The translations under genes were made by a program, and so were the position numbers. Under the pieces are notes generated by a model. It had not been told where the DNA came from. It was given only the letters and a program-made list of their open reading frames with translations, and made no database searches. DNA of 64,000 nucleotides from Acidovorax radicis (lineage in GTDB: Bacteria; Pseudomonadota; Gammaproteobacteria; Burkholderiales; Burkholderiaceae_C), in contig NZ_CP075184.1 of assembly GCF_020510705.1 (NCBI RefSeq), positions 4,216,001 through 4,280,000 of the forward strand. Direction: 5' to 3'. Shown piece after piece: positions 1-64,000 of this stretch; position 1 is the first letter of the stretch; the number at the start of each line of letters is the position of its first letter.

Positions 1-398
1 CCTTCATCGGGTAACAGCTTGAACGGTGGCAGATCATTCCAGCGGACACCGTAAATGACATAGGGCGTCACAAAAGGCAGGTCTCGGATGCTGCAGGTAG
101 CGTCCTGAGCCAGGTTGGCGGGCTCGACCGGACAGCCCATGGCAATCTGTGTGATCTCTTCATGGACACGGCCCTTGATGAGCACACCCAATCTGCCAGC
201 CACATCCGCCAAGGAGTCTTCAGTCTCGTTGGTCAGTTTGGATTCAAATGCCGAGCCCATGGGCGCAATCTGAAAGGCCATGGCAGCACTGGAAAGTGCC
301 AGTGCGCCTGCGACCAAGGCCATGGAGCGTGCGACCGCGAGCGCCGAAAGCAGTGATTTCTGAAGACTGCGACCCATCTTGTTCGGTATGACCTGCAT
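1..398 (-). CDS. Exported protein of unknown function, C-terminus cut by window edge
   Basis: A minus-strand frame is open from an ATG at 398 to the window edge (about 132 residues). A strong AGGAGG ribosome site lies just upstream. The first 40 residues have basic residues, then an Ala/Leu/Val-rich stretch ending SSAAMA-FQ, which fits a Sec signal peptide with cleavage after AMA. The mature part contains RVHEEIT and two cysteines (MGCP, ATCSI), so a periplasmic disulphide-containing or metal-binding protein is possible. The family is not recognised. It is the last visible gene on this strand and is separated from the dioxygenase gene by about 400 bp of non-coding DNA. Confidence 0.6.
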   Translation of the reverse strand, partial: MQVIPNKMGRSLQKSLLSALAVARSMALVAGALALSSAAMAFQIAPMGSAFESKLTNETEDSLADVAGRLGVLIKGRVHEEITQIAMGCPVEPANLAQDATCSIRDLPFVTPYVIYGVRWNDLPPFKLLPDE

Positions 399-814
399 CT
401 GTCTCCTCCTTGGAGCTCACTGTAAGCAGATTCAAGGTTTGGACAACAAATATTGGTGCAGGGAGCAGACATCCCCCAGCCGCAGCTTGCGCGTTCCAGG
501 CATCGGGCTGGTGGTTGGCGCTGAAGCCGATCGCGCTTGGAGGCACTGCAATTCGTGGGCGGCGTCAGGGTGAATATTTCACAATATGAATTATCAAAAT
601 CCTGATAATTAGCGATAAGACGCCAGTCCGGGCTTTGCCTGAGGCAAATTGAGGCGACGCAAGCCTTGCTGTCGCGTGATTGGCCGCGACCTACAGTGAC
701 AAAACCTCACGACCGGGAGCGCCCGCACCTGCTTCACCAGCGGCCACATGATGCATCCGGGATGCGAAAAAACTTCATCGAGCCATGGTCGCAGCTGAAA
801 CAACGATGGCCGTT
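399..814. other. Non-coding stretch
   Basis: No convincing gene is seen. The part around 570-620 is AT-rich with an ATTATCA...TGATAAT inverted repeat (592-610) that could belong to a promoter or a weak terminator. The short open frames on both strands lack ribosome sites and protein-like composition. Confidence 0.4.
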
Positions 815-1354
815 CTATCCAGAAAACAGCACGTCCGAGCGAAGCACGTACTTTGTGCCATCCGTCACCTCAGCACCTTCGTGCCAGGTGTCGTGCACAA
901 AGACCAGGGCGGTGCCTGTTGTTGGAACCACCTGAAACTCTTTGAAGTCAGTAGCTCCGCCCACAAAACCATCGTTCAGGTAAACGAGGAAGGTCAGTTG
1001 GCTGGACAAGCCTTGCTCGTGCCATGGGCCGTCTTTGTGCATCTTGAATCGCTGGCCAGACCCGTACTTGTAAAAGCGCAGATCTTTGGGAAGTCCTACT
1101 GCCTGCGCTCCATCGACCTCTGGCAGATCAACCTGACTCAGTCTCTGCCAAAGCAACGCAACCCACGCAGGATTTTCTACCGTGGTGCGCTCATTGTTTC
1201 GCACATTGGGCATTGATTTCTGGCCGGTGTTCATCCTCACCTCGGCAGCGCTGAAACCTGCTTGCTCGGCGAGTTGCACTAGGCTTTCACACTCCCCAGG
1301 ACTGAGAAACTGCGGGATCGTTAAAACCGAGGGACTGAGGATGGTTGCTCGCAC
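815..1354 (-). CDS. 2-oxoglutarate/Fe(II)-dependent dioxygenase, prolyl 4-hydroxylase type
   Basis: A 179-residue protein made almost entirely of one P4Hc-type double-stranded beta-helix fold. The iron ligands are visible as H106-x-D108 (MHKDG) and H158 (DTWHEGAEV), and K168, ten residues after the distal histidine, fits the 2-oxoglutarate carboxylate binder. The family couples 2-oxoglutarate decarboxylation to hydroxylation of a protein or small-molecule side chain. The substrate cannot be told from the sequence. The length is normal for a single-domain bacterial member. It is the last gene of the minus-strand cluster of unknown genes, so it may modify a product of that cluster (inference). 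Confidence 0.85.
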   Translation of the reverse strand: MRATILSPSVLTIPQFLSPGECESLVQLAEQAGFSAAEVRMNTGQKSMPNVRNNERTTVENPAWVALLWQRLSQVDLPEVDGAQAVGLPKDLRFYKYGSGQRFKMHKDGPWHEQGLSSQLTFLVYLNDGFVGGATDFKEFQVVPTTGTALVFVHDTWHEGAEVTDGTKYVLRSDVLFSG

Positions 1355-1436
1355 GGCACTGGCTCCAAGAGTTCTGTATATCGCTGCTGGCGCAGGCTCT
1401 TCCCGTGTGTCACGGGTCGCTGGCTCTGCCAGTCCA

Positions 1437-1691
1437 CTACCGGCACATTTGGGAAGATCTGGCTGAAACTGGCTTCGGCGCTAACAATGCTTCATCAGAA
1501 TCGCAGCCTGGTCCGCTTGGTTGTTGGGCCGCCACTACGGCACCGGCATTTAGCTGTTTCTTGTTAACGGCATACCTGGCGTCGGGTGGGGCGGACTGGA
1601 GCACAGAGTCCAAGATAGAAACCAATTCGAATAGGGAATTTCCTGCAGCTTCATGCGGGCTCGTAGCCAGGGGGCACAACATGGTCATCAT
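1437..1691 (-). CDS. Small hypothetical protein
   Basis: An 84-residue frame starts at ATG 1691, directly after a GGCGGGGG stretch that may serve as ribosome site, 28 bp past the stop of the preceding gene. Composition looks protein-like: a helical segment (LFELVSILDSVLQ) then an Ala/Pro/Ser-rich tail. No family is recognised. It is given because position and strand fit the minus-strand cluster. It may be spurious. Confidence 0.35.
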   Translation of the reverse strand: MMTMLCPLATSPHEAAGNSLFELVSILDSVLQSAPPDARYAVNKKQLNAGAVVAAQQPSGPGCDSDEALLAPKPVSARSSQMCR

Positions 1692-1719
1692 CCCCCGCCG
1701 GGGTGACAAGCCAAAGGGC

Positions 1720-2106
1720 TCAGATATCCAAAGCACTGTCACCCACAGGCCACTGCAGTTCTCGCGCAACCCTGCGCATGATCCACGCGCACTGCGCATC
1801 TGAGCACCATCGCTTGGCCAAAAGACCTTTTAGCGCAGCCTTCACCGTCGCTTCCTGGTCCCCTCCGAAGGTCGCCAGTTTTCGTTGACAGTACGGAACC
1901 ATCTGCGAGACCAGATCGTCACACATCTGGAAAGCAGCAATGACCTCTGACGGCGAAGTACCTGGGGCATAGAACTTTCCATCTTCCTCAACCAGGCTCA
2001 TCTTTGGATGAGCTCCCCCAATGGTAGAGGGAATCGCAGTCACCGGAAAATCTTCCGGAACGCCTGGATAGCTGGCAGCGTCAGTCGTCACATCAACTCC
2101 TTTCAA
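1720..2106 (-). CDS. Unknown small protein, intact paralogue of the broken gene at 2933-3264
   Basis: A 128-residue cytoplasmic protein with no signal or membrane segment. The core GKFYAPGTSPSEV, then MCDDL, PYC-RKLA, LLAKRW and the C-terminal C-x4-C-x-WIM pattern recur in the paralogue about 1.1 kb upstream in the same operon. Several conserved cysteines (MCDDL, PYC, CSDAQC) could bind metal or form disulphides. Family and function are not recognised. Two related genes interleaved with different partners suggests a module that was copied. Confidence 0.65.
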   Translation of the reverse strand: MKGVDVTTDAASYPGVPEDFPVTAIPSTIGGAHPKMSLVEEDGKFYAPGTSPSEVIAAFQMCDDLVSQMVPYCQRKLATFGGDQEATVKAALKGLLAKRWCSDAQCAWIMRRVARELQWPVGDSALDI

Positions 2107-2158
2107 ATTGCCTCGTACAGCGGATATCTCTCCTGGCCCTTTAAGCCTCGTCAGCTTT

Positions 2159-2824
2159 TCACTTCATGGCGTCGGGGAGGTCGTGAGCCAGTAAGGCCTG
2201 CTCACGAAGCCAGATTGCTTTGTCGTACACAAAGCCCGGAAACTCTTGGGCCAAACTGGTTTTCTGCAAGATAAGCTCTCGGGCCAGGCGCGCCACTTCA
2301 GCCAGTTCCGTTTCATTTCGGACCTCAAGCGGAGCCACAAGGCTGACGCCCATCGCCCAACTAAGGCGCTCCCATTTCCATGACGGGTGGACCTCCAAGT
2401 CAATCCCATGCCGGGTCAGCCGTTCTTCAATTTCCTGGAGCTTTGCGTAGTGCCGTGTCTGGGCTTCAGAGGGTGCGCGACTGGTGGTGGTGAACAGCTT
2501 TTTGCGCCTTTTCGACTTGCCAACCATCTTGTAGTTCTTGGTCCCTCCCTGGAAGAGCCAGTCATCGCGAGGGCCATTCCCTGCTTCCTTCCATGCCATG
2601 GAGGAAATTGCTGCCCCATAGACCCGTCGAGGGTGTTGCCACCAGACGATGATGCGCCGCCCATTGAGAATGAAGCCTACGTCGTCCCAAGTCGACAGGC
2701 TGTCAGGCCCCATGTTCCAGTACGCGTGAGGAATGAACAGGCCGCCGTCCGACAGGCGCCACTGGTGCATGCGGTGGTACTCACGCATGCGCCTTCCCAA
2801 GTACTCATAATGCGGATTTTTCAT
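2159..2824 (-). CDS. Hypothetical protein, 221 residues
   Basis: A soluble protein rich in Trp, Tyr, His and Arg in its N-terminal half (YEYLGRRMREYHRMHQWRL; WWQHPRRVYG). A basic stretch KSKRRKKLF sits near the middle, then two predicted helices (SEAQTRHYAKLQEIEERL; ELAEVARLARELILQ). No family motif is recognised. It sits between the two copies of the small duplicated gene in a leftward cluster. The basic patch would fit nucleic-acid binding, but that is only inference. Confidence 0.6.
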   Translation of the reverse strand: MKNPHYEYLGRRMREYHRMHQWRLSDGGLFIPHAYWNMGPDSLSTWDDVGFILNGRRIIVWWQHPRRVYGAAISSMAWKEAGNGPRDDWLFQGGTKNYKMVGKSKRRKKLFTTTSRAPSEAQTRHYAKLQEIEERLTRHGIDLEVHPSWKWERLSWAMGVSLVAPLEVRNETELAEVARLARELILQKTSLAQEFPGFVYDKAIWLREQALLAHDLPDAMK

Positions 2825-2932
2825 GTGCGGGCGTTTGCTCCAGAAGGCAGTAGTTGTTCTGTGCGCTGGTTCTCGATAGGTCCTGCGAGGGGCACACCTG
2901 TTTATTCATCTGGACCTGATGGTTCAGAGGCG

Positions 2933-3264
2933 CTAAATGTGCTCACCAACAGACCAATTCAACTCGTCCACGACTTTGTGCATGATCCAAACGCACTGCT
3001 CATCGGTACACAACGCTTGGCAAGAAGGTCTTTCAATGCGGCTTGTACTGTCGCCTTCTTGTCTCCATCGAATGACGCGAGTTTTCTGTGGCAGTACGGG
3101 ATCATTTGCGACGCAAGGTCGTCGCACATGAGAGAAGCTGCCACCACCTCGGAGGGCGAGGTGCCTGGGGCATAGAACTTTCCGTCCGCCTCAATGAGGC
3201 CTATCTTGGGCTGCGCACCTGCAACCGCTGATAGGTACGCAGTCACCGGGAGGTCTTTCGGCAC
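2933..3264 (-). pseudogene. Frameshifted paralogue of the gene at 1720-2106
   Basis: From a GTG at 3264 the frame reads VPKDLPVTAYLS...GKFYAPGTSPSEV...PYCHRKLA...LLAKRC, closely matching the intact copy. It then loses register. The matching C-terminus (CTDEQCVWIMHKVVDELNW) continues in the next frame to a stop at 2933. Alignment of LLAKRW-C with LLAKR-C shows one G missing on the coding strand near 3011-3012. The start lies 15 bp past the stop of the upstream gene, so it was probably translationally coupled. Either a real one-base deletion or a sequencing error explains the break. Confidence 0.65.
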
Positions 3265-3278
3265 AGTTTGGAAACTAG

Positions 3279-4301
3279 TTAGGTCCCTTTCCGCATAGCC
3301 GCCGGGTGGGCTTGATCAAAACCTTCAGCGATCTGCCAGAGAGTCTCTGGTTGCAACCCCAGTTGGGCAAGCAAGGCGTGATACTGATCGCGGGCCGCCA
3401 GCAATGCGTCGTATGTATCTGGCAACCACTGAAACTGGCCCATCTCGTTCGCGCGCCCCAAAGCCTCGGACAATGCATCCTCATCATCGGGGCCGAAAAA
3501 TAGTGCCTGCATCGCATCCAGATACCAAATCTCAGGCATCACGATGGCGCGCCCCGAAGCCAGCATGTCTAGCTGAAACCGCCAACTCATTGACTGCAGC
3601 GCCAGCGCAGCCGTAGCTGCGTCAAGACACCAAGCAGTCAATCGATCTCCTTTCAAGAAAGAAGCGTCCGCTGCGATGCCAAACATCGTTTTGTGAACCT
3701 GGCTTGCGGAGAAATCAAGCTGGTTCAAGCGCGCCTCGTACATCGGTTGTGGCGCCATCCTCATGAGGTTCTGAAACGCCAGCGGGCCAAAGGTGAACTC
3801 CTTTTCGGCGGACTGTCGATCGGCGTCGGACAACTCAAGCATGGCAAGTTCCATGTCGGATGGCAGGGACTCGTACACCGTGCCGCTCCGGTGGTTCCAC
3901 CTGTCGTGCAAACACTCCATTACCCGATTCGATAGCACCGCTTTCGCGTCCCAAAGACATAACCCCTTGTGCACCTGATCATTTTCAAGCGCTGCCACGT
4001 CCAGAGCGTCCAAATGAAGATGTAGTGGACTTCGCGGTCTGTACTGGCTTATCCGCTGCCCAACAGGTGATCGATGCAGCTTACCCATGTCGGGTTCCAA
4101 AGCCTGCACGGCCAAGCCTCCGAACACCAGCTCTTCATAGAACCCGCTTTCCCCGCGCCTTTCCCTCAGCCTACCCGCCTTGGCATCAAAGAACTGATCC
4201 AGCCTTCCGATTGCTGCACGTTGAACACGAGGCGGCGCATCACCAAACCAACTGTCCCAGGTTCTTGGGTCGAATGGCGCTCTAGTCAGTACTTCCGTCA
4301 T
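3279..4301 (-). CDS. Hypothetical protein, about 340 residues
   Basis: The frame is open from 4460, but MTEVLTRAPFDPRTW at 4301 is the first start followed by coherent protein sequence. No start has a good ribosome site. The protein is soluble and mostly alpha-helical, with motifs such as WDSWFG, RLDQFFDAKAGRLRER, FTFGPLAFQNLM, SMSWRFQLDML and FFGPDDEDAL. No known domain is recognised. It is the first gene of the minus-strand cluster that ends with the dioxygenase, and it lies divergent from a Cro/C1-type regulator. Its stop is 15 bp before the duplicated small gene. Confidence 0.6.
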   Translation of the reverse strand: MTEVLTRAPFDPRTWDSWFGDAPPRVQRAAIGRLDQFFDAKAGRLRERRGESGFYEELVFGGLAVQALEPDMGKLHRSPVGQRISQYRPRSPLHLHLDALDVAALENDQVHKGLCLWDAKAVLSNRVMECLHDRWNHRSGTVYESLPSDMELAMLELSDADRQSAEKEFTFGPLAFQNLMRMAPQPMYEARLNQLDFSASQVHKTMFGIAADASFLKGDRLTAWCLDAATAALALQSMSWRFQLDMLASGRAIVMPEIWYLDAMQALFFGPDDEDALSEALGRANEMGQFQWLPDTYDALLAARDQYHALLAQLGLQPETLWQIAEGFDQAHPAAMRKGT

Positions 4302-4536
4302 GCGTGTGAGGACCGACTTTCCCTGAGAAATTCCAGGCTCATGCGCCGCCTCCAGCATCCGATGCTTGAAGTGGTTGACAGCGCATTTGAGCCTCAACCT
4401 GAACATCGGGGACGTGTTGGTTCCAGTCATAAAAATGCAGATCAGGCTCCTCTTTAGCAAATTTGCATTTCAAGTGCTGATCAGTTGTCTCGATTGTTGA
4501 TGGATATCTGCGTGATCTCCAAATGGGGACGTGGAC

Positions 4537-4689
4537 ATGGCGGCGCAAAAACCACAAGCGAATCTCTTTGGTTTTTGTATCGACAGTTTTCCGGGCGAGG
4601 TCTACCCTCGAACCACTTTCGCCTTCTATATCCGTCACACCATCCAAAAACATGGCTCTGGGCTATCGCGATCCCATCGGACTTCGTGA
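4537..4689 (+). CDS. Possible 50-residue protein overlapping the regulator gene start
   Basis: ATG 4537 follows a GGGGACGTGG stretch and opens a 50-codon frame with quite protein-like sequence (NLFGFCIDSF, TFAFYIRHTIQKHG). It ends at TGA 4687-4689, inside the 5' part of the next gene in another frame. It could be a small partner of the regulator, a leader peptide, or the N-terminal part of a gene that lost its frame. Homology is not recognised. Confidence 0.3.
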   Translation: MAAQKPQANLFGFCIDSFPGEVYPRTTFAFYIRHTIQKHGSGLSRSHRTS

Positions 4690-5086
4690 TCACGAAGAGG
4701 AAAACCTCGCCCCCCAAAACGCCGCCAGCAGTTTCGGCGAGCTCTTGTTCCTGCTGAGAAGTAGACAACGATTGAGCCTCCGCTCACTAGGAGAGAGAGC
4801 TGGGGTGACGGCGTCACTCATCAGTGAATTCGAGAATGCGCGTCGCCCACCGCCTGCAAAGCCAGCGGTGACCCGGTTGGCTCAGGCTCTGGAACTATCA
4901 CCGCGTGACACCCAGCAACTCGCCGAACTTGCTTCGCGAGAGCGCAGTGGCATGGGGCTGAGAGTGGCCCGATCTACCCCACGCCACGTGGCGGACCTGC
5001 TACGAGACATCGCCTGCATAGGCCAGCAGTTGTCGCCCGCCCATGTTCGATCCATCCGTCAAAGCTTGGAGGTGGCGATGAAATAA
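4652..5086 (+). CDS. Cro/C1-type (XRE) helix-turn-helix regulator
   Basis: 144 residues from ATG 4652; the frame is open further upstream but that part does not look like protein. The helix-turn-helix is clear: ELLFLLRSRQRLSLRSLGERAG, TASLISEFENARRPP, AVTRLAQALEL. A helical C-terminal part follows (VADLLRDIACIGQQL, HVRSIRQSLEVAM) and may dimerise. It is divergent from the minus-strand unknown cluster and 314 bp upstream of tnsA, so it may control either. No ligand-binding domain is present. Confidence 0.75.
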   Translation: MALGYRDPIGLRDHEEENLAPQNAASSFGELLFLLRSRQRLSLRSLGERAGVTASLISEFENARRPPPAKPAVTRLAQALELSPRDTQQLAELASRERSGMGLRVARSTPRHVADLLRDIACIGQQLSPAHVRSIRQSLEVAMK

Positions 5087-5399
5087 GAAACGGCAGAGCT
5101 CCATCTTTCAGAAGCCCCGCCGTCCAGGGTGCTCAGACCGAAGTCCTCGCGCAGTGCAACGCTAGATTAACCGATCTGACCTCAGGGTGGTGGATTTGTT
5201 CGCGCCTATCAGGCGAACTACTCGGAAGTCAGAATCATGCAAAGACTTGTCTTGTGCGGTGAGGTCCAGACACGACTGTCAACCCCTTCGCTGCATTTAC
5301 CAGATCCATATGGCGCGCAAAACCCAGATACAACTGAGTCTCGACCCCCAGCAGTAGCCAGCAACTTCTGCAGCTGTCCCCAGCACCTGGAGGCAGCTC
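5087..5399. promoter_or_regulatory. Leader region of tnsA with an inverted repeat
   Basis: No gene is seen. An inverted repeat GTTCGC (5198-5203) / GCGAAC (5213-5218) with a 9-bp spacer could be an operator for a neighbouring regulator or a small terminator. In classical Tn7 the tnsA-proximal transposon end would lie here, but no TGTGGG terminus or repeated TnsB-like sites were found. Confidence 0.35.
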
Positions 5400-6308
5400 A
5401 TGAGAACTGAAAAGAAGTTTTCCCCAAAAGTACTTGCTCGCTTCTTGAAAGAGGGGCGAGGCCTCGGCACGTACTCGGACTACATACCCTGGCATCGTGT
5501 CTCACGCTCAGATCCGTCGAGCCGCGGTCGATCCCATCTGCTCTTGTGGCGCGACCGCCAGCGGGAGCTGCTGTCGGATGGCGAATGGACAGGCCTTAAC
5601 TTTGCTTCGATGCTGCCAAACTTGGTTGACCTCGTCGAGCAGTTCCCAATCAACCAGGAAGATGCTGAGCATGAGTTGAGCCGCTGGCAGATTGGGATGG
5701 GAGGACGGGTCTACCCCGGCACGATGACTTTGGCACACCAGATGGGTATCAAACATCCCGTTGTGACCGACACCGACGAAACAGTTATCTGGACCAGCAC
5801 AACAGACTTGTTGCTGGTTTTAAGGACGCCCAAGGCAACAAAACTGACCTTGTTAGCAGTTTCCTGCAAGCCATATGACACGCTTACTCCACGCGCCAAA
5901 GAGCTCCTACTCCTAGAAAAAACGTACTGGCAATCGCGTGGTGTGGAATGGCTGCTGATCACACCCGAGCAATACGACAAGCGCGTCGGACTGACCTTGA
6001 AAAGCGCTTCAGCCTGGGGATTGGCTGAGCCTGCCAGCGCGACCGAGATCAACATTGCCACCCATGTCGTTCGGTCGATGCCTTTTCATCCCTATTCCGA
6101 CGTCATCGGTCGATTGACTCAGATCTTCGGTGGATCAGAGCAGCATGTGTACCTGGCACAACGGGCACTTTGGCAGGCCGTTTGGCAAGGCCAACTGCCT
6201 CTTGACCTCCGCCGTCATTGGCGCCCTCACTTGCCTTTCACACTGCTGCCGATGACGGATTTCCTCGCGCTCAATCCGATTGCATCAAGGAGGTCATCAT
6301 GTCTCTGA
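5400..6308 (+). CDS. tnsA: TnsA endonuclease of a Tn7-like transposon
   Basis: 302 residues. TnsA cuts the 5' strands at the transposon ends and with TnsB gives cut-and-paste excision. The N-terminal PD-(D/E)xK domain shows SDGE (E62), the EQFPI strand typical of the family, STTDLLL (D136) and VSCK (K157), which match the Glu-Asp-Lys catalytic set of Tn7 TnsA. The C-terminal part (from about residue 165) fits the winged-helix domain. GGAGG lies just before ATG 5400. The last 10 bases overlap tnsB, so the two are translationally coupled. Confidence 0.9.
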   Translation: MRTEKKFSPKVLARFLKEGRGLGTYSDYIPWHRVSRSDPSSRGRSHLLLWRDRQRELLSDGEWTGLNFASMLPNLVDLVEQFPINQEDAEHELSRWQIGMGGRVYPGTMTLAHQMGIKHPVVTDTDETVIWTSTTDLLLVLRTPKATKLTLLAVSCKPYDTLTPRAKELLLLEKTYWQSRGVEWLLITPEQYDKRVGLTLKSASAWGLAEPASATEINIATHVVRSMPFHPYSDVIGRLTQIFGGSEQHVYLAQRALWQAVWQGQLPLDLRRHWRPHLPFTLLPMTDFLALNPIASRRSSCL

Positions 6309-8557
6309 TGCCCAATCAGGTATTCCGCCTCGCAGGGGACGCTCTCGGTTTGAAAGCCGGACTTTTTCGAATCGTAACTGATGCCCCCGAGATCAATTTC
6401 GTCTACTGCTCACAGTTTGCCCCTTCGCACCTTTCTGAAAACAAAAGAGGCGGGCGCACGCGGCTAGAGAAAACCAAACGGTCGAAAAGGATCGTCAAAG
6501 CGCCGTTGGTAGGGCAGCTATTGAGCGTGCCTCGGCAGGCCCTCCTTGAGCTCCATGAAGCGCATGAGTTGATGCCTGTATCCCTGGAGCTCGCATCGAC
6601 CTACTACCTGCCTCTTACAGATCGAAATACAGCTGAAAAATTCGAGCGGCGATGCAATGTAATGAGCGAGTTCCTCGACCCGGAAAAGCTCAAGGAGGAA
6701 CTGCTGGTTCACGGCAATTTAGGCCGTTTGGTCCGAAATGCCATGGTGAGACATAAGGCTAGTCGGAGCTATATCTACAACCTTTGGTCATTGCTATGCA
6801 GGTTTGGTTTGACTTCGACAAGTTTACGACCGCGATGGGATCGCTGCGGCGCAAAAGGCAAGCCTCGAGACCTTGGCGAGGATGGGCGAACGAACAAGGT
6901 CGGACGGAAGACGCTGAAGCAAAGAATTAACAAACAAGCATACGGCTCTTGGGGTGAACCTATTCAGCCCGGCATGAATGCAGACTGGCGCGCCAAAATC
7001 ATCGCGGCCGACAAGCGCATACCTTCTCCAAAGCCATCGATGCGTAGACGGCACAGAGAAATCATCTCGAGCAGGTTTGTTAAAGCTATGCGCTACGACG
7101 ACGCAGGGAAGATCGTGGATGTGGAACTCAAGCAGGGCGAGTATCCAAGCTACGAGCAGGTCAAACGGGTTCTCACTGTTGAGACCAGCGCGCTAGAAAA
7201 AATTCTTCAAACAACTAGCAAAGGCCACTTTAAGCGCTCTCTGCGCGGCATGACCAGTTGCAGTTGGCAGGGTTCCCCCGGCCCTGGCCTTTTGTACGCC
7301 ATCGACAGCACCATCGGTGACATCTACCTGAGATCGGCGGTCAACCCTGAGTGGATCGTAGGACGACCGATTGTCTACATCATTGTCGATGTCTGGTCCA
7401 CGGCAATCGTTGGTTTCTATGTATGCCTGACTGGCCCCAGTTGGGACACGGCGCAGGTGAGCCTTTTCAACACAACGGCATCGCCAGCGATGTTAAGCAA
7501 CCTCTGGGGCTACGAGATGCGCCAGTCATTATTTCCATCCCCCACGCTTCCGGCGCGTCTTCTGTGTGATCGCGGCGAATACCTCTCTAAACGTGCGAAG
7601 GCCACGGGAATGAAACTGATCAGAGATATGCAGTACACGCCGCCATTTCGCCCCGACCTGAAGGGCATCGTGGAGGTCCTGCATCGCATTGTGAAGAACA
7701 CCCAGTACAACTTCCTACCTGGGGCAATGGACGCTCGACGTGTGGAATACGACCTTCGGCGCTCTAACCCAGCCGCTGCGACGATGAATGTCCGCCAGTA
7801 CACCCAATACCTGCACGAATCGTTTTTTGTCTACAACCTCACCGCGATTCGCTCAAATCGAGTTGACGCTCATATGGCCGCCGCCGGTGTGTTTCCCAGC
7901 CCTGCAGGACTCTGGAGTTGGGGCCATGCCATGGGCATCGGCTACCTGCGTGCAGCCGCGCAAGCAGAGCTGGTGACCCAACTACTGCCAGCTCGCGAAG
8001 CTCGTGTCACCCCGCGCGGCATTCGGTTCCGCGGAAATTATTACGAATCCCCGCTTGTGGAGGCGGAACACTGGTCCACCTTCGCCAGATCGTCTGGGGG
8101 TTGGGAAATTCCAGTCCAGTACTACCCGGGATCTGTGTCGACCATTTGGACACCTAACGTTTCTGGCGATGGCCTTATCGACCTCCAGATAGCTGACCAT
8201 GCAAATGCTTCACCGGAAATCGACTACGACGATATGGCTGACGCTTTTGCCTTTCAACAGCTCAAGGCCGCCGACATCGAGCACAAACGCGTGTCTGCCG
8301 CGGTACTTGGTTTGAAGCGCATGGATGCCATCCGCCAGCAATCGATTGAACAGACCCGGATAGCTCTTGATCGGTCCAGAGGCCGAGCACCGACGATCAC
8401 GGAGGCCCGTGCTATGGAAAATGAAATCGCTGCCCAGATGTTGCACTGTGAATACCGTGGCACCCGAAAAGACCGCGCAGCGGTCAGCGAAAACCATCTC
8501 AGCATGATGGAAGACATCTTTGCGGCAAAGGATAGGGAGGTGGCCAATGACCTCTAA
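6299..8557 (+). CDS. tnsB: TnsB DDE transposase of a Tn7-like transposon
   Basis: 752 residues from ATG 6299, chosen because AAGGAGG precedes it and it overlaps the tnsA stop; an in-frame start at 6218 lies inside tnsA. The RNase H-like catalytic core is visible as YAID (D336), LLCDRGE (D424) and GIVEVLHR (E459). The spacing of 88 and 35 residues equals that known for Tn7 TnsB. The N-terminal half should hold the site-specific DNA-binding domains, and the C-terminal tail likely contacts TnsC. It cuts and joins the 3' strands. It overlaps tnsC by 11 bases. Confidence 0.92.
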   Translation: MSLMPNQVFRLAGDALGLKAGLFRIVTDAPEINFVYCSQFAPSHLSENKRGGRTRLEKTKRSKRIVKAPLVGQLLSVPRQALLELHEAHELMPVSLELASTYYLPLTDRNTAEKFERRCNVMSEFLDPEKLKEELLVHGNLGRLVRNAMVRHKASRSYIYNLWSLLCRFGLTSTSLRPRWDRCGAKGKPRDLGEDGRTNKVGRKTLKQRINKQAYGSWGEPIQPGMNADWRAKIIAADKRIPSPKPSMRRRHREIISSRFVKAMRYDDAGKIVDVELKQGEYPSYEQVKRVLTVETSALEKILQTTSKGHFKRSLRGMTSCSWQGSPGPGLLYAIDSTIGDIYLRSAVNPEWIVGRPIVYIIVDVWSTAIVGFYVCLTGPSWDTAQVSLFNTTASPAMLSNLWGYEMRQSLFPSPTLPARLLCDRGEYLSKRAKATGMKLIRDMQYTPPFRPDLKGIVEVLHRIVKNTQYNFLPGAMDARRVEYDLRRSNPAAATMNVRQYTQYLHESFFVYNLTAIRSNRVDAHMAAAGVFPSPAGLWSWGHAMGIGYLRAAAQAELVTQLLPAREARVTPRGIRFRGNYYESPLVEAEHWSTFARSSGGWEIPVQYYPGSVSTIWTPNVSGDGLIDLQIADHANASPEIDYDDMADAFAFQQLKAADIEHKRVSAAVLGLKRMDAIRQQSIEQTRIALDRSRGRAPTITEARAMENEIAAQMLHCEYRGTRKDRAAVSENHLSMMEDIFAAKDREVANDL

Positions 8558-9827
8558 ACATGTCCCCCCACACGACCCGTACGCTGACAACATCTTGGTC
8601 CAAGGGCTTGGTCCAATCCTCTCGCGGCCGGAAGCTGCGAGTTCACTCGTAGTGCTTCCAAAGCGACCTCCTAAGGATATTGGGACCATTCCGCGTCACC
8701 TGCGACTGCATATGCTGATGGATGTCCGCAACTTACACATACCGAGCATTGAAGGGCTTCAGCTGTTCGAATCCATCGACATGATGATCAGGCAGAACTA
8801 CCACCATTTGCACCCCTCATCTGCGAGCACCTGGAGCAAGATCAGCGGTGAACCTGTTCAGTTCCAGCTACCGTTGAATGCTCCAGCTTTCGGAGCGGCG
8901 GTGGAGGGAGTATCAGGTTCGGGAAAGACACAAGCGATCAGAAGGTGCCTAGGTAGGTATCCCCTGCAAGTCATCAAGCATCCGTCATTTTTTCGGATGA
9001 CAAACGGCTTGCAACAGGTAGTTTGGCTTTCACTGGATGTCCCTGCCAGTGGCAAAGCAACAGATCTCGCAGCCGCACTGATGACTGCATGGAAAAAGGT
9101 CACCGGTAGTACCCGGTTCGACGAGACACTGTCGGGAGAGTGGCGCAATGGGATGCAGATGCTGGAGGAATGGCGACAAGTGGCATCGACCCATTTTCTG
9201 GGCTTGCTGCATCTCGATGAGATCCAGAATTTCTTCAAACTCTCAACACTGGATCGACGTAGACGGCGGAAGGTCGGGGAGGAACCTCCAGAGCTCAGCA
9301 TTGTGGAAGATCAGTGCATCAAATGGATCCTCACATTGATGAACACGTGGCAAATACCCTTGCTGGTATCGGGCACACCCGATGGGATCAGTGCGTTGAC
9401 CAAGCGATTGAGCAACGCCGAACGCATTGTCACCTCGGGGTATCACGCGTTCAAGCACTTTACCGATGTTGAAGACCCGGTTTTTCGACAGCAATTCCTG
9501 CCCAGGCTGGGGGTGTACCAGTATGTCGCGCGACCACTACCGATTTCGGATGAACTGGCTGTGGTCATCATGGAAAAAACGGCGGGTGTCCAACGGTTGA
9601 TCATCGCCTTATGGGTGGCCGCCCATCGAGTGGCATTTGAGCGCAAAGAAGACGATTTGCGGCTCGACGATTTCCGCGTCGCAGCGGATACCTATCTCGC
9701 TCCTGTGGGACCCGCGGTCGACGCACTGCGCAGCCAAGATCCCAAGCGGATGGGACGGTACGAAGACCTGGTCACCCGGGACCACAGCTTCTGGGGTCAG
9801 TTCTGGGGTCCAGTCAAAAGCAACTGA
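8547..9827 (+). CDS. tnsC: TnsC AAA+ ATPase regulator of Tn7-like transposition
   Basis: 426 residues from ATG 8547, preceded by GGGAGG. Walker A is GVSGSGKT (K127) and Walker B is LLHLDE (D224, E225), followed by the sensor-like LLVSGTPDG. TnsC polymerises on DNA with ATP and links the target selector (TniQ/TnsD) to the TnsAB transposase. Length is a little below the 555 residues of Tn7 TnsC and in the normal range for Tn7-like elements. The gene ends 34 bp before the convergent tniQ stop. Confidence 0.9.
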   Translation: MTSKHVPPHDPYADNILVQGLGPILSRPEAASSLVVLPKRPPKDIGTIPRHLRLHMLMDVRNLHIPSIEGLQLFESIDMMIRQNYHHLHPSSASTWSKISGEPVQFQLPLNAPAFGAAVEGVSGSGKTQAIRRCLGRYPLQVIKHPSFFRMTNGLQQVVWLSLDVPASGKATDLAAALMTAWKKVTGSTRFDETLSGEWRNGMQMLEEWRQVASTHFLGLLHLDEIQNFFKLSTLDRRRRRKVGEEPPELSIVEDQCIKWILTLMNTWQIPLLVSGTPDGISALTKRLSNAERIVTSGYHAFKHFTDVEDPVFRQQFLPRLGVYQYVARPLPISDELAVVIMEKTAGVQRLIIALWVAAHRVAFERKEDDLRLDDFRVAADTYLAPVGPAVDALRSQDPKRMGRYEDLVTRDHSFWGQFWGPVKSN

Positions 9828-9860
9828 GAGTCAACAGAGTTAGTTGCAAGGTGGGCCCGT

Positions 9861-11213
9861 TCACTGAACAGGTTCCACTGTCGCTGCCAATTGCACTGAC
9901 AAAATCTGCTTTGCTTTTCGAGCACGGGGCCGCACGCTGTTTTTGGGATTCATCCTCTTTAAGCATTTAGGCAAATTGGGGCCGCACATCCGAAGCAATC
10001 CCTCGAACTTTCGCTCAGACAGCCCAGCAACTTCTGCACTCGCAGAAAAAGAAAGCCGCCGAAGGTAGAAGGCTCTCAAGCCGACAACACGACCGATCGC
10101 CTCAGGGTCATCCGCATCGGAAAGTGTTGGAAGGCCCAAGCCGAGAAGCGCCTTTCTCACCGTGTGCGCAGGAAACTCCAATTTCTTCATCACTTCGCTA
10201 TGCGCGCCGAGGGCCTCGACGTAGAGGTCAATCAGGGTATTGTCGTCAGGCAAGTTGTGAACGCGCCGAGAACGGCGTACTGCTCGCGGCTCATCATCAC
10301 TGCAGGCGTTCAATAGCGCGTTAATCGCTTCGTCGGCACTCCCAAACAGCACGCTCAAGACCAACAAGTATGCCGTCACGGAAGACGCCGAAGTTCTTAA
10401 GTACATCACCCCGTCGATCTGGTGTAGGAACGTGCCTGGCTCCTTTTCCAGAATTCCATGGAACACCGCATCGAGCCAATGATGAGGAAACAAATCACGT
10501 AGTCGATCGCTGATCAAATCGCCCCTACTCTGCCCAGGATTGGTCTTAAACCCGAGCGACCGGCCAAGGTCATTCAACATGGGGACAACTAACGCGACAC
10601 TGAAGGGCTTTGGTTGATCGTAAAAAGTGGCCGCCAGATCGAGGAACCTTTGCACATATCCGTTCTGTAATGCCTCCTCTGTCCACACGTATGGGATTGA
10701 TTCACCGCTTCCGACGAACTGAGTTGGCGAGTGCAGAAGTGGATCCCCAGTGGACACGAAAGACAACGGTGTCCTGTGCTTCGGACACCATAGCTGCCCT
10801 GGTATTTGGTGATCCCGGCGCCAATAGCTAACCCCATGAAAGTGGACGTCAGCAGTCACACAGTCTTTGCAGAAGTACGCTGCGTGGTACGTCTTCTGCA
10901 TCGCTGTGTAGTTGAGTGCCGTGCCTTCTCCCTCACTTCCATGAGCAACCTCGGGGTGATATGAGGTGATTCCTCGTCGCAACGGCAAGGTGGTATGCCG
11001 CTGTGCAAATTGAACTTCGGACATTCCCGCCATCTGACTCAGTAGTGCATGGACGGTCAGCTCCCGTCTGCTCGCTCCTGGATGTCCAAGGTGCGCTGCC
11101 ATGGAGTCCGTCATTTCCTTCAGATGCTTGTAGCCGTTGACTCTCATGATCCGGCCGAGATATCCGCGATCCAACTCCTCCGGCAATGGCGCAGGCTGCA
11201 CGAGCATGGTCAT
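9861..11213 (-). CDS. tniQ: TniQ-family target-selection protein
   Basis: 450 residues from ATG 11213; the ATG overlaps the TGA of the upstream regulator gene (ATGA), and GGAGAGCG precedes it. The hallmark TniQ zinc-binding pattern is visible: C-x2-C (FCKDC), YWRRDHQIPG, then C-x2-H (LWCPKHRTPL). TniQ/TnsD proteins recruit TnsC to chosen targets. A helical C-terminal half differs from the TnsD encoded next to it. The element therefore has two target selectors, perhaps one for glmS and one for another pathway such as mobile DNA (inference). Confidence 0.85.
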   Translation of the reverse strand: MTMLVQPAPLPEELDRGYLGRIMRVNGYKHLKEMTDSMAAHLGHPGASRRELTVHALLSQMAGMSEVQFAQRHTTLPLRRGITSYHPEVAHGSEGEGTALNYTAMQKTYHAAYFCKDCVTADVHFHGVSYWRRDHQIPGQLWCPKHRTPLSFVSTGDPLLHSPTQFVGSGESIPYVWTEEALQNGYVQRFLDLAATFYDQPKPFSVALVVPMLNDLGRSLGFKTNPGQSRGDLISDRLRDLFPHHWLDAVFHGILEKEPGTFLHQIDGVMYLRTSASSVTAYLLVLSVLFGSADEAINALLNACSDDEPRAVRRSRRVHNLPDDNTLIDLYVEALGAHSEVMKKLEFPAHTVRKALLGLGLPTLSDADDPEAIGRVVGLRAFYLRRLSFSASAEVAGLSERKFEGLLRMCGPNLPKCLKRMNPKNSVRPRARKAKQILSVQLAATVEPVQ

Positions 11214-11572
11214 GAACGCTCTCCTTGAGATCGGGAAACAGGTGTCGAATGTTTCAGCACAGCAAGCGAACGGATGACAGCTGCCAAGGCTTTGGCATCT
11301 GACGCAGAACCATCCCAAGTCGCTTGAAGTGCCTCAATCAGGTCGTGGTTGCTGCGCACAGCATCGGCGCTGACTCCGCCCTCGAAGCGCTCAACGAAAA
11401 GGCACACCTCTTCAAACAAGCGGGAAGCCCTTATGCCCTCCCCTTTGAGGATGCGACTAACCTGCGATTGACTGGCCCCCACATGGGCAGCGATATCGGC
11501 CTGGGCGATTCCATGCGCCGTGCAGATGCGGCGCGCGTTAGCTGCGCGCGCTCTCACTTCTGATTCAATCAT
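11210..11572 (-). CDS. Small Cro/C1-type regulator coupled to tniQ
   Basis: 120 residues. The helix-turn-helix is IAQADIAAHVGASQSQVSRILKG near residues 22-44, with a helical C-terminus. Its stop overlaps the tniQ start, so both are made from one transcript. Palindromic AT-rich repeats cover its own start region, which suggests autoregulation. Small regulators next to target selectors are common in Tn7-like elements and may limit when the selector is made (inference). Confidence 0.8.
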   Translation of the reverse strand: MIESEVRARAANARRICTAHGIAQADIAAHVGASQSQVSRILKGEGIRASRLFEEVCLFVERFEGGVSADAVRSNHDLIEALQATWDGSASDAKALAAVIRSLAVLKHSTPVSRSQGERS

Positions 11573-11605
11573 GCATTAAGCATATCTCAATACATATATG
11601 CATAT
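11571..11605 (-). promoter_or_regulatory. Candidate operator/promoter of the regulator-tniQ transcript
   Basis: Two dyads lie at the 5' end of the regulator gene: ATGC-ATTAA-GCAT (11571-11583) and the perfect palindrome ATATGCATAT (11596-11605), both containing ATGCAT-like cores. They sit where the promoter should be and are good candidate binding sites for the encoded helix-turn-helix protein. Confidence 0.45.
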
Positions 11606-11638
11606 CAAGCCTGAAATGTTGGCGAGACTGGACTGGCA

Positions 11639-13381
11639 TCAGCGAAAAAGGTCCTGGGAGGGGAGATGTGCAGTCAACGCCGCCTGGATCGCCTCAAGGG
11701 TGCGGGGCAACCGTTGCAGAGAAGCCCGCTTGGCCCGGAGATCAGGTATTTGCTGGCACAACTGCCAGAAGTGGATGCGGCGCACGCCCCGCTCCTCCGT
11801 AAGGTGCAACGCTGCTTCACGAACCAAGCTGCGTAGTTGTTCGTCTCTGGCTTCCCAATCCACTACTGAGGGCCTCGGACGCAGCGAAGCTGGTAGCAGG
11901 TCGGGCTTGTTGGCATCCAGCCAGGCGCGGTCGTTCCGGTAGAGCCACATGTAGGTGCGCGGGTCCAGTTGGCGCATCCATTTGATCCCGAGACTTCCCG
12001 AGGACTGCAACAATTGGAGCCACAGTGCTCGCGAATGGGCTCTCGCTTTTGCGCTTCGTGCCTCAGACCAATCTGCATGCAGCTTTGCGTCACTGAGCAG
12101 CAAGCGGCTGATGCTCCCGACGGAGACTCCGGCTTGAGAGGCCGCTTTTTCCTTGTCAATCCCTCTGCGTAGGTCTCGGATTGCTTTGGCACGCACATTT
12201 GTGGACAGCTTCTGTGGCCGACGTGAAATCGCTATCCCAGCCTTTGCCGCCCAGACGAGCGCTGTTTGCGGATCGACCCCAACCAATCTCGCCGCCTTGC
12301 GCACTGATTGCCCCTCGTCCTGAATGAGGCTACATAGGCGGTCTATTCGCGGGTCAACGACTGGCAATTTGGCTAGAACATCGTCCTGGGTGGGTGCGCG
12401 CTTGTGGGCGTCCTCAGATTTCAATGCGCAGTCAAACCGTTGGGCATCGCCAAACAGCCAATGGATGAGCAACAGGTGCCTGAGCGGGTGCGTGCCAGAG
12501 CGAGGTGGCCTCAACAATCGGCCCAATTGCATTGCCATCCCCTCCTCGTCTTCGGCCAGCGAATCGAACTCCGGGATGCGCCTGAGCGGCTCGCAGTAGT
12601 TGAGGAAGGCAGTCGCGATCTGTCCAGTGCGGAAGCTGGCCACACCGGCAATCCAACCGCGCGCCTGCAGTTCCGGGCGGTAGACCTCGTGCAGCTTCCC
12701 TAACAGTAGTGGTTGATGCTCCGCTGATTGCACAAGGTGTTCAATGAGTTCGGCGAGGCTCAGTAACACGGAGGACGAAACGGTCTCGATGGGCGCCACG
12801 CTAGCGGGATTCAATTCGCTCAAGCGTGGCAAAAGCCATTGGAAGCGCTCGACTCCATTGGCTTTCAGGGCAGATTGCAGCAGTGGTTGTTTGTGTGTCG
12901 TGCACTTCCACACACCCGGGAACTGGTGCTTCAAATGCCAATAGGCCCACCCCGTCTCGCGGAGGTCCTGTTCCATGCATTGCGGGCAAGCTTTGAGGGG
13001 ATGATTGGCGCGAAAGCGACTGGTAAGGATGCCAAGGCGCAGCTTCAAGTGGGCGACACTGGCGCTGGACATACACGCGACTGCATTTTCAGTCTCGCCT
13101 GGAGGAGCGAAGGCTGCATAGAACTTGAGTAGTGTCCGCTCCCTCGCTATGAAATCGACTTCTCCAAGCAATGCATTCGTGCGCTGCGAGAAGGCACCAA
13201 GACTGTTGGGTAAATCATGGTGGGTACCAGCACGTGCGCTGCCGAAGATCAGTTGGCAGGTTTGCGCAGATGTGACGTGCCCCCAAAGCTGGTGATGACG
13301 GCTAACAAGACTGAAGAATGTTTCGTCTGGCAGCCAGGACAGCAGTTGGTACTCGGGAAAGAGCCTGTCCGTTTCTGGCAT
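11639..13381 (-). CDS. tnsD: TnsD-type target-site selector (TniQ domain plus TnsD C-terminal domain)
   Basis: 580 residues. The N-terminal TniQ domain has the zinc-binding pattern C-x2-C (CPQC), AYWHLKHQFPG and C-x2-H (WKCTTHKQPL) near residues 131-168. The C-terminal half has two helix-turn-helix-like repeats (SVRKAARLVGVDPQTALVW; EKAASQAGVSVGSISRLL) and the TnsD signature around RQLDPRTYMWLYRNDRAWL. TnsD proteins of Tn7 bind the 3' end of glmS. glmS borders this island at 45,087, which fits this protein as the attTn7 selector. The minus-strand gene is 33 bp upstream of the regulator operon region. Confidence 0.88.
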   Translation of the reverse strand: MPETDRLFPEYQLLSWLPDETFFSLVSRHHQLWGHVTSAQTCQLIFGSARAGTHHDLPNSLGAFSQRTNALLGEVDFIARERTLLKFYAAFAPPGETENAVACMSSASVAHLKLRLGILTSRFRANHPLKACPQCMEQDLRETGWAYWHLKHQFPGVWKCTTHKQPLLQSALKANGVERFQWLLPRLSELNPASVAPIETVSSSVLLSLAELIEHLVQSAEHQPLLLGKLHEVYRPELQARGWIAGVASFRTGQIATAFLNYCEPLRRIPEFDSLAEDEEGMAMQLGRLLRPPRSGTHPLRHLLLIHWLFGDAQRFDCALKSEDAHKRAPTQDDVLAKLPVVDPRIDRLCSLIQDEGQSVRKAARLVGVDPQTALVWAAKAGIAISRRPQKLSTNVRAKAIRDLRRGIDKEKAASQAGVSVGSISRLLLSDAKLHADWSEARSAKARAHSRALWLQLLQSSGSLGIKWMRQLDPRTYMWLYRNDRAWLDANKPDLLPASLRPRPSVVDWEARDEQLRSLVREAALHLTEERGVRRIHFWQLCQQIPDLRAKRASLQRLPRTLEAIQAALTAHLPSQDLFR

Positions 13382-13633
13382 CTCGGTAGGCTATTCCGAA
13401 CGAGGCCGCAACACAAGGCGCTTAGCTTGCGGACGTTGCAAGTCGTCATCGCTATCAATTTGCGCAGGGGCCGCATTGCAGCGACAGCGGTCGGCGGAAC
13501 TCGCGCGACGAGCGTGCGTTCAGTGCCACGTTGCGGACGTTCGGATACGGCATGATGCGCATCGCGGCTTCCGACTCAAAAATTTCGGGAGCGGCCGAGA
13601 GCAGCGATATACAAGAAAGCAGAAGATCTTCGC
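13382..13633. repeat. Intergenic region with an 11-bp direct repeat
   Basis: TTGCGGACGTT occurs at 13427-13437 and again at 13531-13541. The segment separates tnsD from the DUF4365 gene and should contain both divergent promoters. No gene is seen. The repeats could be regulator sites, but this is only suggested by their position. Confidence 0.35.
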
Positions 13634-16600
13634 ATGACTGCGTCATTTCCGATCGTTGACAAAAATCATCACACCAGCATTGCGTCCAAGCATGTGCTTG
13701 ACTACGCGCATCCTGCCACATGGGACTTAACCTCCAGAGACGGCCCTAGCGACTATGGATTCGACTTGGAGGTACAGGTCGCTCCTAATAACTTGGTGCA
13801 ATACACCTTCCGAATTCAGCTCAAAGGAACGGAGGCTCCTAAGTTATCTGCGGATGGAAACACGTTGTCCATGACGCTGAAGGTTAGTACGCTAAATCTT
13901 TATGCACAGACAGCCGATGAGGTGATGCTGGTTGTAGTCAAGGTCTCATTCTTGCCCAACGGAAAGGCCGACCTCGTAAACAGCAAGGTCTACTGGACGT
14001 GGGTCTCCGATGAAATTGAGCGGCTACGTGGCAACAGGTACGAGGTTGACACGGAGGGAGCCCAGCGTGAGGTAACGCTCCATATACCTGTATCCCAGAC
14101 CCTCACCCCAGATTTCGACGTAGTCCCGTACCTTGCAGATCGACTTCGCGCAGCAAGGGCCGTCGAATCATTGACAAGCTTGGCTCAGCAAACTAGACCG
14201 ATTCCCGGCGGCTATGCGGAGCAACTAGAACAGTTAGTTCAGAATGTCCTTAGGCATCCGACATTGCTGACTACTTCATTCGATCAGGAAGAAGAACTGC
14301 CAGGTGAGGGAGTTGGAAGGGAGCTTGCAGAGGGTCTCGCATACGCGCGTGCTGGCCGAACTTCTTTGGCGGAAAAGGTTGTTCAGAGTATTGACTTTGC
14401 TCGCCTGAACGATTCTCCAGCTCTAACGGCTTGGTTTTTCAGCTTGCAGGGCAAAGTTGCAATGCAGCGCCGGCGGGCTGATGACGCATTGGCTTTCTTC
14501 GAGAAGGCACACCTGTCTCATCCAATCGAAAAGCATCTGCTACCGGTGGCTGAACTCAAATTCCTTGACGCGGTTGATCGCGGTGAAAGTGCCGACATTG
14601 AAAGCGTGGCCACATTACTAGGGAGTGTGGAGTCTGACGATGGTCGGAGCCTCCTGGTGCGCGTTCTCACCTCCATGAGAGCCTATGACGAAGCTCAAAA
14701 GACCATCAACAAAATTTCCAGCCGAGCAAAGCAACTCCAGGCGCAGTTGGTCCTATGGAGTAGCCAAAGAAAATGGGCTGATATTCGAACCGCAGGGGAA
14801 GCGGCACTCCGCTCGAATTTGTCGACAGACCCCCACATCAGCGCCGCGCTCCATTTGCTTCTTTCAAGGGCGGCTTGGCAACAGGCGTTGTCGACAGCAA
14901 GTCAGCTAGACGAGGATGCCGAGATTCTTCCATTTTCTGGGCTTCCAGGGTTAGACGGAGAAGCCGCGACGCGGGCTTGGCATCACGCTCTCGAATGCCT
15001 GCGACTTCACAAGCAGCTTGGATGGCCTGTCAACATTGAGCTCTTAGCACCAGTTGCGGCGGCAGTGGCGGGCGCTACAGGCAAACAAATCGAGGCACTG
15101 GGCCTCTTAAGCGAGGCGGCAACAGAAAGACCTGAATACCGGGAGCTTCAGGAAAACGTCGAGATACTGGCCGTCGGTGCGGGTCAACTAAAGGTTGCCC
15201 TGGAGGCCAACTTGCGGCAACCCGGAGGGCACGCAGTGCTGGCTCGACGTGCGTCCATTGCATTTCAAAACAAGGACTACGAGGCATCTCTAACTGCAGC
15301 TCTCAACGCTCTCAAGTCGCCTGGCGGGCCAACATATCAAACGCCTATGGCATTCGCTCTGGGGGCGGCCGCAGCCGCAAAGCTGTCTCGATCCGCCGAC
15401 AGAGAAAAGCTCCTGGCCCAGCTGAAATCAGTCCCCGCGTATCAGGAGTATGAGGCGTTGTCGGAGTTCGCGACTGCTGCAGTAGTTCCTGGCATATCCC
15501 AGGATCCACTGGGGATCTTGCGCGATGGTGTCTCGCAGTTCCCCAACTCGAAAGTGCTAATTGGTAATCTGCTATCCAATCTCCCTACCGATGACAGCGA
15601 TGCGGCGCGGGAGGCTGTTTCGCTAGCCCTCAAGCTACGACAACACATGGCGCTATCGCTTGCGGACCACACCCGCTTGTTAAGCGCCCACCTCGTCCTG
15701 GAAGAGTGGCTAGACGCGGAAATAGAGACCCGCGCTGCCATCATTCGATTTGGACCGACGCATAGCCTGCAGAGCATGCTTGCTGTCGCGCTTGAAATGC
15801 AGGGCAAAACAGCCCAAGCAAAGACGGCACTTGAGCAAGCAATCGAGCTGGGCTCGGGTCGACTTTCTACCCTGCGTAACTACCTCGGTATCTGCTTGCG
15901 CCTCGGACGTCTAAGCGAGGCACGCAATGCCATCCAGCGATTGCTAGCATCAGAAACTAGTCGCGAAGAGCGATTGGAACTTCTTCGATTGAATGCACTG
16001 GTCCTGAGTCAACTGGAACTTGCCGACGATGCAATGGATGTAGTCAGAGACGTTGGAAAATTGGTGAATGTGGACGTTGAAACTGAAGAGGGAATGTACC
16101 TAGTGCTCCTCCAGGTCGTTACTCTGAATCAACAGGGCATTGCGCGCCAGGAGTGGGATGCATTTCAGCAACGCGTCGCTCGCTTTGTGGATCAATGGCC
16201 GAAATCAACCATCTTTCGTGCCGTAAAAGAGCGGGCGAACGCCGTTCAAAGTGTCGATGAATTGCACGACGTTCTTGACGAAGTGATCGGTGGCGATTCG
16301 CGTGCTCGCATGCAGGAGTTCAACAAGCGTGAAGACGACCTTCGAAACGGCCGGTTGCCTGTGCCCTATGCAATGCGGCCGACATACGCCCTGCACTACA
16401 TCGGAGACGTTTTTACCCTCTGGCATGTCGGCAAGAAATCTTCGCCCGATGATGCTCAGCTCCATCTTCCGATGCATGCGTCCAGTGAAGAGCTCGCGAC
16501 GCAGGTCCGAAGAGATGTCCCATTGCTGGATATCACCGCGCTACTAGTGCTTCAAGACTTGGAGTTACTGCCGGTTCTCTTGTCATTGTTTGGGCGCATC

Positions 16601-17599
16601 GCAATTTCCAGACGGACCGTCAACTACATCAGCAATCATAGCCGTGGCGCACTTGTGAACGTGATTGCGCGCTCGCAGGCAATGGGTTTGCTGAAGTTCA
16701 TCAACACCAACCTAGAACACATTGATCAGCCGTCTTCTTCCCGGCAATCGATTCAAACAATTACGCCTCAAGAATTGGTGCAGGACTACATCGCACTGGG
16801 CAAGGAAGGCCGGTGGGTTGTTTATTGTGACGACGCTACCAGCCGGGTCTACCTAGCGCATGAGAACACCCGCCTGAAGGTGTTCAATACCTTGGCGTTG
16901 CTCGAGCTTTCTGATCGAGAAGGCTTGCTGACCGAACTTGAAATTGCACGACACCTGGCTCAGCTCTCTCAATGGAACGTGGGAATCGCCGTGTCCGTGC
17001 GATATCTGTTGGCATCTTTGACCGGCGCAGTGGACGACGGCGAACAGATTTCGGCAATTGAGCGCCTAGAGCGCTTTCGCCATCACGAGCCCTTCGCGTC
17101 CCTGGCCAAGGCAATCTGGCACCCACGTAAGGATGTGGCAGACCTCGTTGCGCACATGGCGGTGGTGATCTCTGAAGCACTTCGTGACGAACGTTCGAAT
17201 GAAGATAGCGTGGCAGCTCTGTGGGCGTTCTGGCTCATGCGATGCAAAGTAATGTTCCAGCTATCTTTGGATTTCTTCCAAGACATGCAGCCGTACTGCC
17301 TGATACTTGCACTGATACGATTGCCACTTGGCGCAGAAGAGAGGCTCGTTCACGCCGCGCTGAAAGCAGTCGAGTTGTCGACAGAGTCCGATCGAATGAG
17401 CCAAGGCCTAGAAGATCAGTTCCTCGAGCGTCTGGCAATGACATTAGCCGCAATGGGCATCAAAAACTCCACCTCTGTAGAGGACGCGCGGTCTAGGCTG
17501 GCGACTGTACTGCCGCGAGGTACGCACCGCGGAGACATTTTTGAAGCAGCCTACTACGCATCTCTATCACGAGGCACCACGGATAAGGGCAGCGACTAG
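13634..17599 (+). CDS. Large DUF4365 - TPR - PIN-like protein, candidate defence effector
   Basis: 1321 residues. The N-terminus (1-130) fits DUF4365, a PD-(D/E)xK-like nuclease fold: GPSDYGFDLEV then YTFRIQLKGT gives the D...E/QxK-type pattern. Residues of about 210-900 are helical repeats of TPR type (for example ADDALAFFEKAHLSHP, QGKTAQAKTALEQAIELGS). The C-terminal third (from about 950) has LLDITALLVLQDLELL and ISRRTVNYI, resembling the PIN-like domain known from TPR-GreAB-C-PIN conflict proteins. Two possible nucleases joined by a sensor-like repeat scaffold suggest an NTP-independent immunity protein (inference). It stands alone between the transposition genes and the hxs operon. Confidence 0.7.
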   Translation: MTASFPIVDKNHHTSIASKHVLDYAHPATWDLTSRDGPSDYGFDLEVQVAPNNLVQYTFRIQLKGTEAPKLSADGNTLSMTLKVSTLNLYAQTADEVMLVVVKVSFLPNGKADLVNSKVYWTWVSDEIERLRGNRYEVDTEGAQREVTLHIPVSQTLTPDFDVVPYLADRLRAARAVESLTSLAQQTRPIPGGYAEQLEQLVQNVLRHPTLLTTSFDQEEELPGEGVGRELAEGLAYARAGRTSLAEKVVQSIDFARLNDSPALTAWFFSLQGKVAMQRRRADDALAFFEKAHLSHPIEKHLLPVAELKFLDAVDRGESADIESVATLLGSVESDDGRSLLVRVLTSMRAYDEAQKTINKISSRAKQLQAQLVLWSSQRKWADIRTAGEAALRSNLSTDPHISAALHLLLSRAAWQQALSTASQLDEDAEILPFSGLPGLDGEAATRAWHHALECLRLHKQLGWPVNIELLAPVAAAVAGATGKQIEALGLLSEAATERPEYRELQENVEILAVGAGQLKVALEANLRQPGGHAVLARRASIAFQNKDYEASLTAALNALKSPGGPTYQTPMAFALGAAAAAKLSRSADREKLLAQLKSVPAYQEYEALSEFATAAVVPGISQDPLGILRDGVSQFPNSKVLIGNLLSNLPTDDSDAAREAVSLALKLRQHMALSLADHTRLLSAHLVLEEWLDAEIETRAAIIRFGPTHSLQSMLAVALEMQGKTAQAKTALEQAIELGSGRLSTLRNYLGICLRLGRLSEARNAIQRLLASETSREERLELLRLNALVLSQLELADDAMDVVRDVGKLVNVDVETEEGMYLVLLQVVTLNQQGIARQEWDAFQQRVARFVDQWPKSTIFRAVKERANAVQSVDELHDVLDEVIGGDSRARMQEFNKREDDLRNGRLPVPYAMRPTYALHYIGDVFTLWHVGKKSSPDDAQLHLPMHASSEELATQVRRDVPLLDITALLVLQDLELLPVLLSLFGRIAISRRTVNYISNHSRGALVNVIARSQAMGLLKFINTNLEHIDQPSSSRQSIQTITPQELVQDYIALGKEGRWVVYCDDATSRVYLAHENTRLKVFNTLALLELSDREGLLTELEIARHLAQLSQWNVGIAVSVRYLLASLTGAVDDGEQISAIERLERFRHHEPFASLAKAIWHPRKDVADLVAHMAVVISEALRDERSNEDSVAALWAFWLMRCKVMFQLSLDFFQDMQPYCLILALIRLPLGAEERLVHAALKAVELSTESDRMSQGLEDQFLERLAMTLAAMGIKNSTSVEDARSRLATVLPRGTHRGDIFEAAYYASLSRGTTDKGSD

Positions 17600-17773
17600 A
17601 TTGCCACTTCCCGAAGTACTTGGGCCTGTTTACACATTCTTAGCCCATCCGCGACGAAGAGCTTAACGAAGCCCAGGAAGATGGGGTCGCAGCGCCGCAC
17701 ATTTTTCGATGCGACTTTACGAATTATTGTTGCACAATGTTTCTGAATAAGAGATTCAGGAACAGGAGGGGGC

Positions 17774-17860
17774 ATGGCTCTCATCAATGCACTGCGCGTC
17801 TTGATCAAGGTCAAGCATCAAGAGTCGACTGACAGGCGATCTATGCAGGTGCTCGGGTGA
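17774..17860 (+). CDS. 28-residue peptide coupled to hxsB
   Basis: ATG 17774 follows a very strong AGGAGGGGG ribosome site. The 28 codons (MALINALRVLIKVKHQES...) end in TGA at 17858-17860, which overlaps the GTG start of hxsB (GTGA). An in-frame TGA lies upstream, so this is not simply an internal start of a longer frame. It may be a leader that couples translation to hxsB, or the stump of hxsD, the small gene that usually accompanies hxsB-hxsC. It does not resemble the part of HxsD I can recall. Confidence 0.4.
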   Translation: MALINALRVLIKVKHQESTDRRSMQVLG

Positions 17861-19296
17861 GGTACGCACCTCGGGCTATGCCGTCCAGACACCGCCTACT
17901 TCCGGATGGCCACATCATCGTGACCGGAGCGGCCGGGGACTTTGCGTTCTTTGACAGCGAGGAATTTGATCGATTTCGCGTGTCCCCACAAAATCTTGAA
18001 CTTCGAAAACAGGCCGCCCTGCGTGCACGCTTTCTGCTCGCTGATGAGGCTATGTCAAGGGGCATGCAACGCTTGCTGGCTTCGCGTATTGCAGCGAAGC
18101 GAGAGACCGTTACCTCAGGTCCATCGCTTCATATCATCGTGCCCACCCTGCAATGCGCCCACTCCTGCCAATATTGCCAGGTAAGCAGGTCCCTTGACGA
18201 CGAGGGGCATACGATGTCGCTTTCGGATCTGAATGCTGCATGCGACACCATTCTCGAAAGCAAATCCGATCAGCTCACCGTCGAGTTTCAAGGCGGTGAT
18301 CCGCTGCTGCGATTCGACCTGGTCAAACATGCCATCCTGCGCATCCGCGAGGGGGCAGCAGCGAACCGTCGAATTCGCTTTGTAGTCGCTTCAACTCTCC
18401 ATCAGCTCGACGACGCGATGTGTGCCTTTTTCAAGGAACACAGCGTCTACATGTCGACCAGCTTGGATGGGCCTCGCGCACTACATAACGCCAATCGACC
18501 GACCCCAGGTCGAAATGCTTACGAACGTACCCTGGCTGGCATCCAACTGGCACGAGAAAGGATTGGAGCCGAAGCCGTTGCCGCCTTGATGACGACAACC
18601 AAAGCGTCTCTGGCTTTCCCTGAGGCGATCGTGGATGAGTATGTCCGCCAGGGGTTTCGGGAGATCTTCTTGCGACCGCTCAGCAGCTATGGGTTCGCCA
18701 AACGCAATCAGAACCTGCTCGGCTACTCTGTCCAGGATTTCCTGGTCTTCTATCGGCGTGGTCTTGATCGGATCATGTACTGGAACCAGCGCGGCGTGGA
18801 GCTGCGGGAGGTGTACGCGGCGATCTTGTTGAACAAGATGCTCTCAACCTTTGATGCGGGCTACGTGGATCTTCAAAGTCCGACAGGCGCAGGTACCAGT
18901 GTCCTTGTATACAACTACGACGGGTTTGTTTATCCCAGCGATGAAGCGCGCATGCTCGCAGAGACAGGGGATCGATCGCTACGAATGGGGCGCATTGGTG
19001 AATCCTTGGGCGGGCTACTCAACTCCCCGGTGCGGCAGCAATTGGTGGAGGCCAGCGACGTTCGATCCATGAGCGATTGCCGCGACTGCGCCTACAACTT
19101 GTACTGCTCGCCCAACCCCGTCGATGCCCAGGCTCAGCACGGAACAATGGCTATTGCTGCGGGTGCAACTGAACACTGCCAGCGGCATATGGCTCTCTTT
19201 GACGCCATGTTCACGGCCCTGCGCACTGCTGACGAGGATACGTCTGCGCGAATGCACGAGTGGGCGCAAGTGCGGGAGTCATGCGCCAATGCGTAG
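17857..19296 (+). CDS. hxsB: His-Xaa-Ser system radical SAM maturase HxsB
   Basis: 479 residues from GTG 17857 (ATG 17878 is an alternative). The radical SAM cluster motif is C100-x3-C104-x2-C107 (LQCAHSCQYC), with QGGDPLLR fitting the glycine-rich SAM contact. The C-terminus holds a SPASM-like cysteine set (SDCRDCAYNLYC ... EHCQ). With HxsC it is thought to modify the His-Xaa-Ser repeat protein HxsA, a chemistry still unknown in the family. It overlaps hxsC by eight bases, and the three hxs genes form one tight operon. Confidence 0.88.
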   Translation: MRYAPRAMPSRHRLLPDGHIIVTGAAGDFAFFDSEEFDRFRVSPQNLELRKQAALRARFLLADEAMSRGMQRLLASRIAAKRETVTSGPSLHIIVPTLQCAHSCQYCQVSRSLDDEGHTMSLSDLNAACDTILESKSDQLTVEFQGGDPLLRFDLVKHAILRIREGAAANRRIRFVVASTLHQLDDAMCAFFKEHSVYMSTSLDGPRALHNANRPTPGRNAYERTLAGIQLARERIGAEAVAALMTTTKASLAFPEAIVDEYVRQGFREIFLRPLSSYGFAKRNQNLLGYSVQDFLVFYRRGLDRIMYWNQRGVELREVYAAILLNKMLSTFDAGYVDLQSPTGAGTSVLVYNYDGFVYPSDEARMLAETGDRSLRMGRIGESLGGLLNSPVRQQLVEASDVRSMSDCRDCAYNLYCSPNPVDAQAQHGTMAIAAGATEHCQRHMALFDAMFTALRTADEDTSARMHEWAQVRESCANA

Positions 19297-20422
19297 AGTG
19301 CCTGCCGACCTCGATGAGAGATGCGGTGCGCACGTGCGTCGGGTGGTGGATTTCGAGGGCTTTGCGGCTCAGTGGGAGCCGTCTCTCTATTTCTTGGTGC
19401 GAGTCCAGAGTCCCGACGAAAGGCGTTCCATTGAGGACTTGCAGCGTACCGGCCTCGATAACCTCGCTTGGGCCGTAAGCGATCAGCTGGAGATTGGGGA
19501 CATCGTTGTCGCGCGCCCATTCACGGGAGAGTTGATCGTCCTGCTGCGAGCAACTGACACCCATCACACGCTGTTCCTCACAAATCGATGCAACAGCAAT
19601 TGCCTGATGTGCTCCCAACCGCCAACCAAGGAAGACGACGGGTGGCTCGTTGAGGAAGCCTTAGAGGCCATCTCCCATCTGAATTGGCACCCTCGAACCA
19701 TCGGCCTCACTGGTGGTGAGCCATTGCTGCTGGGCGCAGGCCTACGGCGGATTCTGGATGCCATTGGTCACCGTCTTCCCCAGACGGCAGTGGAAGTTTT
19801 GACCAATGGCCGGTTGTTTGCAGATGCAACTGTCGTGGAGGAGGTTCTATCGGGCCTCAGTACGAAGGTTCGTTGGTTGGTGCCGCTGTACGGGCATGCC
19901 AACTTCCTGCATGACTTTGTTGTGCAGGCCCCCGGCGCCTTTGACGAGACGATTGATGGATTGCTCACGCTCCAGGATCACCAACAGGAGATCCAGTTGC
20001 GCTCCGTGTTGATTTCTCCGGTCTTGGAGGTTCTGCCGGAGCTGGCCCTGTTCGTCGCCCGAAACCTCCCATTCATCCGGGAGTGGGCATTGATGGGGTG
20101 CGAGCCGATCGGGTTTGCCCTAGCTAATCGAGAAGCTTGCGAAGTGGACCTGATCGCTTGGGGCGCAACACTGGAGCAAACCCGCAGAGTGCTACGCACC
20201 TACCGGATTCCCCACGTCTGGATGAACACGCCTTTGTGCGCGTTACCTCAGCCTCTTTGGCCTCAGGCGCAGAAGAGCATTTCAGATTGGAAGAACGTCT
20301 TTGCACCTGAATGTGAGGGTTGTGCAGCAAAGAAGAACTGCTCTGGACTGTTTGCCTGGTATGAGCGAGGCTGGAAACCTGCGCCCCTAAGAACAATTGA
20401 GACAAGCGAGGTCAATTTATGA
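19289..20422 (+). CDS. hxsC: His-Xaa-Ser system radical SAM maturase HxsC
   Basis: 377 residues from ATG 19289, which overlaps the hxsB stop (ATGCGTAG). The open frame extends upstream but only inside hxsB. The radical SAM motif is C101-x3-C105-x2-C108 (NRCNSNCLMC), followed by LTGGEPLL. Near the C-terminus C-x2-C and a further Cys (PECEGCAAKKNC) suggest an auxiliary iron-sulphur site. The partner is HxsB and the presumed substrate HxsA. The stop overlaps the hxsA ATG as ATGA. Confidence 0.88.
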   Translation: MRRVPADLDERCGAHVRRVVDFEGFAAQWEPSLYFLVRVQSPDERRSIEDLQRTGLDNLAWAVSDQLEIGDIVVARPFTGELIVLLRATDTHHTLFLTNRCNSNCLMCSQPPTKEDDGWLVEEALEAISHLNWHPRTIGLTGGEPLLLGAGLRRILDAIGHRLPQTAVEVLTNGRLFADATVVEEVLSGLSTKVRWLVPLYGHANFLHDFVVQAPGAFDETIDGLLTLQDHQQEIQLRSVLISPVLEVLPELALFVARNLPFIREWALMGCEPIGFALANREACEVDLIAWGATLEQTRRVLRTYRIPHVWMNTPLCALPQPLWPQAQKSISDWKNVFAPECEGCAAKKNCSGLFAWYERGWKPAPLRTIETSEVNL

Positions 20423-21105
20423 GCAAATTCGTTCGAAACCTCTCTCTTTTCGTGGCGGGGTTGCCTTTACTGGTCACTAAGAGCGTATCAGCGGCACCCG
20501 CACCCAGAGCGGAGATGGAGCCGCTCGACACGGCTGGTGCTGTGCCGTTGCGCCCATTAAATTTAGAATCAGACAATCTGTTTGCAGGACATCGTTCGCA
20601 CTCCAGCCATAGATCGCATTCAAGCCACAGCTCTCACTACTCAGGATCCAGTGGGAGCTCTAGCTACCGTGCCCCTGCATATGTAGTGCCAAGCCCGGCT
20701 CCAGCCTACGTAGCACCATCTCCTGCCCCAGTATCTCCTCCTGCGACGAACCGCTATGCCCCCGAGCCAGCACCGGCCCCTGGAGCACCTCGACAGTTTT
20801 TGGATTCGAACAACGCATCTGGATCCAATACCCCCGCGAAGAATGGCGTGTCTCAGTTATCTCCACCTGGAAAGCAGCCCCCCTCTTCAGATGAGTTGAC
20901 TCATCCAGAGAAACTGCGACTGCAGATCATGCGAGTTCAGATCAAGCTTCGCAGCCTGGGCCTGTATGACGGATCGATAGATGGGGTGATGAATGACGGC
21001 CTGCGTGAGGCACTAAAGCACTTCCAAGAGCTGAAGGGATTTCAGAAGACTGGGACTATGACAACGCCTACGCTCAATGCACTTGGCATACCTGCCGTCA
21101 ACTGA
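20419..21105 (+). CDS. hxsA: His-Xaa-Ser repeat protein HxsA, exported, with peptidoglycan-binding domain
   Basis: 228 residues. A signal peptide (basic start, LSLFVAGLPLLV, cleavage near VSA-AP at residue 25) predicts export. Residues 58-75 carry six consecutive His-Xaa-Ser triplets (HRS HSS HRS HSS HSS HYS), the presumed site of modification by HxsB/HxsC. A Pro/Ala-rich linker follows (about 85-165), then a peptidoglycan-binding type 1 domain (about 168-226: KLRSLGLYDGSIDGVMNDGL, ALKHFQ, GTMTTPTLNALGI). The product is thus likely a modified envelope protein anchored to peptidoglycan. Its start overlaps the hxsC stop. Confidence 0.9.
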   Translation: MSKFVRNLSLFVAGLPLLVTKSVSAAPAPRAEMEPLDTAGAVPLRPLNLESDNLFAGHRSHSSHRSHSSHSSHYSGSSGSSSYRAPAYVVPSPAPAYVAPSPAPVSPPATNRYAPEPAPAPGAPRQFLDSNNASGSNTPAKNGVSQLSPPGKQPPSSDELTHPEKLRLQIMRVQIKLRSLGLYDGSIDGVMNDGLREALKHFQELKGFQKTGTMTTPTLNALGIPAVN

Positions 21106-21188
21106 TGGCGCACGCAGACGGGTGCTTTGGTGAACTACCTGCTAGCCGTACCTGTTGCGGCCAGGCCAGCCGACAACAATCGCAAATC

Positions 21189-21509
21189 ATGAAAATCCCC
21201 TATCGCAGTTCGATCGCAATCATTGGTTTTTGCAGTACCTTATTTTCAGCATCCGCTATCGCGCAATCAAGTGTGGGAGCCGCGCCAAAGGGTGATGCGA
21301 GGGTCGTAGCTAGCCGGATCATCAAACACAACTTTCCGAGCTGCCGAACCGTCTCCCACGCAGTCAGAGCGCCTGATGGAGCAATTCGAGCTCGGTGTGA
21401 CACGAGTAACTACATGGTCTTCACGATCTTCAACGCGAAGGAAGGAAAGACCTCTGAGATTGCGTTGAACTGCACTGCGGCAAAGAAGCTCTTGAACACT
21501 GATTGCTGA
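21189..21509 (+). CDS. Small exported protein next to hxsA
   Basis: 106 residues from ATG 21189; the frame is open from 21105 but the signal peptide starts here (MKIPYRSSIAIIGFCSTLFSASAIA-QS). The mature part has cysteines in SCRT, ARCDT, LNCT and TDC, suggesting two disulphides. No family is recognised. It lies 83 bp after hxsA on the same strand and may belong to the same transcript. A role as a periplasmic partner of HxsA is inference. Confidence 0.6.
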   Translation: MKIPYRSSIAIIGFCSTLFSASAIAQSSVGAAPKGDARVVASRIIKHNFPSCRTVSHAVRAPDGAIRARCDTSNYMVFTIFNAKEGKTSEIALNCTAAKKLLNTDC

Positions 21510-21637
21510 CGACTCATGGACGCGCACACCGTCACTCGATACAGCGCATCCCGAGGCTAGCTGTCGCCAAGATACCGCTGAGCTTCCAGGCACAAAGATG
21601 CCTTTTTCAAAGAGCACCAACGTACAGGGAGGAGATG

Positions 21638-22387
21638 ATGGCCAGACGCAAGAAAACCAGTCCTTTGGAAGACATCCTGGACTTAATGTCTCTGCTTCCT
21701 TGGTGGGTCTGCTTGGTGCTCGCCGCGGTGAGCTACGCAGTGCTCAGCAACTTGGCCGCTCCTATCAAACCCTCAGATATCCAAGGCCAGGGTGGCGCGA
21801 TGGTGGGAGCCATGATGCAAAAGGCCATCACCCATGGACTGGCGACGATCGGCCAGTATCTCGTTCCCCTGATGTGCCTAATTGCTGCAGCGATCTCCGC
21901 CTGGCGACGCAAACAACGCAGGGAACTGATAGCCGGTCTTTCGCAAGCTGAAAGCTCGGACGCTCTTGATGGCATGAGCTGGAGAGAGTTTGAAATCCTC
22001 GTGGGGGAATCCTATCGACAGCAGGGCTACCAGGTTGCCGAGTTAGGGGGCGCCGGCCCAGATGGTGGGGTGGACCTCGTACTCACCAAAGGCAATGAGA
22101 AATTCTTCGTGCAGTGCAAACAGTGGAAGGCTTACAAGGTAGGGGTGACCACCGTCCGCGAACTCTACGGTGTCATGGCAGCCAAGGGCGCCACCGGTGG
22201 ATTCGTGGTGACCTCGGGTCGCTTCACAGCCGATGCGATGGAGTTTGCACAGGGTCGGAACATTGAGTTGGTCGACGGCCCTCGCCTCTTTGCAATGATT
22301 CAATGTGCACGGCGGTCCGGAAAGTCCTCGTCTTCATCAGTTGTAGCGGATTCTCCGGCTCAGGCTCAGCAGAGCGCCGCGACCTGA
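21638..22387 (+). CDS. Membrane-anchored Mrr-type restriction endonuclease-like protein
   Basis: About 249 residues from ATG 21638, behind GGGAGGAG. Two membrane segments (WWVCLVLAAVSYAVLSNLAA and ATIGQYLVPLMCLIAAAISA) lead to a C-terminal Mrr_cat nuclease domain: MSWREFEILVGESYRQQGY, GPDGGVDLVL (catalytic Asp) and FFVQCKQWK (QxK). Family members are type IV-like or otherwise DNA-cleaving enzymes. The last residues (after about 22,375) are altered because an IS3-family remnant abuts here, so the original C-terminus may be lost. The envelope location next to hxsA hints at a common role or simple co-carriage. Confidence 0.8.
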   Translation: MARRKKTSPLEDILDLMSLLPWWVCLVLAAVSYAVLSNLAAPIKPSDIQGQGGAMVGAMMQKAITHGLATIGQYLVPLMCLIAAAISAWRRKQRRELIAGLSQAESSDALDGMSWREFEILVGESYRQQGYQVAELGGAGPDGGVDLVLTKGNEKFFVQCKQWKAYKVGVTTVRELYGVMAAKGATGGFVVTSGRFTADAMEFAQGRNIELVDGPRLFAMIQCARRSGKSSSSSVVADSPAQAQQSAAT

Positions 22388-22664
22388 CGACTGGAAAGCT
22401 GCTCGCGATCTTGATGAGCCAGCACCTGCAACTTGAACTGCGCACTGTACGCGCTGCGCTTGGGGCGTAGACCGTCGATGCCGTGCAGGCGGTAGTGGCT
22501 CACCCATGTGCGAACCTTCTCCTCGGGAACCGACCACCGCCGAGCCAAGAGCTTCGCGCCGCCTTCGCCAGCCAAGAAGCTTTGGACCACTTCCAGCTTG
22601 AACTCCGTTTTGTACTTCTTCATGTAACCCCTTGAAGTTTGTCCAACTTCTGGGGGTCAGTTCA
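22366..22664 (-). mobile_element. Remnant of an IS3-family insertion sequence (orfA start and one end)
   Basis: A minus-strand frame from ATG 22623 reads MKKYKTEFKLEVVQSFL...RRWSVPEEKVRTWV...LRPKRSAYSAQFKL, the helix-turn-helix start of an IS3/IS150-type OrfA. It breaks off after RQVAAL at about 22,375 and stops at 22,366. The outer end at 22,664 carries the typical terminal sequence TGAACTGACCCCCAGAAG. No orfB follows, so the element is deleted beyond the break and now abuts the mrr-like gene. Confidence 0.8.
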
Positions 22665-22990
22665 AAACCGGGGCGATTCACCTTGGCTGTTCACTTCGCA
22701 TAGGGAAGATTGGTATCGAAGACACGCCATCCCACACAATGACCCCCAGTCCAGAGAACGTTGTGTCGACCTGGGTATGAATCCTATGGAGGAGCGCCTT
22801 GAGCTTAGTTTTAGGCTCCATGTACTCTGGGGGCTTAGCGATCATGTAATTGGGTGGGCACGAGTTGCGTGGCGTATTGTCCGCCAGTATCTCCCACATG
22901 CTCGTCGCGAACGCCAGTAGGCTTACCCCACACCTCTTGGTAGATCTGATGTTGGCCGGAGCACAAGAACCATTTTTATACCTAGCAACT
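22665..22990. other. Stretch between two insertion sequences
   Basis: No convincing gene. A 73-codon minus-strand frame (22,678-22,899) has some protein-like parts (HTQVDTTFSGLGVIVWDG) and may be a gene fragment. TGACCCCCAG at 22,740-22,749 repeats the inner part of the IS3 end and could be a second vestige of that element. Confidence 0.35.
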
Positions 22991-22994
22991 TTAA

Positions 22995-24179
22995 GGATGT
23001 CCTGAATAACTCGGATTCGTAAGTGCTACAAGGCCGATGTTCTCAGATGAGGCCATGGATACCGTTTTGCCAGCGGTTGGGCCATGTTTTGTGACCTTCT
23101 TTCGGGCGGCTTGCGCCGCTGCTGCGGCTGCCTGCTGTTTGCAGGCGCACTCATCCCTGCACCGCCAGCAATTGGTGGCGCACCATCCACAGATTGGACA
23201 GCGCAAACAACGTCTTGAGCTGCAGCGTGTTCTTCTTCAAACCCCGGTAGCGCACCTTCACATATCCAAACTGCCGCTTGATCACCCGAAAGGGGTGCTC
23301 CACCTTGGCCCGGATACTTGCCTTGATCTTCTCCATCTGGTCTATGAGCGCGTCTACGGGGTTGGTCTCTTTATCCAGCTCTTTGCGCTTGCCCGGGCGC
23401 ATCGCTATGTGCCACGTCACGCTAGCCCGGGCATCCGGGCGCTTGTGCACGCCTTGATAGCCCGCGTCACCAAACCCGTCTTTTTCCTCTCCGTGCAGCA
23501 AGCTGTTGCCCTCTACTACGTCCGCCACGTTGCCCGAGGTGCCAATGACGGTGTGCACCAATCCTGAGTCTGCGTCCACGCCAATGTGAGCCTTCATACC
23601 AAAGTGCCATTCGTTGCCCTTTTGGCTGGAGTGCATCTCTGGATCGCGCTTTCTGTCCTTGTTCTTGGTAGAGCTGGGCGCTGCGATCAGCGTGGCGTCT
23701 ACCGCAGTGCCCGCCTTGAGCAGCAAGCCCTGCGCTGCCAGCAGTTCGTTGACCGTGGCCAGAATCTGCTCGGCCAGCTTGTGTTTCTCCAGTCGATGGC
23801 GGAACCTCAAAATAGTGCTCTCGTCAGGCATTCGCCCATGGGCATCAAGGCCTGCAAACTCCCGGTAGATCGGGGTGTCAAAGAAGGCTTCTTCCATTGA
23901 CAGATCCGACAAGGTGAACCACTGCTGCATGCAATGGGTGCGCAGCATGGCCTCCAATGCAAAGGGTGGACGTCCGTTCTTGCCTTCGGGGTAGTACGGG
24001 GCAATGAGTTCGACCAACGCAGCCCAGGGAACCACCCGATCCATCTGGGCCAGCAGCTCCTGCTTGCGGGTCTTCTTGGTGCTCAGGCTCAGGTCAAGGC
24101 TGCTTTGCTTCATGGCTGGCGAGGATGCCATGACTGAACTGCTTCTATCTGACTTGACAGGAGGTTTTGCAGGATTTTC
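22995..24179 (-). mobile_element. Intact IS5-family insertion sequence with TTAA target duplication
   Basis: The element is 1185 bp. Its ends read GGATGTCCTG (left) and, inverted, GAAAATCCTG (right), sharing CCTG and further imperfect matches inward. Both are flanked by TTAA (22,991-22,994 and 24,180-24,183), the YTAR-type 4-bp duplication usual in this family. One full-length transposase gene lies inside on the minus strand. The element separates the mrr region from the copper genes. Confidence 0.85.
23151..24131 (-). CDS. IS5-family transposase
   Basis: 326 residues, full length for the IS5 group. The DUF772-like N-terminus (YYPEGKNGRPPFALEAMLR, MQQWFTLSD) and the DDE catalytic domain are visible: GTAVDATLI (first Asp), GDAGYQGV (second Asp) and RAKVEHPFRVIKRQFG (Glu in the Y/R-E signature). 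No frameshift or stop interrupts it, so the element could still be active. Confidence 0.92.
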   Translation of the reverse strand: MASSPAMKQSSLDLSLSTKKTRKQELLAQMDRVVPWAALVELIAPYYPEGKNGRPPFALEAMLRTHCMQQWFTLSDLSMEEAFFDTPIYREFAGLDAHGRMPDESTILRFRHRLEKHKLAEQILATVNELLAAQGLLLKAGTAVDATLIAAPSSTKNKDRKRDPEMHSSQKGNEWHFGMKAHIGVDADSGLVHTVIGTSGNVADVVEGNSLLHGEEKDGFGDAGYQGVHKRPDARASVTWHIAMRPGKRKELDKETNPVDALIDQMEKIKASIRAKVEHPFRVIKRQFGYVKVRYRGLKKNTLQLKTLFALSNLWMVRHQLLAVQG

Positions 24180-24203
24180 TTAACTTTTTCCAAGAGGTGA
24201 AAA

Positions 24204-24395
24204 ATGCATCAATTCCAACTCCCCGACATGACCTGCGGACACTGCGCTGGTATGGTGAGCCAGACGCTGCAGATGACAGACCCTGAATGCAAAGTGCAGG
24301 TGGACATGTCCAAACGTATGGTCACTGTGCAAAGTGCGGAAGATCGCAAGACACTGGTCGAGGTACTGACCGAAGCTGGATATCCGCCCGCCTGA
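24204..24395 (+). CDS. copZ: CopZ-like heavy-metal-associated protein
   Basis: 63 residues consisting of one HMA domain with the metal-binding motif MTCGHC near the N-terminus. Such proteins bind Cu(I) in the cytoplasm and hand it to P-type ATPases or to CueR-type sensors. A GAGGTG ribosome site precedes the ATG, and the gene begins only 25 bp inside the flank of the IS5 element, so its original promoter may be lost. It lies next to a CueR-like gene on the same strand, a common copper-homeostasis pairing. Confidence 0.85.
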   Translation: MHQFQLPDMTCGHCAGMVSQTLQMTDPECKVQVDMSKRMVTVQSAEDRKTLVEVLTEAGYPPA

Positions 24396-24437
24396 TCTAG
24401 GCTTTACAGAACGTAATATTCAGAGCGCTTGACATTG

Positions 24438-24473
24438 ACACGATGGTAAGGACGAAAGTCCTTGCTACCGTGT
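24438..24473 (+). promoter_or_regulatory. Inverted repeat in the cueR-like promoter region
   Basis: ACACGATGGTAAGGAC (24,438-24,453) and GTCCTTGCTACCGTGT (24,458-24,473) are near-perfect inverted arms (13 of 16 positions) around GAAA. TTGACA lies directly upstream (24,429-24,440). MerR-family operators are dyads inside a long promoter spacer, so this is the likely control site of the downstream regulator. The spacing does not give a clear -10. Confidence 0.5.
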
Positions 24474-24496
24474 TATTCCATTGCACAGGAGCATCC

Positions 24497-25057
24497 ATGA
24501 CCACACTCATGAACATCGGCGATGCAGCCAAGGCGGCAGGCGTATCGGCCAAGATGATCCGCCACTACGAGCAAACAGGTTTGTTGCCGGAAGCTGAACG
24601 CAGCGAGGCCGGATATCGAAAATACGGTGAGCGTGAAGTCTCAGTACTCCGCTTCATCCGGCAGTCGCGCCGCCTCGGCTTCTCCATGCCCCAGATTGCA
24701 GAGCTGATCGGCCAATGGGGCGACACACACCGCACCAGTCGGCAGGTAAAAGCTATTGCCGAGCGCCATCTGGCAGATCTGGAGGAAAAGCTACGGGAAA
24801 TTGTCGAGATGAAATCGGCGTTAGAGCAGTTGGTTTCTGTGTGCGCAGGGGACGATCATGCCCATTGCGCCATTCTGGAAAACCTCGCCGCAGACAGTCC
24901 CTCGGCCCCTAATCACAGTGCTAGCTTTGTCAAACCGAAGCGTCGCGGTGCCAAGGCATCCACTGCTCACTCTGGGGTGGCCGACAAGCCGACAACCAGT
25001 CATTTGGATCTCATGACTTGGATGCGTGGCGTACATGTGCATCGAGGCGCGCACTGA
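24497..25057 (+). CDS. cueR: CueR-like MerR-family copper-responsive regulator
   Basis: 186 residues from ATG 24497, behind AGGAG; an upstream in-frame start lacks a ribosome site. The winged helix-turn-helix is typical (MNIGDAAKAAGVSAKMIRHYEQTGLL, RRLGFSMPQIAEL) and a dimer helix follows. The metal loop has C116 and C124, eight residues apart (CAGDDHAHC), which fits CueR-type Cu(I)/Ag(I) sensors. A C-terminal extension of about 50 residues with Ser, Lys and His is unusual for CueR (about 135 residues). Confidence 0.88.
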   Translation: MTTLMNIGDAAKAAGVSAKMIRHYEQTGLLPEAERSEAGYRKYGEREVSVLRFIRQSRRLGFSMPQIAELIGQWGDTHRTSRQVKAIAERHLADLEEKLREIVEMKSALEQLVSVCAGDDHAHCAILENLAADSPSAPNHSASFVKPKRRGAKASTAHSGVADKPTTSHLDLMTWMRGVHVHRGAH

Positions 25058-25330
25058 CCTAGATAGCCAAGAGCCTTCCACATGAAGCGGCTGCTGCTGG
25101 CCTCCATGCTTAGGCGGCCGCGTATCGAGGATCATGACTTTTTGCGCTCCTTGCCCAGCGCTTGCTCCTGAGAGTTGACGGAAAGCCTGACTTGGGGAGT
25201 ACCGCTAACAGGAACGCGGGCGACACAGTCGCCATCGCAGTGTCGATGCAGTTAGAAGCGATTTTTCCCTACCGGTTTGACTACGTGTGGTGAGGGGCGC
25301 CCCCTGGGGGCGCTCTCTACCCCAGCCTCC

Positions 25331-25672
25331 TTACTTGGCAGGTTCGATGGCGGTAACGACCATCTTTCCGCCCTCGCTGACAACCATGAAGCGGATTTTG
25401 TCGCCCACTTGTGTCTTGTCGAGCAAGGCCTTGTCCTTGGCTGTGAAAACCATGGTCATGCCCGGCATCTCCAAATGCTTGATGTCACCGTGCTTGATGG
25501 TGATTTTTCCCGCATCCTTGTCGATCTTGCGCACCTCTCCATCTGTCATCGAGGCGGACGTCATGGCAGAGGGTTTACCGGCTTCGGCCGAGGCCTGCGC
25601 GATCGCGGACATCGGCAAAAGAGTGGTCAACGATAGCGCGATGCTGAGCAGAAAGGTATGTGCGTTTTTCAT
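25331..25672 (-). CDS. CusF-like periplasmic copper-binding protein
   Basis: 113 residues with a signal peptide (LLSIALSLTTLLPMSAIAQA). The mature part is a CusF-type small beta barrel, with metal-ligand positions in IKHLEMPGMTMVF (His and two Met) and the conserved GDKIRF. CusF-like proteins pass Cu(I)/Ag(I) to CusABC pumps. The gene was originally second in a minus-strand pair after a cupredoxin gene, of which only the tail remains at 25,710-25,781. Confidence 0.85.
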   Translation of the reverse strand: MKNAHTFLLSIALSLTTLLPMSAIAQASAEAGKPSAMTSASMTDGEVRKIDKDAGKITIKHGDIKHLEMPGMTMVFTAKDKALLDKTQVGDKIRFMVVSEGGKMVVTAIEPAK

Positions 25673-25688
25673 ATGAAATCCTTGTTCA

Positions 25689-28553
25689 GTGGATGAGAGA
25701 AATAGCTTCTTACTTCTTGACCACAGTGATCTGGCCTTTCATGCCCGCGTCGTAGTGGCCCGGATACCCGCTACGGCCAAGTCGTCGTTGGGCCCAGATG
25801 CCACCGGGGTGGGCTGGATCTTCCAGTACGCCCTGGTAGATCGCACCGGCAAAAACGACCTGGCCCAGCTTCGCGCCTTGCAGGACTGGTTCCTGAAGTT
25901 CGAACTCAAGAGCTTACCCAACGTGGCCGAGGTGGCATCGGTCGGGGGCATGGTCAAGCAGTACCAGGTCGTGCTCGACCCCATCAAGCTTGCGTCCCAA
26001 GGCCTCACTCAGGGGCAGGTGCGCGAGGCCATCATGAATGCCAACCAGGAAACGGGTGGATCGGTGCTGGAACTGTCCGGCGCCGAGTACATGGTGCGCG
26101 CCAGCGGCTATCTCAAGACGCTGGACGACTTCCGCGCCATCCCGTTGGTGTCGCGCGCAGGGGTGCCTGTGCGCCTGGGGGATGTCGCCACCGTCCAGAT
26201 CGGGCCGGAAATGCGGCGCGGCATCGCTGAACTCGACGGCGAGGGGGAAGTGGCTGGAGGCGTGGTCGTGCTGCGATCTGGCAAGAACGCCCAGGAAACG
26301 ATCCAGGCCGTAAAGGCCAAACTCAGCGAGCTGCAAAGCAGCCTGCCCCAGGGCGTGGAGATCGTCACCACCTACGACCGCAGCGCACTCATCGAGCGGG
26401 CGATCCAGAACCTCACCACCAAACTCGTAGAGGAGTTCATTGTGGTGGCGGTGGTCTGTGTCTTGTTCCTCTGGCACCTGCGTTCTGCGCTGGTCGCCAT
26501 CATTTCTCTGCCTCTGGGGATCATGGCTGCGTTTCTGGTGATGCGCTACCAGGGCATCAACGCCAACATCATGTCCCTGGGCGGCATTGCCATTGCTGTG
26601 GGCGCCATGGTGGATGCAGCGGTGGTGATGATCGAGAACGCCCACAAGAAGCTGGAGTCCTGGCAGCACAAGCATCCCGACCAGCAGTTGGTCGGTGAAG
26701 AGCGCTGGAAAGTGATCACCGAAGCTGCCGAGGAAGTTGGGCCTGCGCTTTTCTTCTCGCTGCTCATCATCACGTTGTCCTTTGTGCCCGTTTTTACGCT
26801 GGAAGCTCAGGAGGGCCGGTTGTTCGGGCCACTTGCGTTCACCAAGACCTACGCGATGGCCGCGGCAGCGGGTCTCTCCGTCACGCTGATCCCGGTCCTC
26901 ATGGGCTACTGGATCCGGGGTCGTATCCCGGATGAGCAGAAGAACCCCATCACGCGGGTGCTGATTGCGGCGTACCGGCCCTGTCTGGAATGGGTTCTGC
27001 ACCGTCCCAAATCCACCCTGGTCATCGCCGTGCTGGCGCTGACGACCACGATCTGGCCATTGTCGCGTTTGGGGGGCGAGTTCCTGCCCAGGATCGATGA
27101 AGGCGATCTGCTGTACATGCCGTCAGCCCTGCCGGGCCTGTCGGCGCAGCGCGCCACCGAACTGCTGCAACTGAGCAACCGGATGATCAAGACGGTGCCC
27201 GAGGTCGAACGCGTTTTCGGCAAGGCGGGCCGAGCAGAGACCGCCACCGATCCGGCGCCGCTGGAAATGTTCGAGACTACGGTGAAGCTCAAGCCCAGAG
27301 ACCAATGGCGTCCAGGAATGACGCCCGAGGGCCTGATCGAAGAGTTGGACAAGGCCGTCAAGATCCCCGGCCTGTCCAACATCTGGATTCCACCCATTCG
27401 CAACCGAATCGACATGCTGGCAACCGGCATCAAGAGCCCCATCGGTGTCAAGGTGACGGGCAACGACCTGCAGGTGATCGATGGGATCGCGGCACAGGTC
27501 GAGCAGGTCGCCAAAGGCATTCCGGGAGTGGCCTCGTCACTGGCCGAGCGCCTGACAGGGGGCCGCTACGTCGATGTCCGCATCGATCGCACGGCCGCGG
27601 GGCGCTACGGGCTGAATGTGTCCGATATCCAGGCCGTGGTCTCCGGGGCCATTGGCGGTGAAAACATCTCGGAAACGGTCGAGGGCTTGGCCCGCTTCCC
27701 GATCAACCTGCGCTATCCGCGTGAGTGGAGAGACTCGCCCGAACGCTTGGCCCAATTGCCCATCTCCACCCCCATGGGGCAGCAGATCACGCTGGGTACG
27801 GTGGCCAGCATCGCCATCACCGATGGGCCACCCATGCTCAAAAGCGAGAATGCCCGCCCATCGGGCTGGGTATATGTCGATGTGCGGGGGCGCGATCTGG
27901 CTTCCGTGGCCAATGAGCTGCGCGATGCCGTGAGCCGACAGATCAAGCTGGAGCCCGGGGTCAGCATCACGTACTCAGGCCAGTTCGAGTACCTGGAGCG
28001 GGCTAATGCCCGCCTGAAAGTAGTGGTGCCTGCCACCTTGCTGATCATCTTCGTGCTGTTGTACTTGACCTTCTCGCGCATGGGCGAGGCGGGACTGATC
28101 ATGGCAACGCTGCCATTTGCGCTCACTGGGGGCATCTGGTTCCTGTACCTCATGAACTACAACCTTTCGATCGCCACCGGTGTGGGCTTCATCGCCCTGG
28201 CGGGGGTCGCGGCTGAGTTCGGGGTGGTCATGCTCATCTACCTCAAGCAGGCACTCGCAGAGAGATGTCCAGACGGCAGGCAGCCCACACTGGAAGAGCT
28301 GCTGGACGCGATTCGGGAAGGTGCCGTGCTGCGCGTGCGACCCAAGGCCATGACCGTGGCAGTCATTCTGGCGGGCCTGGTGCCCATCGTGTGGAGCAGT
28401 GGGACGGGCTCGGAGGTCATGAGCCGCATCGCGGCCCCCATGCTGGGCGGAATGGTGACCGCGCCGCTGCTGTCCTTGTTCGTGATTCCTGCAGCCTATG
28501 TGCTGATGAGAAAGCCGAGAAAACGCGATCTGCGGGACGCTGAGGCTTCGTGA
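25689..28553 (+). CDS. cusA: CusA-type heavy-metal RND efflux pump, 5' end deleted
   Basis: The open frame gives 954 residues, but the first 30 or so are antisense of the cupredoxin tail. True CusA sequence begins at [21 protein letters not shown]. Family members have about 1040 residues, so the first membrane helix and part of the first porter loop (about 125 residues) are missing. The rest is intact: porter domains, the TM4-type segment ([22 protein letters not shown]) with its charged residues, and ten or so further membrane helices to the C-terminus. No cusB or cusC is present. The pump is most likely non-functional. Confidence 0.85.
25710..25781 (-). pseudogene. C-terminal remnant of a cupredoxin gene
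   Basis: On the minus strand the frame ending TAA at 25,710-25,712 reads [20 protein letters not shown], the typical C-terminal copper-site loop of small cupredoxins (His and Met ligands in PGHYDAGM). Upstream of about 25,781 the sequence changes to cusA on the other strand. The rest of the cupredoxin gene is gone. Confidence 0.75.
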
Positions 28554-28944
28554 GGCTGGCTTTGGGGGCCCCTTGGGGCATCGAGTTTGCAAATCGAGAG
28601 GCTGCGTGGGGACGCCAAGCAATGCAGCCTCAATCGAACTGGTCTCCATGGCCTGGGTGTAGCTCAAAGCGGCGCCACCCGGTCAGCGGTACCCCCTGTC
28701 GCTGTCGCTGAAAACCCGAAAAGAGCACCGTCGCAGATGTCAATGGCATCCAGTTGAGCTATCGATCAACCATGGATGCAAAAGAACCGAACACATGCCC
28801 ATTCGTGAGATGCGTCGTGCTTGGGGGGCGGCAGTAACGGGCTCAGGGACAACGCGCCTTGCGCTGGTTGATTCAGGAAGGCAATCTACAAAAGAATCTC
28901 AATGAGATTTTGCGGCGAGCGCCCCTCAGGACGCTCGCGGGGGG
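28554..28944. other. Non-coding stretch downstream of cusA
   Basis: No gene or clear repeat is seen. It separates the plus-strand cusA from the minus-strand lipoprotein gene and may hold transcription stops for both. Confidence 0.35.
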
Positions 28945-29448
28945 CTATTTGGATGGCATGGCCGCCTGGCGATCCACCATCATTTGCATCATCTGTTCCA
29001 TCATGGCCATGCGGCGCTCCATTTGAGCGTGCATACCCATCATGCCTCCCATGCCCGGGTTTCCAGAGGCTGCAGGTGCGGCAGGTTTGGCCTGTGCCCC
29101 TTGCTGCATCATCCCCATGCCCATGCCACCAGAACTACCCGCGCCCATCATGGCCATGCCGGATTGCATGAGCTTCATGTGCTCATCCATCAGCGCGGAT
29201 CGTTCGGCGGGAGTCTTGGCCACCTGCATTTTTTTGTGCATTTCCTGCATCGCCTTCATCTGGCGATCAAAGGCGTCCGGTGTTGGCGCGGCAGTGGCTG
29301 CCGGGAGAGACTGGGTGGCAATGCCACCGCTCTGTGCATCACCGGGGTGGTGACCTGCGTGTTCGTCCGCAGGTTTTGGAGATTGCGCGATGGCACAGCC
29401 CGCCACGAAAAGGGTTGTCAACAGCCCAGCGACGATATTCAGACGCAT
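28945..29448 (-). CDS. Met/His-rich lipoprotein, probably copper-binding
   Basis: 167 residues with a lipoprotein signal (LLTTLFVAGC, lipobox Cys18). The mature protein is very rich in Met and His: EHAGHHPGD near the N-terminus and clusters such as MGMGMMQQG, MGGMMGMHAQM and MAMMEQMMQMM. Such sequences bind Cu(I)/Cu(II) in the periplasm. The gene is 18 bp past the HMA-protein gene on the same strand, and the two probably form a copper-inducible operon. Confidence 0.75.
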   Translation of the reverse strand: MRLNIVAGLLTTLFVAGCAIAQSPKPADEHAGHHPGDAQSGGIATQSLPAATAAPTPDAFDRQMKAMQEMHKKMQVAKTPAERSALMDEHMKLMQSGMAMMGAGSSGGMGMGMMQQGAQAKPAAPAASGNPGMGGMMGMHAQMERRMAMMEQMMQMMVDRQAAMPSK

Positions 29449-29466
29449 GATGGTCTCCTTGTTGGT

Positions 29467-29787
29467 TCAACTGCAGCATGACGACGTACGGTTCGCAGCG
29501 CCTTGATTCACGTCAACAGAGGCTGTGGACCGAGACGCACAGCAGCCACCGGTTGTTCGGCTCGATGAAGTCCCCACCACGGCGTCTGCTTTGTATCCGG
29601 CACGCTCAAGTGCAGAGCGGACAAGCTCCACAGTGCCGTCTTCGGCTTGCCCATGAACGCGGACCTGCCGCGCGGCCACATCGATTTCTACTTCGACGCC
29701 CGCTGGCATTTGAGCCTGAGCGATTGCTCGACCAATGCGCTGAGCGCAACCGCCGCATGTCATATCAGGAACATTGAAATGGACCAT
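29467..29787 (-). CDS. Heavy-metal-associated domain protein with Cys-rich tail
   Basis: 106 residues from ATG 29787, preceded by AAAGGAGG. Residues 1-68 are one HMA domain with MTCGGC. The tail adds GGCCAS and a C-terminal CCS, unusual for a CopZ and suggesting extra thiolate metal sites. It is a cytoplasmic metal chaperone by family. It differs from the 63-residue CopZ-like protein at 24.2 kb, so the island has two. Confidence 0.8.
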   Translation of the reverse strand: MVHFNVPDMTCGGCAQRIGRAIAQAQMPAGVEVEIDVAARQVRVHGQAEDGTVELVRSALERAGYKADAVVGTSSSRTTGGCCASRSTASVDVNQGAANRTSSCCS

Positions 29788-30194
29788 GTGAGCCTCCTTT
29801 GGTTGATTCACTGTTTGACTATGAACCTTTCCACGATGAGAAGGTCAAGCTCATTCGCAAAGATCAACCGGGCATCAAGATCGAGAGCGGCACTCGCTCA
29901 GGCAGACAAGGCTATGCCGATTCGATCATGCTTTGCGAGCTGCATGCTGAGAGGCACTTAACGTCTTTCCGAGTTGACTGCGAAGCTCGCGAACCTGCTT
30001 GAACTGGCTTCAAGGCGCAACACGTGTCAGGAGCCAACGTATTGGTGTTCTCCATCTCCATCCAAAAAAATGGCCCACCGCTCCGAACGTCCGATGAGAG
30101 TTCGTCAGCGGACTTCCATGGTGGCTGGACGAGCGACCGCAATCGCTGCGAAAGCGCCTCTAACACCCGAAGCTCCGCCCTCACGCAATCACCA
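29788..30194. other. Region without a clear gene
   Basis: A 67-codon plus-strand frame (29,799-30,002) is open but has no good ribosome site and unclear composition. The minus strand here should hold the promoter of the HMA/lipoprotein pair. Nothing else is recognised. Confidence 0.3.
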
Positions 30195-31463
30195 TCATTG
30201 TCTGCCCTGTTCAGCAGTAGACGGCATCGGGGGCGAAGTGACATTCACATCCCCTACCTCCAGCATGTCGTCCCAACGAGTCGTGTAGGCTGGTGACCTG
30301 CGCTCCTGCCGCATAGCCCAGCTTGCACGCTCTCCCGTCGCCTCCACTCCCGCGCTGGCCAGCTTCACCGTCCCTCGCCCATAGCGCTGATTGAGCTCAT
30401 CGAGCACCCCCATCAGCCGTTCACGTGCGCAGTCTTGCGCTTCCAGCGGTTCCAAGTCGAGCTCCCCCTGCCGCAGCTTTGCGCTGTGCAAATCCAGCAG
30501 CATGACTCCTGCCTTGATGAAAGCGTAGCCCGATCGGTAAATGCGGCGAAGCCCAGCCAATGCGGCATTGACTACGGGCACCGTATCGCTGGTGGCCCGC
30601 AGCAGCGGTACGGTGATGGACCGGGCGTACTGCGGCCCTTTGCGATAGGGGCTGGTGTGAATGAACACCAGCACATGGGCCGTGTGGCTGGCCTGCCTGC
30701 GCAGCTTCTGTGCTGCCATGCTGGCAAACGTGCTGACGGCCTGTTCCAACGCCTGGAGGTCTCTGATGGGTTGCCCAAACGACCGGGTGCAGGCGATTTC
30801 CTTCTTGGGTGGCGGCTGTTCCTCCAATCCGATACAGGGCATGCCTTGCAACTCTCGCACCGTGCGCTCCAGCACCACCGACCAGCGCCTGCGCACCATG
30901 GCCGGATCAAGGCGTGCCAGGTCCAGGACGGTCTCGGTGCCCGCGTCCTTCAGTTGGGCCGCGATCTTGCGCCCGACGCCCCAGACTTCTCCCACATCGG
31001 TCGAATCCAGCACCGCATCCAGATCTTTACGGGGCAATTGCGCGAGGTTGCACACCTGGGCCAGTTTTGCAGGGTAGGAGCCAGGTTTGCGTTCAGCCGT
31101 CTTGGCCACATGGTTCGCCAGCTTGGCGAGGGTCTTGGTATGGGCGATACCGACGCCGCAGGGAATACCTACCCACTGCAGCACCCGCGCACGGATGGCA
31201 TGGGCTCGTTCCGTCATGTCACCCCGGATTCCGCTGAGGTCCACAAAGCTCTCGTCAATCGAATACACCTCATGGCGGTGCCCCAGCGCAGCCACCAGGC
31301 TGGCCATGCGGTCAGACATATCGCCATACAGCGCAAAGTTGGCCGAGAGGGCCACAAGACCGGCCTCCTTCTCCAAGTGCCGGATCTCATGCCAGGGATG
31401 GCCCATCCGCACACCCAGTTCCTTGGCCTCGTTCGATCGGGCAATGGCGCAGCCGTCGTTGTT
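30195..31463 (-). pseudogene. umuC: umuC-like DNA polymerase V subunit, 5'-truncated
   Basis: The sequence matches Y-family polymerase UmuC from NNDGCAIARSNEAKELGVRMGHPW onward, through the catalytic SIDESFVDLSG, the helix-hairpin-helix region (VGEVWGVGRKIAAQL) and the little-finger domain to a normal C-terminus. About 30 N-terminal residues, including the start and the first catalytic Asp, are missing; just upstream of NNDGC an in-frame TAA appears. An ATG at 31,412 keeps 405 codons open, but without the N-terminus the polymerase should be inactive. No umuD is nearby. Confidence 0.85.
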
Positions 31464-31523
31464 TCTGAATGACTCTTACAGTTAGTAGGGCGTAAGTGAT
31501 TGAATTTACGTACTAGAGGGTGC

Positions 31524-31573
31524 CCTAACAGTTTTTGGGTTGAACTCCCTTTCGGTTCAAAAAGCCGGTTAGG
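31524..31573. repeat. Interrupted palindrome next to the umuC break
   Basis: CCTAAC (31,524-31,529) and GTTAGG (31,568-31,573) enclose inner complementary blocks TTTTTGGG / AAAAAG and TTGAAC / GTTCAA. The outer boxes resemble attC core sites, but the seventh base is wrong in both. It may be a decayed attC, or the end of the element that truncated umuC. Confidence 0.45.
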
Positions 31574-31692
31574 AGCCTGTGGTAGACCTCAGGCTATTGT
31601 CAGTTGAGCCCATGTCCGAAATCCAGTCGGGGCTGTTTCGTTGCTCCCACTTCTTGTCTGAGGATGTGTTACCAACTCTCCTCGCTTTTCTT

Positions 31693-32145
31693 TCACAAAA
31701 GGCTGAGAAGACGCGTTACCAGCAGACATGCTGTGGCCTCTGTGAGCCCATCACGACCATCGACCAACAACAACGACCTGCAAAACGGCTTGTAGAGCCA
31801 AGATCGGTCATCGACTGCAAGCCAATTGCAATGGGGCAAGTTGTTGGACCAAAGCCAAGCATGGCACTCTGCCTCCCGCTGATAGCTGACCAACGTGTTC
31901 GGAACGTTCTGCAGTTCGCTGTACCTAGGAGTGACACCTTGGATCATGTTAGCGATGTCCGGGGAGAACCTTTGCCGCAAGTCCGCCAAACTCTGTTCCA
32001 GCCGCCATGTGCTCGTGATCACTATTTTGGTTCCGGGCACCTGCCTCAACGAATCCTCCAGAACGGGCAGTCGGCAGAAGTGCTTCGATTCATGGCAATG
32101 CTCTGGGTGCAAGACCCCATCAAAATCCAGAAACAGTACGGGCAT
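31693..32145 (-). CDS. HAD-family phosphatase-like protein
   Basis: 150 residues. The HAD motif I FLDFDGVLHP is at the N-terminus (nucleophile and acid Asp), followed by motif II-like IVITSTWR and the C-terminal WLAVDDRS acidic motif. The small size without a large cap fits the HAD domains found alone or in RNA-repair (Swiss-army-knife) proteins. The substrate is unknown; nucleic-acid or nucleotide ends are a family-based guess. It stands alone on its strand. Confidence 0.75.
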   Translation of the reverse strand: MPVLFLDFDGVLHPEHCHESKHFCRLPVLEDSLRQVPGTKIVITSTWRLEQSLADLRQRFSPDIANMIQGVTPRYSELQNVPNTLVSYQREAECHAWLWSNNLPHCNWLAVDDRSWLYKPFCRSLLLVDGRDGLTEATACLLVTRLLSLL

Positions 32146-32210
32146 GTCGATGATTCAAATCCTGCTTTTCAACAGCCACTGAATTTCTGTTGAGGATTGA
32201 ATATCAATGA

Positions 32211-32222
32211 GACTAGTTGGTC
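32211..32222. promoter_or_regulatory. Operator-like palindrome upstream of the XRE gene
   Basis: GACTAGTTGGTC, preceded by GA, is nearly palindromic. The same motif (GACCAGTTGGTC) occurs at 33,024-33,035 upstream of the convergent partner gene. Its position 38 bp before ATG 32,260 supports that start codon. Confidence 0.5.
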
Positions 32223-32259
32223 GTGGTCTTTTTGGTCTCGCTGGGCGGAAATCGGGGAG

Positions 32260-32562
32260 ATGTCTTCCCGAAAGCGAGTTCCACCCCAAGCCGACTTTGG
32301 TCGAGCGCTGCGCCAGCTGCGCGCGGCACGCGGCTTGGTGCAGGAAGACATGCTGCTGGCCACAAGCCGCCGCCACATCAGCCGCATCGAGCAGGGTCAC
32401 CAGATTCCCAGCGTCCGCACCATAGAGGTCTTGGCTGAGCAGATGCAGATCCATCCTTTGACACTGGTTGCGGTAGCCTATTGCCCGGAGTTGGATGCGG
32501 CCTCGATAAGTGAGCTGCTCAAGACACTCAAAACTGACTTCAAAGGCCTCGTTGCCGATTAG
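32260..32562 (+). CDS. Cro/C1-type (XRE) regulator paired with the convergent gene
   Basis: 100 residues from ATG 32260 (a TTG at 32,197 would add 21). The helix-turn-helix is FGRALRQLRAARGLVQEDMLLATSRRHISRIEQGHQIPSVRTIEVLAEQM. Shared operator-like sites lie upstream of this gene and of the gene at 32,559-32,999, and the two genes overlap tail to tail by four bases. The regulator probably controls both. Confidence 0.75.
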   Translation: MSSRKRVPPQADFGRALRQLRAARGLVQEDMLLATSRRHISRIEQGHQIPSVRTIEVLAEQMQIHPLTLVAVAYCPELDAASISELLKTLKTDFKGLVAD

Positions 32563-32999
32563 GCGTGGCATGCTGATTCTGCTTCCTCTTTGGCATGCTG
32601 AACCAGCATTTGAAGTCCCTGTATCAGACCTGTGCCAATTGGAGTTGGATCTTGGCGCTGCAGCATGCGGTTGACGATCTCGCGGTCAACGGCGGTGTTG
32701 AGCAAACAAAGTGCCTCCTGCAGAGTTTCCAGACCGACTTCAAAGCCATCGCCCGATGGGTTGGCACCGGCTTTGGTAAGCAGCAATAAAGTCAGCGGCA
32801 GTGCGGCGCTCGCAGGTTCGTGGCCACCACCTTTCCAGCCAGCGCCGGAAAGAAGGTCTCTGATTTGGTCTGACATGAGCAACAGGTGGTTGTCCTGGAG
32901 TGCGTCGGGCAAGATGGCCTCCCAGCCCTGTGACGAGATCAGGCCCATCATGTCCTGTGGTCCAAATTTTCCGAGAGTCGCTTTTTCCAAACGTAGCAT
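32559..32999 (-). CDS. Hypothetical protein under a shared operator
   Basis: 146 residues, mostly helical, no membrane or signal segment. Parts such as DNHLLLMSDQIRDLL, LPLTLLLLTKAG, FEVGLETLQEALCLLNTAVDREIVNRML look like a compact helical bundle. No family is recognised. The 3' end meets the XRE gene tail to tail, and GACCAGTTGGTC lies 25 bp upstream of its start. Confidence 0.55.
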   Translation of the reverse strand: MLRLEKATLGKFGPQDMMGLISSQGWEAILPDALQDNHLLLMSDQIRDLLSGAGWKGGGHEPASAALPLTLLLLTKAGANPSGDGFEVGLETLQEALCLLNTAVDREIVNRMLQRQDPTPIGTGLIQGLQMLVQHAKEEAESACHA

Positions 33000-33023
33000 C
33001 GTTCATCATTCAAGTTAATATGA

Positions 33024-33035
33024 GACCAGTTGGTC
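33024..33035. promoter_or_regulatory. Operator-like palindrome upstream of the gene at 32559-32999
   Basis: GACCAGTTGGTC has perfect 5-bp arms around GT and matches the site at 32,211-32,222 in 11 of 12 bases, with GA also conserved before it. Confidence 0.5.
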
Positions 33036-33110
33036 CCGTGTAAGGCCGTCACGCACGAAGATAACGGAGTGGGAATGCCATTTCCGTGCTTCGGATGCGC
33101 ACGCCTCTGA

Positions 33111-33617
33111 ATGGAAACAATCCGGTTGCCTCGATACCGTCAGAGAGGCAACCATCCTGTTGTCTTGGTCATTTGCCCCTTGAAAAACCGCCTGGATCTC
33201 TCCCGCTTGGCTGAACTCGACCGCCAGTTTTGCGATTTCGCGAAGCTGCAGCCCACTGCTACACCTAGGTGCGGCTGGACGAAGACGGTACGACTAGCGC
33301 TGGGTATGAGCTCCCAAGCGCTGGGAGCGCGTTTGGGCGTGACAGCCCAGGGGGCGCGGAAGCTGGAGCAGGCCGAGGCGAGTGGGAACATTACGTTGAA
33401 CACACTTGCGCGCCTGGCCGATGGACTGGATTGCGAAGTTCGCTACGTGTTTGTTCCGCGAACCAGTTTGGTGGAGCAGGTGCTCAGGCGAACCCATGAA
33501 GTTGCCGGGTTTCCGATGTCGCCGGTGCTTGCTGCGACCGACCTTTTGACGGAGGCACAAAAGCTGCAGGCCCTGTCCGCCATCTTTGCTGATGTGAATA
33601 AGCGAGGCCTCTGGTGA
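33111..33617 (+). CDS. Mobile mystery protein A (XRE-type), orphan
   Basis: 168 residues. The pattern RLAELDRQF, CGWTKTVRLALGMSSQALGARLGVTAQGARKLEQAEASGNITLNTLARLADGLDCEVRYVFVPRTSL is that of mobile mystery protein A, a helix-turn-helix protein found in plasmids and islands. It is usually followed by mobile mystery protein B, a Fic-domain protein. No partner gene follows here. The N-terminal 23 residues may be untranslated; a TTG at 33,178 is an alternative start. Confidence 0.7.
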   Translation: METIRLPRYRQRGNHPVVLVICPLKNRLDLSRLAELDRQFCDFAKLQPTATPRCGWTKTVRLALGMSSQALGARLGVTAQGARKLEQAEASGNITLNTLARLADGLDCEVRYVFVPRTSLVEQVLRRTHEVAGFPMSPVLAATDLLTEAQKLQALSAIFADVNKRGLW

Positions 33618-33802
33618 GGCATTTATTTAGCCTCATGAGGGGCATTGACATGGACACGCATAAACCATGTCTGAATCGCCCCGGTTGCGCATTCCGGCGA
33701 TGGTGACCGGTCAGTCCGGCACCATGAGCACCCGCAGCAGGTAACCTCAGCCAGAGACCGCTAGCGGCCAGGAGCAGTCGGTCGCCGCTGGCGAAAGCGA
33801 AC
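33612..33802. other. Non-coding stretch with a hairpin and a dispersed motif
   Basis: TGAGGC...GCCTCA around 33,615-33,635 forms a hairpin at the end of the mystery-protein gene. GACCGCTAGCGGCCAGGAG at 33,756 belongs to a degenerate motif also seen at 39,859 and about 44,525. Confidence 0.4.
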
Positions 33803-33890
33803 TCTCAACGTTCAAGGTGACCGGCGCTGCGCGGCCTCATCGCGCAGCGTCCAGAGAGCGAAGCGAACGGGGTCGACCGCCGGGTTGGGC
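33803..33890 (-). repeat. attC: Integron attC site of cassette 4
   Basis: Read on the minus strand: R'' GCCCAAC (33,890-33,884), an imperfect palindromic body of 74 bp, and R' GTTGAGA (33,809-33,803). The R' box differs from GTTRRRY in its last base. It starts one base after the stop of the 304-residue gene, as expected in a cassette, and is the last attC of the array. Confidence 0.7.
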
Positions 33891-33891
33891 G

Positions 33892-34806
33892 TCATGGTTG
33901 TTGGTCAATTGCTACGAGCCAGCGTAATGCGGCAGCAACGGAGGAAAGGACATAGACGGCCACGGAGAGTGACGGTGCAATTGGTTGCTGACTTCCTTGA
34001 CCATGGCGGTAATTGTGTAAGCCATCAACGGCAAGAGCTAAACCATCAAAAAGCTTTTCGACGACTACAGTCTCTGTTGCGTCTTGCGCTTTAGCCACGG
34101 CCATTGGCTTGAGCTTATTCTCGACCATCCATTTATTGAGGTTCTTGCTTTGTGTGTCCATGAGACGGCCAAGAATTTCGAGAGCCTCAAACGCGGCGCG
34201 CACCGATGCTTTGGTATCGGCTGGCTGCGCATCAAGGTAGCTGTGGGCTTGCTCGAACGCTACTCGGACTGCGCCGTATCGGGCAGAGGTTAGGCACGAT
34301 AGCGCCGTCACCCTATTTCTCTCGAACTCTTCATCAACAAAGAAGTGAACCCCGCATTTTTCATCGAGCGTATAGGCCATGTTTTCCTCGCGCATCGCGC
34401 GAGCAACAAACGCGTGCCAAGCATCGGCACTTGGATACGTGTAGGCGAATGGACTAGCCGAGTTGCGAGTGGTGCTCACCTGCGAATACTTCCGAAGGAA
34501 GCGCCAAATCAGGGTCACCGCGCTCAGAACAAGCTCGATCTTGGTACTTGAGAAGAAGTCAGTGAACTTGTAGTAAACGCTCTTGTACGCGTCTGAATAG
34601 AAAGTTTCGACTACGAGGCCCGACTCCTGACGAAGATAGGCCGCGAGATTAGCGTAATCCTTGTAATGATTGGATTGCAGGAACGCGTCTAGCCTGCGGC
34701 GGAAGAATGGATTGTCTTGTAGTGGTGCGCCTCGCTCGACGTACTGTCGTGCGAAGAGTTCGCCTACCGCTATTGCTGCCGATGCGTTTTGCTGTGTGTC
34801 GTTCAT
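33892..34806 (-). CDS. Cassette-encoded hypothetical protein, 304 residues
   Basis: Soluble protein with a helical C-terminus ending in a hydrophobic stretch (SLSVAVYVLSSVAAALRWLVAI). The middle has DEKCGVHFFVDEEFERNR and SARYGAVRVAFEQAHSYL. The C-terminal half (ALEILGRLMDTQSKNLNKWMVENKLKP, LHNYRHG) recalls regions in abortive-infection-type proteins, but I cannot assign a family. attC sites on both sides show it is the gene of an integron cassette. Confidence 0.65.
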   Translation of the reverse strand: MNDTQQNASAAIAVGELFARQYVERGAPLQDNPFFRRRLDAFLQSNHYKDYANLAAYLRQESGLVVETFYSDAYKSVYYKFTDFFSSTKIELVLSAVTLIWRFLRKYSQVSTTRNSASPFAYTYPSADAWHAFVARAMREENMAYTLDEKCGVHFFVDEEFERNRVTALSCLTSARYGAVRVAFEQAHSYLDAQPADTKASVRAAFEALEILGRLMDTQSKNLNKWMVENKLKPMAVAKAQDATETVVVEKLFDGLALAVDGLHNYRHGQGSQQPIAPSLSVAVYVLSSVAAALRWLVAIDQQP

Positions 34807-34841
34807 CTGGATGACGTTGCTATAGAGAGTGCGCCAATGAC

Positions 34842-34934
34842 GCCCAACGTCGGAGTTGACCGGCGACCGGCGGAAAGGACCGGAGCGAAGCGAAGGACCG
34901 CCGCCGGGCGTCCGCGTCGAACGACCTGTTAGAC
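34842..34934 (-). repeat. attC: Integron attC site of cassette 3
   Basis: Minus strand: R'' GTCTAAC (34,934-34,928), L''-loop-L' body of imperfect palindrome including CGCTTCGCTCCGG, and R' GTTGGGC (34,848-34,842). Both boxes fit RYYYAAC and GTTRRRY perfectly; the site is 93 bp. Confidence 0.85.
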
Positions 34935-34962
34935 CGCACCACCCGCACCTCCACGGTTTCTT

Positions 34963-35610
34963 TCACTTAAAGAGCTGGACAATTTCTTTCCAGTTTCCCA
35001 AGACGACTGAGATTGCTGTCGATGCAACGATACTGATGACGGCCCAGCGAACGGTGGCCTCTACACCTGACCTCCCTTCAAGCTGGACAGGCCGGATGAT
35101 GTTCTTGTACACATCCTCGTATTTATCAGCCACTGCGGAAACGCCGTTAAGGTATTTCTCTATTTCACCAATTTGTCGAAGAAGAGGTCTCAGAAGCTCG
35201 TTCTCCTCCGCAGACTTTCGAGCAGCACCGAGCTTCTCTCCTGCGCCGTGGATTTCTGACTTTAGGCGATCGGGGTCGAAGGTCAGTATCTCGTTGATGC
35301 GGCGCCTCAGACTTTCCAGATCGTCTTCAATCTCTTTGAGAAGGCCGGCAAGATGACCTGCGGTCTGCTTCGTGCAGCCGACCATGATGATTGGTGCGAA
35401 GCCGTCCTCGCCAATCTCTTCATAGTAGACGATGCCTGCCTCGCTAAGCTCGTAGAGATGTTGGCTAAGGACATTTCCGTTCGAGTACAACGCGCTAATT
35501 TCTTCGAAGAACTCGTCGCGTAGCTTGTCGATGGAGCCTTTCTCGTCCGCATATCGAATGAAGGACGCGAGGAGCCGCGCGGTCCTTGTCTTACTGATCT
35601 CTGTTTTCAT
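34963..35610 (-). CDS. Cassette-encoded hypothetical protein with C-terminal membrane segment
   Basis: 215 residues. The N-terminal part (VLSQHLYELSEAGIVYYEEIGEDG) looks like a winged-helix strand-turn. Then comes a coiled-coil-like region (LAGLLKEIEDDLESLRRRINEIL ... EENELLRPLLRQIGEIEKYL), and a C-terminal hydrophobic helix (AVISIVASTAISVVLG). No family is recognised. It is the gene of the third cassette, between two attC sites. Confidence 0.65.
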   Translation of the reverse strand: MKTEISKTRTARLLASFIRYADEKGSIDKLRDEFFEEISALYSNGNVLSQHLYELSEAGIVYYEEIGEDGFAPIIMVGCTKQTAGHLAGLLKEIEDDLESLRRRINEILTFDPDRLKSEIHGAGEKLGAARKSAEENELLRPLLRQIGEIEKYLNGVSAVADKYEDVYKNIIRPVQLEGRSGVEATVRWAVISIVASTAISVVLGNWKEIVQLFK

Positions 35611-35718
35611 TTCTTATGCACACGCTGACCTCATCAAACTATGGTGGTCCTACGAGGATGTGGCCCGTGCGGTCTAACACCTGAGTTAAGCCGTGCCGCG
35701 AAGCGGCATCGGCTTGAA

Positions 35719-37197
35719 TGATGGGATGGACTCCCCCGTTTGTTTGCGCGAGAGTTGCGCACTGGTCTTCATTGGCGTGGGGATCAGGTCTTCGTCCAAA
35801 CGAAAGGAGTCCGACATGAATGCTACTACCGTGGCCGTGGATCTGGCCAAATCCGTTTTCCAAATCGCCGTGGCCGATGAGCGTTGGCACATCGTTGAAA
35901 CCCAGCGTCTCACACGCACCCAGTTCGAGCGCTGGTTTGCCAACCGTTCTGTCTCGCTGGTTGTCATGGAGGCCTGCGGCTCAGCCCACCACTGGGCACG
36001 CTGGCTCAATGGCCTTGGCATCGAGGTCCGCTTGCTGCCTGCCCAGTACGTGCGCGCCTACGTGCGGCGCAACAAGACCGATGCCACCGACGCCGCCGCT
36101 TTGCTCGAAGCTGCCCGCGCGTCTGACATGCGCCCTGTGCGTGTGAAGTCCGTTGAGCAACAAGCCTTGCAAGGTCTGCACCGCGTGCGCTCGCTCTGGA
36201 TGGGTACGCGCACATCACGCATCAATGCGCTGCGCGGCCTCCTACGCGAGTTCGGCATAGCGATTCCCGTGGGCGCGCGCACTGGGCTGGAGGCAATCAG
36301 CCGGGTGTTGGCCGATCCCGGCTCTGGCGTGCCTGAATTGATCCGAGGCACGGCCCGCTTGCTGGTCCAAGAGGTGCGTTTGCTGGAGGCGCGCATTGCC
36401 CAACTCGAGCGTGAGCTTGCGGCCCTGGCCCGCTTGAGCCCGGCGTGCACCACGCTGCTGTCCATTCCTGGCATTGGTTTGCTCACGGCCACCGCCCTGG
36501 TGGCGGCCACCTCGGGCGATGTGACGCATTTCAAAGATGCACGCCACTTTGCCAGCTGGTTTGGGCTCACGCCACGCGAACACTCCTCGGGCAACTCGCG
36601 TTTCCTGGGCTCGATCTCCAAACGCGGGGACCGCTATTTGCGCATGCTGCTCACGCACGGTGCCAGGAGCGTGTTACGTGCAGCCAAGGTGGCTGATAGC
36701 GCCGGGCGCGAGGTATGCGGCGTGCGCCGCTGGGCATTGGAGGTGCAAAACCGCTCAAACCACAACAAGGCGGCCTGTGCACTGGCCAACAAGCTCGCTC
36801 GGATCTGCTACGCCACGCTCAGGGACAAGACAGCGTTTGGTGAGTCCGAGCGGCTCAGCAGAAAGATCAACCTAGAGAGCTTTGTGATGCCGCTCTGACC
36901 AGTTCACCAACAGCCCAAAGCAGTCACCCAAAAACCCGTTTACGTTTCACCCACGCCGCTTGCGACGAGATTGATTGACCCACATGGCCAACCGGGTACA
37001 CCCCAGACCGTCTGACGCCGATAACTCTTCCGGCAGCTTGCCTGCCGTTTGCAACGATTGGCGCGCCGGTCCCGCAGATTCCATGCTGGCACGGACCACA
37101 ACAGAGTCCACCTCAGATGCCGGATATACGACTGCAGGCGATTCCCCAACAGCCAAAACATCAATCAGTTTCTTGCCCTTGTGGGGGAGTCCATATA
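35719..37197 (+). mobile_element. IS1111-group (IS110 family) element inserted in attC
   Basis: 1479 bp. Subterminal inverted repeats ATGGACTCCCCC (35,726-35,737) and GGGGGAGTCCAT (37,183-37,194) lie 7 bp and 3 bp inside the ends, the arrangement known for IS1111 elements. No target duplication is expected. A group of these elements is known to insert into integron attC sites. Confidence 0.9.
35816..36898 (+). CDS. IS110-family (IS1111 group) DEDD transposase
   Basis: 360 residues from ATG 35816, behind AAAGGAG. The N-terminal RuvC-like DEDD domain shows VAVDLAKSVFQ (Asp9), VVMEACGSAHHW (Glu) and KTDATDAAAL (Asp pair). The C-terminal transposase_20 domain follows (LLSIPGIGLLTATALVAATSGD, FASWFGLTPREHSSG, GDRYLRMLLTHGARS) with the catalytic serine region. 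It is intact. Confidence 0.93.
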   Translation: MNATTVAVDLAKSVFQIAVADERWHIVETQRLTRTQFERWFANRSVSLVVMEACGSAHHWARWLNGLGIEVRLLPAQYVRAYVRRNKTDATDAAALLEAARASDMRPVRVKSVEQQALQGLHRVRSLWMGTRTSRINALRGLLREFGIAIPVGARTGLEAISRVLADPGSGVPELIRGTARLLVQEVRLLEARIAQLERELAALARLSPACTTLLSIPGIGLLTATALVAATSGDVTHFKDARHFASWFGLTPREHSSGNSRFLGSISKRGDRYLRMLLTHGARSVLRAAKVADSAGREVCGVRRWALEVQNRSNHNKAACALANKLARICYATLRDKTAFGESERLSRKINLESFVMPL

Positions 37198-37216
37198 CGA
37201 ACTGTTAGACCGCACC

Positions 37217-37606
37217 CTATGCATATGAAACCTCTACTGGGACCGGTAGTTCACCTGCCTCATGCTGCCAAAGATAGACCGTTGGCCCGAGGACCGCTGG
37301 ATTGTCGGTGGTTGGAAGAAGGACAAGTAAGTCACCAGAGCCGTCGGCGGCTATAGCAACTGCAGAGGGCGGGAAGCCAGGCCAGTCCCTAGCGCTCTCA
37401 GTCTCACCCGGAATGTTGGTGGACGATCTGGCGATGTGTTTCCGGTCGGTCGTGTCGAAGACCGAGAACAGCCCCCAGTAGTCATCAGCAGCTTCGATGG
37501 TTCCGCCGTTCTCAGTGAGGAGGCGTGCTCGGAGCCAAATTGGGAGCGAAACTCCCAACTTCGCTTCAGCTTCCTCTATGAATCTCTCAGTAGTTGGAAA
37601 GGCCAT
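37217..37606 (-). CDS. Cassette-encoded SMI1/KNR4 (SUKH) family protein
   Basis: 129 residues. The SUKH pattern is visible: FIEEAEAKLGVSLPIWLRARLLTENGG, then YWGLFSVFDT and GDLLVLLP...VYLWQHEAGE. SUKH proteins often serve as immunity proteins against secreted toxins, and single-gene forms are common in integron cassettes. attC sites flank the gene on both sides, and its stop lies six bases from the split attC. Confidence 0.8.
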   Translation of the reverse strand: MAFPTTERFIEEAEAKLGVSLPIWLRARLLTENGGTIEAADDYWGLFSVFDTTDRKHIARSSTNIPGETESARDWPGFPPSAVAIAADGSGDLLVLLPTTDNPAVLGPTVYLWQHEAGELPVPVEVSYA

Positions 37607-37611
37607 ACGCG

Positions 37612-37740
37612 GTCTAACGTTCGAGCTAAGCGGGCGCCAGCGGCAGGACGCCAGGCCCGGGCTGGCGAAAATGTACCGCGTACCGCCAGACCGGGCCTGG
37701 TGGCCTGACGTTGGCGCTCCGCTTGAGCGAGGGGTTAGGC
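37612..37740 (-). repeat. attC: Integron attC site of cassette 1
   Basis: Minus strand: R'' GCCTAAC (37,740-37,734), L'' with CGCTCAAGCGGAGCGCC, a long imperfect palindrome, L' CGCTTAGCTCGAAC and R' GTTAGAC (37,618-37,612). All boxes fit the consensus; the site is 129 bp. Confidence 0.9.
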
Positions 37741-37779
37741 CGCACTCCGCACGGTACGCGTTGCGACACCATTGATTCG

Positions 37780-38154
37780 CTACTCGAACACACGTGAGTA
37801 GACCAGGCCCTGATAGGTGTCATGCAGAAGCTCGCTATCCAGAGCGTTCAGTTGCGTGCTGACGCCATGTTCGACAGAGAGCAGCTGAAACTGATGTTCT
37901 GGGTTCTCTTGGATGGTTCGCACTCCATCGAGTGTGCAGAGCAACCCGAACAACGCTCCGTGAACCGAGAGTTCGATGACCGACTTCAGGTTCTCCTTGT
38001 CTGGGGCACTGAGGCCGGCATACCAGGTTGCCGCATGCACGAGCTTCCGTGGGGGCTTCCTTCCTGAAGGCCTCTCGAGCTGGCTTACGGTGTCTTCGAT
38101 AGCGGCTGCGTGAACGTGCTCGACGAGCGCGGATACGAATTGATTGGAGTTCAT
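37780..38154 (-). CDS. Cassette-encoded hypothetical protein, 124 residues
   Basis: Soluble, mainly helical protein (NSNQFVSALVEHVHAAAIEDTV, PDKENLKSVIELSVHGALFGLL, LNALDSELLHDTYQGLVYSRVFE). No family is recognised. It is the first cassette of the array, bounded on the right by a GTTAGGC crossover box at 38,192-38,186. Confidence 0.65.
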   Translation of the reverse strand: MNSNQFVSALVEHVHAAAIEDTVSQLERPSGRKPPRKLVHAATWYAGLSAPDKENLKSVIELSVHGALFGLLCTLDGVRTIQENPEHQFQLLSVEHGVSTQLNALDSELLHDTYQGLVYSRVFE

Positions 38155-38185
38155 TGCTTCGAGGACCGAATGCTTGTTGAGTGCG

Positions 38186-38250
38186 GCCTAACGTAATTTA
38201 GACCGCAAAACCTGCGGGATAAACTGAACCTTGCGGGATATTCTGGGCAC
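38186..38250 (-). other. attI-like recombination point inside a 20-codon frame
   Basis: On the minus strand GTCTAAATTAC-GTTAGGC ends at 38,186 with a good core-site box but no attC palindrome behind it, as in attI or a secondary site. The same stretch contains AGGAG and a GTG start at 38,250, giving a 20-residue frame (starting PRISRKVQFIPQ) whose stop is inside GTTAGGC. A gene may have been cut by cassette insertion, or this is the attI region of a lost integron. Confidence 0.45.
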
Positions 38251-38297
38251 TGATTTCTCCTGTAAGCGGCTTGCAGCCTGGGTGTGCAAGCGCTGAA

Positions 38298-38313
38298 CTG
38301 TTCAAAAAAACAG
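38298..38313. promoter_or_regulatory. LexA (SOS) box
   Basis: CTGT-TCAAAAAA-ACAG fits the LexA consensus CTGT-N8-ACAG exactly, with GTATAAA directly after on the plus strand as possible -10. Integron integrase promoters are known to be LexA-controlled, so this could be the remaining promoter of a lost integrase. It could equally control the short minus-strand frame at 38,250. Confidence 0.6.
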
Positions 38314-38438
38314 GTATAAAAATTCCGGCAAACCCCGCAAGTTTTATTTGGCCAGACTATAGCTTGCTAACTTGCAGCGGCAGGGCTCTTTACAGTCACG
38401 CTTTGGGCTGCAAGCAATTGGGGTACGAATCAATGACC

Positions 38439-38507
38439 GCTTTTTGGGAATGGTGTCCATAGTCGGCTCAGGGCCCTTTGCCGCCAGTGGACACCATTCC
38501 CGAAAGC
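38439..38507. repeat. Long perfect inverted repeat
   Basis: GGGAATGGTGTCCA (38,446-38,459) and TGGACACCATTCCC (38,488-38,501) are perfect 14-bp inverted arms, extended outward by GCTTT / AAAGC. The 28-bp centre has smaller complementary parts. No terminator-like T run follows. The rest of 38,193-38,788 shows no gene. Confidence 0.7.
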
Positions 38508-38788
38508 TGTCATCGGGGCTCAATCCGGCTTGCCCACAGCCCAGAAGAGCCGATAACCTCGTCAAACCGCACCAAGCCATCGCTCTATCCCATCCCGCAA
38601 CCTCGTGTGACTCCGTGGGCGCGTGGATAGCGGATGCCAATCAGCGCTTGACAACCACAACACTAGAGATATAGTTTTGAAATGTTCGGCGCTGCAAATT
38701 TACCGCCTGGGGATCACTCCGTTCGGCGGTTCAAGGATTCCGCCTCGGCCACAAGTGCGTTTTGGTCCTACTGTTCAAGGAGGAATGG

Positions 38789-39103
38789 ATGATGGATGAC
38801 TACATCAAGAAATGCGTCGGTTGCTGGCGCGTTGCCCCGGGATCTTCGGTTTCGCTGCAGCCGGATCTTTGCGGCGTGGTGGGTGTCGGCGCTGGATCTC
38901 TCTCGGCTTGCGGAAGGACGTTACGGGTGGGCGATTCGCTGCGCCTGTGGCGCGGCGAACAGGTGCAATTACAAAACTTGGATGTCGAAGCACCCGCCGA
39001 GTTCAGCTGGACCTACTGCGCGACGCAGCCGAGCTGGCTGGCGTCGACGCGTGCTGCGATAGCCCGGGCGATGATGTCGTGGGGATTCAATGCGGGGAAA
39101 TGA
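38789..39103 (+). CDS. Hypothetical protein upstream of arsR-type gene
   Basis: 104 residues from ATG 38789, behind a strong AAGGAGG. It contains VAPGSSVSLQPDLCGVVGV and GRTLRVGDSLRLWRGEQVQL, which look like a small beta-rich domain, and several cysteines (KKCVGC, TYC). An overlapping frame (38,812-39,120) is also open, but this one has the better start. The family is not recognised. It is 35 bp upstream of the ArsR-type gene and probably in its operon. Confidence 0.45.
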   Translation: MMDDYIKKCVGCWRVAPGSSVSLQPDLCGVVGVGAGSLSACGRTLRVGDSLRLWRGEQVQLQNLDVEAPAEFSWTYCATQPSWLASTRAAIARAMMSWGFNAGK

Positions 39104-39138
39104 CGCCACCAGCAATCTAGTGTCGGAGTGCAACTGAG

Positions 39139-39483
39139 ATGAATGCTGCAGTACCTGAACCGACGCTGGTCGACGAAGATGCGGCGTTGATGCTGGCAGC
39201 CCTCGGTAGCATGCCGAGGCTTGCCATCTTCCGATCGTTGCTTCGGTCGGGTGCACGTGGTCTCAATGTCACCGAGCTTCAAGAAGCCACCCAGATGCCG
39301 GGTTCGACGCTGAAGCATCACGTTTCGGCGCTGGTCGATGCCGGCCTGCTGCAGCAGGAGCGCCGAGCGCGCGAAGTCTATTCGATGGCCCGTTTCCCTG
39401 AAGTCCGCCGCCTTAGCGCCTTCTTGCTGCGCGAATGCTGCGCCGACGAAGGCAGGGCTGCGTTGCAAACCACCTGCAATTGA
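39139..39483 (+). CDS. ArsR-family winged-helix regulator
   Basis: 114 residues. The winged helix-turn-helix is clear: AALMLAALGSMPRLAIFRSLLRSG, LNVTELQEATQMPGSTLKHHVSALVDAGLLQQERRAREVYSM. The alpha-3 helix lacks the ELCVCDL metal motif of ArsR; a CC pair near the C-terminus (LRECCADEG) might bind metal or sense oxidation. Nothing around it shows what it controls, apart from the small gene upstream. Confidence 0.8.
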   Translation: MNAAVPEPTLVDEDAALMLAALGSMPRLAIFRSLLRSGARGLNVTELQEATQMPGSTLKHHVSALVDAGLLQQERRAREVYSMARFPEVRRLSAFLLRECCADEGRAALQTTCN

Positions 39484-40115
39484 GCCTAGGCTTCAGGCCA
39501 TGCGACTGGTTACGCCTGGAAGACGTCAACCCTACCATCGCACCCGACAGCAGCGCAATCAAGAAGCCGGTTGTCTTGGTATAGGGCACTGAGCCAGGCC
39601 AGACGCATCCCACCCCAGGGTTGAATGGACACCGTTGAAGGACCGAAAACCTAGTAAGTTGGAATTCCGCAAGTTGCGCTTGCGATTCCCTTCGCTTTCG
39701 GCCCCGTCCACCTATCACGTCAAACATTGAGCGTCCGCTTTCATTTGTCGCCACAGACCGCTCTTGGCCGGGACCGGCTCCCCAGCAGATCTGCCGTTAG
39801 CCGACCATGACCGGTCGAATCTTTCCACCGAAGGTCAGCTTACGGTCTCGCCAAGCAAGACCCGGTACCGGCCATGAGCAGTCATCGACAGGCCTTCCTT
39901 AAACGTCTGGTCAAGGCTCCGCTCGACTATTGGTAATTGAACAGTTGCCCGGCCAACCCTGCCGATCGAAGTCGACATCTGTGATGGACGCTAGGCCTTG
40001 AGAGAGGTTTCTCGACCTTGCCGGGCAGTGCGGTGGCGTCGGATGTCATAGGCCAGTTTCTGCCCTCGCTTCCGCGCCAAGCCAGGTAGCGATCGCGTTC
40101 AAAACAAACTATCTG
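39484..40115. other. Non-coding stretch with degenerate repeated motifs
   Basis: No gene is seen over 630 bp. Fragments such as GACCCGGTACCGGCCATGAG (39,859) and CAGACCGCTCTTGGCCGG (39,756) belong to a loose family of motifs also found near 33,756 and 44,525. They look like decayed intergenic repeats. Confidence 0.4.
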
Positions 40116-41984
40116 TCAGTCGGGAACTCCGCCAACGACCTCATCGGCGTTGAACCATTCTTCCTGAAGCACGAAGCTTTGGACTCGGTCTGGGGCCGAA
40201 GAATATGCAACGAGTGCGAGGCTTTCCTTTGCACGGCTCGCCGTCACATAAAACAGCCGCTTGGTGCTTTCAACGGTTTTCTCACCCGCTGCTTTGCCCC
40301 CGAACAGGTCTTCGTACTTGAATAAAAAACCTCTTGCCTCTGCGTCATCCATGATGACCATGACACGATCAAACTCAAGCCCTTTCACGCCTTGATGCGT
40401 GTCGAAATGCGCGTCCCCCGAGAGGTACTCCATCATTGGACCGATCTGAGAGAACGGCGCATTCAGAAAGGACTGAATGGCAAGCGCCCGTTCGGTCTGC
40501 CGGTCCTCGCGCTCATCCTCATCGGAAGCTACGGCTTCAGCACTTTCCTCTGACGCGCTGGCTTGAAGGGATTCAGGAATTTCGAGGAGATTGTGTTTTG
40601 CGACGCAGCGCAGAACCTGAAGCAAGGTCGGATTGGCCCCGTCTTTCCAAAGCCCCATCAACACGTCAATTGAAGCATTCACCTGCTTCAGATGTTCCTG
40701 GGTGTCTTTGGCCGCGCGCAAGACCTCTTGCGTGAGGCGCGGGGAGTAGGCTTTAGCGATACGCGCAACAGCAAACCGATCATTGTTCTGCTTGGCATTC
40801 ACGAGCGAAAGCACTTGGTCAGAGAAGAACCGCGATGCAGGCAGCGTCCCGTCGAGGAAGCTGGTACGCCAACCCTCCACGTCATAGAGCGGAGAGAAAG
40901 CATCAAGGAAGCCCAAGCGTGATGCTGCCATCCGATGCTCAAGTGTCAGGGTCTTGATCGTCTTGGGTTCATTCCACTTTTCATCGCCCGTCGTCCTCGA
41001 CATATAGGCTGCGATTTTCTGTTCGGCGGCGGGCTTGTTTGCGAGGTCACTTGGCAGGATGAAGAGACGAACGACGCCATCAACTGCGGCGGCGATGGGC
41101 TGCTGGTGTTGCTGGTCTGTTGAGCTACGGACCTTGTTGATCAGGGCAATGACCCGTTTGGGGCAACGGTAATTGAGCTGCTTTCCGGGGGTCGCCCAAT
41201 CCGGGGGAAGTCCCTGCCCCAGCCCTTCTTTCCCGTCGTTATAGATGCGCTGCATCATGTCTCCGAGAAGGCCAAGAATGAACTTCCCTTTGAGCTTGGC
41301 TTGAACCGCAAACAACGCATCGATCAGATGCTTGTTGGTGTCCTGACTCTCGTCGATGAGCAGGATGGGGTAGCGGCCCGTGAGGATGCTTTGCATAGCA
41401 GGCTTGGTGTGGAGGAAATGCGCCGTCAGTTGCAAGACTTCAGAATGATTCAAAGCATCGCGCCCGCGATTGTCCCCGGTCGGGCTGTACGTGAATGACT
41501 TGACGTTTGGCAGGTTCTGGAGGCGCTTCGTTTTGGACTCAATTTTTCTGAGGCGATCCGTCGATGCCTTCGTGCCCTTTCGACCCTTGGTCTCATCCAC
41601 GTTCAGCTTCGCGATGTCTTCTGCCAGGTCAACGCGCAGCCATTCACGGATATCGTGGTTGAGGCCTTCGATCAAAGACCAGGCAAAGCTATGAATTGTG
41701 CGAACGTCGATCAGCGGATCAAACAGCAGCCGCCTCTTGATTTCGTCACTGGCTGCATTCGTGAAAGTGATGACCCCCACGCGCTGTCCTTTGACCCGGA
41801 GACGCTCGCTCAGAGTCGTCTGCACATGCTGTAGCGCAGTCACAAGGGAGCGCGTCTTTCCAGAACCAGCACCAGCAAAAAGGAAGAAGCTCTTCGGGGT
41901 ATCCAGATTCAAGCAAGCCGCGATCTCTTCATCAACATGAGCATCAGCGATATCCGTGCTCGCAACGGCTGTCTGGCGACTCAT
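40116..41984 (-). CDS. gajB: Gabija-type UvrD-like helicase GajB
   Basis: 622 residues. Superfamily 1 helicase motifs are visible: Q-like start, Walker A FLFAGAGSGKT (38-44), motif Ia GVITFTNAAS, DExx box LLIDESQDTN, motif III LLGDMMQRIY, motif V HQGVKGLEFDRVMV and motif VI LFYVTASRAKESL. In Gabija GajB is activated by DNA ends produced by GajA. The length is somewhat above the roughly 500 residues of the best-studied GajB. The start overlaps the gajA stop by four bases (ATGA), so the pair is one operon. Confidence 0.85.
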   Translation of the reverse strand: MSRQTAVASTDIADAHVDEEIAACLNLDTPKSFFLFAGAGSGKTRSLVTALQHVQTTLSERLRVKGQRVGVITFTNAASDEIKRRLLFDPLIDVRTIHSFAWSLIEGLNHDIREWLRVDLAEDIAKLNVDETKGRKGTKASTDRLRKIESKTKRLQNLPNVKSFTYSPTGDNRGRDALNHSEVLQLTAHFLHTKPAMQSILTGRYPILLIDESQDTNKHLIDALFAVQAKLKGKFILGLLGDMMQRIYNDGKEGLGQGLPPDWATPGKQLNYRCPKRVIALINKVRSSTDQQHQQPIAAAVDGVVRLFILPSDLANKPAAEQKIAAYMSRTTGDEKWNEPKTIKTLTLEHRMAASRLGFLDAFSPLYDVEGWRTSFLDGTLPASRFFSDQVLSLVNAKQNNDRFAVARIAKAYSPRLTQEVLRAAKDTQEHLKQVNASIDVLMGLWKDGANPTLLQVLRCVAKHNLLEIPESLQASASEESAEAVASDEDEREDRQTERALAIQSFLNAPFSQIGPMMEYLSGDAHFDTHQGVKGLEFDRVMVIMDDAEARGFLFKYEDLFGGKAAGEKTVESTKRLFYVTASRAKESLALVAYSSAPDRVQSFVLQEEWFNADEVVGGVPD

Positions 41985-44329
41985 GCGGCGGCCTTCGTAG
42001 TCTCGGCGGCGCTTTCCAAAACTTCCGCCGGTTCAAGGGCCTTGCCTGAGATGCCATCTTCTTTGCGCTTAAGCTGTGCAGCGAGCCAAAGCAATCCGCT
42101 GTCAATGTAGGCCGGTACTTTCATCGTGTCGATCTCGTCGCTGTCGAGAAGATCCATGGTGAATTCAGCCTTGCCGCCTTTCGCCAAGTCAGTAAGCATT
42201 CGGGGAGCGAGATCGCCGAGATCAGTCGCTGCATCAAGACTTTTACGAATCCTTCCCATCAGGCCCGTCCCCTCCATCTTCTGGAACAAGTCGAGGTTTT
42301 CATAGACCAAGGCGTCTTCAAACGTATTGGCAAGCGCCTCTTTGTGTTCCTTGGATTTGAACTTGGCTGAGATAGGCTGCTGGTAGGCGACGCGAATGCC
42401 GTAGCCGCTTGGATCGTTAAGGACGATCTCTTCGGGTTTCTTGTCGAGCAGCGTGTCCAGATCCTCGACCGCAGGAACCCAGGTCTTGAGCGTCTCATTG
42501 CGGGCCTTGAGGTTTGAGTCACGCACCGGGGGAACCGACACTCCAGCAGCATCCTTCGCGTCAAGGTCTGTGATGATCAACGTGTTCAACCCAAGATGCT
42601 CAAGCAAGGACTTCAGCCTGTGCGCATGACTTCCGCCGATCTCAAGCCAGGTGATGTAGCAGCGACGCAGATACTCGTACTGGTCACGCTTGCGAACGAA
42701 GTGGGGGACAAGAATGCGCTCGGCAGGCCCTTCGACCAGCACAGCGCCATCAGCAAAGAACAGATCACAGTGCGTCGCCTTCAGGTATCGCTTGACGAAG
42801 CGGCCTGTCTCTTCCCCGCTTCCGAAGGTCTCGGATAGGTTGACAACACATGACACCGGCACGGAGCCGCCCACCGCCTTGACAGGAAGGCGACGGAAGT
42901 ACCGCAGGGAAGCGAAGTCGGCTTCGTGTGCGAGATGGCTTGAGTGTGTACTGATGACAAGCTGTGTGCGGAGGTCCTTCGCATCCTTGAGTTTGTCGTG
43001 CTTGCGCAAAACGTCATAGGCTTGCTTGATGAAGACTTGTTGGACTTGTGCATGCAGATGCGCCTCCGGCTCTTCAATCAGGACAAGATGAAGCGGTGGA
43101 CGAAGGGCTTCTTCGGGGTCGGTTGACTTGGAAGCCTTGCCAACCTTCATCCACTTGTCGCGGAAGCTCATCAGCGCAAAGACAATTGAGACCAGATTTT
43201 GATACCCAAGGCCGTTTGAGTCTTCAGGGAGGCGGTGCGCAAAACCTTCTCCCTCCTTGAGGTGCGTGGGGACTTCATATTGAACCGCCGATGCATGGTT
43301 CAAACCGTCGATGGGCTTGATGCTTGTGGTGATCGTAAGTTTCGGGTCGGTGACGCCGGGATAGCCGATGTCCTCAAGTTCTTTCAAAGCCGTTGAAAAG
43401 CAGGTTGCCAAACGTTCGCCAAATGCGGCCTGAGCGCTATGGAGTGCCTGCAAAGCCTCCAGATCTTTTGGCTCGGGCTGATCGAAGGGGTCAAGATGTT
43501 GGGTGTAGTAGTTGCGAAGCTGGCTGGACAGCTTCTTGCCACCCCGCGAGTTCCCGTCCTCCTGTGAATCGTCCCCTCGATTTGAAGCTTTAACAAATCC
43601 AAATCCGCGTTGTGCGCTGATTTCATCAATGCGAATGATCTTCTTGAACGGGTCTCCTTCGATTGGCTCACTGCCAACCGGAAGGGCCTGAGGAGTGGCA
43701 ATACCGTTCTTTGGCGTCACGAGCTTTTCGGGGTCAAGGAGATAGGCTCGAACCTCAAAGGATGAACGCAGCCGAAGTGACAGAAAGTCCATCATCGACT
43801 TCGGCCACAGCGCGAACCCTTCCACGAGCGGGATCGCTGCTGCCGTGGTGCCCTCTGCCGATGCCGGCACAGTGCCCATGACAGAAGCAGCGGAGAGCTT
43901 GACCGCCAGGTACTCTTGCTTCAGGGCTTGGACATCCTTGGGTTCGTAGCGCAGTCGAACGCCGATATGCGCCCCCGCCCAATCGAGGGTGGGAAGAATC
44001 TTCTGAACATAGTGAAGATCCTCTGTCGGAACATTCAGCCAGACATCGAGGTGCGGCAGAACTTCATCCCAATTGAACTCTGCTTCTTCCTCTCCGGGAG
44101 TGGACATCTCCCAGGCGATGGCCATCGCATCAAGCTTGGCCCAATGGAACAAGGTGAAGTCATTGATGGAAAAATCAGTTCGGTCAACAAGGAAGTGGCG
44201 AAGCGCAACCATGGCCGACGTTTTTCCGCTGTTGTTCGCGCCCACGAAAACTGTCGTTTGCTCGGCGAAGTCCACCCGTACGGCTTGAAGCTTTCGAAAG
44301 TTGCCGATCTCTACATGTTGAATGTGCAT
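41981..44329 (-). CDS. gajA: Gabija-type OLD-family nuclease GajA (ATPase plus TOPRIM)
   Basis: 782 residues. The N-terminal ABC-type ATPase has Walker A VGANNSGKTS (30-38) and LVLIEEPEAHLHAQ (Walker B plus D-loop) near residue 410, then STHSSHLAH (H-loop). The C-terminal TOPRIM domain shows LVEGPAERIL (Glu) and IITDLDAKD (acidic pair). GajA nicks DNA when nucleotides are depleted during phage infection. It is longer than the roughly 580-residue reference GajA, so it may be a divergent OLD class 2 nuclease. With gajB it forms a probable phage-defence operon. Confidence 0.85.
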   Translation of the reverse strand: MHIQHVEIGNFRKLQAVRVDFAEQTTVFVGANNSGKTSAMVALRHFLVDRTDFSINDFTLFHWAKLDAMAIAWEMSTPGEEEAEFNWDEVLPHLDVWLNVPTEDLHYVQKILPTLDWAGAHIGVRLRYEPKDVQALKQEYLAVKLSAASVMGTVPASAEGTTAAAIPLVEGFALWPKSMMDFLSLRLRSSFEVRAYLLDPEKLVTPKNGIATPQALPVGSEPIEGDPFKKIIRIDEISAQRGFGFVKASNRGDDSQEDGNSRGGKKLSSQLRNYYTQHLDPFDQPEPKDLEALQALHSAQAAFGERLATCFSTALKELEDIGYPGVTDPKLTITTSIKPIDGLNHASAVQYEVPTHLKEGEGFAHRLPEDSNGLGYQNLVSIVFALMSFRDKWMKVGKASKSTDPEEALRPPLHLVLIEEPEAHLHAQVQQVFIKQAYDVLRKHDKLKDAKDLRTQLVISTHSSHLAHEADFASLRYFRRLPVKAVGGSVPVSCVVNLSETFGSGEETGRFVKRYLKATHCDLFFADGAVLVEGPAERILVPHFVRKRDQYEYLRRCYITWLEIGGSHAHRLKSLLEHLGLNTLIITDLDAKDAAGVSVPPVRDSNLKARNETLKTWVPAVEDLDTLLDKKPEEIVLNDPSGYGIRVAYQQPISAKFKSKEHKEALANTFEDALVYENLDLFQKMEGTGLMGRIRKSLDAATDLGDLAPRMLTDLAKGGKAEFTMDLLDSDEIDTMKVPAYIDSGLLWLAAQLKRKEDGISGKALEPAEVLESAAETTKAAA

Positions 44330-44793
44330 GGTGTCTCCCTGTATGTGCCAACTCGACAGGACCTTGGGTCAGCAGGGTTGCCGTCACAAAATTTTGCCGC
44401 AGAGTGTTAGATGTAACGAGATATTAAGACACGATCTTTGCCTTCGCTCTACGCCTAAATCACGGCAAGATTTGCCGACACCGTGATTGCAACCAAGGTC
44501 AGCGTTGCTCAGCGGTCTTTCGCCGTGAGCAGTCGTACTTCCGCTTTGGGTCGGTACCGCCATTTGCAATTTGTGAAAGCTGCCGCTGACCGGCACGCCT
44601 CATTGGATCCTGGCAGTCAGAGGCACAAGTTTCGACGAAGGTCAGATCCTGGAGGTGCAGCAGTCACTCAGTTTGCGACAACTGAATGACCGGTGCTGAC
44701 GGCAGCGGTCGTCGGCATGCCAAAACTCAGCGGCAGCTGCCAGCCTGAAGCAGCCCATCCAACTCCCCATAGCTTTGCGAGCTGACAATAAAA
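44330..44793. other. Non-coding stretch upstream of gajA
   Basis: Should contain the gajA promoter. GTGAGCAGTCGTACTTCCGC at about 44,525 and further GACCGG-type fragments up to 44,720 resemble motifs seen in the other large gaps of the island. No gene is recognised. Confidence 0.4.
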
Positions 44794-44815
44794 AAGCGCC
44801 TCAACTGAGGCGCTT
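44794..44815 (-). terminator. Rho-independent terminator for leftward transcription from glmS
   Basis: AAGCGCCTCA-AC/GT-TGAGGCGCTT is a perfect hairpin. On the minus strand it is followed by TTTTTTATTG. It would stop transcripts entering from glmS or from the repeat region. Confidence 0.85.
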
Positions 44816-44817
44816 GG

Positions 44818-44961
44818 AACCCATCGGTGCAGGTGCGCTGCACCATTACAGGCTCTATTTACAGGTTACAGAGTTTATTTTTACGATCAACCCATCAGTA
44901 CTGGTGCGCGGCACCCTTGGGGCTTTATCTACAGGCTGCAGAGCTATCTTTACGACCCACA
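44818..44961 (-). repeat. Tandem repeat, probable Tn7-like transposon end with TnsB sites
   Basis: Two imperfect copies of a 71-bp unit (44,818-44,888 and 44,889-44,958), each starting AACCCATC. Inside, the motif TAT-Y-T(T)-TAC occurs four times, near 44,855, 44,877, 44,926 and 44,946; within each pair the spacing is about 20-22 bp, like TnsB sites. The minus strand at 44,961 begins TGTGGGTCGTAAAGATAG, similar to the Tn7 terminus TGTGGGCGGACAAAATAG. An alternative reading is a structured RNA ending at the adjacent terminator. Confidence 0.6.
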
Positions 44962-45086
44962 GTGCATGAGTCAAATTTGTAGAAAATTCCCACAATCGAA
45001 AAATAATTGTTGAAATCTAATTTTTATACATGAAAAAGTCCATAACTTTAGTCAATTAAGGAAAGAGCCGCCCTGGAAATCAACAC

Positions 45087-47036
45087 TCACTCCACCGTCA
45101 CACTTTTCGCCAGGTTGCGGGGCTTGTCCACATCCGTCCCCCGCGCGCATGCCGTGTGATACGCCAGCAGCTGCAGCGGCACCACGTGCAGCAGTGGGCT
45201 TAAGGGGCCGTAGTGTTCAGGCATGCGGATGACGTGAATGCCTTCGCTGCTGTCGATGCGCGTATCGGCATCGGCCAGCACATAGAGCACACCGGCGCGC
45301 GCGCGCACTTCCTGCATGTTGCTCTTGAGTTTTTCCAGTAACGCATCGTTGGGCGCTACGGTGACCACCGGCATGGCGCTGGTCACCAGGGCCAGGGGGC
45401 CGTGCTTGAGTTCACCGGCGGGATAGGCCTCGGCGTGGATGTAGCTGATTTCCTTGAGCTTGAGCGCGCCTTCGAGCGCTATGGGGTAGTGCATGCCCCG
45501 GCCCAGGAACAGGGCGTTTTCCATGCGGGCAAAGTCTTCAGCCCAACTGATGATCTGCGGCTCCAGCGCCAGCACGGCCTGCAAAGCCACGGGCAGGTGG
45601 CGCATGGCTTTGAGGTGGGCGGCTTCCTGGTCTTCGCTGAGGCGGCCTTTGGACTGGGCGAGCGCCAGGGTCAGCAAAAACAGCCCGGCCAACTGGGTGG
45701 TGAAGGCCTTGGTGCTGGCCACGCCGATCTCGACCCCGGCACGCGTGATGTAGGCGAGCTTGCATTCGCGCACCATGGCGCTGGTGGCCACGTTGCAGAT
45801 GGTGAGCGTGTGTTGCATGCCCAACGACTGCGCATGGCGCAGCGCAGCCAGGGTGTCGGCGGTTTCGCCCGACTGGCTGATGGTGACGACAAGGGTGCGC
45901 GGGTCGGGCACGCTGGTGCGGTAGCGGTATTCGCTGGCCACCTCCACCTGCGTGGGGATGCCGGCGATTTCTTCGAGCCAGTATTTGGCGGTGCAGCCGC
46001 TGTAGTAGCTGGTGCCGCAGGCCAAGATGAGCACGCGGTCGATCTCTTTGAACACGCGCCAGGCCGCTGCACCGGGCTCGCCATGCTGGCCCACGCCATC
46101 AAACAGCTCGGGCACGATGCCCTCGACGCCTTCCAGCGTGTCGCCGATGGCGCGGGGCTGCTCGAAGATCTCTTTTTGCATGTAGTGGCGGTAGGGCCCC
46201 AGCTCGGCCGCGCCGCTGTGGGCGCGCACGGTGCGCACGGGGCGCTGGAGGGGTGTAAGTGCTGCGCCGTCCTTGCCCACGATCCAGTAGCGACCCAGTT
46301 GCAGGTCCACCAGATCGCCTTCTTCGAGGTAAACGATCTGATCCGTCACCCCGGCCAGAGCCATGGCGTCGCTGGCCAGAAAGTGCTCGACGGACGGTGA
46401 CGCCTCTGCGGCAGCGCCTTGGCCCTGCCCCACGCCCAGAATGAGCGGCGAGCCTGCGCGCGCGCCCACCACGCGGTGGGGCTCGTCCTTGTGGATAACG
46501 GCAATCGCATAGGCGCCTTGCAGCTCGGCCACGGTGGCCCGCACGGCATCGAACAGGTCGCCGTTGTAGTGGCTGTCCACCAGGTGAGCAATGACCTCGG
46601 TGTCGGTCTGGCTGACAAACACGTAGCCTCGCGCCTGCAGCGTTTTGCGCAGCTCTTCGTGGTTCTCGATGATGCCGTTGTGCACCAGCGCCACACGGCC
46701 CGCAGCGGTGGCGGCGTCTGCACCGGCGCCGTGGCTGAAATGGGGGTGAGCGTTGTGCAGCGCTGGTGCGCCATGGGTGGCCCAGCGGGTGTGGGCGATG
46801 CCCGTGGCGCCGTCGATGTGTTCGGTGTGCACCTGTTCCAGCAGTTCGGCCACGCGGGCGGTGCTGCGGGCGCGCTGCAAGCCGCCCTGCGGTGTGCCGT
46901 GGCGCGTGGCGTCCAGGCTGGCAGCATGCACGGCCACTCCGCAGGAGTCATAGCCCCGGTATTCAAGCCGCTGCAGGCCCTGGACGAGGATGGGAACGAT
47001 GTTGCGCGTGGAGACCGCGCCGACGATGCCGCACAT
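45087..47036 (-). CDS. glmS: Glutamine-fructose-6-phosphate aminotransferase GlmS
   Basis: 649 residues from ATG 47036, because the mature enzyme must start with the catalytic Cys (M-CGIVGA). It makes glucosamine-6-phosphate from fructose-6-phosphate and glutamine, the first step to UDP-GlcNAc. The N-terminal Ntn glutaminase (TRWATHG, NHEELR) and two SIS domains ([56 protein letters not shown]) are intact. The C-terminus ends KSVTVE, the conserved stretch whose DNA is bound by TnsD. The Tn7-like island begins just past the stop. Confidence 0.97.
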
Positions 47037-47173
47037 GGTGATGCCTTTGATGGGAAGCGATGGTGCGATGGTAGGCACGCTGCTAATTAATTTTTAATCA
47101 ATATTTCATAGTTTTTGAATTTAAATTTCAACACAACCATTTGATGAAATTTATATCCATTTATCATAGAAAA
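47037..47173. promoter_or_regulatory. Divergent promoter region of glmS and the Lrp-type gene
   Basis: An AT-rich stretch (especially 47,085-47,173) between two divergent genes in otherwise GC-rich DNA. It likely holds both promoters and sites for the Lrp-type protein. Clear -35/-10 pairs were not assigned. Confidence 0.5.
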
Positions 47174-47665
47174 ATGGAATCCATATCACTCGATGCGATT
47201 GACGTGCAGTTGCTCAATCTTCTGCAAACAGACGCGGCACAGAGCAACCAGTCGCTGGCCGAACAGGCACATGTGTCGCCGCCCACCTGCCTGCGCCGCG
47301 TCAAGCGCCTGCTGGATGCAGGGCTGATCGAGCGGCAAGTAGCCATCCTGCAGCCCGACCGGCTGGCCGCCGTGCAGGGCCATGGGCTGGCGTGCATTGT
47401 CGAGGTGTCGCTTGACCGCCAGGGCGCAGAGCAGCTCGACGCGTTTGAAGCCCGCGCCGTGGCAGATGCCGACGTGCAGCAGTGCTGGCGCGTCTCCCCG
47501 GGGCCAGACTTCGTGCTGGTGGTGCACACACGCGACATGCCCGGGTATCTCGCACTGTCTCAGCGCCTGTTCACGAGCGATGCCAATGTACGCAACGTCA
47601 AGACATTCTTTGCGACACGCCGCGCAAAATTTGATACAAAAGTGCCTGTAGCGCTTGATACATAG
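47174..47665 (+). CDS. Lrp/AsnC-family regulator
   Basis: 163 residues from ATG 47174. The N-terminal helix-turn-helix is typical (LDAIDVQLLNLLQTDAAQSNQSLAEQAHVSPPTCLRRVKRLLDAGLIERQVAIL) and is followed by the RAM ligand domain (IVEVSLDRQG, VQQCWRVSPGPDFVLVVHTRDMPGYL). It responds to amino acids or related ligands by family. Its last codons (VALDT) come from a dispersed repeat that begins at 47,649, so the C-terminus may have been changed by the repeat. Confidence 0.9.
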   Translation: MESISLDAIDVQLLNLLQTDAAQSNQSLAEQAHVSPPTCLRRVKRLLDAGLIERQVAILQPDRLAAVQGHGLACIVEVSLDRQGAEQLDAFEARAVADADVQQCWRVSPGPDFVLVVHTRDMPGYLALSQRLFTSDANVRNVKTFFATRRAKFDTKVPVALDT

Positions 47666-47694
47666 GCGCAAGCAGCTATTGTTTTTGACAAAAC
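47649..47694. repeat. Dispersed Comamonadaceae-type repeat, copy 1
   Basis: TAGCGCTTGATA, GGCGCAAGCAGCTATTG and TTTTTGACAAAAC: the AGCGCTTG / CAAGC...AGCTAT elements recur in four other places of the core region. Confidence 0.65.
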
Positions 47695-47849
47695 AGGGCA
47701 AAAGGGCGTGCCCTTGGCGGGCGCGCACAAGGTGCGATTGCCCTGTCGCTGGGCACTGGCATTGGCAACGGCGCTGGCATACAGTGGGTGGCACACACGT
47801 GGCGCGCATAGGGCATCTTGCCAACGCGCCCATCCAAGGAGCCTGCTGC

Positions 47850-48884
47850 ATGGAGTTCAAGGACTACTACCAGACGCTGGGGGTCAAACCCACCGCCAAC
47901 GCCGACGAGATCAAGAAGGCCTATCGCAAGCTGGCGCGCAAGTACCACCCCGATGTGAGCAAGGAGCCCGATGCCATTACCCGCATGACGGCACTGAACG
48001 AGGCCAATGCAGTGCTGTCAGACCCCGAAAAGCGGGCCGCCTACGACCGCTTGGCACAGGAGCCCCGCGCACAGGCCGGGCAGGCATATCGACCACCGCC
48101 CCACTGGGACGCGGGGTTCGAATTCTCAGACGGCGCCCACAGCTACGGCCCCCAAGGCCAGGGCGGCGCCCCGGAAGATTTCAGCGACTTTTTCGAGCAA
48201 CTGTTTGGCCGCGCTGCCCAAGCGCGTGCGGGGGCAAGCAGGGCACACGGCAGGTCCACGGGCTCAGCCCACGATAGCGGCGCCGCAGGTTCACACCCCC
48301 AGGCCGTGCGCGGCACAGACCATCACGCGCGCATCGAGCTCGACCTGGCGGACTCCTACCAAGGGGCTGAGCGCACGCTCACGCTGCAAAGTGCTCACCA
48401 GGCCGATGACGGCGCGCTGGCGCGGGACGAGCGCAGCCTGCTGGTCAAAATCCCGCAGGGTGTGCGCGAGGGCCAGCTGATTCGCCTGGCGGGCCAGGGC
48501 AGCCCCGGCTGGGGTGGCGCACCAGCGGGCGATTTGTTCCTGGAGGTCATGTTCAAGCCCGACCCACGCTGGCGCACCGAGGGCCGCGATGTCTATCAAC
48601 CGCTGATGGTGGCGCCCTGGGAGGCGGCACTGGGCGCCTCGATCGAGGTGGGCACGCCGGGCGGGTCGGTGATCGAGGTCACCGTTCCCGCAGGCTGGAA
48701 GGCCGGGCGCAAGCTGCGCCTGAAAGGCCGTGGCATCCCCGGCAAGCCGGCGGGTGACCTGTATCTGGAGCTGCATATCGCCTTGCCGCCCGCCACAGAC
48801 GATGCAACGCGCGCAGCCTATGCGTCGCTCGCACAGGCGTTTGCGCATTTCAATCCACGAGCCCCCCAAGGAGCCCAGCCATGA
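47850..48884 (+). CDS. cbpA: DnaJ-family co-chaperone CbpA
   Basis: 344 residues from ATG 47850, behind AAGGAG; the longer frame upstream is not coding. The J-domain has HPD at 33-35 (KYHPDVSK). A Gly/Ala/His linker (about 75-165) follows, then the two-part DnaJ C-terminal substrate-binding domain (RIELDLADSYQGAERTL; GDLFLEVMFKPDPRWRTEGRDVY; GKPAGDLYLELHIALP). There is no zinc-finger region, as usual in CbpA. It works with DnaK and overlaps cbpM by four bases. Confidence 0.93.
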   Translation: MEFKDYYQTLGVKPTANADEIKKAYRKLARKYHPDVSKEPDAITRMTALNEANAVLSDPEKRAAYDRLAQEPRAQAGQAYRPPPHWDAGFEFSDGAHSYGPQGQGGAPEDFSDFFEQLFGRAAQARAGASRAHGRSTGSAHDSGAAGSHPQAVRGTDHHARIELDLADSYQGAERTLTLQSAHQADDGALARDERSLLVKIPQGVREGQLIRLAGQGSPGWGGAPAGDLFLEVMFKPDPRWRTEGRDVYQPLMVAPWEAALGASIEVGTPGGSVIEVTVPAGWKAGRKLRLKGRGIPGKPAGDLYLELHIALPPATDDATRAAYASLAQAFAHFNPRAPQGAQP

Positions 48885-49240
48885 GCGCCCCGCAATCCAC
48901 CTCTGGCACCAGCGCGGCCCCGCGCCACACCCTCTTGGCCGAGCTGCTGGACGACGACGCCACCGCACTCACCCTCGACGCCCTGGCCAGCGCCTGCCGG
49001 ATGGATGCCGACTGGGTCCTCACACGGCTGCAAGAGGGCCTGCTGCAAACCAGTGCCGAGGGCGCCACCGGCAACCCCACCACATGGCGATTCAGCAGCG
49101 CCACCGTGGTGCGCGCACGGCGGCTGGCCCACCTGGAAGCCACCTTCGACGCCGACCCCGAACTGGCCGCCCTGACCACCGACCTGATCGAGGAGGTGGC
49201 CGCATTGCGCCAGCAGTTGCGGCATCTTCAGGCGCGTTGA
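48881..49240 (+). CDS. cbpM: CbpM-like modulator of CbpA
   Basis: 119 residues. The MerR-like helix-turn-helix fold of CbpM is recognisable (LTLDALASACRMDADWVLTRLQEGLL, WRFSSATVVRARRLAHLEATF) with a C-terminal helix (LIEEVAALRQQLRHLQ). CbpM binds the J-domain and blocks CbpA activity. The ATGA overlap with cbpA supports the role. Confidence 0.85.
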   Translation: MSAPQSTSGTSAAPRHTLLAELLDDDATALTLDALASACRMDADWVLTRLQEGLLQTSAEGATGNPTTWRFSSATVVRARRLAHLEATFDADPELAALTTDLIEEVAALRQQLRHLQAR

Positions 49241-49491
49241 CGGGTTTCGACGCCCCGCATTGGGCATTTGGCATTGAGAGCAAACGCTCGCTGCCACACC
49301 ACATGCCTGGAGCGCCACAGTGCGGGCCCATGCGCCACGGCGCTCCGGCACGGGGGTCACGTGGCAATTTCATGCTGGTGTCTGCTGGCGGCGCACTGTA
49401 AGCTCTGACAATTTCTTACACACCGCCTGCACGAATGCCCGCTGCAGGCCGCCCCGGCACCCTTGGCACACCCATCACGCCCATCACACCC

Positions 49492-50544
49492 ATGTCAACG
49501 CCTCGCCGCCAGATGCCCCGACGTATCTACCCCTTGCGCATGCTGGGCATGGGGCTGGGTGGCATGGTGGTGGGCGTCGTGCTGTGGGAACGCCAGGCGT
49601 CGCTGTATGCCTGGGCGGGCATGGTGCTGCTCGCGTTTGTGTGGCCCCACGTGGCCTACCTGCGCACGCGCTACAGCGCTGACCCGTATCGCACCGAGAT
49701 CAACAACCTGCTCGTTGATTCCGCCATGGCGGCCGCGTTTGTGCCGCTGATGCACTTCAATCTGCTGCCCAGCGTGCTGGTGGTCACGCTGACCATGGTG
49801 GACAAGATCACCACGGGCATTCGCAGGCTGTGGGCTCACGCGTTATGGGCCATATTGGCAGGCGGCTCGGTCTGCGCGCTGCTGATGGGCGTTCACTGGG
49901 CACCCGAGACATCCATGCGCGTGATGATCGCGTGCCTGCCGGTCATGGTGCTGCACACGCTGTCGGTCAGCATGGTGAGCTACCAGCTGATACGCAAAAC
50001 CGCGCGCCAGAATCAGATGCTCGACGAGCTGCGTCGCATGGACGCACTCACCGGCCTGTTCGGACGCGGCCACTGGCAAGAGCAGGCCGAGGCCGCACTG
50101 CGCCGCCACCACACCACCGATGAGCCCGCCTGCATGCTGATGCTGGACATCGATCGATTCAAGGAAATCAACGACACCCATGGCCACACCGTGGGAGATG
50201 AAGTGATCCGCGCATTGGCCCACGTGGTGCGCGGCAATGTGCGCGCAGGCGACTGCGCTGGGCGTTATGGCGGCGACGAGTTTGCCATCGTGCTGCCCGG
50301 CATGCACGCCAAGGACGCCCTGGCCATTGCGCACCGCATCCGCGAGCAAACCGAAGGGGTGCGGCTGCGCAGCCTGCCGGGTATTCGCATCACCAGCAGC
50401 ATCGGCGTAGCGCCTGCAGACCACCGCCATAGCAGCCTGCGGGCGTGGATCGACGCAGCAGACACGGCGCTTTACACGGCCAAAAACGGGGGGCGCAACC
50501 AGGTGGCCGGTTGTATGGAGCCTGCGCTGCTGCCAGCGGTCTAG
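49492..50544 (+). CDS. MASE2-GGDEF diguanylate cyclase
   Basis: 350 residues from ATG 49492 (49,435 adds 19 residues; neither has a clear ribosome site). The N-terminal MASE2 membrane sensor has RRIYPLRMLGMGLGG and further hydrophobic helices up to about residue 165. The GGDEF domain (DALTGLFGRGHW, LDIDRFKEINDTHGH, RYGGDEFAIVLPGM) has an intact active site, so it should make c-di-GMP from GTP at the inner membrane. No RxxD inhibitory site is obvious five residues before GGDEF. It ends tail to tail with the kinase gene, overlapping by four bases. Confidence 0.9.
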   Translation: MSTPRRQMPRRIYPLRMLGMGLGGMVVGVVLWERQASLYAWAGMVLLAFVWPHVAYLRTRYSADPYRTEINNLLVDSAMAAAFVPLMHFNLLPSVLVVTLTMVDKITTGIRRLWAHALWAILAGGSVCALLMGVHWAPETSMRVMIACLPVMVLHTLSVSMVSYQLIRKTARQNQMLDELRRMDALTGLFGRGHWQEQAEAALRRHHTTDEPACMLMLDIDRFKEINDTHGHTVGDEVIRALAHVVRGNVRAGDCAGRYGGDEFAIVLPGMHAKDALAIAHRIREQTEGVRLRSLPGIRITSSIGVAPADHRHSSLRAWIDAADTALYTAKNGGRNQVAGCMEPALLPAV

Positions 50545-50566
50545 CGGTCTAGCGGTCTAGCGATCT
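50535..50566. repeat. 8-bp tandem repeat over two convergent stop codons
   Basis: AGCGGTCT is repeated four times (the last copy AGCGATCT). It contains the stops of the cyclase gene (50,542-50,544) and of the kinase gene (50,541-50,543). Slippage would alter both C-termini. Confidence 0.8.
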
Positions 50567-51377
50567 TTCGACCTGGCATGGCAGGGGGGTAGGAACCAGC
50601 AGGCCACTGCACCCGCACCGTACACCCCAGCCCCGACACGGCGGTGGCGGTTACCGTTCCACCATGGCGCTCGACAATGGTGCGGCACAAGGCCAGCCCG
50701 CCCCCCACGCCTTCAAACTCGGCCTCGCGGTGCAGGCGCTGGAACACGCCGAACAAGCCAGCCGCGCGCGCAGGGTCGAATCCCACGCCGTTGTCCTGCA
50801 CCATGAAACCCACCTGACCCGAGGGCGCCACATCGGCCTGCACGGCGATGCGGGCCTGGGCCACGGGCCGGGTGAACTTGAGCGCGTTGCCCAGCAATTG
50901 CACCAGCAGCTCCTGCAGCAGCGCCGGGTCGGCGTGCAGCACGGGAAGGTCGGGCGCCACCTGCCAATCCACGGTCCGACCCGCCTCCTGCCCTGCCAGC
51001 GTGGCGCGCGCCTGCGCAATGGCCCCCGCCAGCGACGCGGGTTGCAGGAGCAGCGGTGCGCGGCCCACGCGCACCAGGGCCTGCAGGCCGTCGATCATCA
51101 ACCCCATGCGGCGGGCAGACTGGTCCATGGTGGCCAGAAAACCCAGCGCTTCCTGCACCTCGGGCCCTTGCAGCACTTCGGGCGGCAAGTCGCCCAGCAC
51201 CTCGCGCACCAGCGTGCCGTATGACGTCACATGCCGCAGCGGCGCGCGCAGGTCGTGCGAGACGGCGCGCAGGAACTCCTCTTGCGCGGCGGCCATGTCG
51301 GCCACCTGCTGCTGGCTGCGGGCCAGCGCGGCGCGCAGTTGCTGTAGCTCCTGCCCGGTCGCGTCTGGCTCGTTCAT
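50541..51377 (-). CDS. Soluble sensor histidine kinase
   Basis: 278 residues from ATG 51377, overlapping the glmU stop as ATGA. A short coiled coil leads into the HisKA domain with H41 (RAVSHDLRAPLRHV). The HATPase_c domain shows the N-box (LVQLLGNALKFT), G1 (VQDNGVGFDP) and G2 (GVGGGLALC). There is no membrane or PAS domain, so it depends on another protein for input, similar to the kinase ends of phytochrome-type proteins. No response regulator lies nearby. Confidence 0.85.
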   Translation of the reverse strand: MNEPDATGQELQQLRAALARSQQQVADMAAAQEEFLRAVSHDLRAPLRHVTSYGTLVREVLGDLPPEVLQGPEVQEALGFLATMDQSARRMGLMIDGLQALVRVGRAPLLLQPASLAGAIAQARATLAGQEAGRTVDWQVAPDLPVLHADPALLQELLVQLLGNALKFTRPVAQARIAVQADVAPSGQVGFMVQDNGVGFDPARAAGLFGVFQRLHREAEFEGVGGGLALCRTIVERHGGTVTATAVSGLGCTVRVQWPAGSYPPAMPGRKIARPLDR

Positions 51378-52804
51378 GGCTTGGGTTGTTTGGCGGGACG
51401 GGTCCAATTGGCAATGCTGACCTGCTTGCCGCGCGCCACGCTGAGCGCGCCGGGCGCCGTGCTCTTGGTGATGGTGCTGCCACCACCCACCGTGCCGCCC
51501 GCGCCAATGGTCACGGGCGCCACCAGCACGCAGTTGCTGCCGATGTGCACGTCGGCCTCAATCACCGTGCGGTGCTTGTTGGCGCCGTCGTAGTTGGCGG
51601 TGATGCTGCCCGCGCCGTAGTTCACGCGCTCGCCCACCGTGGCGTCGCCCAGGTAGGCCAGGTGGTTGGCCTTGGCACCATCGGCCAGGGTGCTGTTTTT
51701 CACTTCCACAAAGTTGCCGATGTGCACCTCGCGGCCCAGCTGCGCGCCGGGGCGCAGGCGGGCAAAGGGGCCGATCAGCGCGCCCTCGCCCACGGTGGCG
51801 CCCGCCTTTTCGCCGTCGATATGGGTGTAGGGGTGGATCACGGCACCGTCCGCGATGCGCGCGTTGGCAATGCAGCAATTCGCGCCGATGCTCACGCCCT
51901 CGCCCAGCTCCACGCGGCCGGTGAAGACGCAGTTGACGTCAATCTCCACGTCCTGGCCGCACACCAGCTCGCCGCGCACGCCGGTGCGGGCATCGTCGCG
52001 CACATCGAAGCGGGCCGGGTCGGCCAGGCGCACGCCTTGCTCCATCAGCGCCCGCGCCTGGCGCAGTTGGTGCGCGCGCTCCAGCTCGGCCAGTTGCAGC
52101 GGGCTGTTGACGCCTGCCACTTGCAGAGCGTCGCTGATGCGGTGGGCCACTACGGGCACACCGTCGGCCACGGCCATGGCGACGATGTCGGTCAGGTAGT
52201 ACTCGCCCTGGGCGTTGTCATTGGTTAGCCGCGCCAGCCAGGGCGTGAGCAACCGCGCGGGCACGGCCATGATGCCGCTGTAGATCTCGGTGATGGCGCG
52301 CTGGGCCTCGCTCGCATCCTTGTGTTCGACGATGCCTTGCACGGCATCCGATGTATTGCGCACGATGCGGCCATAACCGATGGGGTCGGGCAGGGTCACC
52401 GTCAGCAGCGCCAGCCGCTCGCCACCGCTGGCAGCCACCAGGGCGCGCAGGGTGTCGGCCTGGGTCAGGGGCACATCGCCCGACAGCACCACCACCGTGC
52501 CGTCTTCGCGCAGGTGCGGCACGGCCTGCAACACGGCATGACCCGTGCCCAGCTGGGGTTCCTGGCGCACGAATTTGAGGTCAAAAGAGGCGCCAGCGCC
52601 TGCTGCACCTGCGGTAGCCGCTTCTACTTCTGTAGCGCCATGGCCGGTGATGACGATGGCGCTGCGGGCCTGCAGGTGCGCGGCCTGGTCCAGCACGTGG
52701 TGCAACAAGGGGCGGCCAGCAAGGCGCTGCAGGACCTTGGGCAGGCGGCTTTTCATGCGCGTGCCTTTGCCGGCCGCCATGATGAGGATGTCGAGTGAGG
52801 TCAT
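51374..52804 (-). CDS. glmU: Bifunctional UDP-GlcNAc pyrophosphorylase / GlcN-1-P acetyltransferase GlmU
   Basis: 476 residues from ATG 52804. The N-terminal uridyltransferase domain has LIMAAGKGTRMKS and the conserved QLGTGHAV and SGDVPLT. The C-terminal left-handed beta-helix acetyltransferase has hexapeptide repeats and the catalytic region (NYDGANKHRTVIE, HIGSNCVLVAPVTIG). It makes UDP-GlcNAc for peptidoglycan and LPS. Its stop overlaps the kinase start. With glmS 4.5 kb away, two steps of the same pathway lie close together. Confidence 0.96.
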   Translation of the reverse strand: MTSLDILIMAAGKGTRMKSRLPKVLQRLAGRPLLHHVLDQAAHLQARSAIVITGHGATEVEAATAGAAGAGASFDLKFVRQEPQLGTGHAVLQAVPHLREDGTVVVLSGDVPLTQADTLRALVAASGGERLALLTVTLPDPIGYGRIVRNTSDAVQGIVEHKDASEAQRAITEIYSGIMAVPARLLTPWLARLTNDNAQGEYYLTDIVAMAVADGVPVVAHRISDALQVAGVNSPLQLAELERAHQLRQARALMEQGVRLADPARFDVRDDARTGVRGELVCGQDVEIDVNCVFTGRVELGEGVSIGANCCIANARIADGAVIHPYTHIDGEKAGATVGEGALIGPFARLRPGAQLGREVHIGNFVEVKNSTLADGAKANHLAYLGDATVGERVNYGAGSITANYDGANKHRTVIEADVHIGSNCVLVAPVTIGAGGTVGGGSTITKSTAPGALSVARGKQVSIANWTRPAKQPKP

Positions 52805-52884
52805 GAAAGAGGAGATGGGTGGGCGCTGCAAAAGCCCGGCGCGCGGGCATGGCGTGGATTATCGGCTGCAGCCCGCTGGGCGCA

Positions 52885-52932
52885 AAAAGCTATTAAAACA
52901 ATAGCTATTCACGCTTATCTATCAAGCGCTAG
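52885..52932. repeat. Dispersed Comamonadaceae-type repeat, copy 2
   Basis: AAAGCTATTAAAACAATAGC then ATCAAGCGCTAGAG. The AGCTATT / AATAGC arms form a hairpin. It lies between glmU and the Crp/Fnr gene. Confidence 0.65.
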
Positions 52933-52972
52933 AGGCAATTTCTCTCAGATCTCTGCCGCAGCAGACAGCGTT

Positions 52973-53728
52973 TTACAGCAACGGCATCAGCCGGGGCGGC
53001 GTGTCGTAGTACTCGGCGATGCGCGCGAGAGCCCGGGTGTTGAGCAGGCGCAAGCGGCCGTTCTTCAGCTCATGCAGGCCCAGCAGCGACAGGCGCCGCA
53101 GCGTCTTGTTGGTGTGCACCAGCGACAGCCCCAGGGCGTCGGCAATGTGCTGCTGGTTGAGCGGGAACGCCACTGTGCCGTCCTCCACCAGCCCGATGCG
53201 GTCGAGCCGCCGGTACAGGTGCATGAGCAGCATGGCCACGCGCTCGGTGGCGTTGCGGCGGCCGGCGGTAAGCAGGTTGTCGTCCACATGGCCTTCTTCG
53301 TGGGCCGACAGCCAGGTGATGTCGTAGCCCAGGCGCGGATGCTCGCGAAACAGCGCCCACAGGCTGTCGTTCTGGAACACACACAACGAGCAGTCAGTCA
53401 GCGCCTCGATACCGTGGGTAGACACATCGCCAAACTCCTGCTGCAGGCCCACCAGGTCACCAGGCAGCAAGAAGTTGAGGATCTGGCGGCGCCCGTCGCT
53501 CATGGTCTTGTAGCGAAACGCCCAGCCCGAATACAGGGTGAACAGCTTGGCGTTGGTCTGGTTCTCGCGCACCAGCGCGCCGCCGGCCTCTACAGCCAGG
53601 CTGTCGATGCGAAATCCTTCGATGAAATCCAGCACCTCGGGCTTCACGGCGGTGAACGCACCGGTCTTTCGCAACCGGCAATCGTGGCAGGTCGGAGGGC
53701 AGACGTTGGCAGGCAAGGTGACATTCAT
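52973..53728 (-). CDS. Crp/Fnr-family regulator with N-terminal cysteines
   Basis: 251 residues. N-terminal C10, C14 and C17 (VCPPTCHDC) plus C113/C116 (TDCSLC) resemble the four-cysteine iron-sulphur ligand set of FNR, but the N-terminal spacing (x3, x2) differs from FNR. The cyclic-nucleotide-type beta barrel (GWAFRYKTMSDGRRQILNFLLPGDLVG) and the C-terminal helix-turn-helix (FPLNQQHIADALGLSLVHTNKTLRRLSLLGL) are clear. It may sense oxygen or redox state (inference). A BLUF photoreceptor gene lies divergent 138 bp away. Confidence 0.88.
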   Translation of the reverse strand: MNVTLPANVCPPTCHDCRLRKTGAFTAVKPEVLDFIEGFRIDSLAVEAGGALVRENQTNAKLFTLYSGWAFRYKTMSDGRRQILNFLLPGDLVGLQQEFGDVSTHGIEALTDCSLCVFQNDSLWALFREHPRLGYDITWLSAHEEGHVDDNLLTAGRRNATERVAMLLMHLYRRLDRIGLVEDGTVAFPLNQQHIADALGLSLVHTNKTLRRLSLLGLHELKNGRLRLLNTRALARIAEYYDTPPRLMPLL

Positions 53729-53866
53729 GGTGGCGCCATTCTAGGGACGGAGGGCGTCCATTCACATCCGACTACAACGCCGTCGTTCGCGGGGTGGCGC
53801 AGCGGTCACACCTATGTCTTTTGACATTGCGCGGCCACCGTGCGCCCTCTACATTGGGCCTCACTT

Positions 53867-54265
53867 ATGAACGTATCCCCCGTCCTCTACGAGGTTCTCT
53901 ATGTGAGCACCCTCGCCCCCGATCAACCCTTGAGCGTGGTGGCGGAGATTGCTGGGCGCGCGCGCCATGTCAACGCGGAGCTGGACGTGACAGGGTTGCT
54001 GATCTTTGACGGCCAGCGCTTTTGCCAGCAACTGGAAGGCCCGCAAAAAGCGGTACTCAAGCTTATTGAGCGCATCCGCAACGACCCCCGCCATGTCAAC
54101 GTGGAGGTGCTGCACCACGGCCCATTGGCAGGGCGGCGTTTTCAGCAGTTCAGCCTGGCGTTCAGCACGGTAGAAGATGTGGAAGCGCTGGCCCGCATGG
54201 AGCAACTGGATGGGGAAGCCGCCCTCGCCGCATTTGAAGTCGTGCGCGGCGAGCTCGTCCACTGA
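53867..54265 (+). CDS. BLUF-domain blue-light sensor
   Basis: 132 residues, a single BLUF domain from ATG 53867. The flavin-binding signature is present: LYVSTL (Tyr12), NAELDVTGLLIFDG (Asn36) and FCQQLEG (Gln54), the Tyr and Gln being the photocycle pair. There is no output domain, so signalling must go through a partner protein. The divergent Crp/Fnr gene and nearby cyclase and kinase genes are possible links (inference). Confidence 0.9.
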   Translation: MNVSPVLYEVLYVSTLAPDQPLSVVAEIAGRARHVNAELDVTGLLIFDGQRFCQQLEGPQKAVLKLIERIRNDPRHVNVEVLHHGPLAGRRFQQFSLAFSTVEDVEALARMEQLDGEAALAAFEVVRGELVH

Positions 54266-54327
54266 AAGGCACCGGCCCGCAGCGGGCCAGGCCGGCAACC
54301 CGCATCACGAGCCAGGCGTAAGGCGCG

Positions 54328-55602
54328 TCAGGCCGTTGCCGGCCAGCGCCGCAAGATCAGGGTGGCATTCACCCCCCCAAAACCAAACCCGTTGAGCATG
54401 GCGTGCGTGAGCGCCATCGGCCGCGGGCGCAGCGCCACCATGTCCAGCCCTTCGGTCAACACATCGGGCGTGTGCAGATTCAACGTGCCCGGCACCACCT
54501 GGTCGCGCAGCGCCAGCGCCGTGAAGATGGCCGCCACCGCGCCCGCGGCCCCCAACAGATGGCCGGTGGCCGATTTGGTGGAGCTGATGGCCACCTGCGC
54601 GCCCGCGCCAAACACACGGCGGATGGCAGCGAGCTCGCCCCGGTCGCCCACCTGGGTGGACGTGGCGTGTGCGTTCAGATGCTGCACCTCGTCGGCCTTG
54701 AGCCCCGCCTGCGCCAGCGCGGCCCACATGCTGCGCGCGGCGCCGTCACCGTCTTCGGGGCCGGAGGTGATGTGGTACGCGTCGGCCGACGTGCCGTAGC
54801 CCACCAGCTCGGCCAGTGGCTGCGCGCCGCGCGCGAGGGCATGGTCCAGCGCCTCGATCACCAGCATGCCCGCGCCCTCGCCCATCACAAAACCGTCGCG
54901 CTGCGCATCGAACGGCCGCGATGCCTGCTCGGGGGTGTCATTGAAGGCCGAGCCCAGCGCCTTGGCTGCCGCAAAACCGCCCAGGCTCACGCGGTCAATG
55001 GCAGCCTCGCTACCGCCGCACACGACCACGTCGGCCTCGCCGTTGCGGATCAGGCGCGCCGCATCGCCAATCGCCTGGATGCTGGCGGCGCACGCCGTGA
55101 CCGGCGCGCCGATCGGACCCTTGAGCCCATGGCGAATTGACACCTGCCCCGCCGCCAAGTTGACCAGGAACGACGGCACCGTGAACGGCGACAGGCGCTG
55201 CGGGCCGCGCGAGTCGGTGGTGCGCACGGCCTCGGCAATGGCACCGAAGCCGCCAATACCCGACGCGATCACGGTGGCGGTGCGCTCGCGTGCGCGCTCG
55301 TCGGCCGGGGGCCAGCCGGCCTGGGCCAGCGCCTGCTGCGCGGCGCCCAGCGCAAAGGGGATAAAGCGGTCCATCTTGCGCTGGTCTTTGGACGAGACGA
55401 TGGCATCCACATCCCAGCCCCCCTCCGCGTCGTCCGCCACGCTGGGCACCTGCCCCGCCACCTTGGCGGCAATGCCGTCCGTGACCGACTCCGGCAGGCG
55501 CGACAGACCCGAGCGCCCCGCCAGCAGGCGCTGCCAGACCAGATCCACGCCGCAGCCCAGCGGCGACACCAGGCCCATGCCCGTGACCACAACGCGCCGC
55601 AT
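54328..55602 (-). CDS. fabF: Beta-ketoacyl-ACP synthase II-type enzyme (FabF-like)
   Basis: 424 residues from ATG 55602. The thiolase-fold Cys-His-His triad is C171 (VTACAAS), H312 (LNAHATST) and H348 (TKSATGHLLGA), with GFGFGGVN near the C-terminus. It would condense malonyl-ACP with acyl-ACP. No acpP or fab operon surrounds it, so it is probably a second, specialised copy, under control of the divergent TetR-type regulator (inference from the operator-like dyad). Confidence 0.9.
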   Translation of the reverse strand: MRRVVVTGMGLVSPLGCGVDLVWQRLLAGRSGLSRLPESVTDGIAAKVAGQVPSVADDAEGGWDVDAIVSSKDQRKMDRFIPFALGAAQQALAQAGWPPADERARERTATVIASGIGGFGAIAEAVRTTDSRGPQRLSPFTVPSFLVNLAAGQVSIRHGLKGPIGAPVTACAASIQAIGDAARLIRNGEADVVVCGGSEAAIDRVSLGGFAAAKALGSAFNDTPEQASRPFDAQRDGFVMGEGAGMLVIEALDHALARGAQPLAELVGYGTSADAYHITSGPEDGDGAARSMWAALAQAGLKADEVQHLNAHATSTQVGDRGELAAIRRVFGAGAQVAISSTKSATGHLLGAAGAVAAIFTALALRDQVVPGTLNLHTPDVLTEGLDMVALRPRPMALTHAMLNGFGFGGVNATLILRRWPATA

Positions 55603-55752
55603 CAGGCCACCGCCTTGCCGCAACACACACCACTCCACACATCGGCACAACAGCCGCCAGGGGTCATTTTTTTCATGGATTCACCTCGTCAGACAGATGG
55701 GGCTGCAACACCGGGGTGCTGCAGCGGAGCGCGAACGACCAGGTTCGCGCCT

Positions 55753-55776
55753 TTATGATTGCAACCATCATCATAA
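55753..55776. promoter_or_regulatory. Operator-like dyad between fabF and the TetR gene
   Basis: TTATGAT (55,753-55,759) and ATCATAA (55,770-55,776) are perfect inverted arms around a 10-bp spacer. The position between divergent genes fits a TetR operator. Confidence 0.6.
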
Positions 55777-55823
55777 ACGCCGAATCCATTTTTGCGTACG
55801 GCCGCAATCAATAAGAGGCAAGC

Positions 55824-56441
55824 ATGAAGGTTTCCAAAGCACAGGCCGCAGAAAACCGACAGAGCATCCTGGACGCGGCGGCCCGCCTGTACCGCGAGCG
55901 GGGGCTGGCCGGCGTGGGCGTGGCCGACATCACGCGCGATGCGGGGCTCACGCATGGCGGGCTGTACCGGCATTTCGCCTCCAAGGATGCGCTGGTGCAA
56001 GAGGCGTGCGCGCGTGCGTTCGACTGGTCGATAGCCCCGCTGAACGGCGCCACGCCCCCTACCACCGCGCCCACCGTGGGCGAGCGCATTCAGAGCTACC
56101 TCTCGCCCCAGCACCGCGACGCGCCGGGCACGGGCTGCCCGGTCGCCGCCCTGGCGGTGGATGCCGCACGGGCGGGTGGCAAATTGTCAGAAGTGTTTGC
56201 CCAGGGCATCGAGCGCAATATCGGGCGATTTGCGCAGTTGCTGGCAGACAGCCATGCGGAGGCAGGCAGCGCCACCGAGCCACCGCAAGACCGCGCGCGC
56301 GCCATCCACGTTCTGGCCACCATGGTCGGCGGGCTGGTGCTGGCCCGGGCCACTGCGACAGGGCGGCCCGCCCTGTCGGATGAGCTGTTGACAACGCTGC
56401 AGACCCAGTTAATCGGGTTGCTGGGCGAGGCACCGCCCTAG
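55824..56441 (+). CDS. TetR-family regulator
   Basis: 205 residues. The N-terminal helix-turn-helix is standard: RQSILDAAARLYRERGLAGVGVADITRDAGLTHGGLYRHFASKDALV. The C-terminal domain (GTGCPVAALAVDAARAGGKLSEVF) is of the kind seen in regulators of efflux or fatty-acid genes. It is divergent from fabF. Confidence 0.88.
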   Translation: MKVSKAQAAENRQSILDAAARLYRERGLAGVGVADITRDAGLTHGGLYRHFASKDALVQEACARAFDWSIAPLNGATPPTTAPTVGERIQSYLSPQHRDAPGTGCPVAALAVDAARAGGKLSEVFAQGIERNIGRFAQLLADSHAEAGSATEPPQDRARAIHVLATMVGGLVLARATATGRPALSDELLTTLQTQLIGLLGEAPP

Positions 56442-56546
56442 CGCCACATAGCCCACGCCCATAGCCCATTCAAGTTCACAAGCGTCAAGCCTGTCGTGAA
56501 GGCCCCGGCCTCCGCCGCACGGACCTGAGAGCCTGCTCCAAGGGCG

Positions 56547-56602
56547 TTAGCTATCAAAAAAAGAGCTGCAAGCGATTGATAGGCAATCGCTTGCAGCTCT
56601 TT
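56547..56602. terminator. Strong bidirectional hairpin; dispersed repeat copy 3
   Basis: AAAGAGCTGCAAGCGATTG (56,560-56,578) pairs perfectly over 19 bp with 56,584-56,602, loop of five. It lies between the convergent tetR and DUF2917 genes and carries the TTAGCTATC and GCAAGCG elements of the dispersed repeat. Confidence 0.75.
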
Positions 56603-56653
56603 AGCGTGTCAATCACATCCACACCAAGGGGAATGCCCCCCCAGCAGATCAGG

Positions 56654-57043
56654 TCAGGCGTAGCAGGCGTCGCCCCAGGCACCGTGGGCAGGCGCCCCGT
56701 TGCCAAACGACGCACGGCGCCACCACGATGCAGGGCGGGCATTGGCGGCATCCCCGCGCACCCAGCGGTACTGCAGGCGGCGGCCGCCCAGCGGCTCGAC
56801 CACCACCGATTGGCCTGCAGCCACGGGCAGCGACTGCCCGGCGCACAGGAACACGTCGCTGCTATCGCCGATGCCCTTGCCCAGCGTGACCCAGGCCTGG
56901 CCTTCGGCAATACGCAGTGTCATCGCGGCCTTAGGGGCCAGACGGATGGCGGCACCAGCGGCCACGAAGCCGGCGGCATCTGCGGCCATGGCGCCCACGG
57001 CGCGGGATGTGGAGAGCAAATGGAGAGCGCGAGAGGTTGTCAT
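56654..57043 (-). CDS. DUF2917 domain protein
   Basis: 129 residues from ATG 57043; the longer frame overlaps non-coding DNA. The DUF2917 pattern is seen in AAMTLRIAEGQAWVTLGKG, DVFLCAGQSLPVAAGQSVVVEPL. Proteins of this family are small, cupin-like, common in Burkholderiales, and of unknown role. It forms a pair with the next DUF2917 gene on the same strand. Confidence 0.75.
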   Translation of the reverse strand: MTTSRALHLLSTSRAVGAMAADAAGFVAAGAAIRLAPKAAMTLRIAEGQAWVTLGKGIGDSSDVFLCAGQSLPVAAGQSVVVEPLGGRRLQYRWVRGDAANARPASWWRRASFGNGAPAHGAWGDACYA

Positions 57044-57147
57044 GATTTTGTCCGGGTTAACCCTAATAAAACGTATGGTGCGCGGCTTGTAGAACAACGT
57101 CCAATGAAAAGCACGGCACCTATTGATGCTTTTTCTGCATGGGCGCT

Positions 57148-57687
57148 TCAGGCTGGCTTGCGCTGGAGCGGGCCTGCTATCCGATGCATAGCAAACCGGG
57201 CCAGGCCCGCAGCAAATCGGCCGCCCGCACCCGTCACATCCACCAGCGCCGTACCCAAGGCACGCCCGCCTTGGCCCAGTGCATGCACCAGGTCGCGCAG
57301 CGGCTGCACCACACCACATTCCCATTCGCGGGCGGCCAGGCTGGTGGGCTGTGCTGTGGCCGGTGCCGCCACGCTGTCCCAACGGAAAGCCACGGCATCG
57401 GTGTGCCCCGCAGGGTTCCAAGCTTCCATCACCACATGCTGGCCCGGCGCGATGGCCAATTGCTCACCCGCCTTCAGCACATGGTCCGCCGCAGAGCCCG
57501 GCCAGTCCGCCAGAGCCCCCCTCAGCGTGAGCCAGACCTGCCCTTGCGCAATCTGCAGCACACCACGGGTGCGCGGGCGCAGCGACAGGGCCTGGCCATT
57601 GGTCAATTTCCAGCAACCGGCCGCAGGTCGGCCCGCCTGGCTGGCCTGAACGAATTGTTGCGTTTCCAGAATGTGGGTCGGTGGCAT
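57148..57687 (-). CDS. DUF2917 domain protein
   Basis: 179 residues. The domain core is KLTNGQALSLRPRTRGVLQIAQGQVWLTLRG, DHVLKAGEQLAIAPGQHVVMEAW. A C-terminal helical, Ala/Gly-rich tail of about 70 residues is longer than in its neighbour. It is divergent from a LysR-type regulator that likely controls both DUF2917 genes, an arrangement common in the family. Confidence 0.8.
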   Translation of the reverse strand: MPPTHILETQQFVQASQAGRPAAGCWKLTNGQALSLRPRTRGVLQIAQGQVWLTLRGALADWPGSAADHVLKAGEQLAIAPGQHVVMEAWNPAGHTDAVAFRWDSVAAPATAQPTSLAAREWECGVVQPLRDLVHALGQGGRALGTALVDVTGAGGRFAAGLARFAMHRIAGPLQRKPA

Positions 57688-57822
57688 GACAAGCTCCTTC
57701 GGCTCAATGACAAGGTGTTGTTAGGGCTGGATGGTGCGCTTGCGGCGCTACACAGTCCAATGAAAACGCGGTACGCTATTCATTCCATCAACGCATGAAT
57801 CATCCTGCGCAGGAATGCCACC

Positions 57823-58818
57823 ATGACCTCTGCCGAATACTCCCCTGCCGTTCTTCGCACCCGCCCCGTGGCCACCGGCCACTGGCGCGCCTTTCTGGCG
57901 GTGGCCAAGCACCTGAACTTCCGCGCTGCCGCCGACGAGCTGGCGCTCACCCAGTCGGCCGTGAGCCGCCAGATACAGGCTTTGGAAGAAGAAGTGGGGG
58001 TGACGCTGTTCCTGCGCCACACGCGGGCGGTGGAGCTCACCAGTGCAGGCGCGCAACTGCAGCGCGCCGTGGCCCCGGCGCTGGAGCGCATGGACGCCGC
58101 CGTGCGCCTGGTGCGCCAGACCGCAGGGCGCCGCAGCGTGGCCATCACCACTTGGGCGAGTTTTGCCTCGATGTGGCTGATCCCGCGCATGGAGGAGTTC
58201 CAGCGCGACAACCCGGGCATCGACATCCGCATTGATGCGAGCGATGTGCAGGTCGACCTGGAAACCTCGGACGTGGACCTGGCCCTGCGCTACGCCATGC
58301 CCGCTGGCGCCACGCAGGGCGGCATCCGCCTGTTTGGCGAGCAACTGGCCGTGGTGGCCAGCCCCTGGCTGCTCAAAAGCGGCAAGCCACTGCGCACCCC
58401 GGCCGACGTGGCGCAGTTCACCCTGATCGAGGCGGGCGACGCCCACCGCACGCACTACCTGGAGCACCTGAGCTGGCGCCGCTGGTTTGACACCCGCGAC
58501 CTGACCAAGCTGCAACCCCAGCGCTGGCTGTACTTCAACTACGCCCACCAGATCGTGCAGGCGGCCCTGGCCGGCCAGGGCCTGGCGCTGGCCCGCATGC
58601 CGCTGATTGCCGATGCCCTGGCGGCCGGAGACCTGGTGGAGGTGCTGCCCGGCCACCGCATCGACTCGCCGCTGGCCTACTGGCTGATGGTGGGGCCGCG
58701 CAGCGCGCAGCGGCCCGAGATCAAGGCGTTTTGCGCCTGGCTGCAGATCCAGGCGCAGGCCACGCGCGAGGCGATCGGGGATGTGCCAGACCCGGACTTG
58801 AACGACAACCTGGATTGA
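57823..58818 (+). CDS. LysR-family regulator
   Basis: 331 residues. The N-terminal winged helix-turn-helix (HWRAFLAVAKHLNFRAAADELALTQSAVSRQIQALEEEVGVTLFLRHTRAVELTSAG) is followed by the periplasmic-binding-like effector domain of the GcvA type (RSVAITTWASFASMWLIPRMEEFQRDNPGIDIRIDASD). The effector is unknown. It is divergent from the DUF2917 pair. Confidence 0.92.
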   Translation: MTSAEYSPAVLRTRPVATGHWRAFLAVAKHLNFRAAADELALTQSAVSRQIQALEEEVGVTLFLRHTRAVELTSAGAQLQRAVAPALERMDAAVRLVRQTAGRRSVAITTWASFASMWLIPRMEEFQRDNPGIDIRIDASDVQVDLETSDVDLALRYAMPAGATQGGIRLFGEQLAVVASPWLLKSGKPLRTPADVAQFTLIEAGDAHRTHYLEHLSWRRWFDTRDLTKLQPQRWLYFNYAHQIVQAALAGQGLALARMPLIADALAAGDLVEVLPGHRIDSPLAYWLMVGPRSAQRPEIKAFCAWLQIQAQATREAIGDVPDPDLNDNLD

Positions 58819-58826
58819 CAACAAAA

Positions 58827-58860
58827 AAGCGCTGACCCAGCGGGGTTCAGCGCTTCTATT
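58827..58860 (+). terminator. Terminator after the LysR gene
   Basis: AAGCGCTGA-CCC ... GGG-TTCAGCGCTT hairpin (58,827-58,855) followed by CTATTTT, nine bases past the LysR stop. Confidence 0.8.
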
Positions 58861-58894
58861 TTGATAGCTACCAGCGCTTATCCATCAAGCGCTA
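58857..58894. repeat. Dispersed Comamonadaceae-type repeat, copy 4
   Basis: TTTTGATAGCTACCAGCGCTT and ATCCATCAAGCGCTACC contain the AGCTA, AGCGCTT and CAAGCGCT elements. It lies between the convergent LysR gene and tyrS. Confidence 0.65.
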
Positions 58895-58915
58895 CCGGCC
58901 CATTTGGCCTGAAAC

Positions 58916-60148
58916 TCAGGCCAAGGTCACCCGCGCAAACTTGCGCTTGCCCACCTGCACCACGTAGGTGCCAGCGGCCAGCTTCAGGCCCTTGTCGCTG
59001 ACCACGCTGCCATCCACGCGCACGCCGCCGCCGTCGATCAGGCGGTTGGCCTCGCTGCCCGACGGCGCCAGATTGGCCTGCTTGAGCAGCGCACCAATGC
59101 CCAACGGCGCGCCAGACAACGACACCTCGGGAATCTCATCGGGCACGCCGCCCTTGCTGCGGTTGATGAAATCCTGCTCGGCCGCATCGGCCGCTGCGGC
59201 GCTGTGAAAACGCGCGGTGATTTCTTTGGCCAGCATGACCTTGGCGTCCTTGGGGTTGCGCCCGCCTGCGATCTCGGCCTTGAGCGCGGCGATCTCGGCC
59301 AGGCTCTTGAACGACAGCAGCGTGTACCAGTCCCACATCAGGGTGTCGCTGATCGACAGCACCTTGGCAAACATGGTGTTGGCGTCCTCGGCAATGCCGA
59401 TGTAGTTGCTCTTGGACTTGGACATCTTGTCCACGCCATCCAGCCCCACCAGCAGCGGCATGGTGAGCACGCACTGCGGCTCCTGGCCATATTCCTGCTG
59501 CAAATGGCGGCCCATGAGCAGGTTGAACTTCTGGTCCGTGCCGCCCAGCTCCAGGTCGCTCTTCAAGGCCACCGAGTCGTAGCCCTGCATCAGCGGGTAC
59601 AAAAACTCGTGCACCGCAATGGACTGGCCGGTGGTGAAGCGCTTGTGGAAGTCGTCGCGCTCCATCATGCGCGCCACGGTGTAGCGCGAGGCCAGCTGGA
59701 TCATGCCGCTCGCACCCAGGGGCTCGCTCCACTCGCTGTTGTAGCGGATCTCGGTGCGCGCGGGGTCCAGCACCATGCTGGCCTGCTTGTAATAAGTCTC
59801 GGCGTTCACCTTGATCTGCTCGGGCGTGAGCGGCGGGCGCGTGCTGTTGCGGCCCGATGGGTCGCCGATCAGGCTGGTGAAGTCGCCGATCAAGAAGATG
59901 ACCTGGTGGCCCAGATCTTGCAACTGCCGCATCTTGTTCAGCACCACCGTGTGGCCGATGTGGATGTCGGGGGCCGTGGGGTCCAGGCCCAGTTTGATGC
60001 GCAGCGGCTGGCCGGTGGCCTCCGAGCGTGTCAGCTTCTTGACCCATTCGTCCTGCGGCAGCAGCTCTTGCACGCCGCGCAGCGAGATTTCGAGGGCCCG
60101 TCCTACACCATCAGAGACCGGGGTTGTTGTAACAGCAGATTGATTCAT
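58916..60148 (-). CDS. tyrS: Tyrosyl-tRNA synthetase
   Basis: 410 residues. Class I signature HIGH is at 63-66 and KMSKS at 241-245. The C-terminal S4 RNA-binding domain follows ([26 protein letters not shown]). It belongs to the TyrZ-like subgroup by its HIGH rather than HVGH or HLGH spelling. It charges tRNA-Tyr and is divergent from the M23 peptidase gene. Confidence 0.96.
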
Positions 60149-60321
60149 AAGGGTTTTTTTGGATGTCTAGACAGCATGCACCGCTATACTTCAGCCCACA
60201 TTGCAGAGGCGGATTCTAGTGGGCCCGCTGTTTCGACTTGTTTTTCGTCATCCTGTCGAATGGCTGCAGCCTGACAGTCTGTGTTTCATGCCTTGCCCCG
60301 TCTTAGCGCCGGAGGAGTGTC

Positions 60322-60348
60322 ATGGATTCGCAATCACCCTGGGAATAG
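60322..60348 (+). CDS. Eight-residue leader ORF before the M23 peptidase gene
   Basis: ATG 60322 has a very strong GGAGGAG ribosome site and encodes MDSQSPWE before TAG (60,346-60,348). The peptidase frame is +1 relative to it, and the likely TTG start lies four bases past the stop. It may couple or limit translation of the peptidase by reinitiation. Confidence 0.4.
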   Translation: MDSQSPWE

Positions 60349-60352
60349 AATT

Positions 60353-61711
60353 TTGATTCACGGCTTGACCACCGCCAGTTCGGCTTTGCTTGACCGACTG
60401 TCCCGCACGATCCAACAACACCCCAAACGTATCACTGCCGCCATCGCAGCCTTGCTGTTGACCGGCGGTGGCGGCGCTTTCGCCGTGGCATCGCTGGGCC
60501 CCGACGTGGCCGAATTGCCCGTGCGCACGGTGAGCTACCCCGTAGAGTCACTGGCTGAAAATCTGGTATTGGGCCAACTGGAGTCCCCAGGCTTCTCGCT
60601 GTTCCGCTCCGAGCAGGTGCGCAGCAGCGACACGCCAGAGTCGTTGCTTCAACGCCTGGGCGTGGCCGACCCGGCCGCTGCCGCTTTTTTGCGAAGTGAC
60701 AGTCCTGTCCGACAAAATGTGCTCGGACGCACTGGCCGTATCGTTTCTGCCGAGACCACCGATGACCATCGCCTCGTGCGCCTGACAGTCCGCTGGGTAC
60801 CTGACGACAGTGGCGACTTCCGCCGCCTGATTGTCGAGCGCAAGGGCGAGCAATTCGCCACGCGCATCGAAACCGCCAAGATGACGACCAGCAGCCGCCT
60901 GTCGGGCGGCATCATCCAGAGTTCGCTGTTTGCCGCCACCGATGCATCAAACATCCCCGACGCTGTCGCGGTGCAAATGGCCGAGCTGTTTTCGGGCAAC
61001 ATCGACTTTCGCCGCTCGCTGCGCAAGGGCGACCGCTTTTCGGTGGTGTACGAAACCCTGGAAGCCGATGGCGAACCGCTCTCCAGCGGCCGCGTACTGA
61101 GCGCCGAGTTTGTCAACAACGGCAAGAACCATGAAGCCGTCTGGTTCCAGGAACCGGGCGCAGCCAAAGGCGCGTACTACACCCTCAATGGCGAGAGCAT
61201 GCGCCGCGCCTACCTCGCGGCACCGGTGGAATTCTCGCGGGTGACAAGCGGCTTCAAAATGCGCCTGCACCCCATCCTGAAAACGTGGCGAGCGCACCTG
61301 GGGACCGACTTTGCAGCCCCCACCGGCACTGCCGTGCGCACCGTGGGTGATGGTGTGGTCGAGTTTGCCGGCGTGCAAAACGGCTATGGCAACGTTATCT
61401 TCGTCAAGCACCGCAATCAGCACGTCACCGTGTATGCCCATCTGAGCCGCATTGATGTGCACCAGGGCCAAACGGTGGAACAAGGCCAGACCATTGGAGC
61501 CGTGGGCGCCACCGGCTGGGCCACCGGGCCACACCTGCATTTCGAATTCCGCGTGAACGGCCAGCAGCAAGACCCGATGACCATCGTCGCCCAAAGTGAT
61601 GCAGCGGCACCTGTGTCGGCGGCTGCGCGCCCTGTCTTCAACCGCCTGGCGGCCAACATGCGGGTGCAGTTGTCTGCCGCAGCGCTGATCGAACAGGCCA
61701 GCGCGGACTGA
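60353..61711 (+). CDS. M23-family peptidoglycan endopeptidase (LytM domain)
   Basis: About 452 residues from TTG 60353; the frame is open from 60,281. A membrane anchor (RITAAIAALLLTGGGGAFAVASLG) puts the enzyme in the periplasm. The C-terminal LytM domain has HLGTDFAAPTGT (zinc His and Asp), VYAHLS and HLHFEFR (zinc His), all intact. It should cut peptide cross-links in peptidoglycan. It lies between tyrS and anmK, an order usual in this family of bacteria. Confidence 0.9.
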   Translation: MIHGLTTASSALLDRLSRTIQQHPKRITAAIAALLLTGGGGAFAVASLGPDVAELPVRTVSYPVESLAENLVLGQLESPGFSLFRSEQVRSSDTPESLLQRLGVADPAAAAFLRSDSPVRQNVLGRTGRIVSAETTDDHRLVRLTVRWVPDDSGDFRRLIVERKGEQFATRIETAKMTTSSRLSGGIIQSSLFAATDASNIPDAVAVQMAELFSGNIDFRRSLRKGDRFSVVYETLEADGEPLSSGRVLSAEFVNNGKNHEAVWFQEPGAAKGAYYTLNGESMRRAYLAAPVEFSRVTSGFKMRLHPILKTWRAHLGTDFAAPTGTAVRTVGDGVVEFAGVQNGYGNVIFVKHRNQHVTVYAHLSRIDVHQGQTVEQGQTIGAVGATGWATGPHLHFEFRVNGQQQDPMTIVAQSDAAAPVSAAARPVFNRLAANMRVQLSAAALIEQASAD

Positions 61712-61770
61712 TCCCCGCACTGCTGGCCAAACACGCTGCCCCGCCCACCGTCGCGACCGATCCACAGGCC

Positions 61771-62886
61771 ATGTCCGATCTGTATATCGGCCTGATGTCG
61801 GGCACATCGCTCGACGGGGTGGACGGCGTGCTGGCCGACTTCTCCGGGCCGCGCATGGTGGTCACCCACCATGCCAGCACCGCTTTTGCGCCAGCGCTGC
61901 GCGCAGAGCTCCTGGCGCTCAATACCCCCGGTAGCAACGAATTACATCGCGCCGCGCTGGCCGGCAATGCGCTGTCGCGCACATACGCCCGCGTTGTGCA
62001 TGAACTGCTGGAGCGCAGCGGCCACGCCGCGTCTGCCATCCGAGCCATTGGCGCCCATGGCCAGACAGTGCGGCACCGACCCCAGGAATTTGACGGAACA
62101 GGCTACACGCTACAACTGGGCAATCCTGCCCTGCTTGCGGAAATAACGCGCATTGCGGTGGTCGCCGACTTGCGCAGCCGCGACGTGGCAGCCGGGGGCC
62201 AGGGGGCCCCGCTGGTGCCAGCGTTTCACCAAGGCATTTTCGGCCGCACCGGTGAAACCGTTCTGGTGCTGAACATCGGCGGTATCTCCAACCTCAGCGT
62301 TCTGGGCGCGGACGATAGCGTCATCGGGTTTGACTGCGGGCCCGGCAACGCATTGATGGACTACTGGTGTCAACGCCATACCGGGCACGCGTTTGACGCT
62401 GCCGGCGCCTGGGCCGCATCGGGGCAGGTGTTGCCTGACTTGCTGGGGGCATTGATGCAAGAGCCCTTCTTGCAAAAGACGCCCCCCAAAAGTACGGGCC
62501 GCGATCTGTTCAACCCGGCCTGGCTGGAGACTCATCTGCAGCGCTTTGCACATGCGGCGCCGGTTGACGTGCAAGCGACATTGACAGAATTCACCGTTAG
62601 CGCTTGCTGCAATTGCGCAAATAGCTATAAAAACAATAGCAAAACATTGGCAGTATGTGGCGGTGGCGCACTCAACACCCATCTCATGACGCGCCTTCAG
62701 CTCGCCTGCCGCGACCTGCAGGTGGTGCCCACGGATGCGCTGGGCCTGCCCGCAATGCAGGTAGAAGCAGCCGCTTTTGCATGGCTGGCCCGACAGACGT
62801 TACACGCAGCGCCTGGTAACCTGGCCAGTGTGACCGGCGCAGTCGGCCAGCGGGTGCTGGGTGCCGTGTACCCGGCCTGCCCCTGA
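61771..62886 (+). CDS. anmK: Anhydro-N-acetylmuramic acid kinase AnmK, with a repeat inside the gene
   Basis: 371 residues. AnmK phosphorylates 1,6-anhydro-MurNAc from cell-wall turnover. Family motifs are seen: IGLMSGTSLDGVDGVL, HGQTVRH, NIGGISNLSVL, DCGPGNALMDYW and VCGGGALNTHLM. Between TLTEFTV and TLAVCGGG the residues SACCNCANSYKNNSK come from a dispersed repeat (62,597-62,645) read in frame. They replace the helix normally found there. Activity may be retained but is uncertain. It follows the M23 peptidase gene by 59 bp. Confidence 0.92.
   Translation: MSDLYIGLMSGTSLDGVDGVLADFSGPRMVVTHHASTAFAPALRAELLALNTPGSNELHRAALAGNALSRTYARVVHELLERSGHAASAIRAIGAHGQTVRHRPQEFDGTGYTLQLGNPALLAEITRIAVVADLRSRDVAAGGQGAPLVPAFHQGIFGRTGETVLVLNIGGISNLSVLGADDSVIGFDCGPGNALMDYWCQRHTGHAFDAAGAWAASGQVLPDLLGALMQEPFLQKTPPKSTGRDLFNPAWLETHLQRFAHAAPVDVQATLTEFTVSACCNCANSYKNNSKTLAVCGGGALNTHLMTRLQLACRDLQVVPTDALGLPAMQVEAAAFAWLARQTLHAAPGNLASVTGAVGQRVLGAVYPACP
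62597..62645. repeat. Dispersed Comamonadaceae-type repeat, copy 5, inside anmK
   Basis: TTAGCGCTTGCTGCAATTGC, GCAAATAGCTATAAA and ACAATAGCAAAAC match the element order of copy 1 (AGCGCTTG, GCGCAA, AGCTAT, AAAAC). The reading frame of anmK stays open through it. Confidence 0.7.
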
Positions 62887-62924
62887 CCGAAGGACGCGCG
62901 CCTGGCGACTACGCCCTGGTGCCG

Positions 62925-64000
62925 TTAGCCCGGTTCGCGGGCCTCCACCGCCGCCTCGGCGGCATGGCGCGAGCGGTCTTGCGGTGACAGCTGCCAAAAG
63001 ATACCTGCAGATGCCACGGTGATGAGCCCCATGCAGGCGAAGGTGGCCTGGAACGCTGGCAGTGTTTGTAACCCCGCCCCCGCAGCTTGAAAGAACTCGG
63101 TGAACGCAGCCAGCACGGCACCAGCGGCGGCCACCCCCATGCCCATCGCCACCATCTGCACCATGGACAACAAGCTGTTGCCGCTGCTGGCCATGGCGTG
63201 CTCCAGGTCCTTGAGGGTGACGGTGTTCATGGCGGTGAATTGCAGTGAGTTCACGGCGCCAAACACGGCCAGTTGCACAACATGCACCCACAGCGGCTGC
63301 GTGGGCGCCGCCAGCCCGAAGCTGGCCATGGTCACGCCCACCAGCAGCGTGTTGCCCACGAGCACTTGGCGGTAACCAAAGCGGGTGATCAGCGTGGTGG
63401 TGAACCGCTTCATCGACATGCCCGCTGTGGCGACCGGCAGCATCATCATCCCCGCCTGCATTGGCGAGTAGCCCATGGTGACCTGCAGCAGCAGTGGGAT
63501 CAAGAACGGCATGCACGCGCTGCCCAGTCTGGCAAAAAGATTACCCAGCAAACCAATGCGCAAGGTGTCGATAGAGAACAGCCGCGGGGAAAACAACGGG
63601 TCAGGCTTGCGGGCTGCGTGCAACCAATAGGCAACGAGGCTGGCCAGCCCGAAAATCATGAGCACCAACACGCTGGCCTGCCGCAACCCCAGGCTGGCCA
63701 GCCCATCCAGCGCCAGTGACAAGGCCACCATGCCGAAGGCCAGCATCAGGTAGCCTGCCATGTCAAAGCGCGAGACCATGGGCACCGGCTCGCCCGGCAT
63801 GTGGCGCAAGGTGGCCACGCAGCCTATCAGCCCTACCGGCACGTTGATGAGAAAAATCCAGTGCCACGACGCCGCCTCCACGAGCCACCCACCCAGGGTT
63901 GGCCCCAGCAGCGGGCCAATGAGCCCCGGAATGGCCACAAAACTCATCGCCCGCAAGAACTTCTCGCGTGGGAAAGTCCGCAGCACCACCAACCGCCCCA
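62925..64000 (-). CDS. MFS exporter of the DHA2 (EmrB/QacA) type, N-terminus outside the window
   Basis: The frame runs off the right edge (about 358 residues visible). DHA2 motifs are seen: GLIGPLLGPTLGGWLVEAASWHWIFLINVPVG, close to motif C plus the family signature, and nine or so membrane helices. It should export drugs or metabolites using the proton gradient. The C-terminus ends with a short basic tail. Confidence 0.9.
   Translation of the reverse strand, partial: GRLVVLRTFPREKFLRAMSFVAIPGLIGPLLGPTLGGWLVEAASWHWIFLINVPVGLIGCVATLRHMPGEPVPMVSRFDMAGYLMLAFGMVALSLALDGLASLGLRQASVLVLMIFGLASLVAYWLHAARKPDPLFSPRLFSIDTLRIGLLGNLFARLGSACMPFLIPLLLQVTMGYSPMQAGMMMLPVATAGMSMKRFTTTLITRFGYRQVLVGNTLLVGVTMASFGLAAPTQPLWVHVVQLAVFGAVNSLQFTAMNTVTLKDLEHAMASSGNSLLSMVQMVAMGMGVAAAGAVLAAFTEFFQAAGAGLQTLPAFQATFACMGLITVASAGIFWQLSPQDRSRHAAEAAVEAREPG

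Follow-up and report, generated by a model that had tools for sequence, protein, structure and literature searches.

The 64,000-nucleotide stretch of the Acidovorax radicis genome analyzed here, referred to as the window (G000:C1:4216001-4280000 of a genome of 4,995,154 bases in one contig), contains the attachment gene glmS, putative transposon ends next to its stop codon, a Gabija system as cargo directly inside these ends, and a tns module (Table 1). The glmS product shares 80-99% amino acid identity with the GlmS proteins of relatives over the compared parts. Genomes are given by handles, G000 being the genome of the window.

Table 1. Features of the window discussed in the text (window coordinates)
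Feature	Position	Strand	Evidence or remarks
Small ORF upstream of tnsA, part of the module	4,523-5,086	+	Conserved module layout
tnsA	5400..6308	+	Pfam Tn7_TnsA-like_N, E 8.7e-6, just at cut-off
tnsB	6218..8557	+	PDB 7pik (Tn7 TnsB), E 1.9e-42; ORF overlaps tnsA
tnsC, AAA ATPase	8520..9827	+	Pfam AAA_22; position; 59-73% identity in four related modules
tniQ	9861..11318	-	Pfam TniQ
Small ORF between tniQ and tnsD	11210..11572	-	73-92% amino acid identity in G005, G008, G047, G048
tnsD, presumed glmS-targeting protein	11639..13381	-	Pfam TnsD PF15978 and TniQ
gajB (Gabija)	40116-41984	-	PADLOC GajB, E 2.4e-236; cargo directly inside the stacked ends
gajA (Gabija)	41981-44329	-	PADLOC GajA, E 9.8e-279; cargo directly inside the stacked ends
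Intrinsic-terminator-like hairpin	44794..44815	-	AAGCGCCTCAGTTGAGGCGCTT + TTTT; reads out of glmS, just inside C
C, intact C-type end (TGATCGTAAAAATAAACTCTGTAA...)	44817..44889	-	First 24 nt identical in G012 and G354
B, worn C-type end inside A, ~69 bp	44890..44958	-	Homologous to C; site noticed in the first-pass annotation
A, outermost glmS-proximal end (CCTTAATTGACTAAAG...), ~103 bp	44959..45061	-	Terminus of a 43.71-kb element in G007 and G013; 24-25 bp after glmS in five genomes
Spacer between glmS stop and end A, 25 bp	45062..45086	-	CTCTT at 45063-45067
glmS, attachment gene, 649 aa	45087..47036	-	Pfam SIS and GATase matches; stop codon 45,087-45,089

The tns module comprises a small plus-strand ORF, tnsA, tnsB and tnsC in that order, and a convergent set of tniQ, a small ORF and tnsD. 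This arrangement is common to G005, G008, G047 and G048, whose TnsA proteins are 60-65% identical to that of the window. As in Tn7-like transposons, tnsABC is accompanied by TniQ-domain target selectors, here both TniQ and TnsD. TnsB has no match in Pfam or NCBIfam, and its true start may lie near 6299; a search for its relatives across the genome contigs returned a single locus. TnsD is 80% identical to that of G008, where the island end is found 24 bp after glmS. Lying on the side far from glmS, the tns operon is oriented toward that gene, as it is in G007, G008 and G013. G152 and G235 have a layout like that of G007, at distances of up to ~47 and 70 kb from glmS, provided that their tns genes are part of the element at that gene, and no ends of these two elements were found. 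The TnsB frame of G047 (G047:C3:182923-185238) holds one TGA, so that module may be broken.

The first 24-25 bp after the glmS stop differ among the window, G007 and G013, after which all three read CCTTAATTGACTAAAGTTATGGACTTTTT..., and the region of end A extends over 152-153 bp at 99% identity in both relatives. The inverted counterpart of end A in G007 (CCTTATTCGACTAATGTTTTGGACTTTTT) lies immediately before tnsA; together the two delimit an element of 43,715 bp with GAAAC, a 5-bp duplication, at both flanks. G013 carries the same element, 43,714 bp long, with GAGCT at both flanks. Because these two insertions carry different 5-bp duplications, the terminus of A is fixed. By comparison with these elements, the outermost end at the locus is A, which begins CCTTA at 45,061, 25 bp after the glmS stop, the distance of an attTn7-type insertion; A lay 24-25 bp after glmS in all five genomes in which it was seen (G000, G007, G013, G043 and G057). 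End A of the window and the distal end of G007 match at 25/29 positions, with a local alignment score of 21 against a mean of 10.6 and a maximum of 20 in 2000 shuffles, a narrow margin.

A first-pass annotation of this DNA had described a Tn7-like island ending downstream of glmS and carrying a TnsD gene. The tnsABC/tnsD island and its transposon ends were recovered, and the terminus that it proposed, 44,961, was displaced. There the minus strand does read TGTGGGTCGTAAAGATAG, 126 bp from the glmS stop, and is followed by four TAT-Y-T(T)-TAC blocks (44,856-44,862, 44,876-44,884, 44,926-44,932 and 44,945-44,953) in two pairs ~20 bp apart. A sequence resembling what we take to be the Tn7 terminus, with a transposase-site-like repeat behind it, would suit an island end formed by insertion at that distance. 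It is nevertheless highly improbable that the island ends at 44,961. The boundary marked by 5-bp duplications in G007 and G013 lies 100 bp further out, which refutes such an end for these two elements, and the intervening 100 bp are 99% identical in the window, G007 and G013, while the glmS spacer differs. GTGCA, the duplication proposed at this site, is part of that common stretch, identical inside the G007 and G013 elements, reads GTCAT in G043, and is not a target duplication. The site is thus ~100 bp inside the island, and the distance from glmS that had appeared unusual is replaced by the usual 25 bp of end A. The likeness to Tn7 is probably accidental, because TGTGGG at 44,961 straddles a junction, consisting of the last three bases of A (TGT) and the worn start of B; the equivalent in G043 reads ...GACTGT and, across the junction, TGATCGG. 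A second TGTGGG at 44,994, previously considered a possible older end, lies inside end A and may be the second transposase site of A.

A single transposon with matching ends from here to the left limit, as also envisaged at first, was not borne out, no matching inverted end being found leftward. With up to 3 mismatches allowed, TGTGGGTCGTAAAG matched itself and nothing else in the window, where 3.16 matches would be expected by chance. In the 40 kb on the left, the 18-mer matched three times with 5 mismatches, twice inverted (TGTGGG being absent from both) and once in the same sense; all were taken as chance. None of A, B and C showed a distal partner when the window and the adjoining 120 kb on the left were scanned with patterns of 18-36 nt, mismatches allowed; one 8-mismatch match at 48,187, right of glmS, was likewise attributed to chance. 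Of the repeats across positions 1-45,200, those listed (25 of 46 inverted pairs, 20 of 55 direct families) included none that paired with the ends. A genome-wide partner search, run with the 277-bp end region alone, returned 15 matches at E up to 10, namely the region itself and then matches at E 0.099 and weaker. Among 399 genomes of the family, the sole match to the A-type region at E 0.01 was that of the window; G007, G013, G043 and G057 carry A, are absent from this result, and presumably lay outside that draw.

In G007, the A-type element carries two genes with TniQ domains and a TnsB that is 27-28% identical to that of the window (28% over 265 aa). When the genome of the window was searched with A-type TnsB, just two matches were obtained, the window TnsB (27%) and that of a third element (28%). 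Since both are distant, the outer end and the tns genes of the window belong to different transposases, that of end A not having been found in this genome, and the island as a whole is probably not movable by its own tns genes, unless their TnsB accepts foreign ends. The A pattern, with up to 10 of its 29 positions allowed to mismatch, had no match in the more distant A-type elements of G152 and G235 (TnsB 46% and 41% identical); in G235, C1:1959527, just outside tnsA, holds a C-type end with 4 mismatches.

Behind A, positions 44,890-44,961 and 44,818-44,889 are homologous (alignment score 36; the best of 2000 dinucleotide shuffles reached 18), and the four TAT-Y-T(T)-TAC blocks belong to these two copies of one unit, B and C. 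In G012 and G354, 24-mers identical to the first 24 nt of C lie directly 24 bp beyond the stop of glmS, which identifies C as a transposon end of its own type; from the start of C inward, G012 and the window are 94% identical over 135 bp. G043 has A, then one C-type unit starting TGATCG and worn further in, then a hairpin as in the window and G012. The order in the window is A, worn B and C, B running to GATGGGT and C starting at the next base, with zero gap. C is identical to the C-type consensus and B has diverged from it; being worn, B is probably a passenger. Comparison with relatives thus resolves B and C as two C-type ends buried behind A, and the edge of the island as three stacked ends.

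A, B and C might instead form one long composite end of a single transposon family, the repeats being its own transposase sites and no stacking having occurred. The A-B junction is constant in the window, G007, G013 and (at 87%) G043, and A and B moved as a unit in G007 and G013, both as a composite end would predict. We consider it improbable, given that in G012 and G354 the terminus beside glmS is C by itself, that the distal A end of G007 has A-type sites and no C-type unit in a scan with the C pattern, and that B has diverged from a consensus to which C is identical. Whether A normally comes without B is a point on which G152 and G235 are silent, since the A pattern has no match there.

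The first-pass annotation had held that a repeat present downstream of glmS in strains lacking tns genes would speak against a transposon end. Such repeats do occur, in G043, which has A with a C-type unit and lacks matches to TnsA and TniQ, and in G012, which has C and lacks a TnsA match. Because A is the terminus of elements with duplications in G007 and G013, we read them as solo ends left behind, which are still transposon DNA, and retained that part of the original claim; for G043, this reading needs the extra assumption of loss, which counts against it.

When the C-type region was compared with the 399 family genomes, with no more than 2 candidates per genome scored, nine matches at E 1e-4 were obtained, including that of the window. 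The other eight lie beside glmS in G012 and G354, elsewhere in G064, G353 and G077, and in G197, G278 and G001, where the match is due to the terminator hairpin alone. An IS21-type element near C-type ends (G354, plasmid pACDW039_1) was considered as the owner of C and rejected, that IS having its own borders. In the plasmid search, one record had a C-type end: NZ_AP029020.1 at 320122 (L110 20001), which is pACDW039_1, a mobilizable plasmid of Acidovorax sp. DW039, where the C-type end follows exactly after the first 11 nt of an E33 end. A further search, at E up to 10, gave 18 records, and among the 12 listed, the others had short matches only. The plasmid stretches examined held no second end on pACDW039_1, and neither of the two TnsB proteins had a plasmid match reaching 60% identity. 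This Acidovorax plasmid is a possible vehicle. The hairpin just inside C is not in itself above chance (one found, 0.9 expected in shuffles) and lies at the equivalent place in G012 and G043; its likely role is to end glmS transcripts once an insertion had displaced the native terminator.

We compared the DNA downstream of glmS in 40 genomes including that of the window. A match was found in 36, and 30 loci were returned: that of the window, 23 from the same genus, one of which has just 23 nt of flank and is unjudgeable, and six from outside the genus. Ends of type A, C, E8 or E33 were present 22-25 bp after glmS at 11/30 loci, namely the window and 10/23 same-genus relatives, and at 0/6 loci outside the genus. 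Judging from these sequences, several end types have used one insertion point after glmS and formed tandem arrays. Very probably, the region marks where a large island meets glmS, an island assembled as different Tn7-like transposons inserted repeatedly 22-25 bp downstream of the gene, with TnsD as the presumed guide.

Ends of the E8 type (TATTC[CT]GG...TTAAAGTCGTAAAC) can be assigned to the tns module of the window by association in three genomes with the same module, lying 24 bp after glmS in G008 and on the tnsA side in G047 and G048; in G005, none of the end types appeared across the 20 kb scanned. In the genome of the window, an E8 end oriented toward the window occurs at G000:C1:4158494, ~57.5 kb to its left. 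The five bases before this end, AAGAG, are the CTCTT of the glmS spacer in reverse complement, suggesting insertion of an E8 element that duplicated CTCTT and has kept its distal end; the match was found in hindsight and has a chance of ~1 in 1024 per offset tried. The island would then probably span ~102.6 kb, from 4,158,494 to 4,261,061, the proximal E8 end (none at up to 6 mismatches of 24) having been lost, and because that end is missing, the extent is supported by a single end and a 5-base match. Two distal-looking E8 ends, separated by 8.6 kb left of the window (G000:C1:4149880-4158485), speak against this reading by their orientation. In G008, no distal E8 end was found to 180 kb. Comparison of the 62.5-kb left flank with the glmS-downstream stretches of nine relatives, a search for the empty site on that side, yielded no match >150 bp at E 1e-20.

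Other genera of the family show stacked ends as well. Patterns for the four end types were run on 17 stretches, two of them from the genome of the window; as several were chosen for holding an end, the results are not an estimate of frequency. A C-like end lies 23 bp after glmS in G064 (6 mismatches), with an E8 end ~100 bp inside, and in G197 (7 mismatches), with an E33 end 52 bp inside. The background of the C pattern per shuffled 800-nt flank was 0.003 at up to 7 mismatches and 0.13 at up to 9. In G077, where the 40 kb examined contain no glmS, a C end lies 61 bp inside an E33 end. G007 and G013 have an E8 end 611 bp in, behind A and B, the outer A having moved as one unit with B and the E8 end inside. 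Back-to-back junctions were also found, at 4158485/4158494 in the genome of the window, 164620/164626 in G012, 163542/163552 in G064, and 3381473/3381480 and 3404591/3404596 in G353. In G013, the GAGCT duplication of A takes in the first base of an older, back-to-back E33 end, which is direct evidence that a younger element can enter on the glmS side of an older one.

These arrays point to a possible history of the locus. An older E8-type element carrying the tnsABC, tniQ and tnsD genes of the window would have inserted first, with the duplication CTCTT. Elements of the C and A/B types would have followed between the E8 element and glmS, TnsD guiding each newcomer between glmS and the last resident. 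Later losses would have removed the bodies and distal ends of the newcomers, together with the proximal E8 end, the first 10-100 bp of each newcomer staying behind while its body disappeared, so that the proximal ends remained stacked as A (103 bp), B (69 bp) and then C.

Chance deletions may have produced the stacks, bodies having been lost at random and the products kept because the outer end works or is harmless. A hot spot is expected to collect tandem insertions that then decay, and the outer ends were cut at differing lengths (11, 52, 61, 69, ~100 and 103 bp). Random deletion should, however, often cut into inner ends as well. The inner end has kept its first six bases, TGATCG, at four C-type junctions (B-C in the window, G043, G077 and the plasmid), and the inner ends of G064 (E8, 2 mismatches) and G197 (E33, 1 mismatch) are near consensus, although patterns starting at or near the first base favor intact ends. 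We regard chance deletion as quite possible, if somewhat short of probable. The exactness of the inner termini suggests a join made by a transposase, and pruning may have been performed by the transposases themselves through adjacent deletion. In such self-editing, the proximal end of an inner element would attack DNA near glmS or near the end of another element on the same chromosome and delete what lies between, its exact terminus becoming joined to the first 10-100 bp of the outer end. We put this forward tentatively and hold it to be doubtful; the independent junctions number at most six, and the bias of the patterns applies here too. If it were true, an island would shed rival transposases while keeping their short ends, and could later be moved by several transposases in trans; the A-B-cargo element, which in G007 and G013 has moved intact and with its buried E8 end, would be a mosaic in motion.

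Tn7 proper has a TGTGGGCG terminus, and its right end is next to glmS. The island resembles Tn7 (attTn7, TnsABC+D) in TnsA, TnsB (PDB 7pik), TnsC and TniQ/TnsD, in insertion just after glmS, and in the 5-bp duplications seen in G007 and G013. It is not Tn7 proper: instead of a terminus like TGTGGGCG, end A starts CCTTA, the right end is not the one at glmS, TniQ accompanies TnsD where Tn7 has one TnsD, and three ends are stacked on the proximal side. Parks and Peters reportedly described in 2007 genomic islands formed by successive Tn7 insertions, with tandem elements and decayed copies at glmS, as here.

By the convention in the available text of PMC11406308, the glmS-proximal end is the left end, unlike in Tn7, because the tns operon is on the distal side. 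That text reports that Tn7-like elements vary in the side of the att site and that some ends are not TGT, so the orientation and the non-TGT end found here are not new in kind. As in the left-att elements described there, the glmS site here and the tns promoter are on opposite sides; that portion makes no mention of stacked ends. Tandem tniQ/tnsD genes are reported at 1,048 loci in the available part of PMC10293859, and both the window module, with tniQ and tnsD, and the A-type element of G007, with its two TniQ-domain genes, resemble these dual elements. A difference is that the sole Cas-like match here, among the proteins scanned, is a weak one to Csa3 (E 0.003, 34963-35610). The accessible portions of PMC10293859, PMC8649781 and PMC11406308 describe Gabija as common cargo (338 transposons with the OLD nuclease) and nested mobile elements. 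In the literature found on Tn7-like elements, including these portions, we found no description of stacked proximal ends, and among the papers listed none related to Tn7-like elements in Acidovorax. As far as these sources extend, islands at glmS are already known, and the recurrent stacking of ends is a variant that we did not find in them.

Tn7-like islands bring defense genes, here Gabija, to a fixed and safe site. Islands are normally delimited by pairing one left with one right end, and the stacks show that this pairing can fail. The end beside glmS may belong to an absent transposase, and the tns genes of an island need not be its movers. If transposases do make the stacks, cargo would have a route for changing its carrier.

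Several further observations were made in and around the island. Two adjacent radical-SAM genes (Pfam Radical_SAM; window 17857-20422) gave weak matches to prokaryotic viperins (E 5.8e-4 and 2.7e-6). A 1321-aa protein (13634-17599) with DUF4365, TPR and PIN-TPR-GreABC domains, weakly matching PADLOC PDC-M02A (E 8.4e-7), is a candidate defense protein. Upstream of the tns module, a 254-nt direct repeat occurs at 1808-2061 and 3011-3264 with 72% identity between copies. In the glmS spacer, TGTTGATTTCCA (45074-45085) equals the first 12 bases of the border of the IS21-type element of G354 and is maybe a solo IS end or a chance match. Left of the window, ~11.6 kb (G000:C1:4130428-4142035) show 82-84% identity to array-adjacent DNA in G012 in the opposite sense relative to glmS, possibly through an inversion. 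Outside the window and not at glmS, G000:C1:15523-22245 holds a second Tn7-like tnsABC-tniQ set with a 651-aa gene, related to one in G015 at ~45% TnsB identity.
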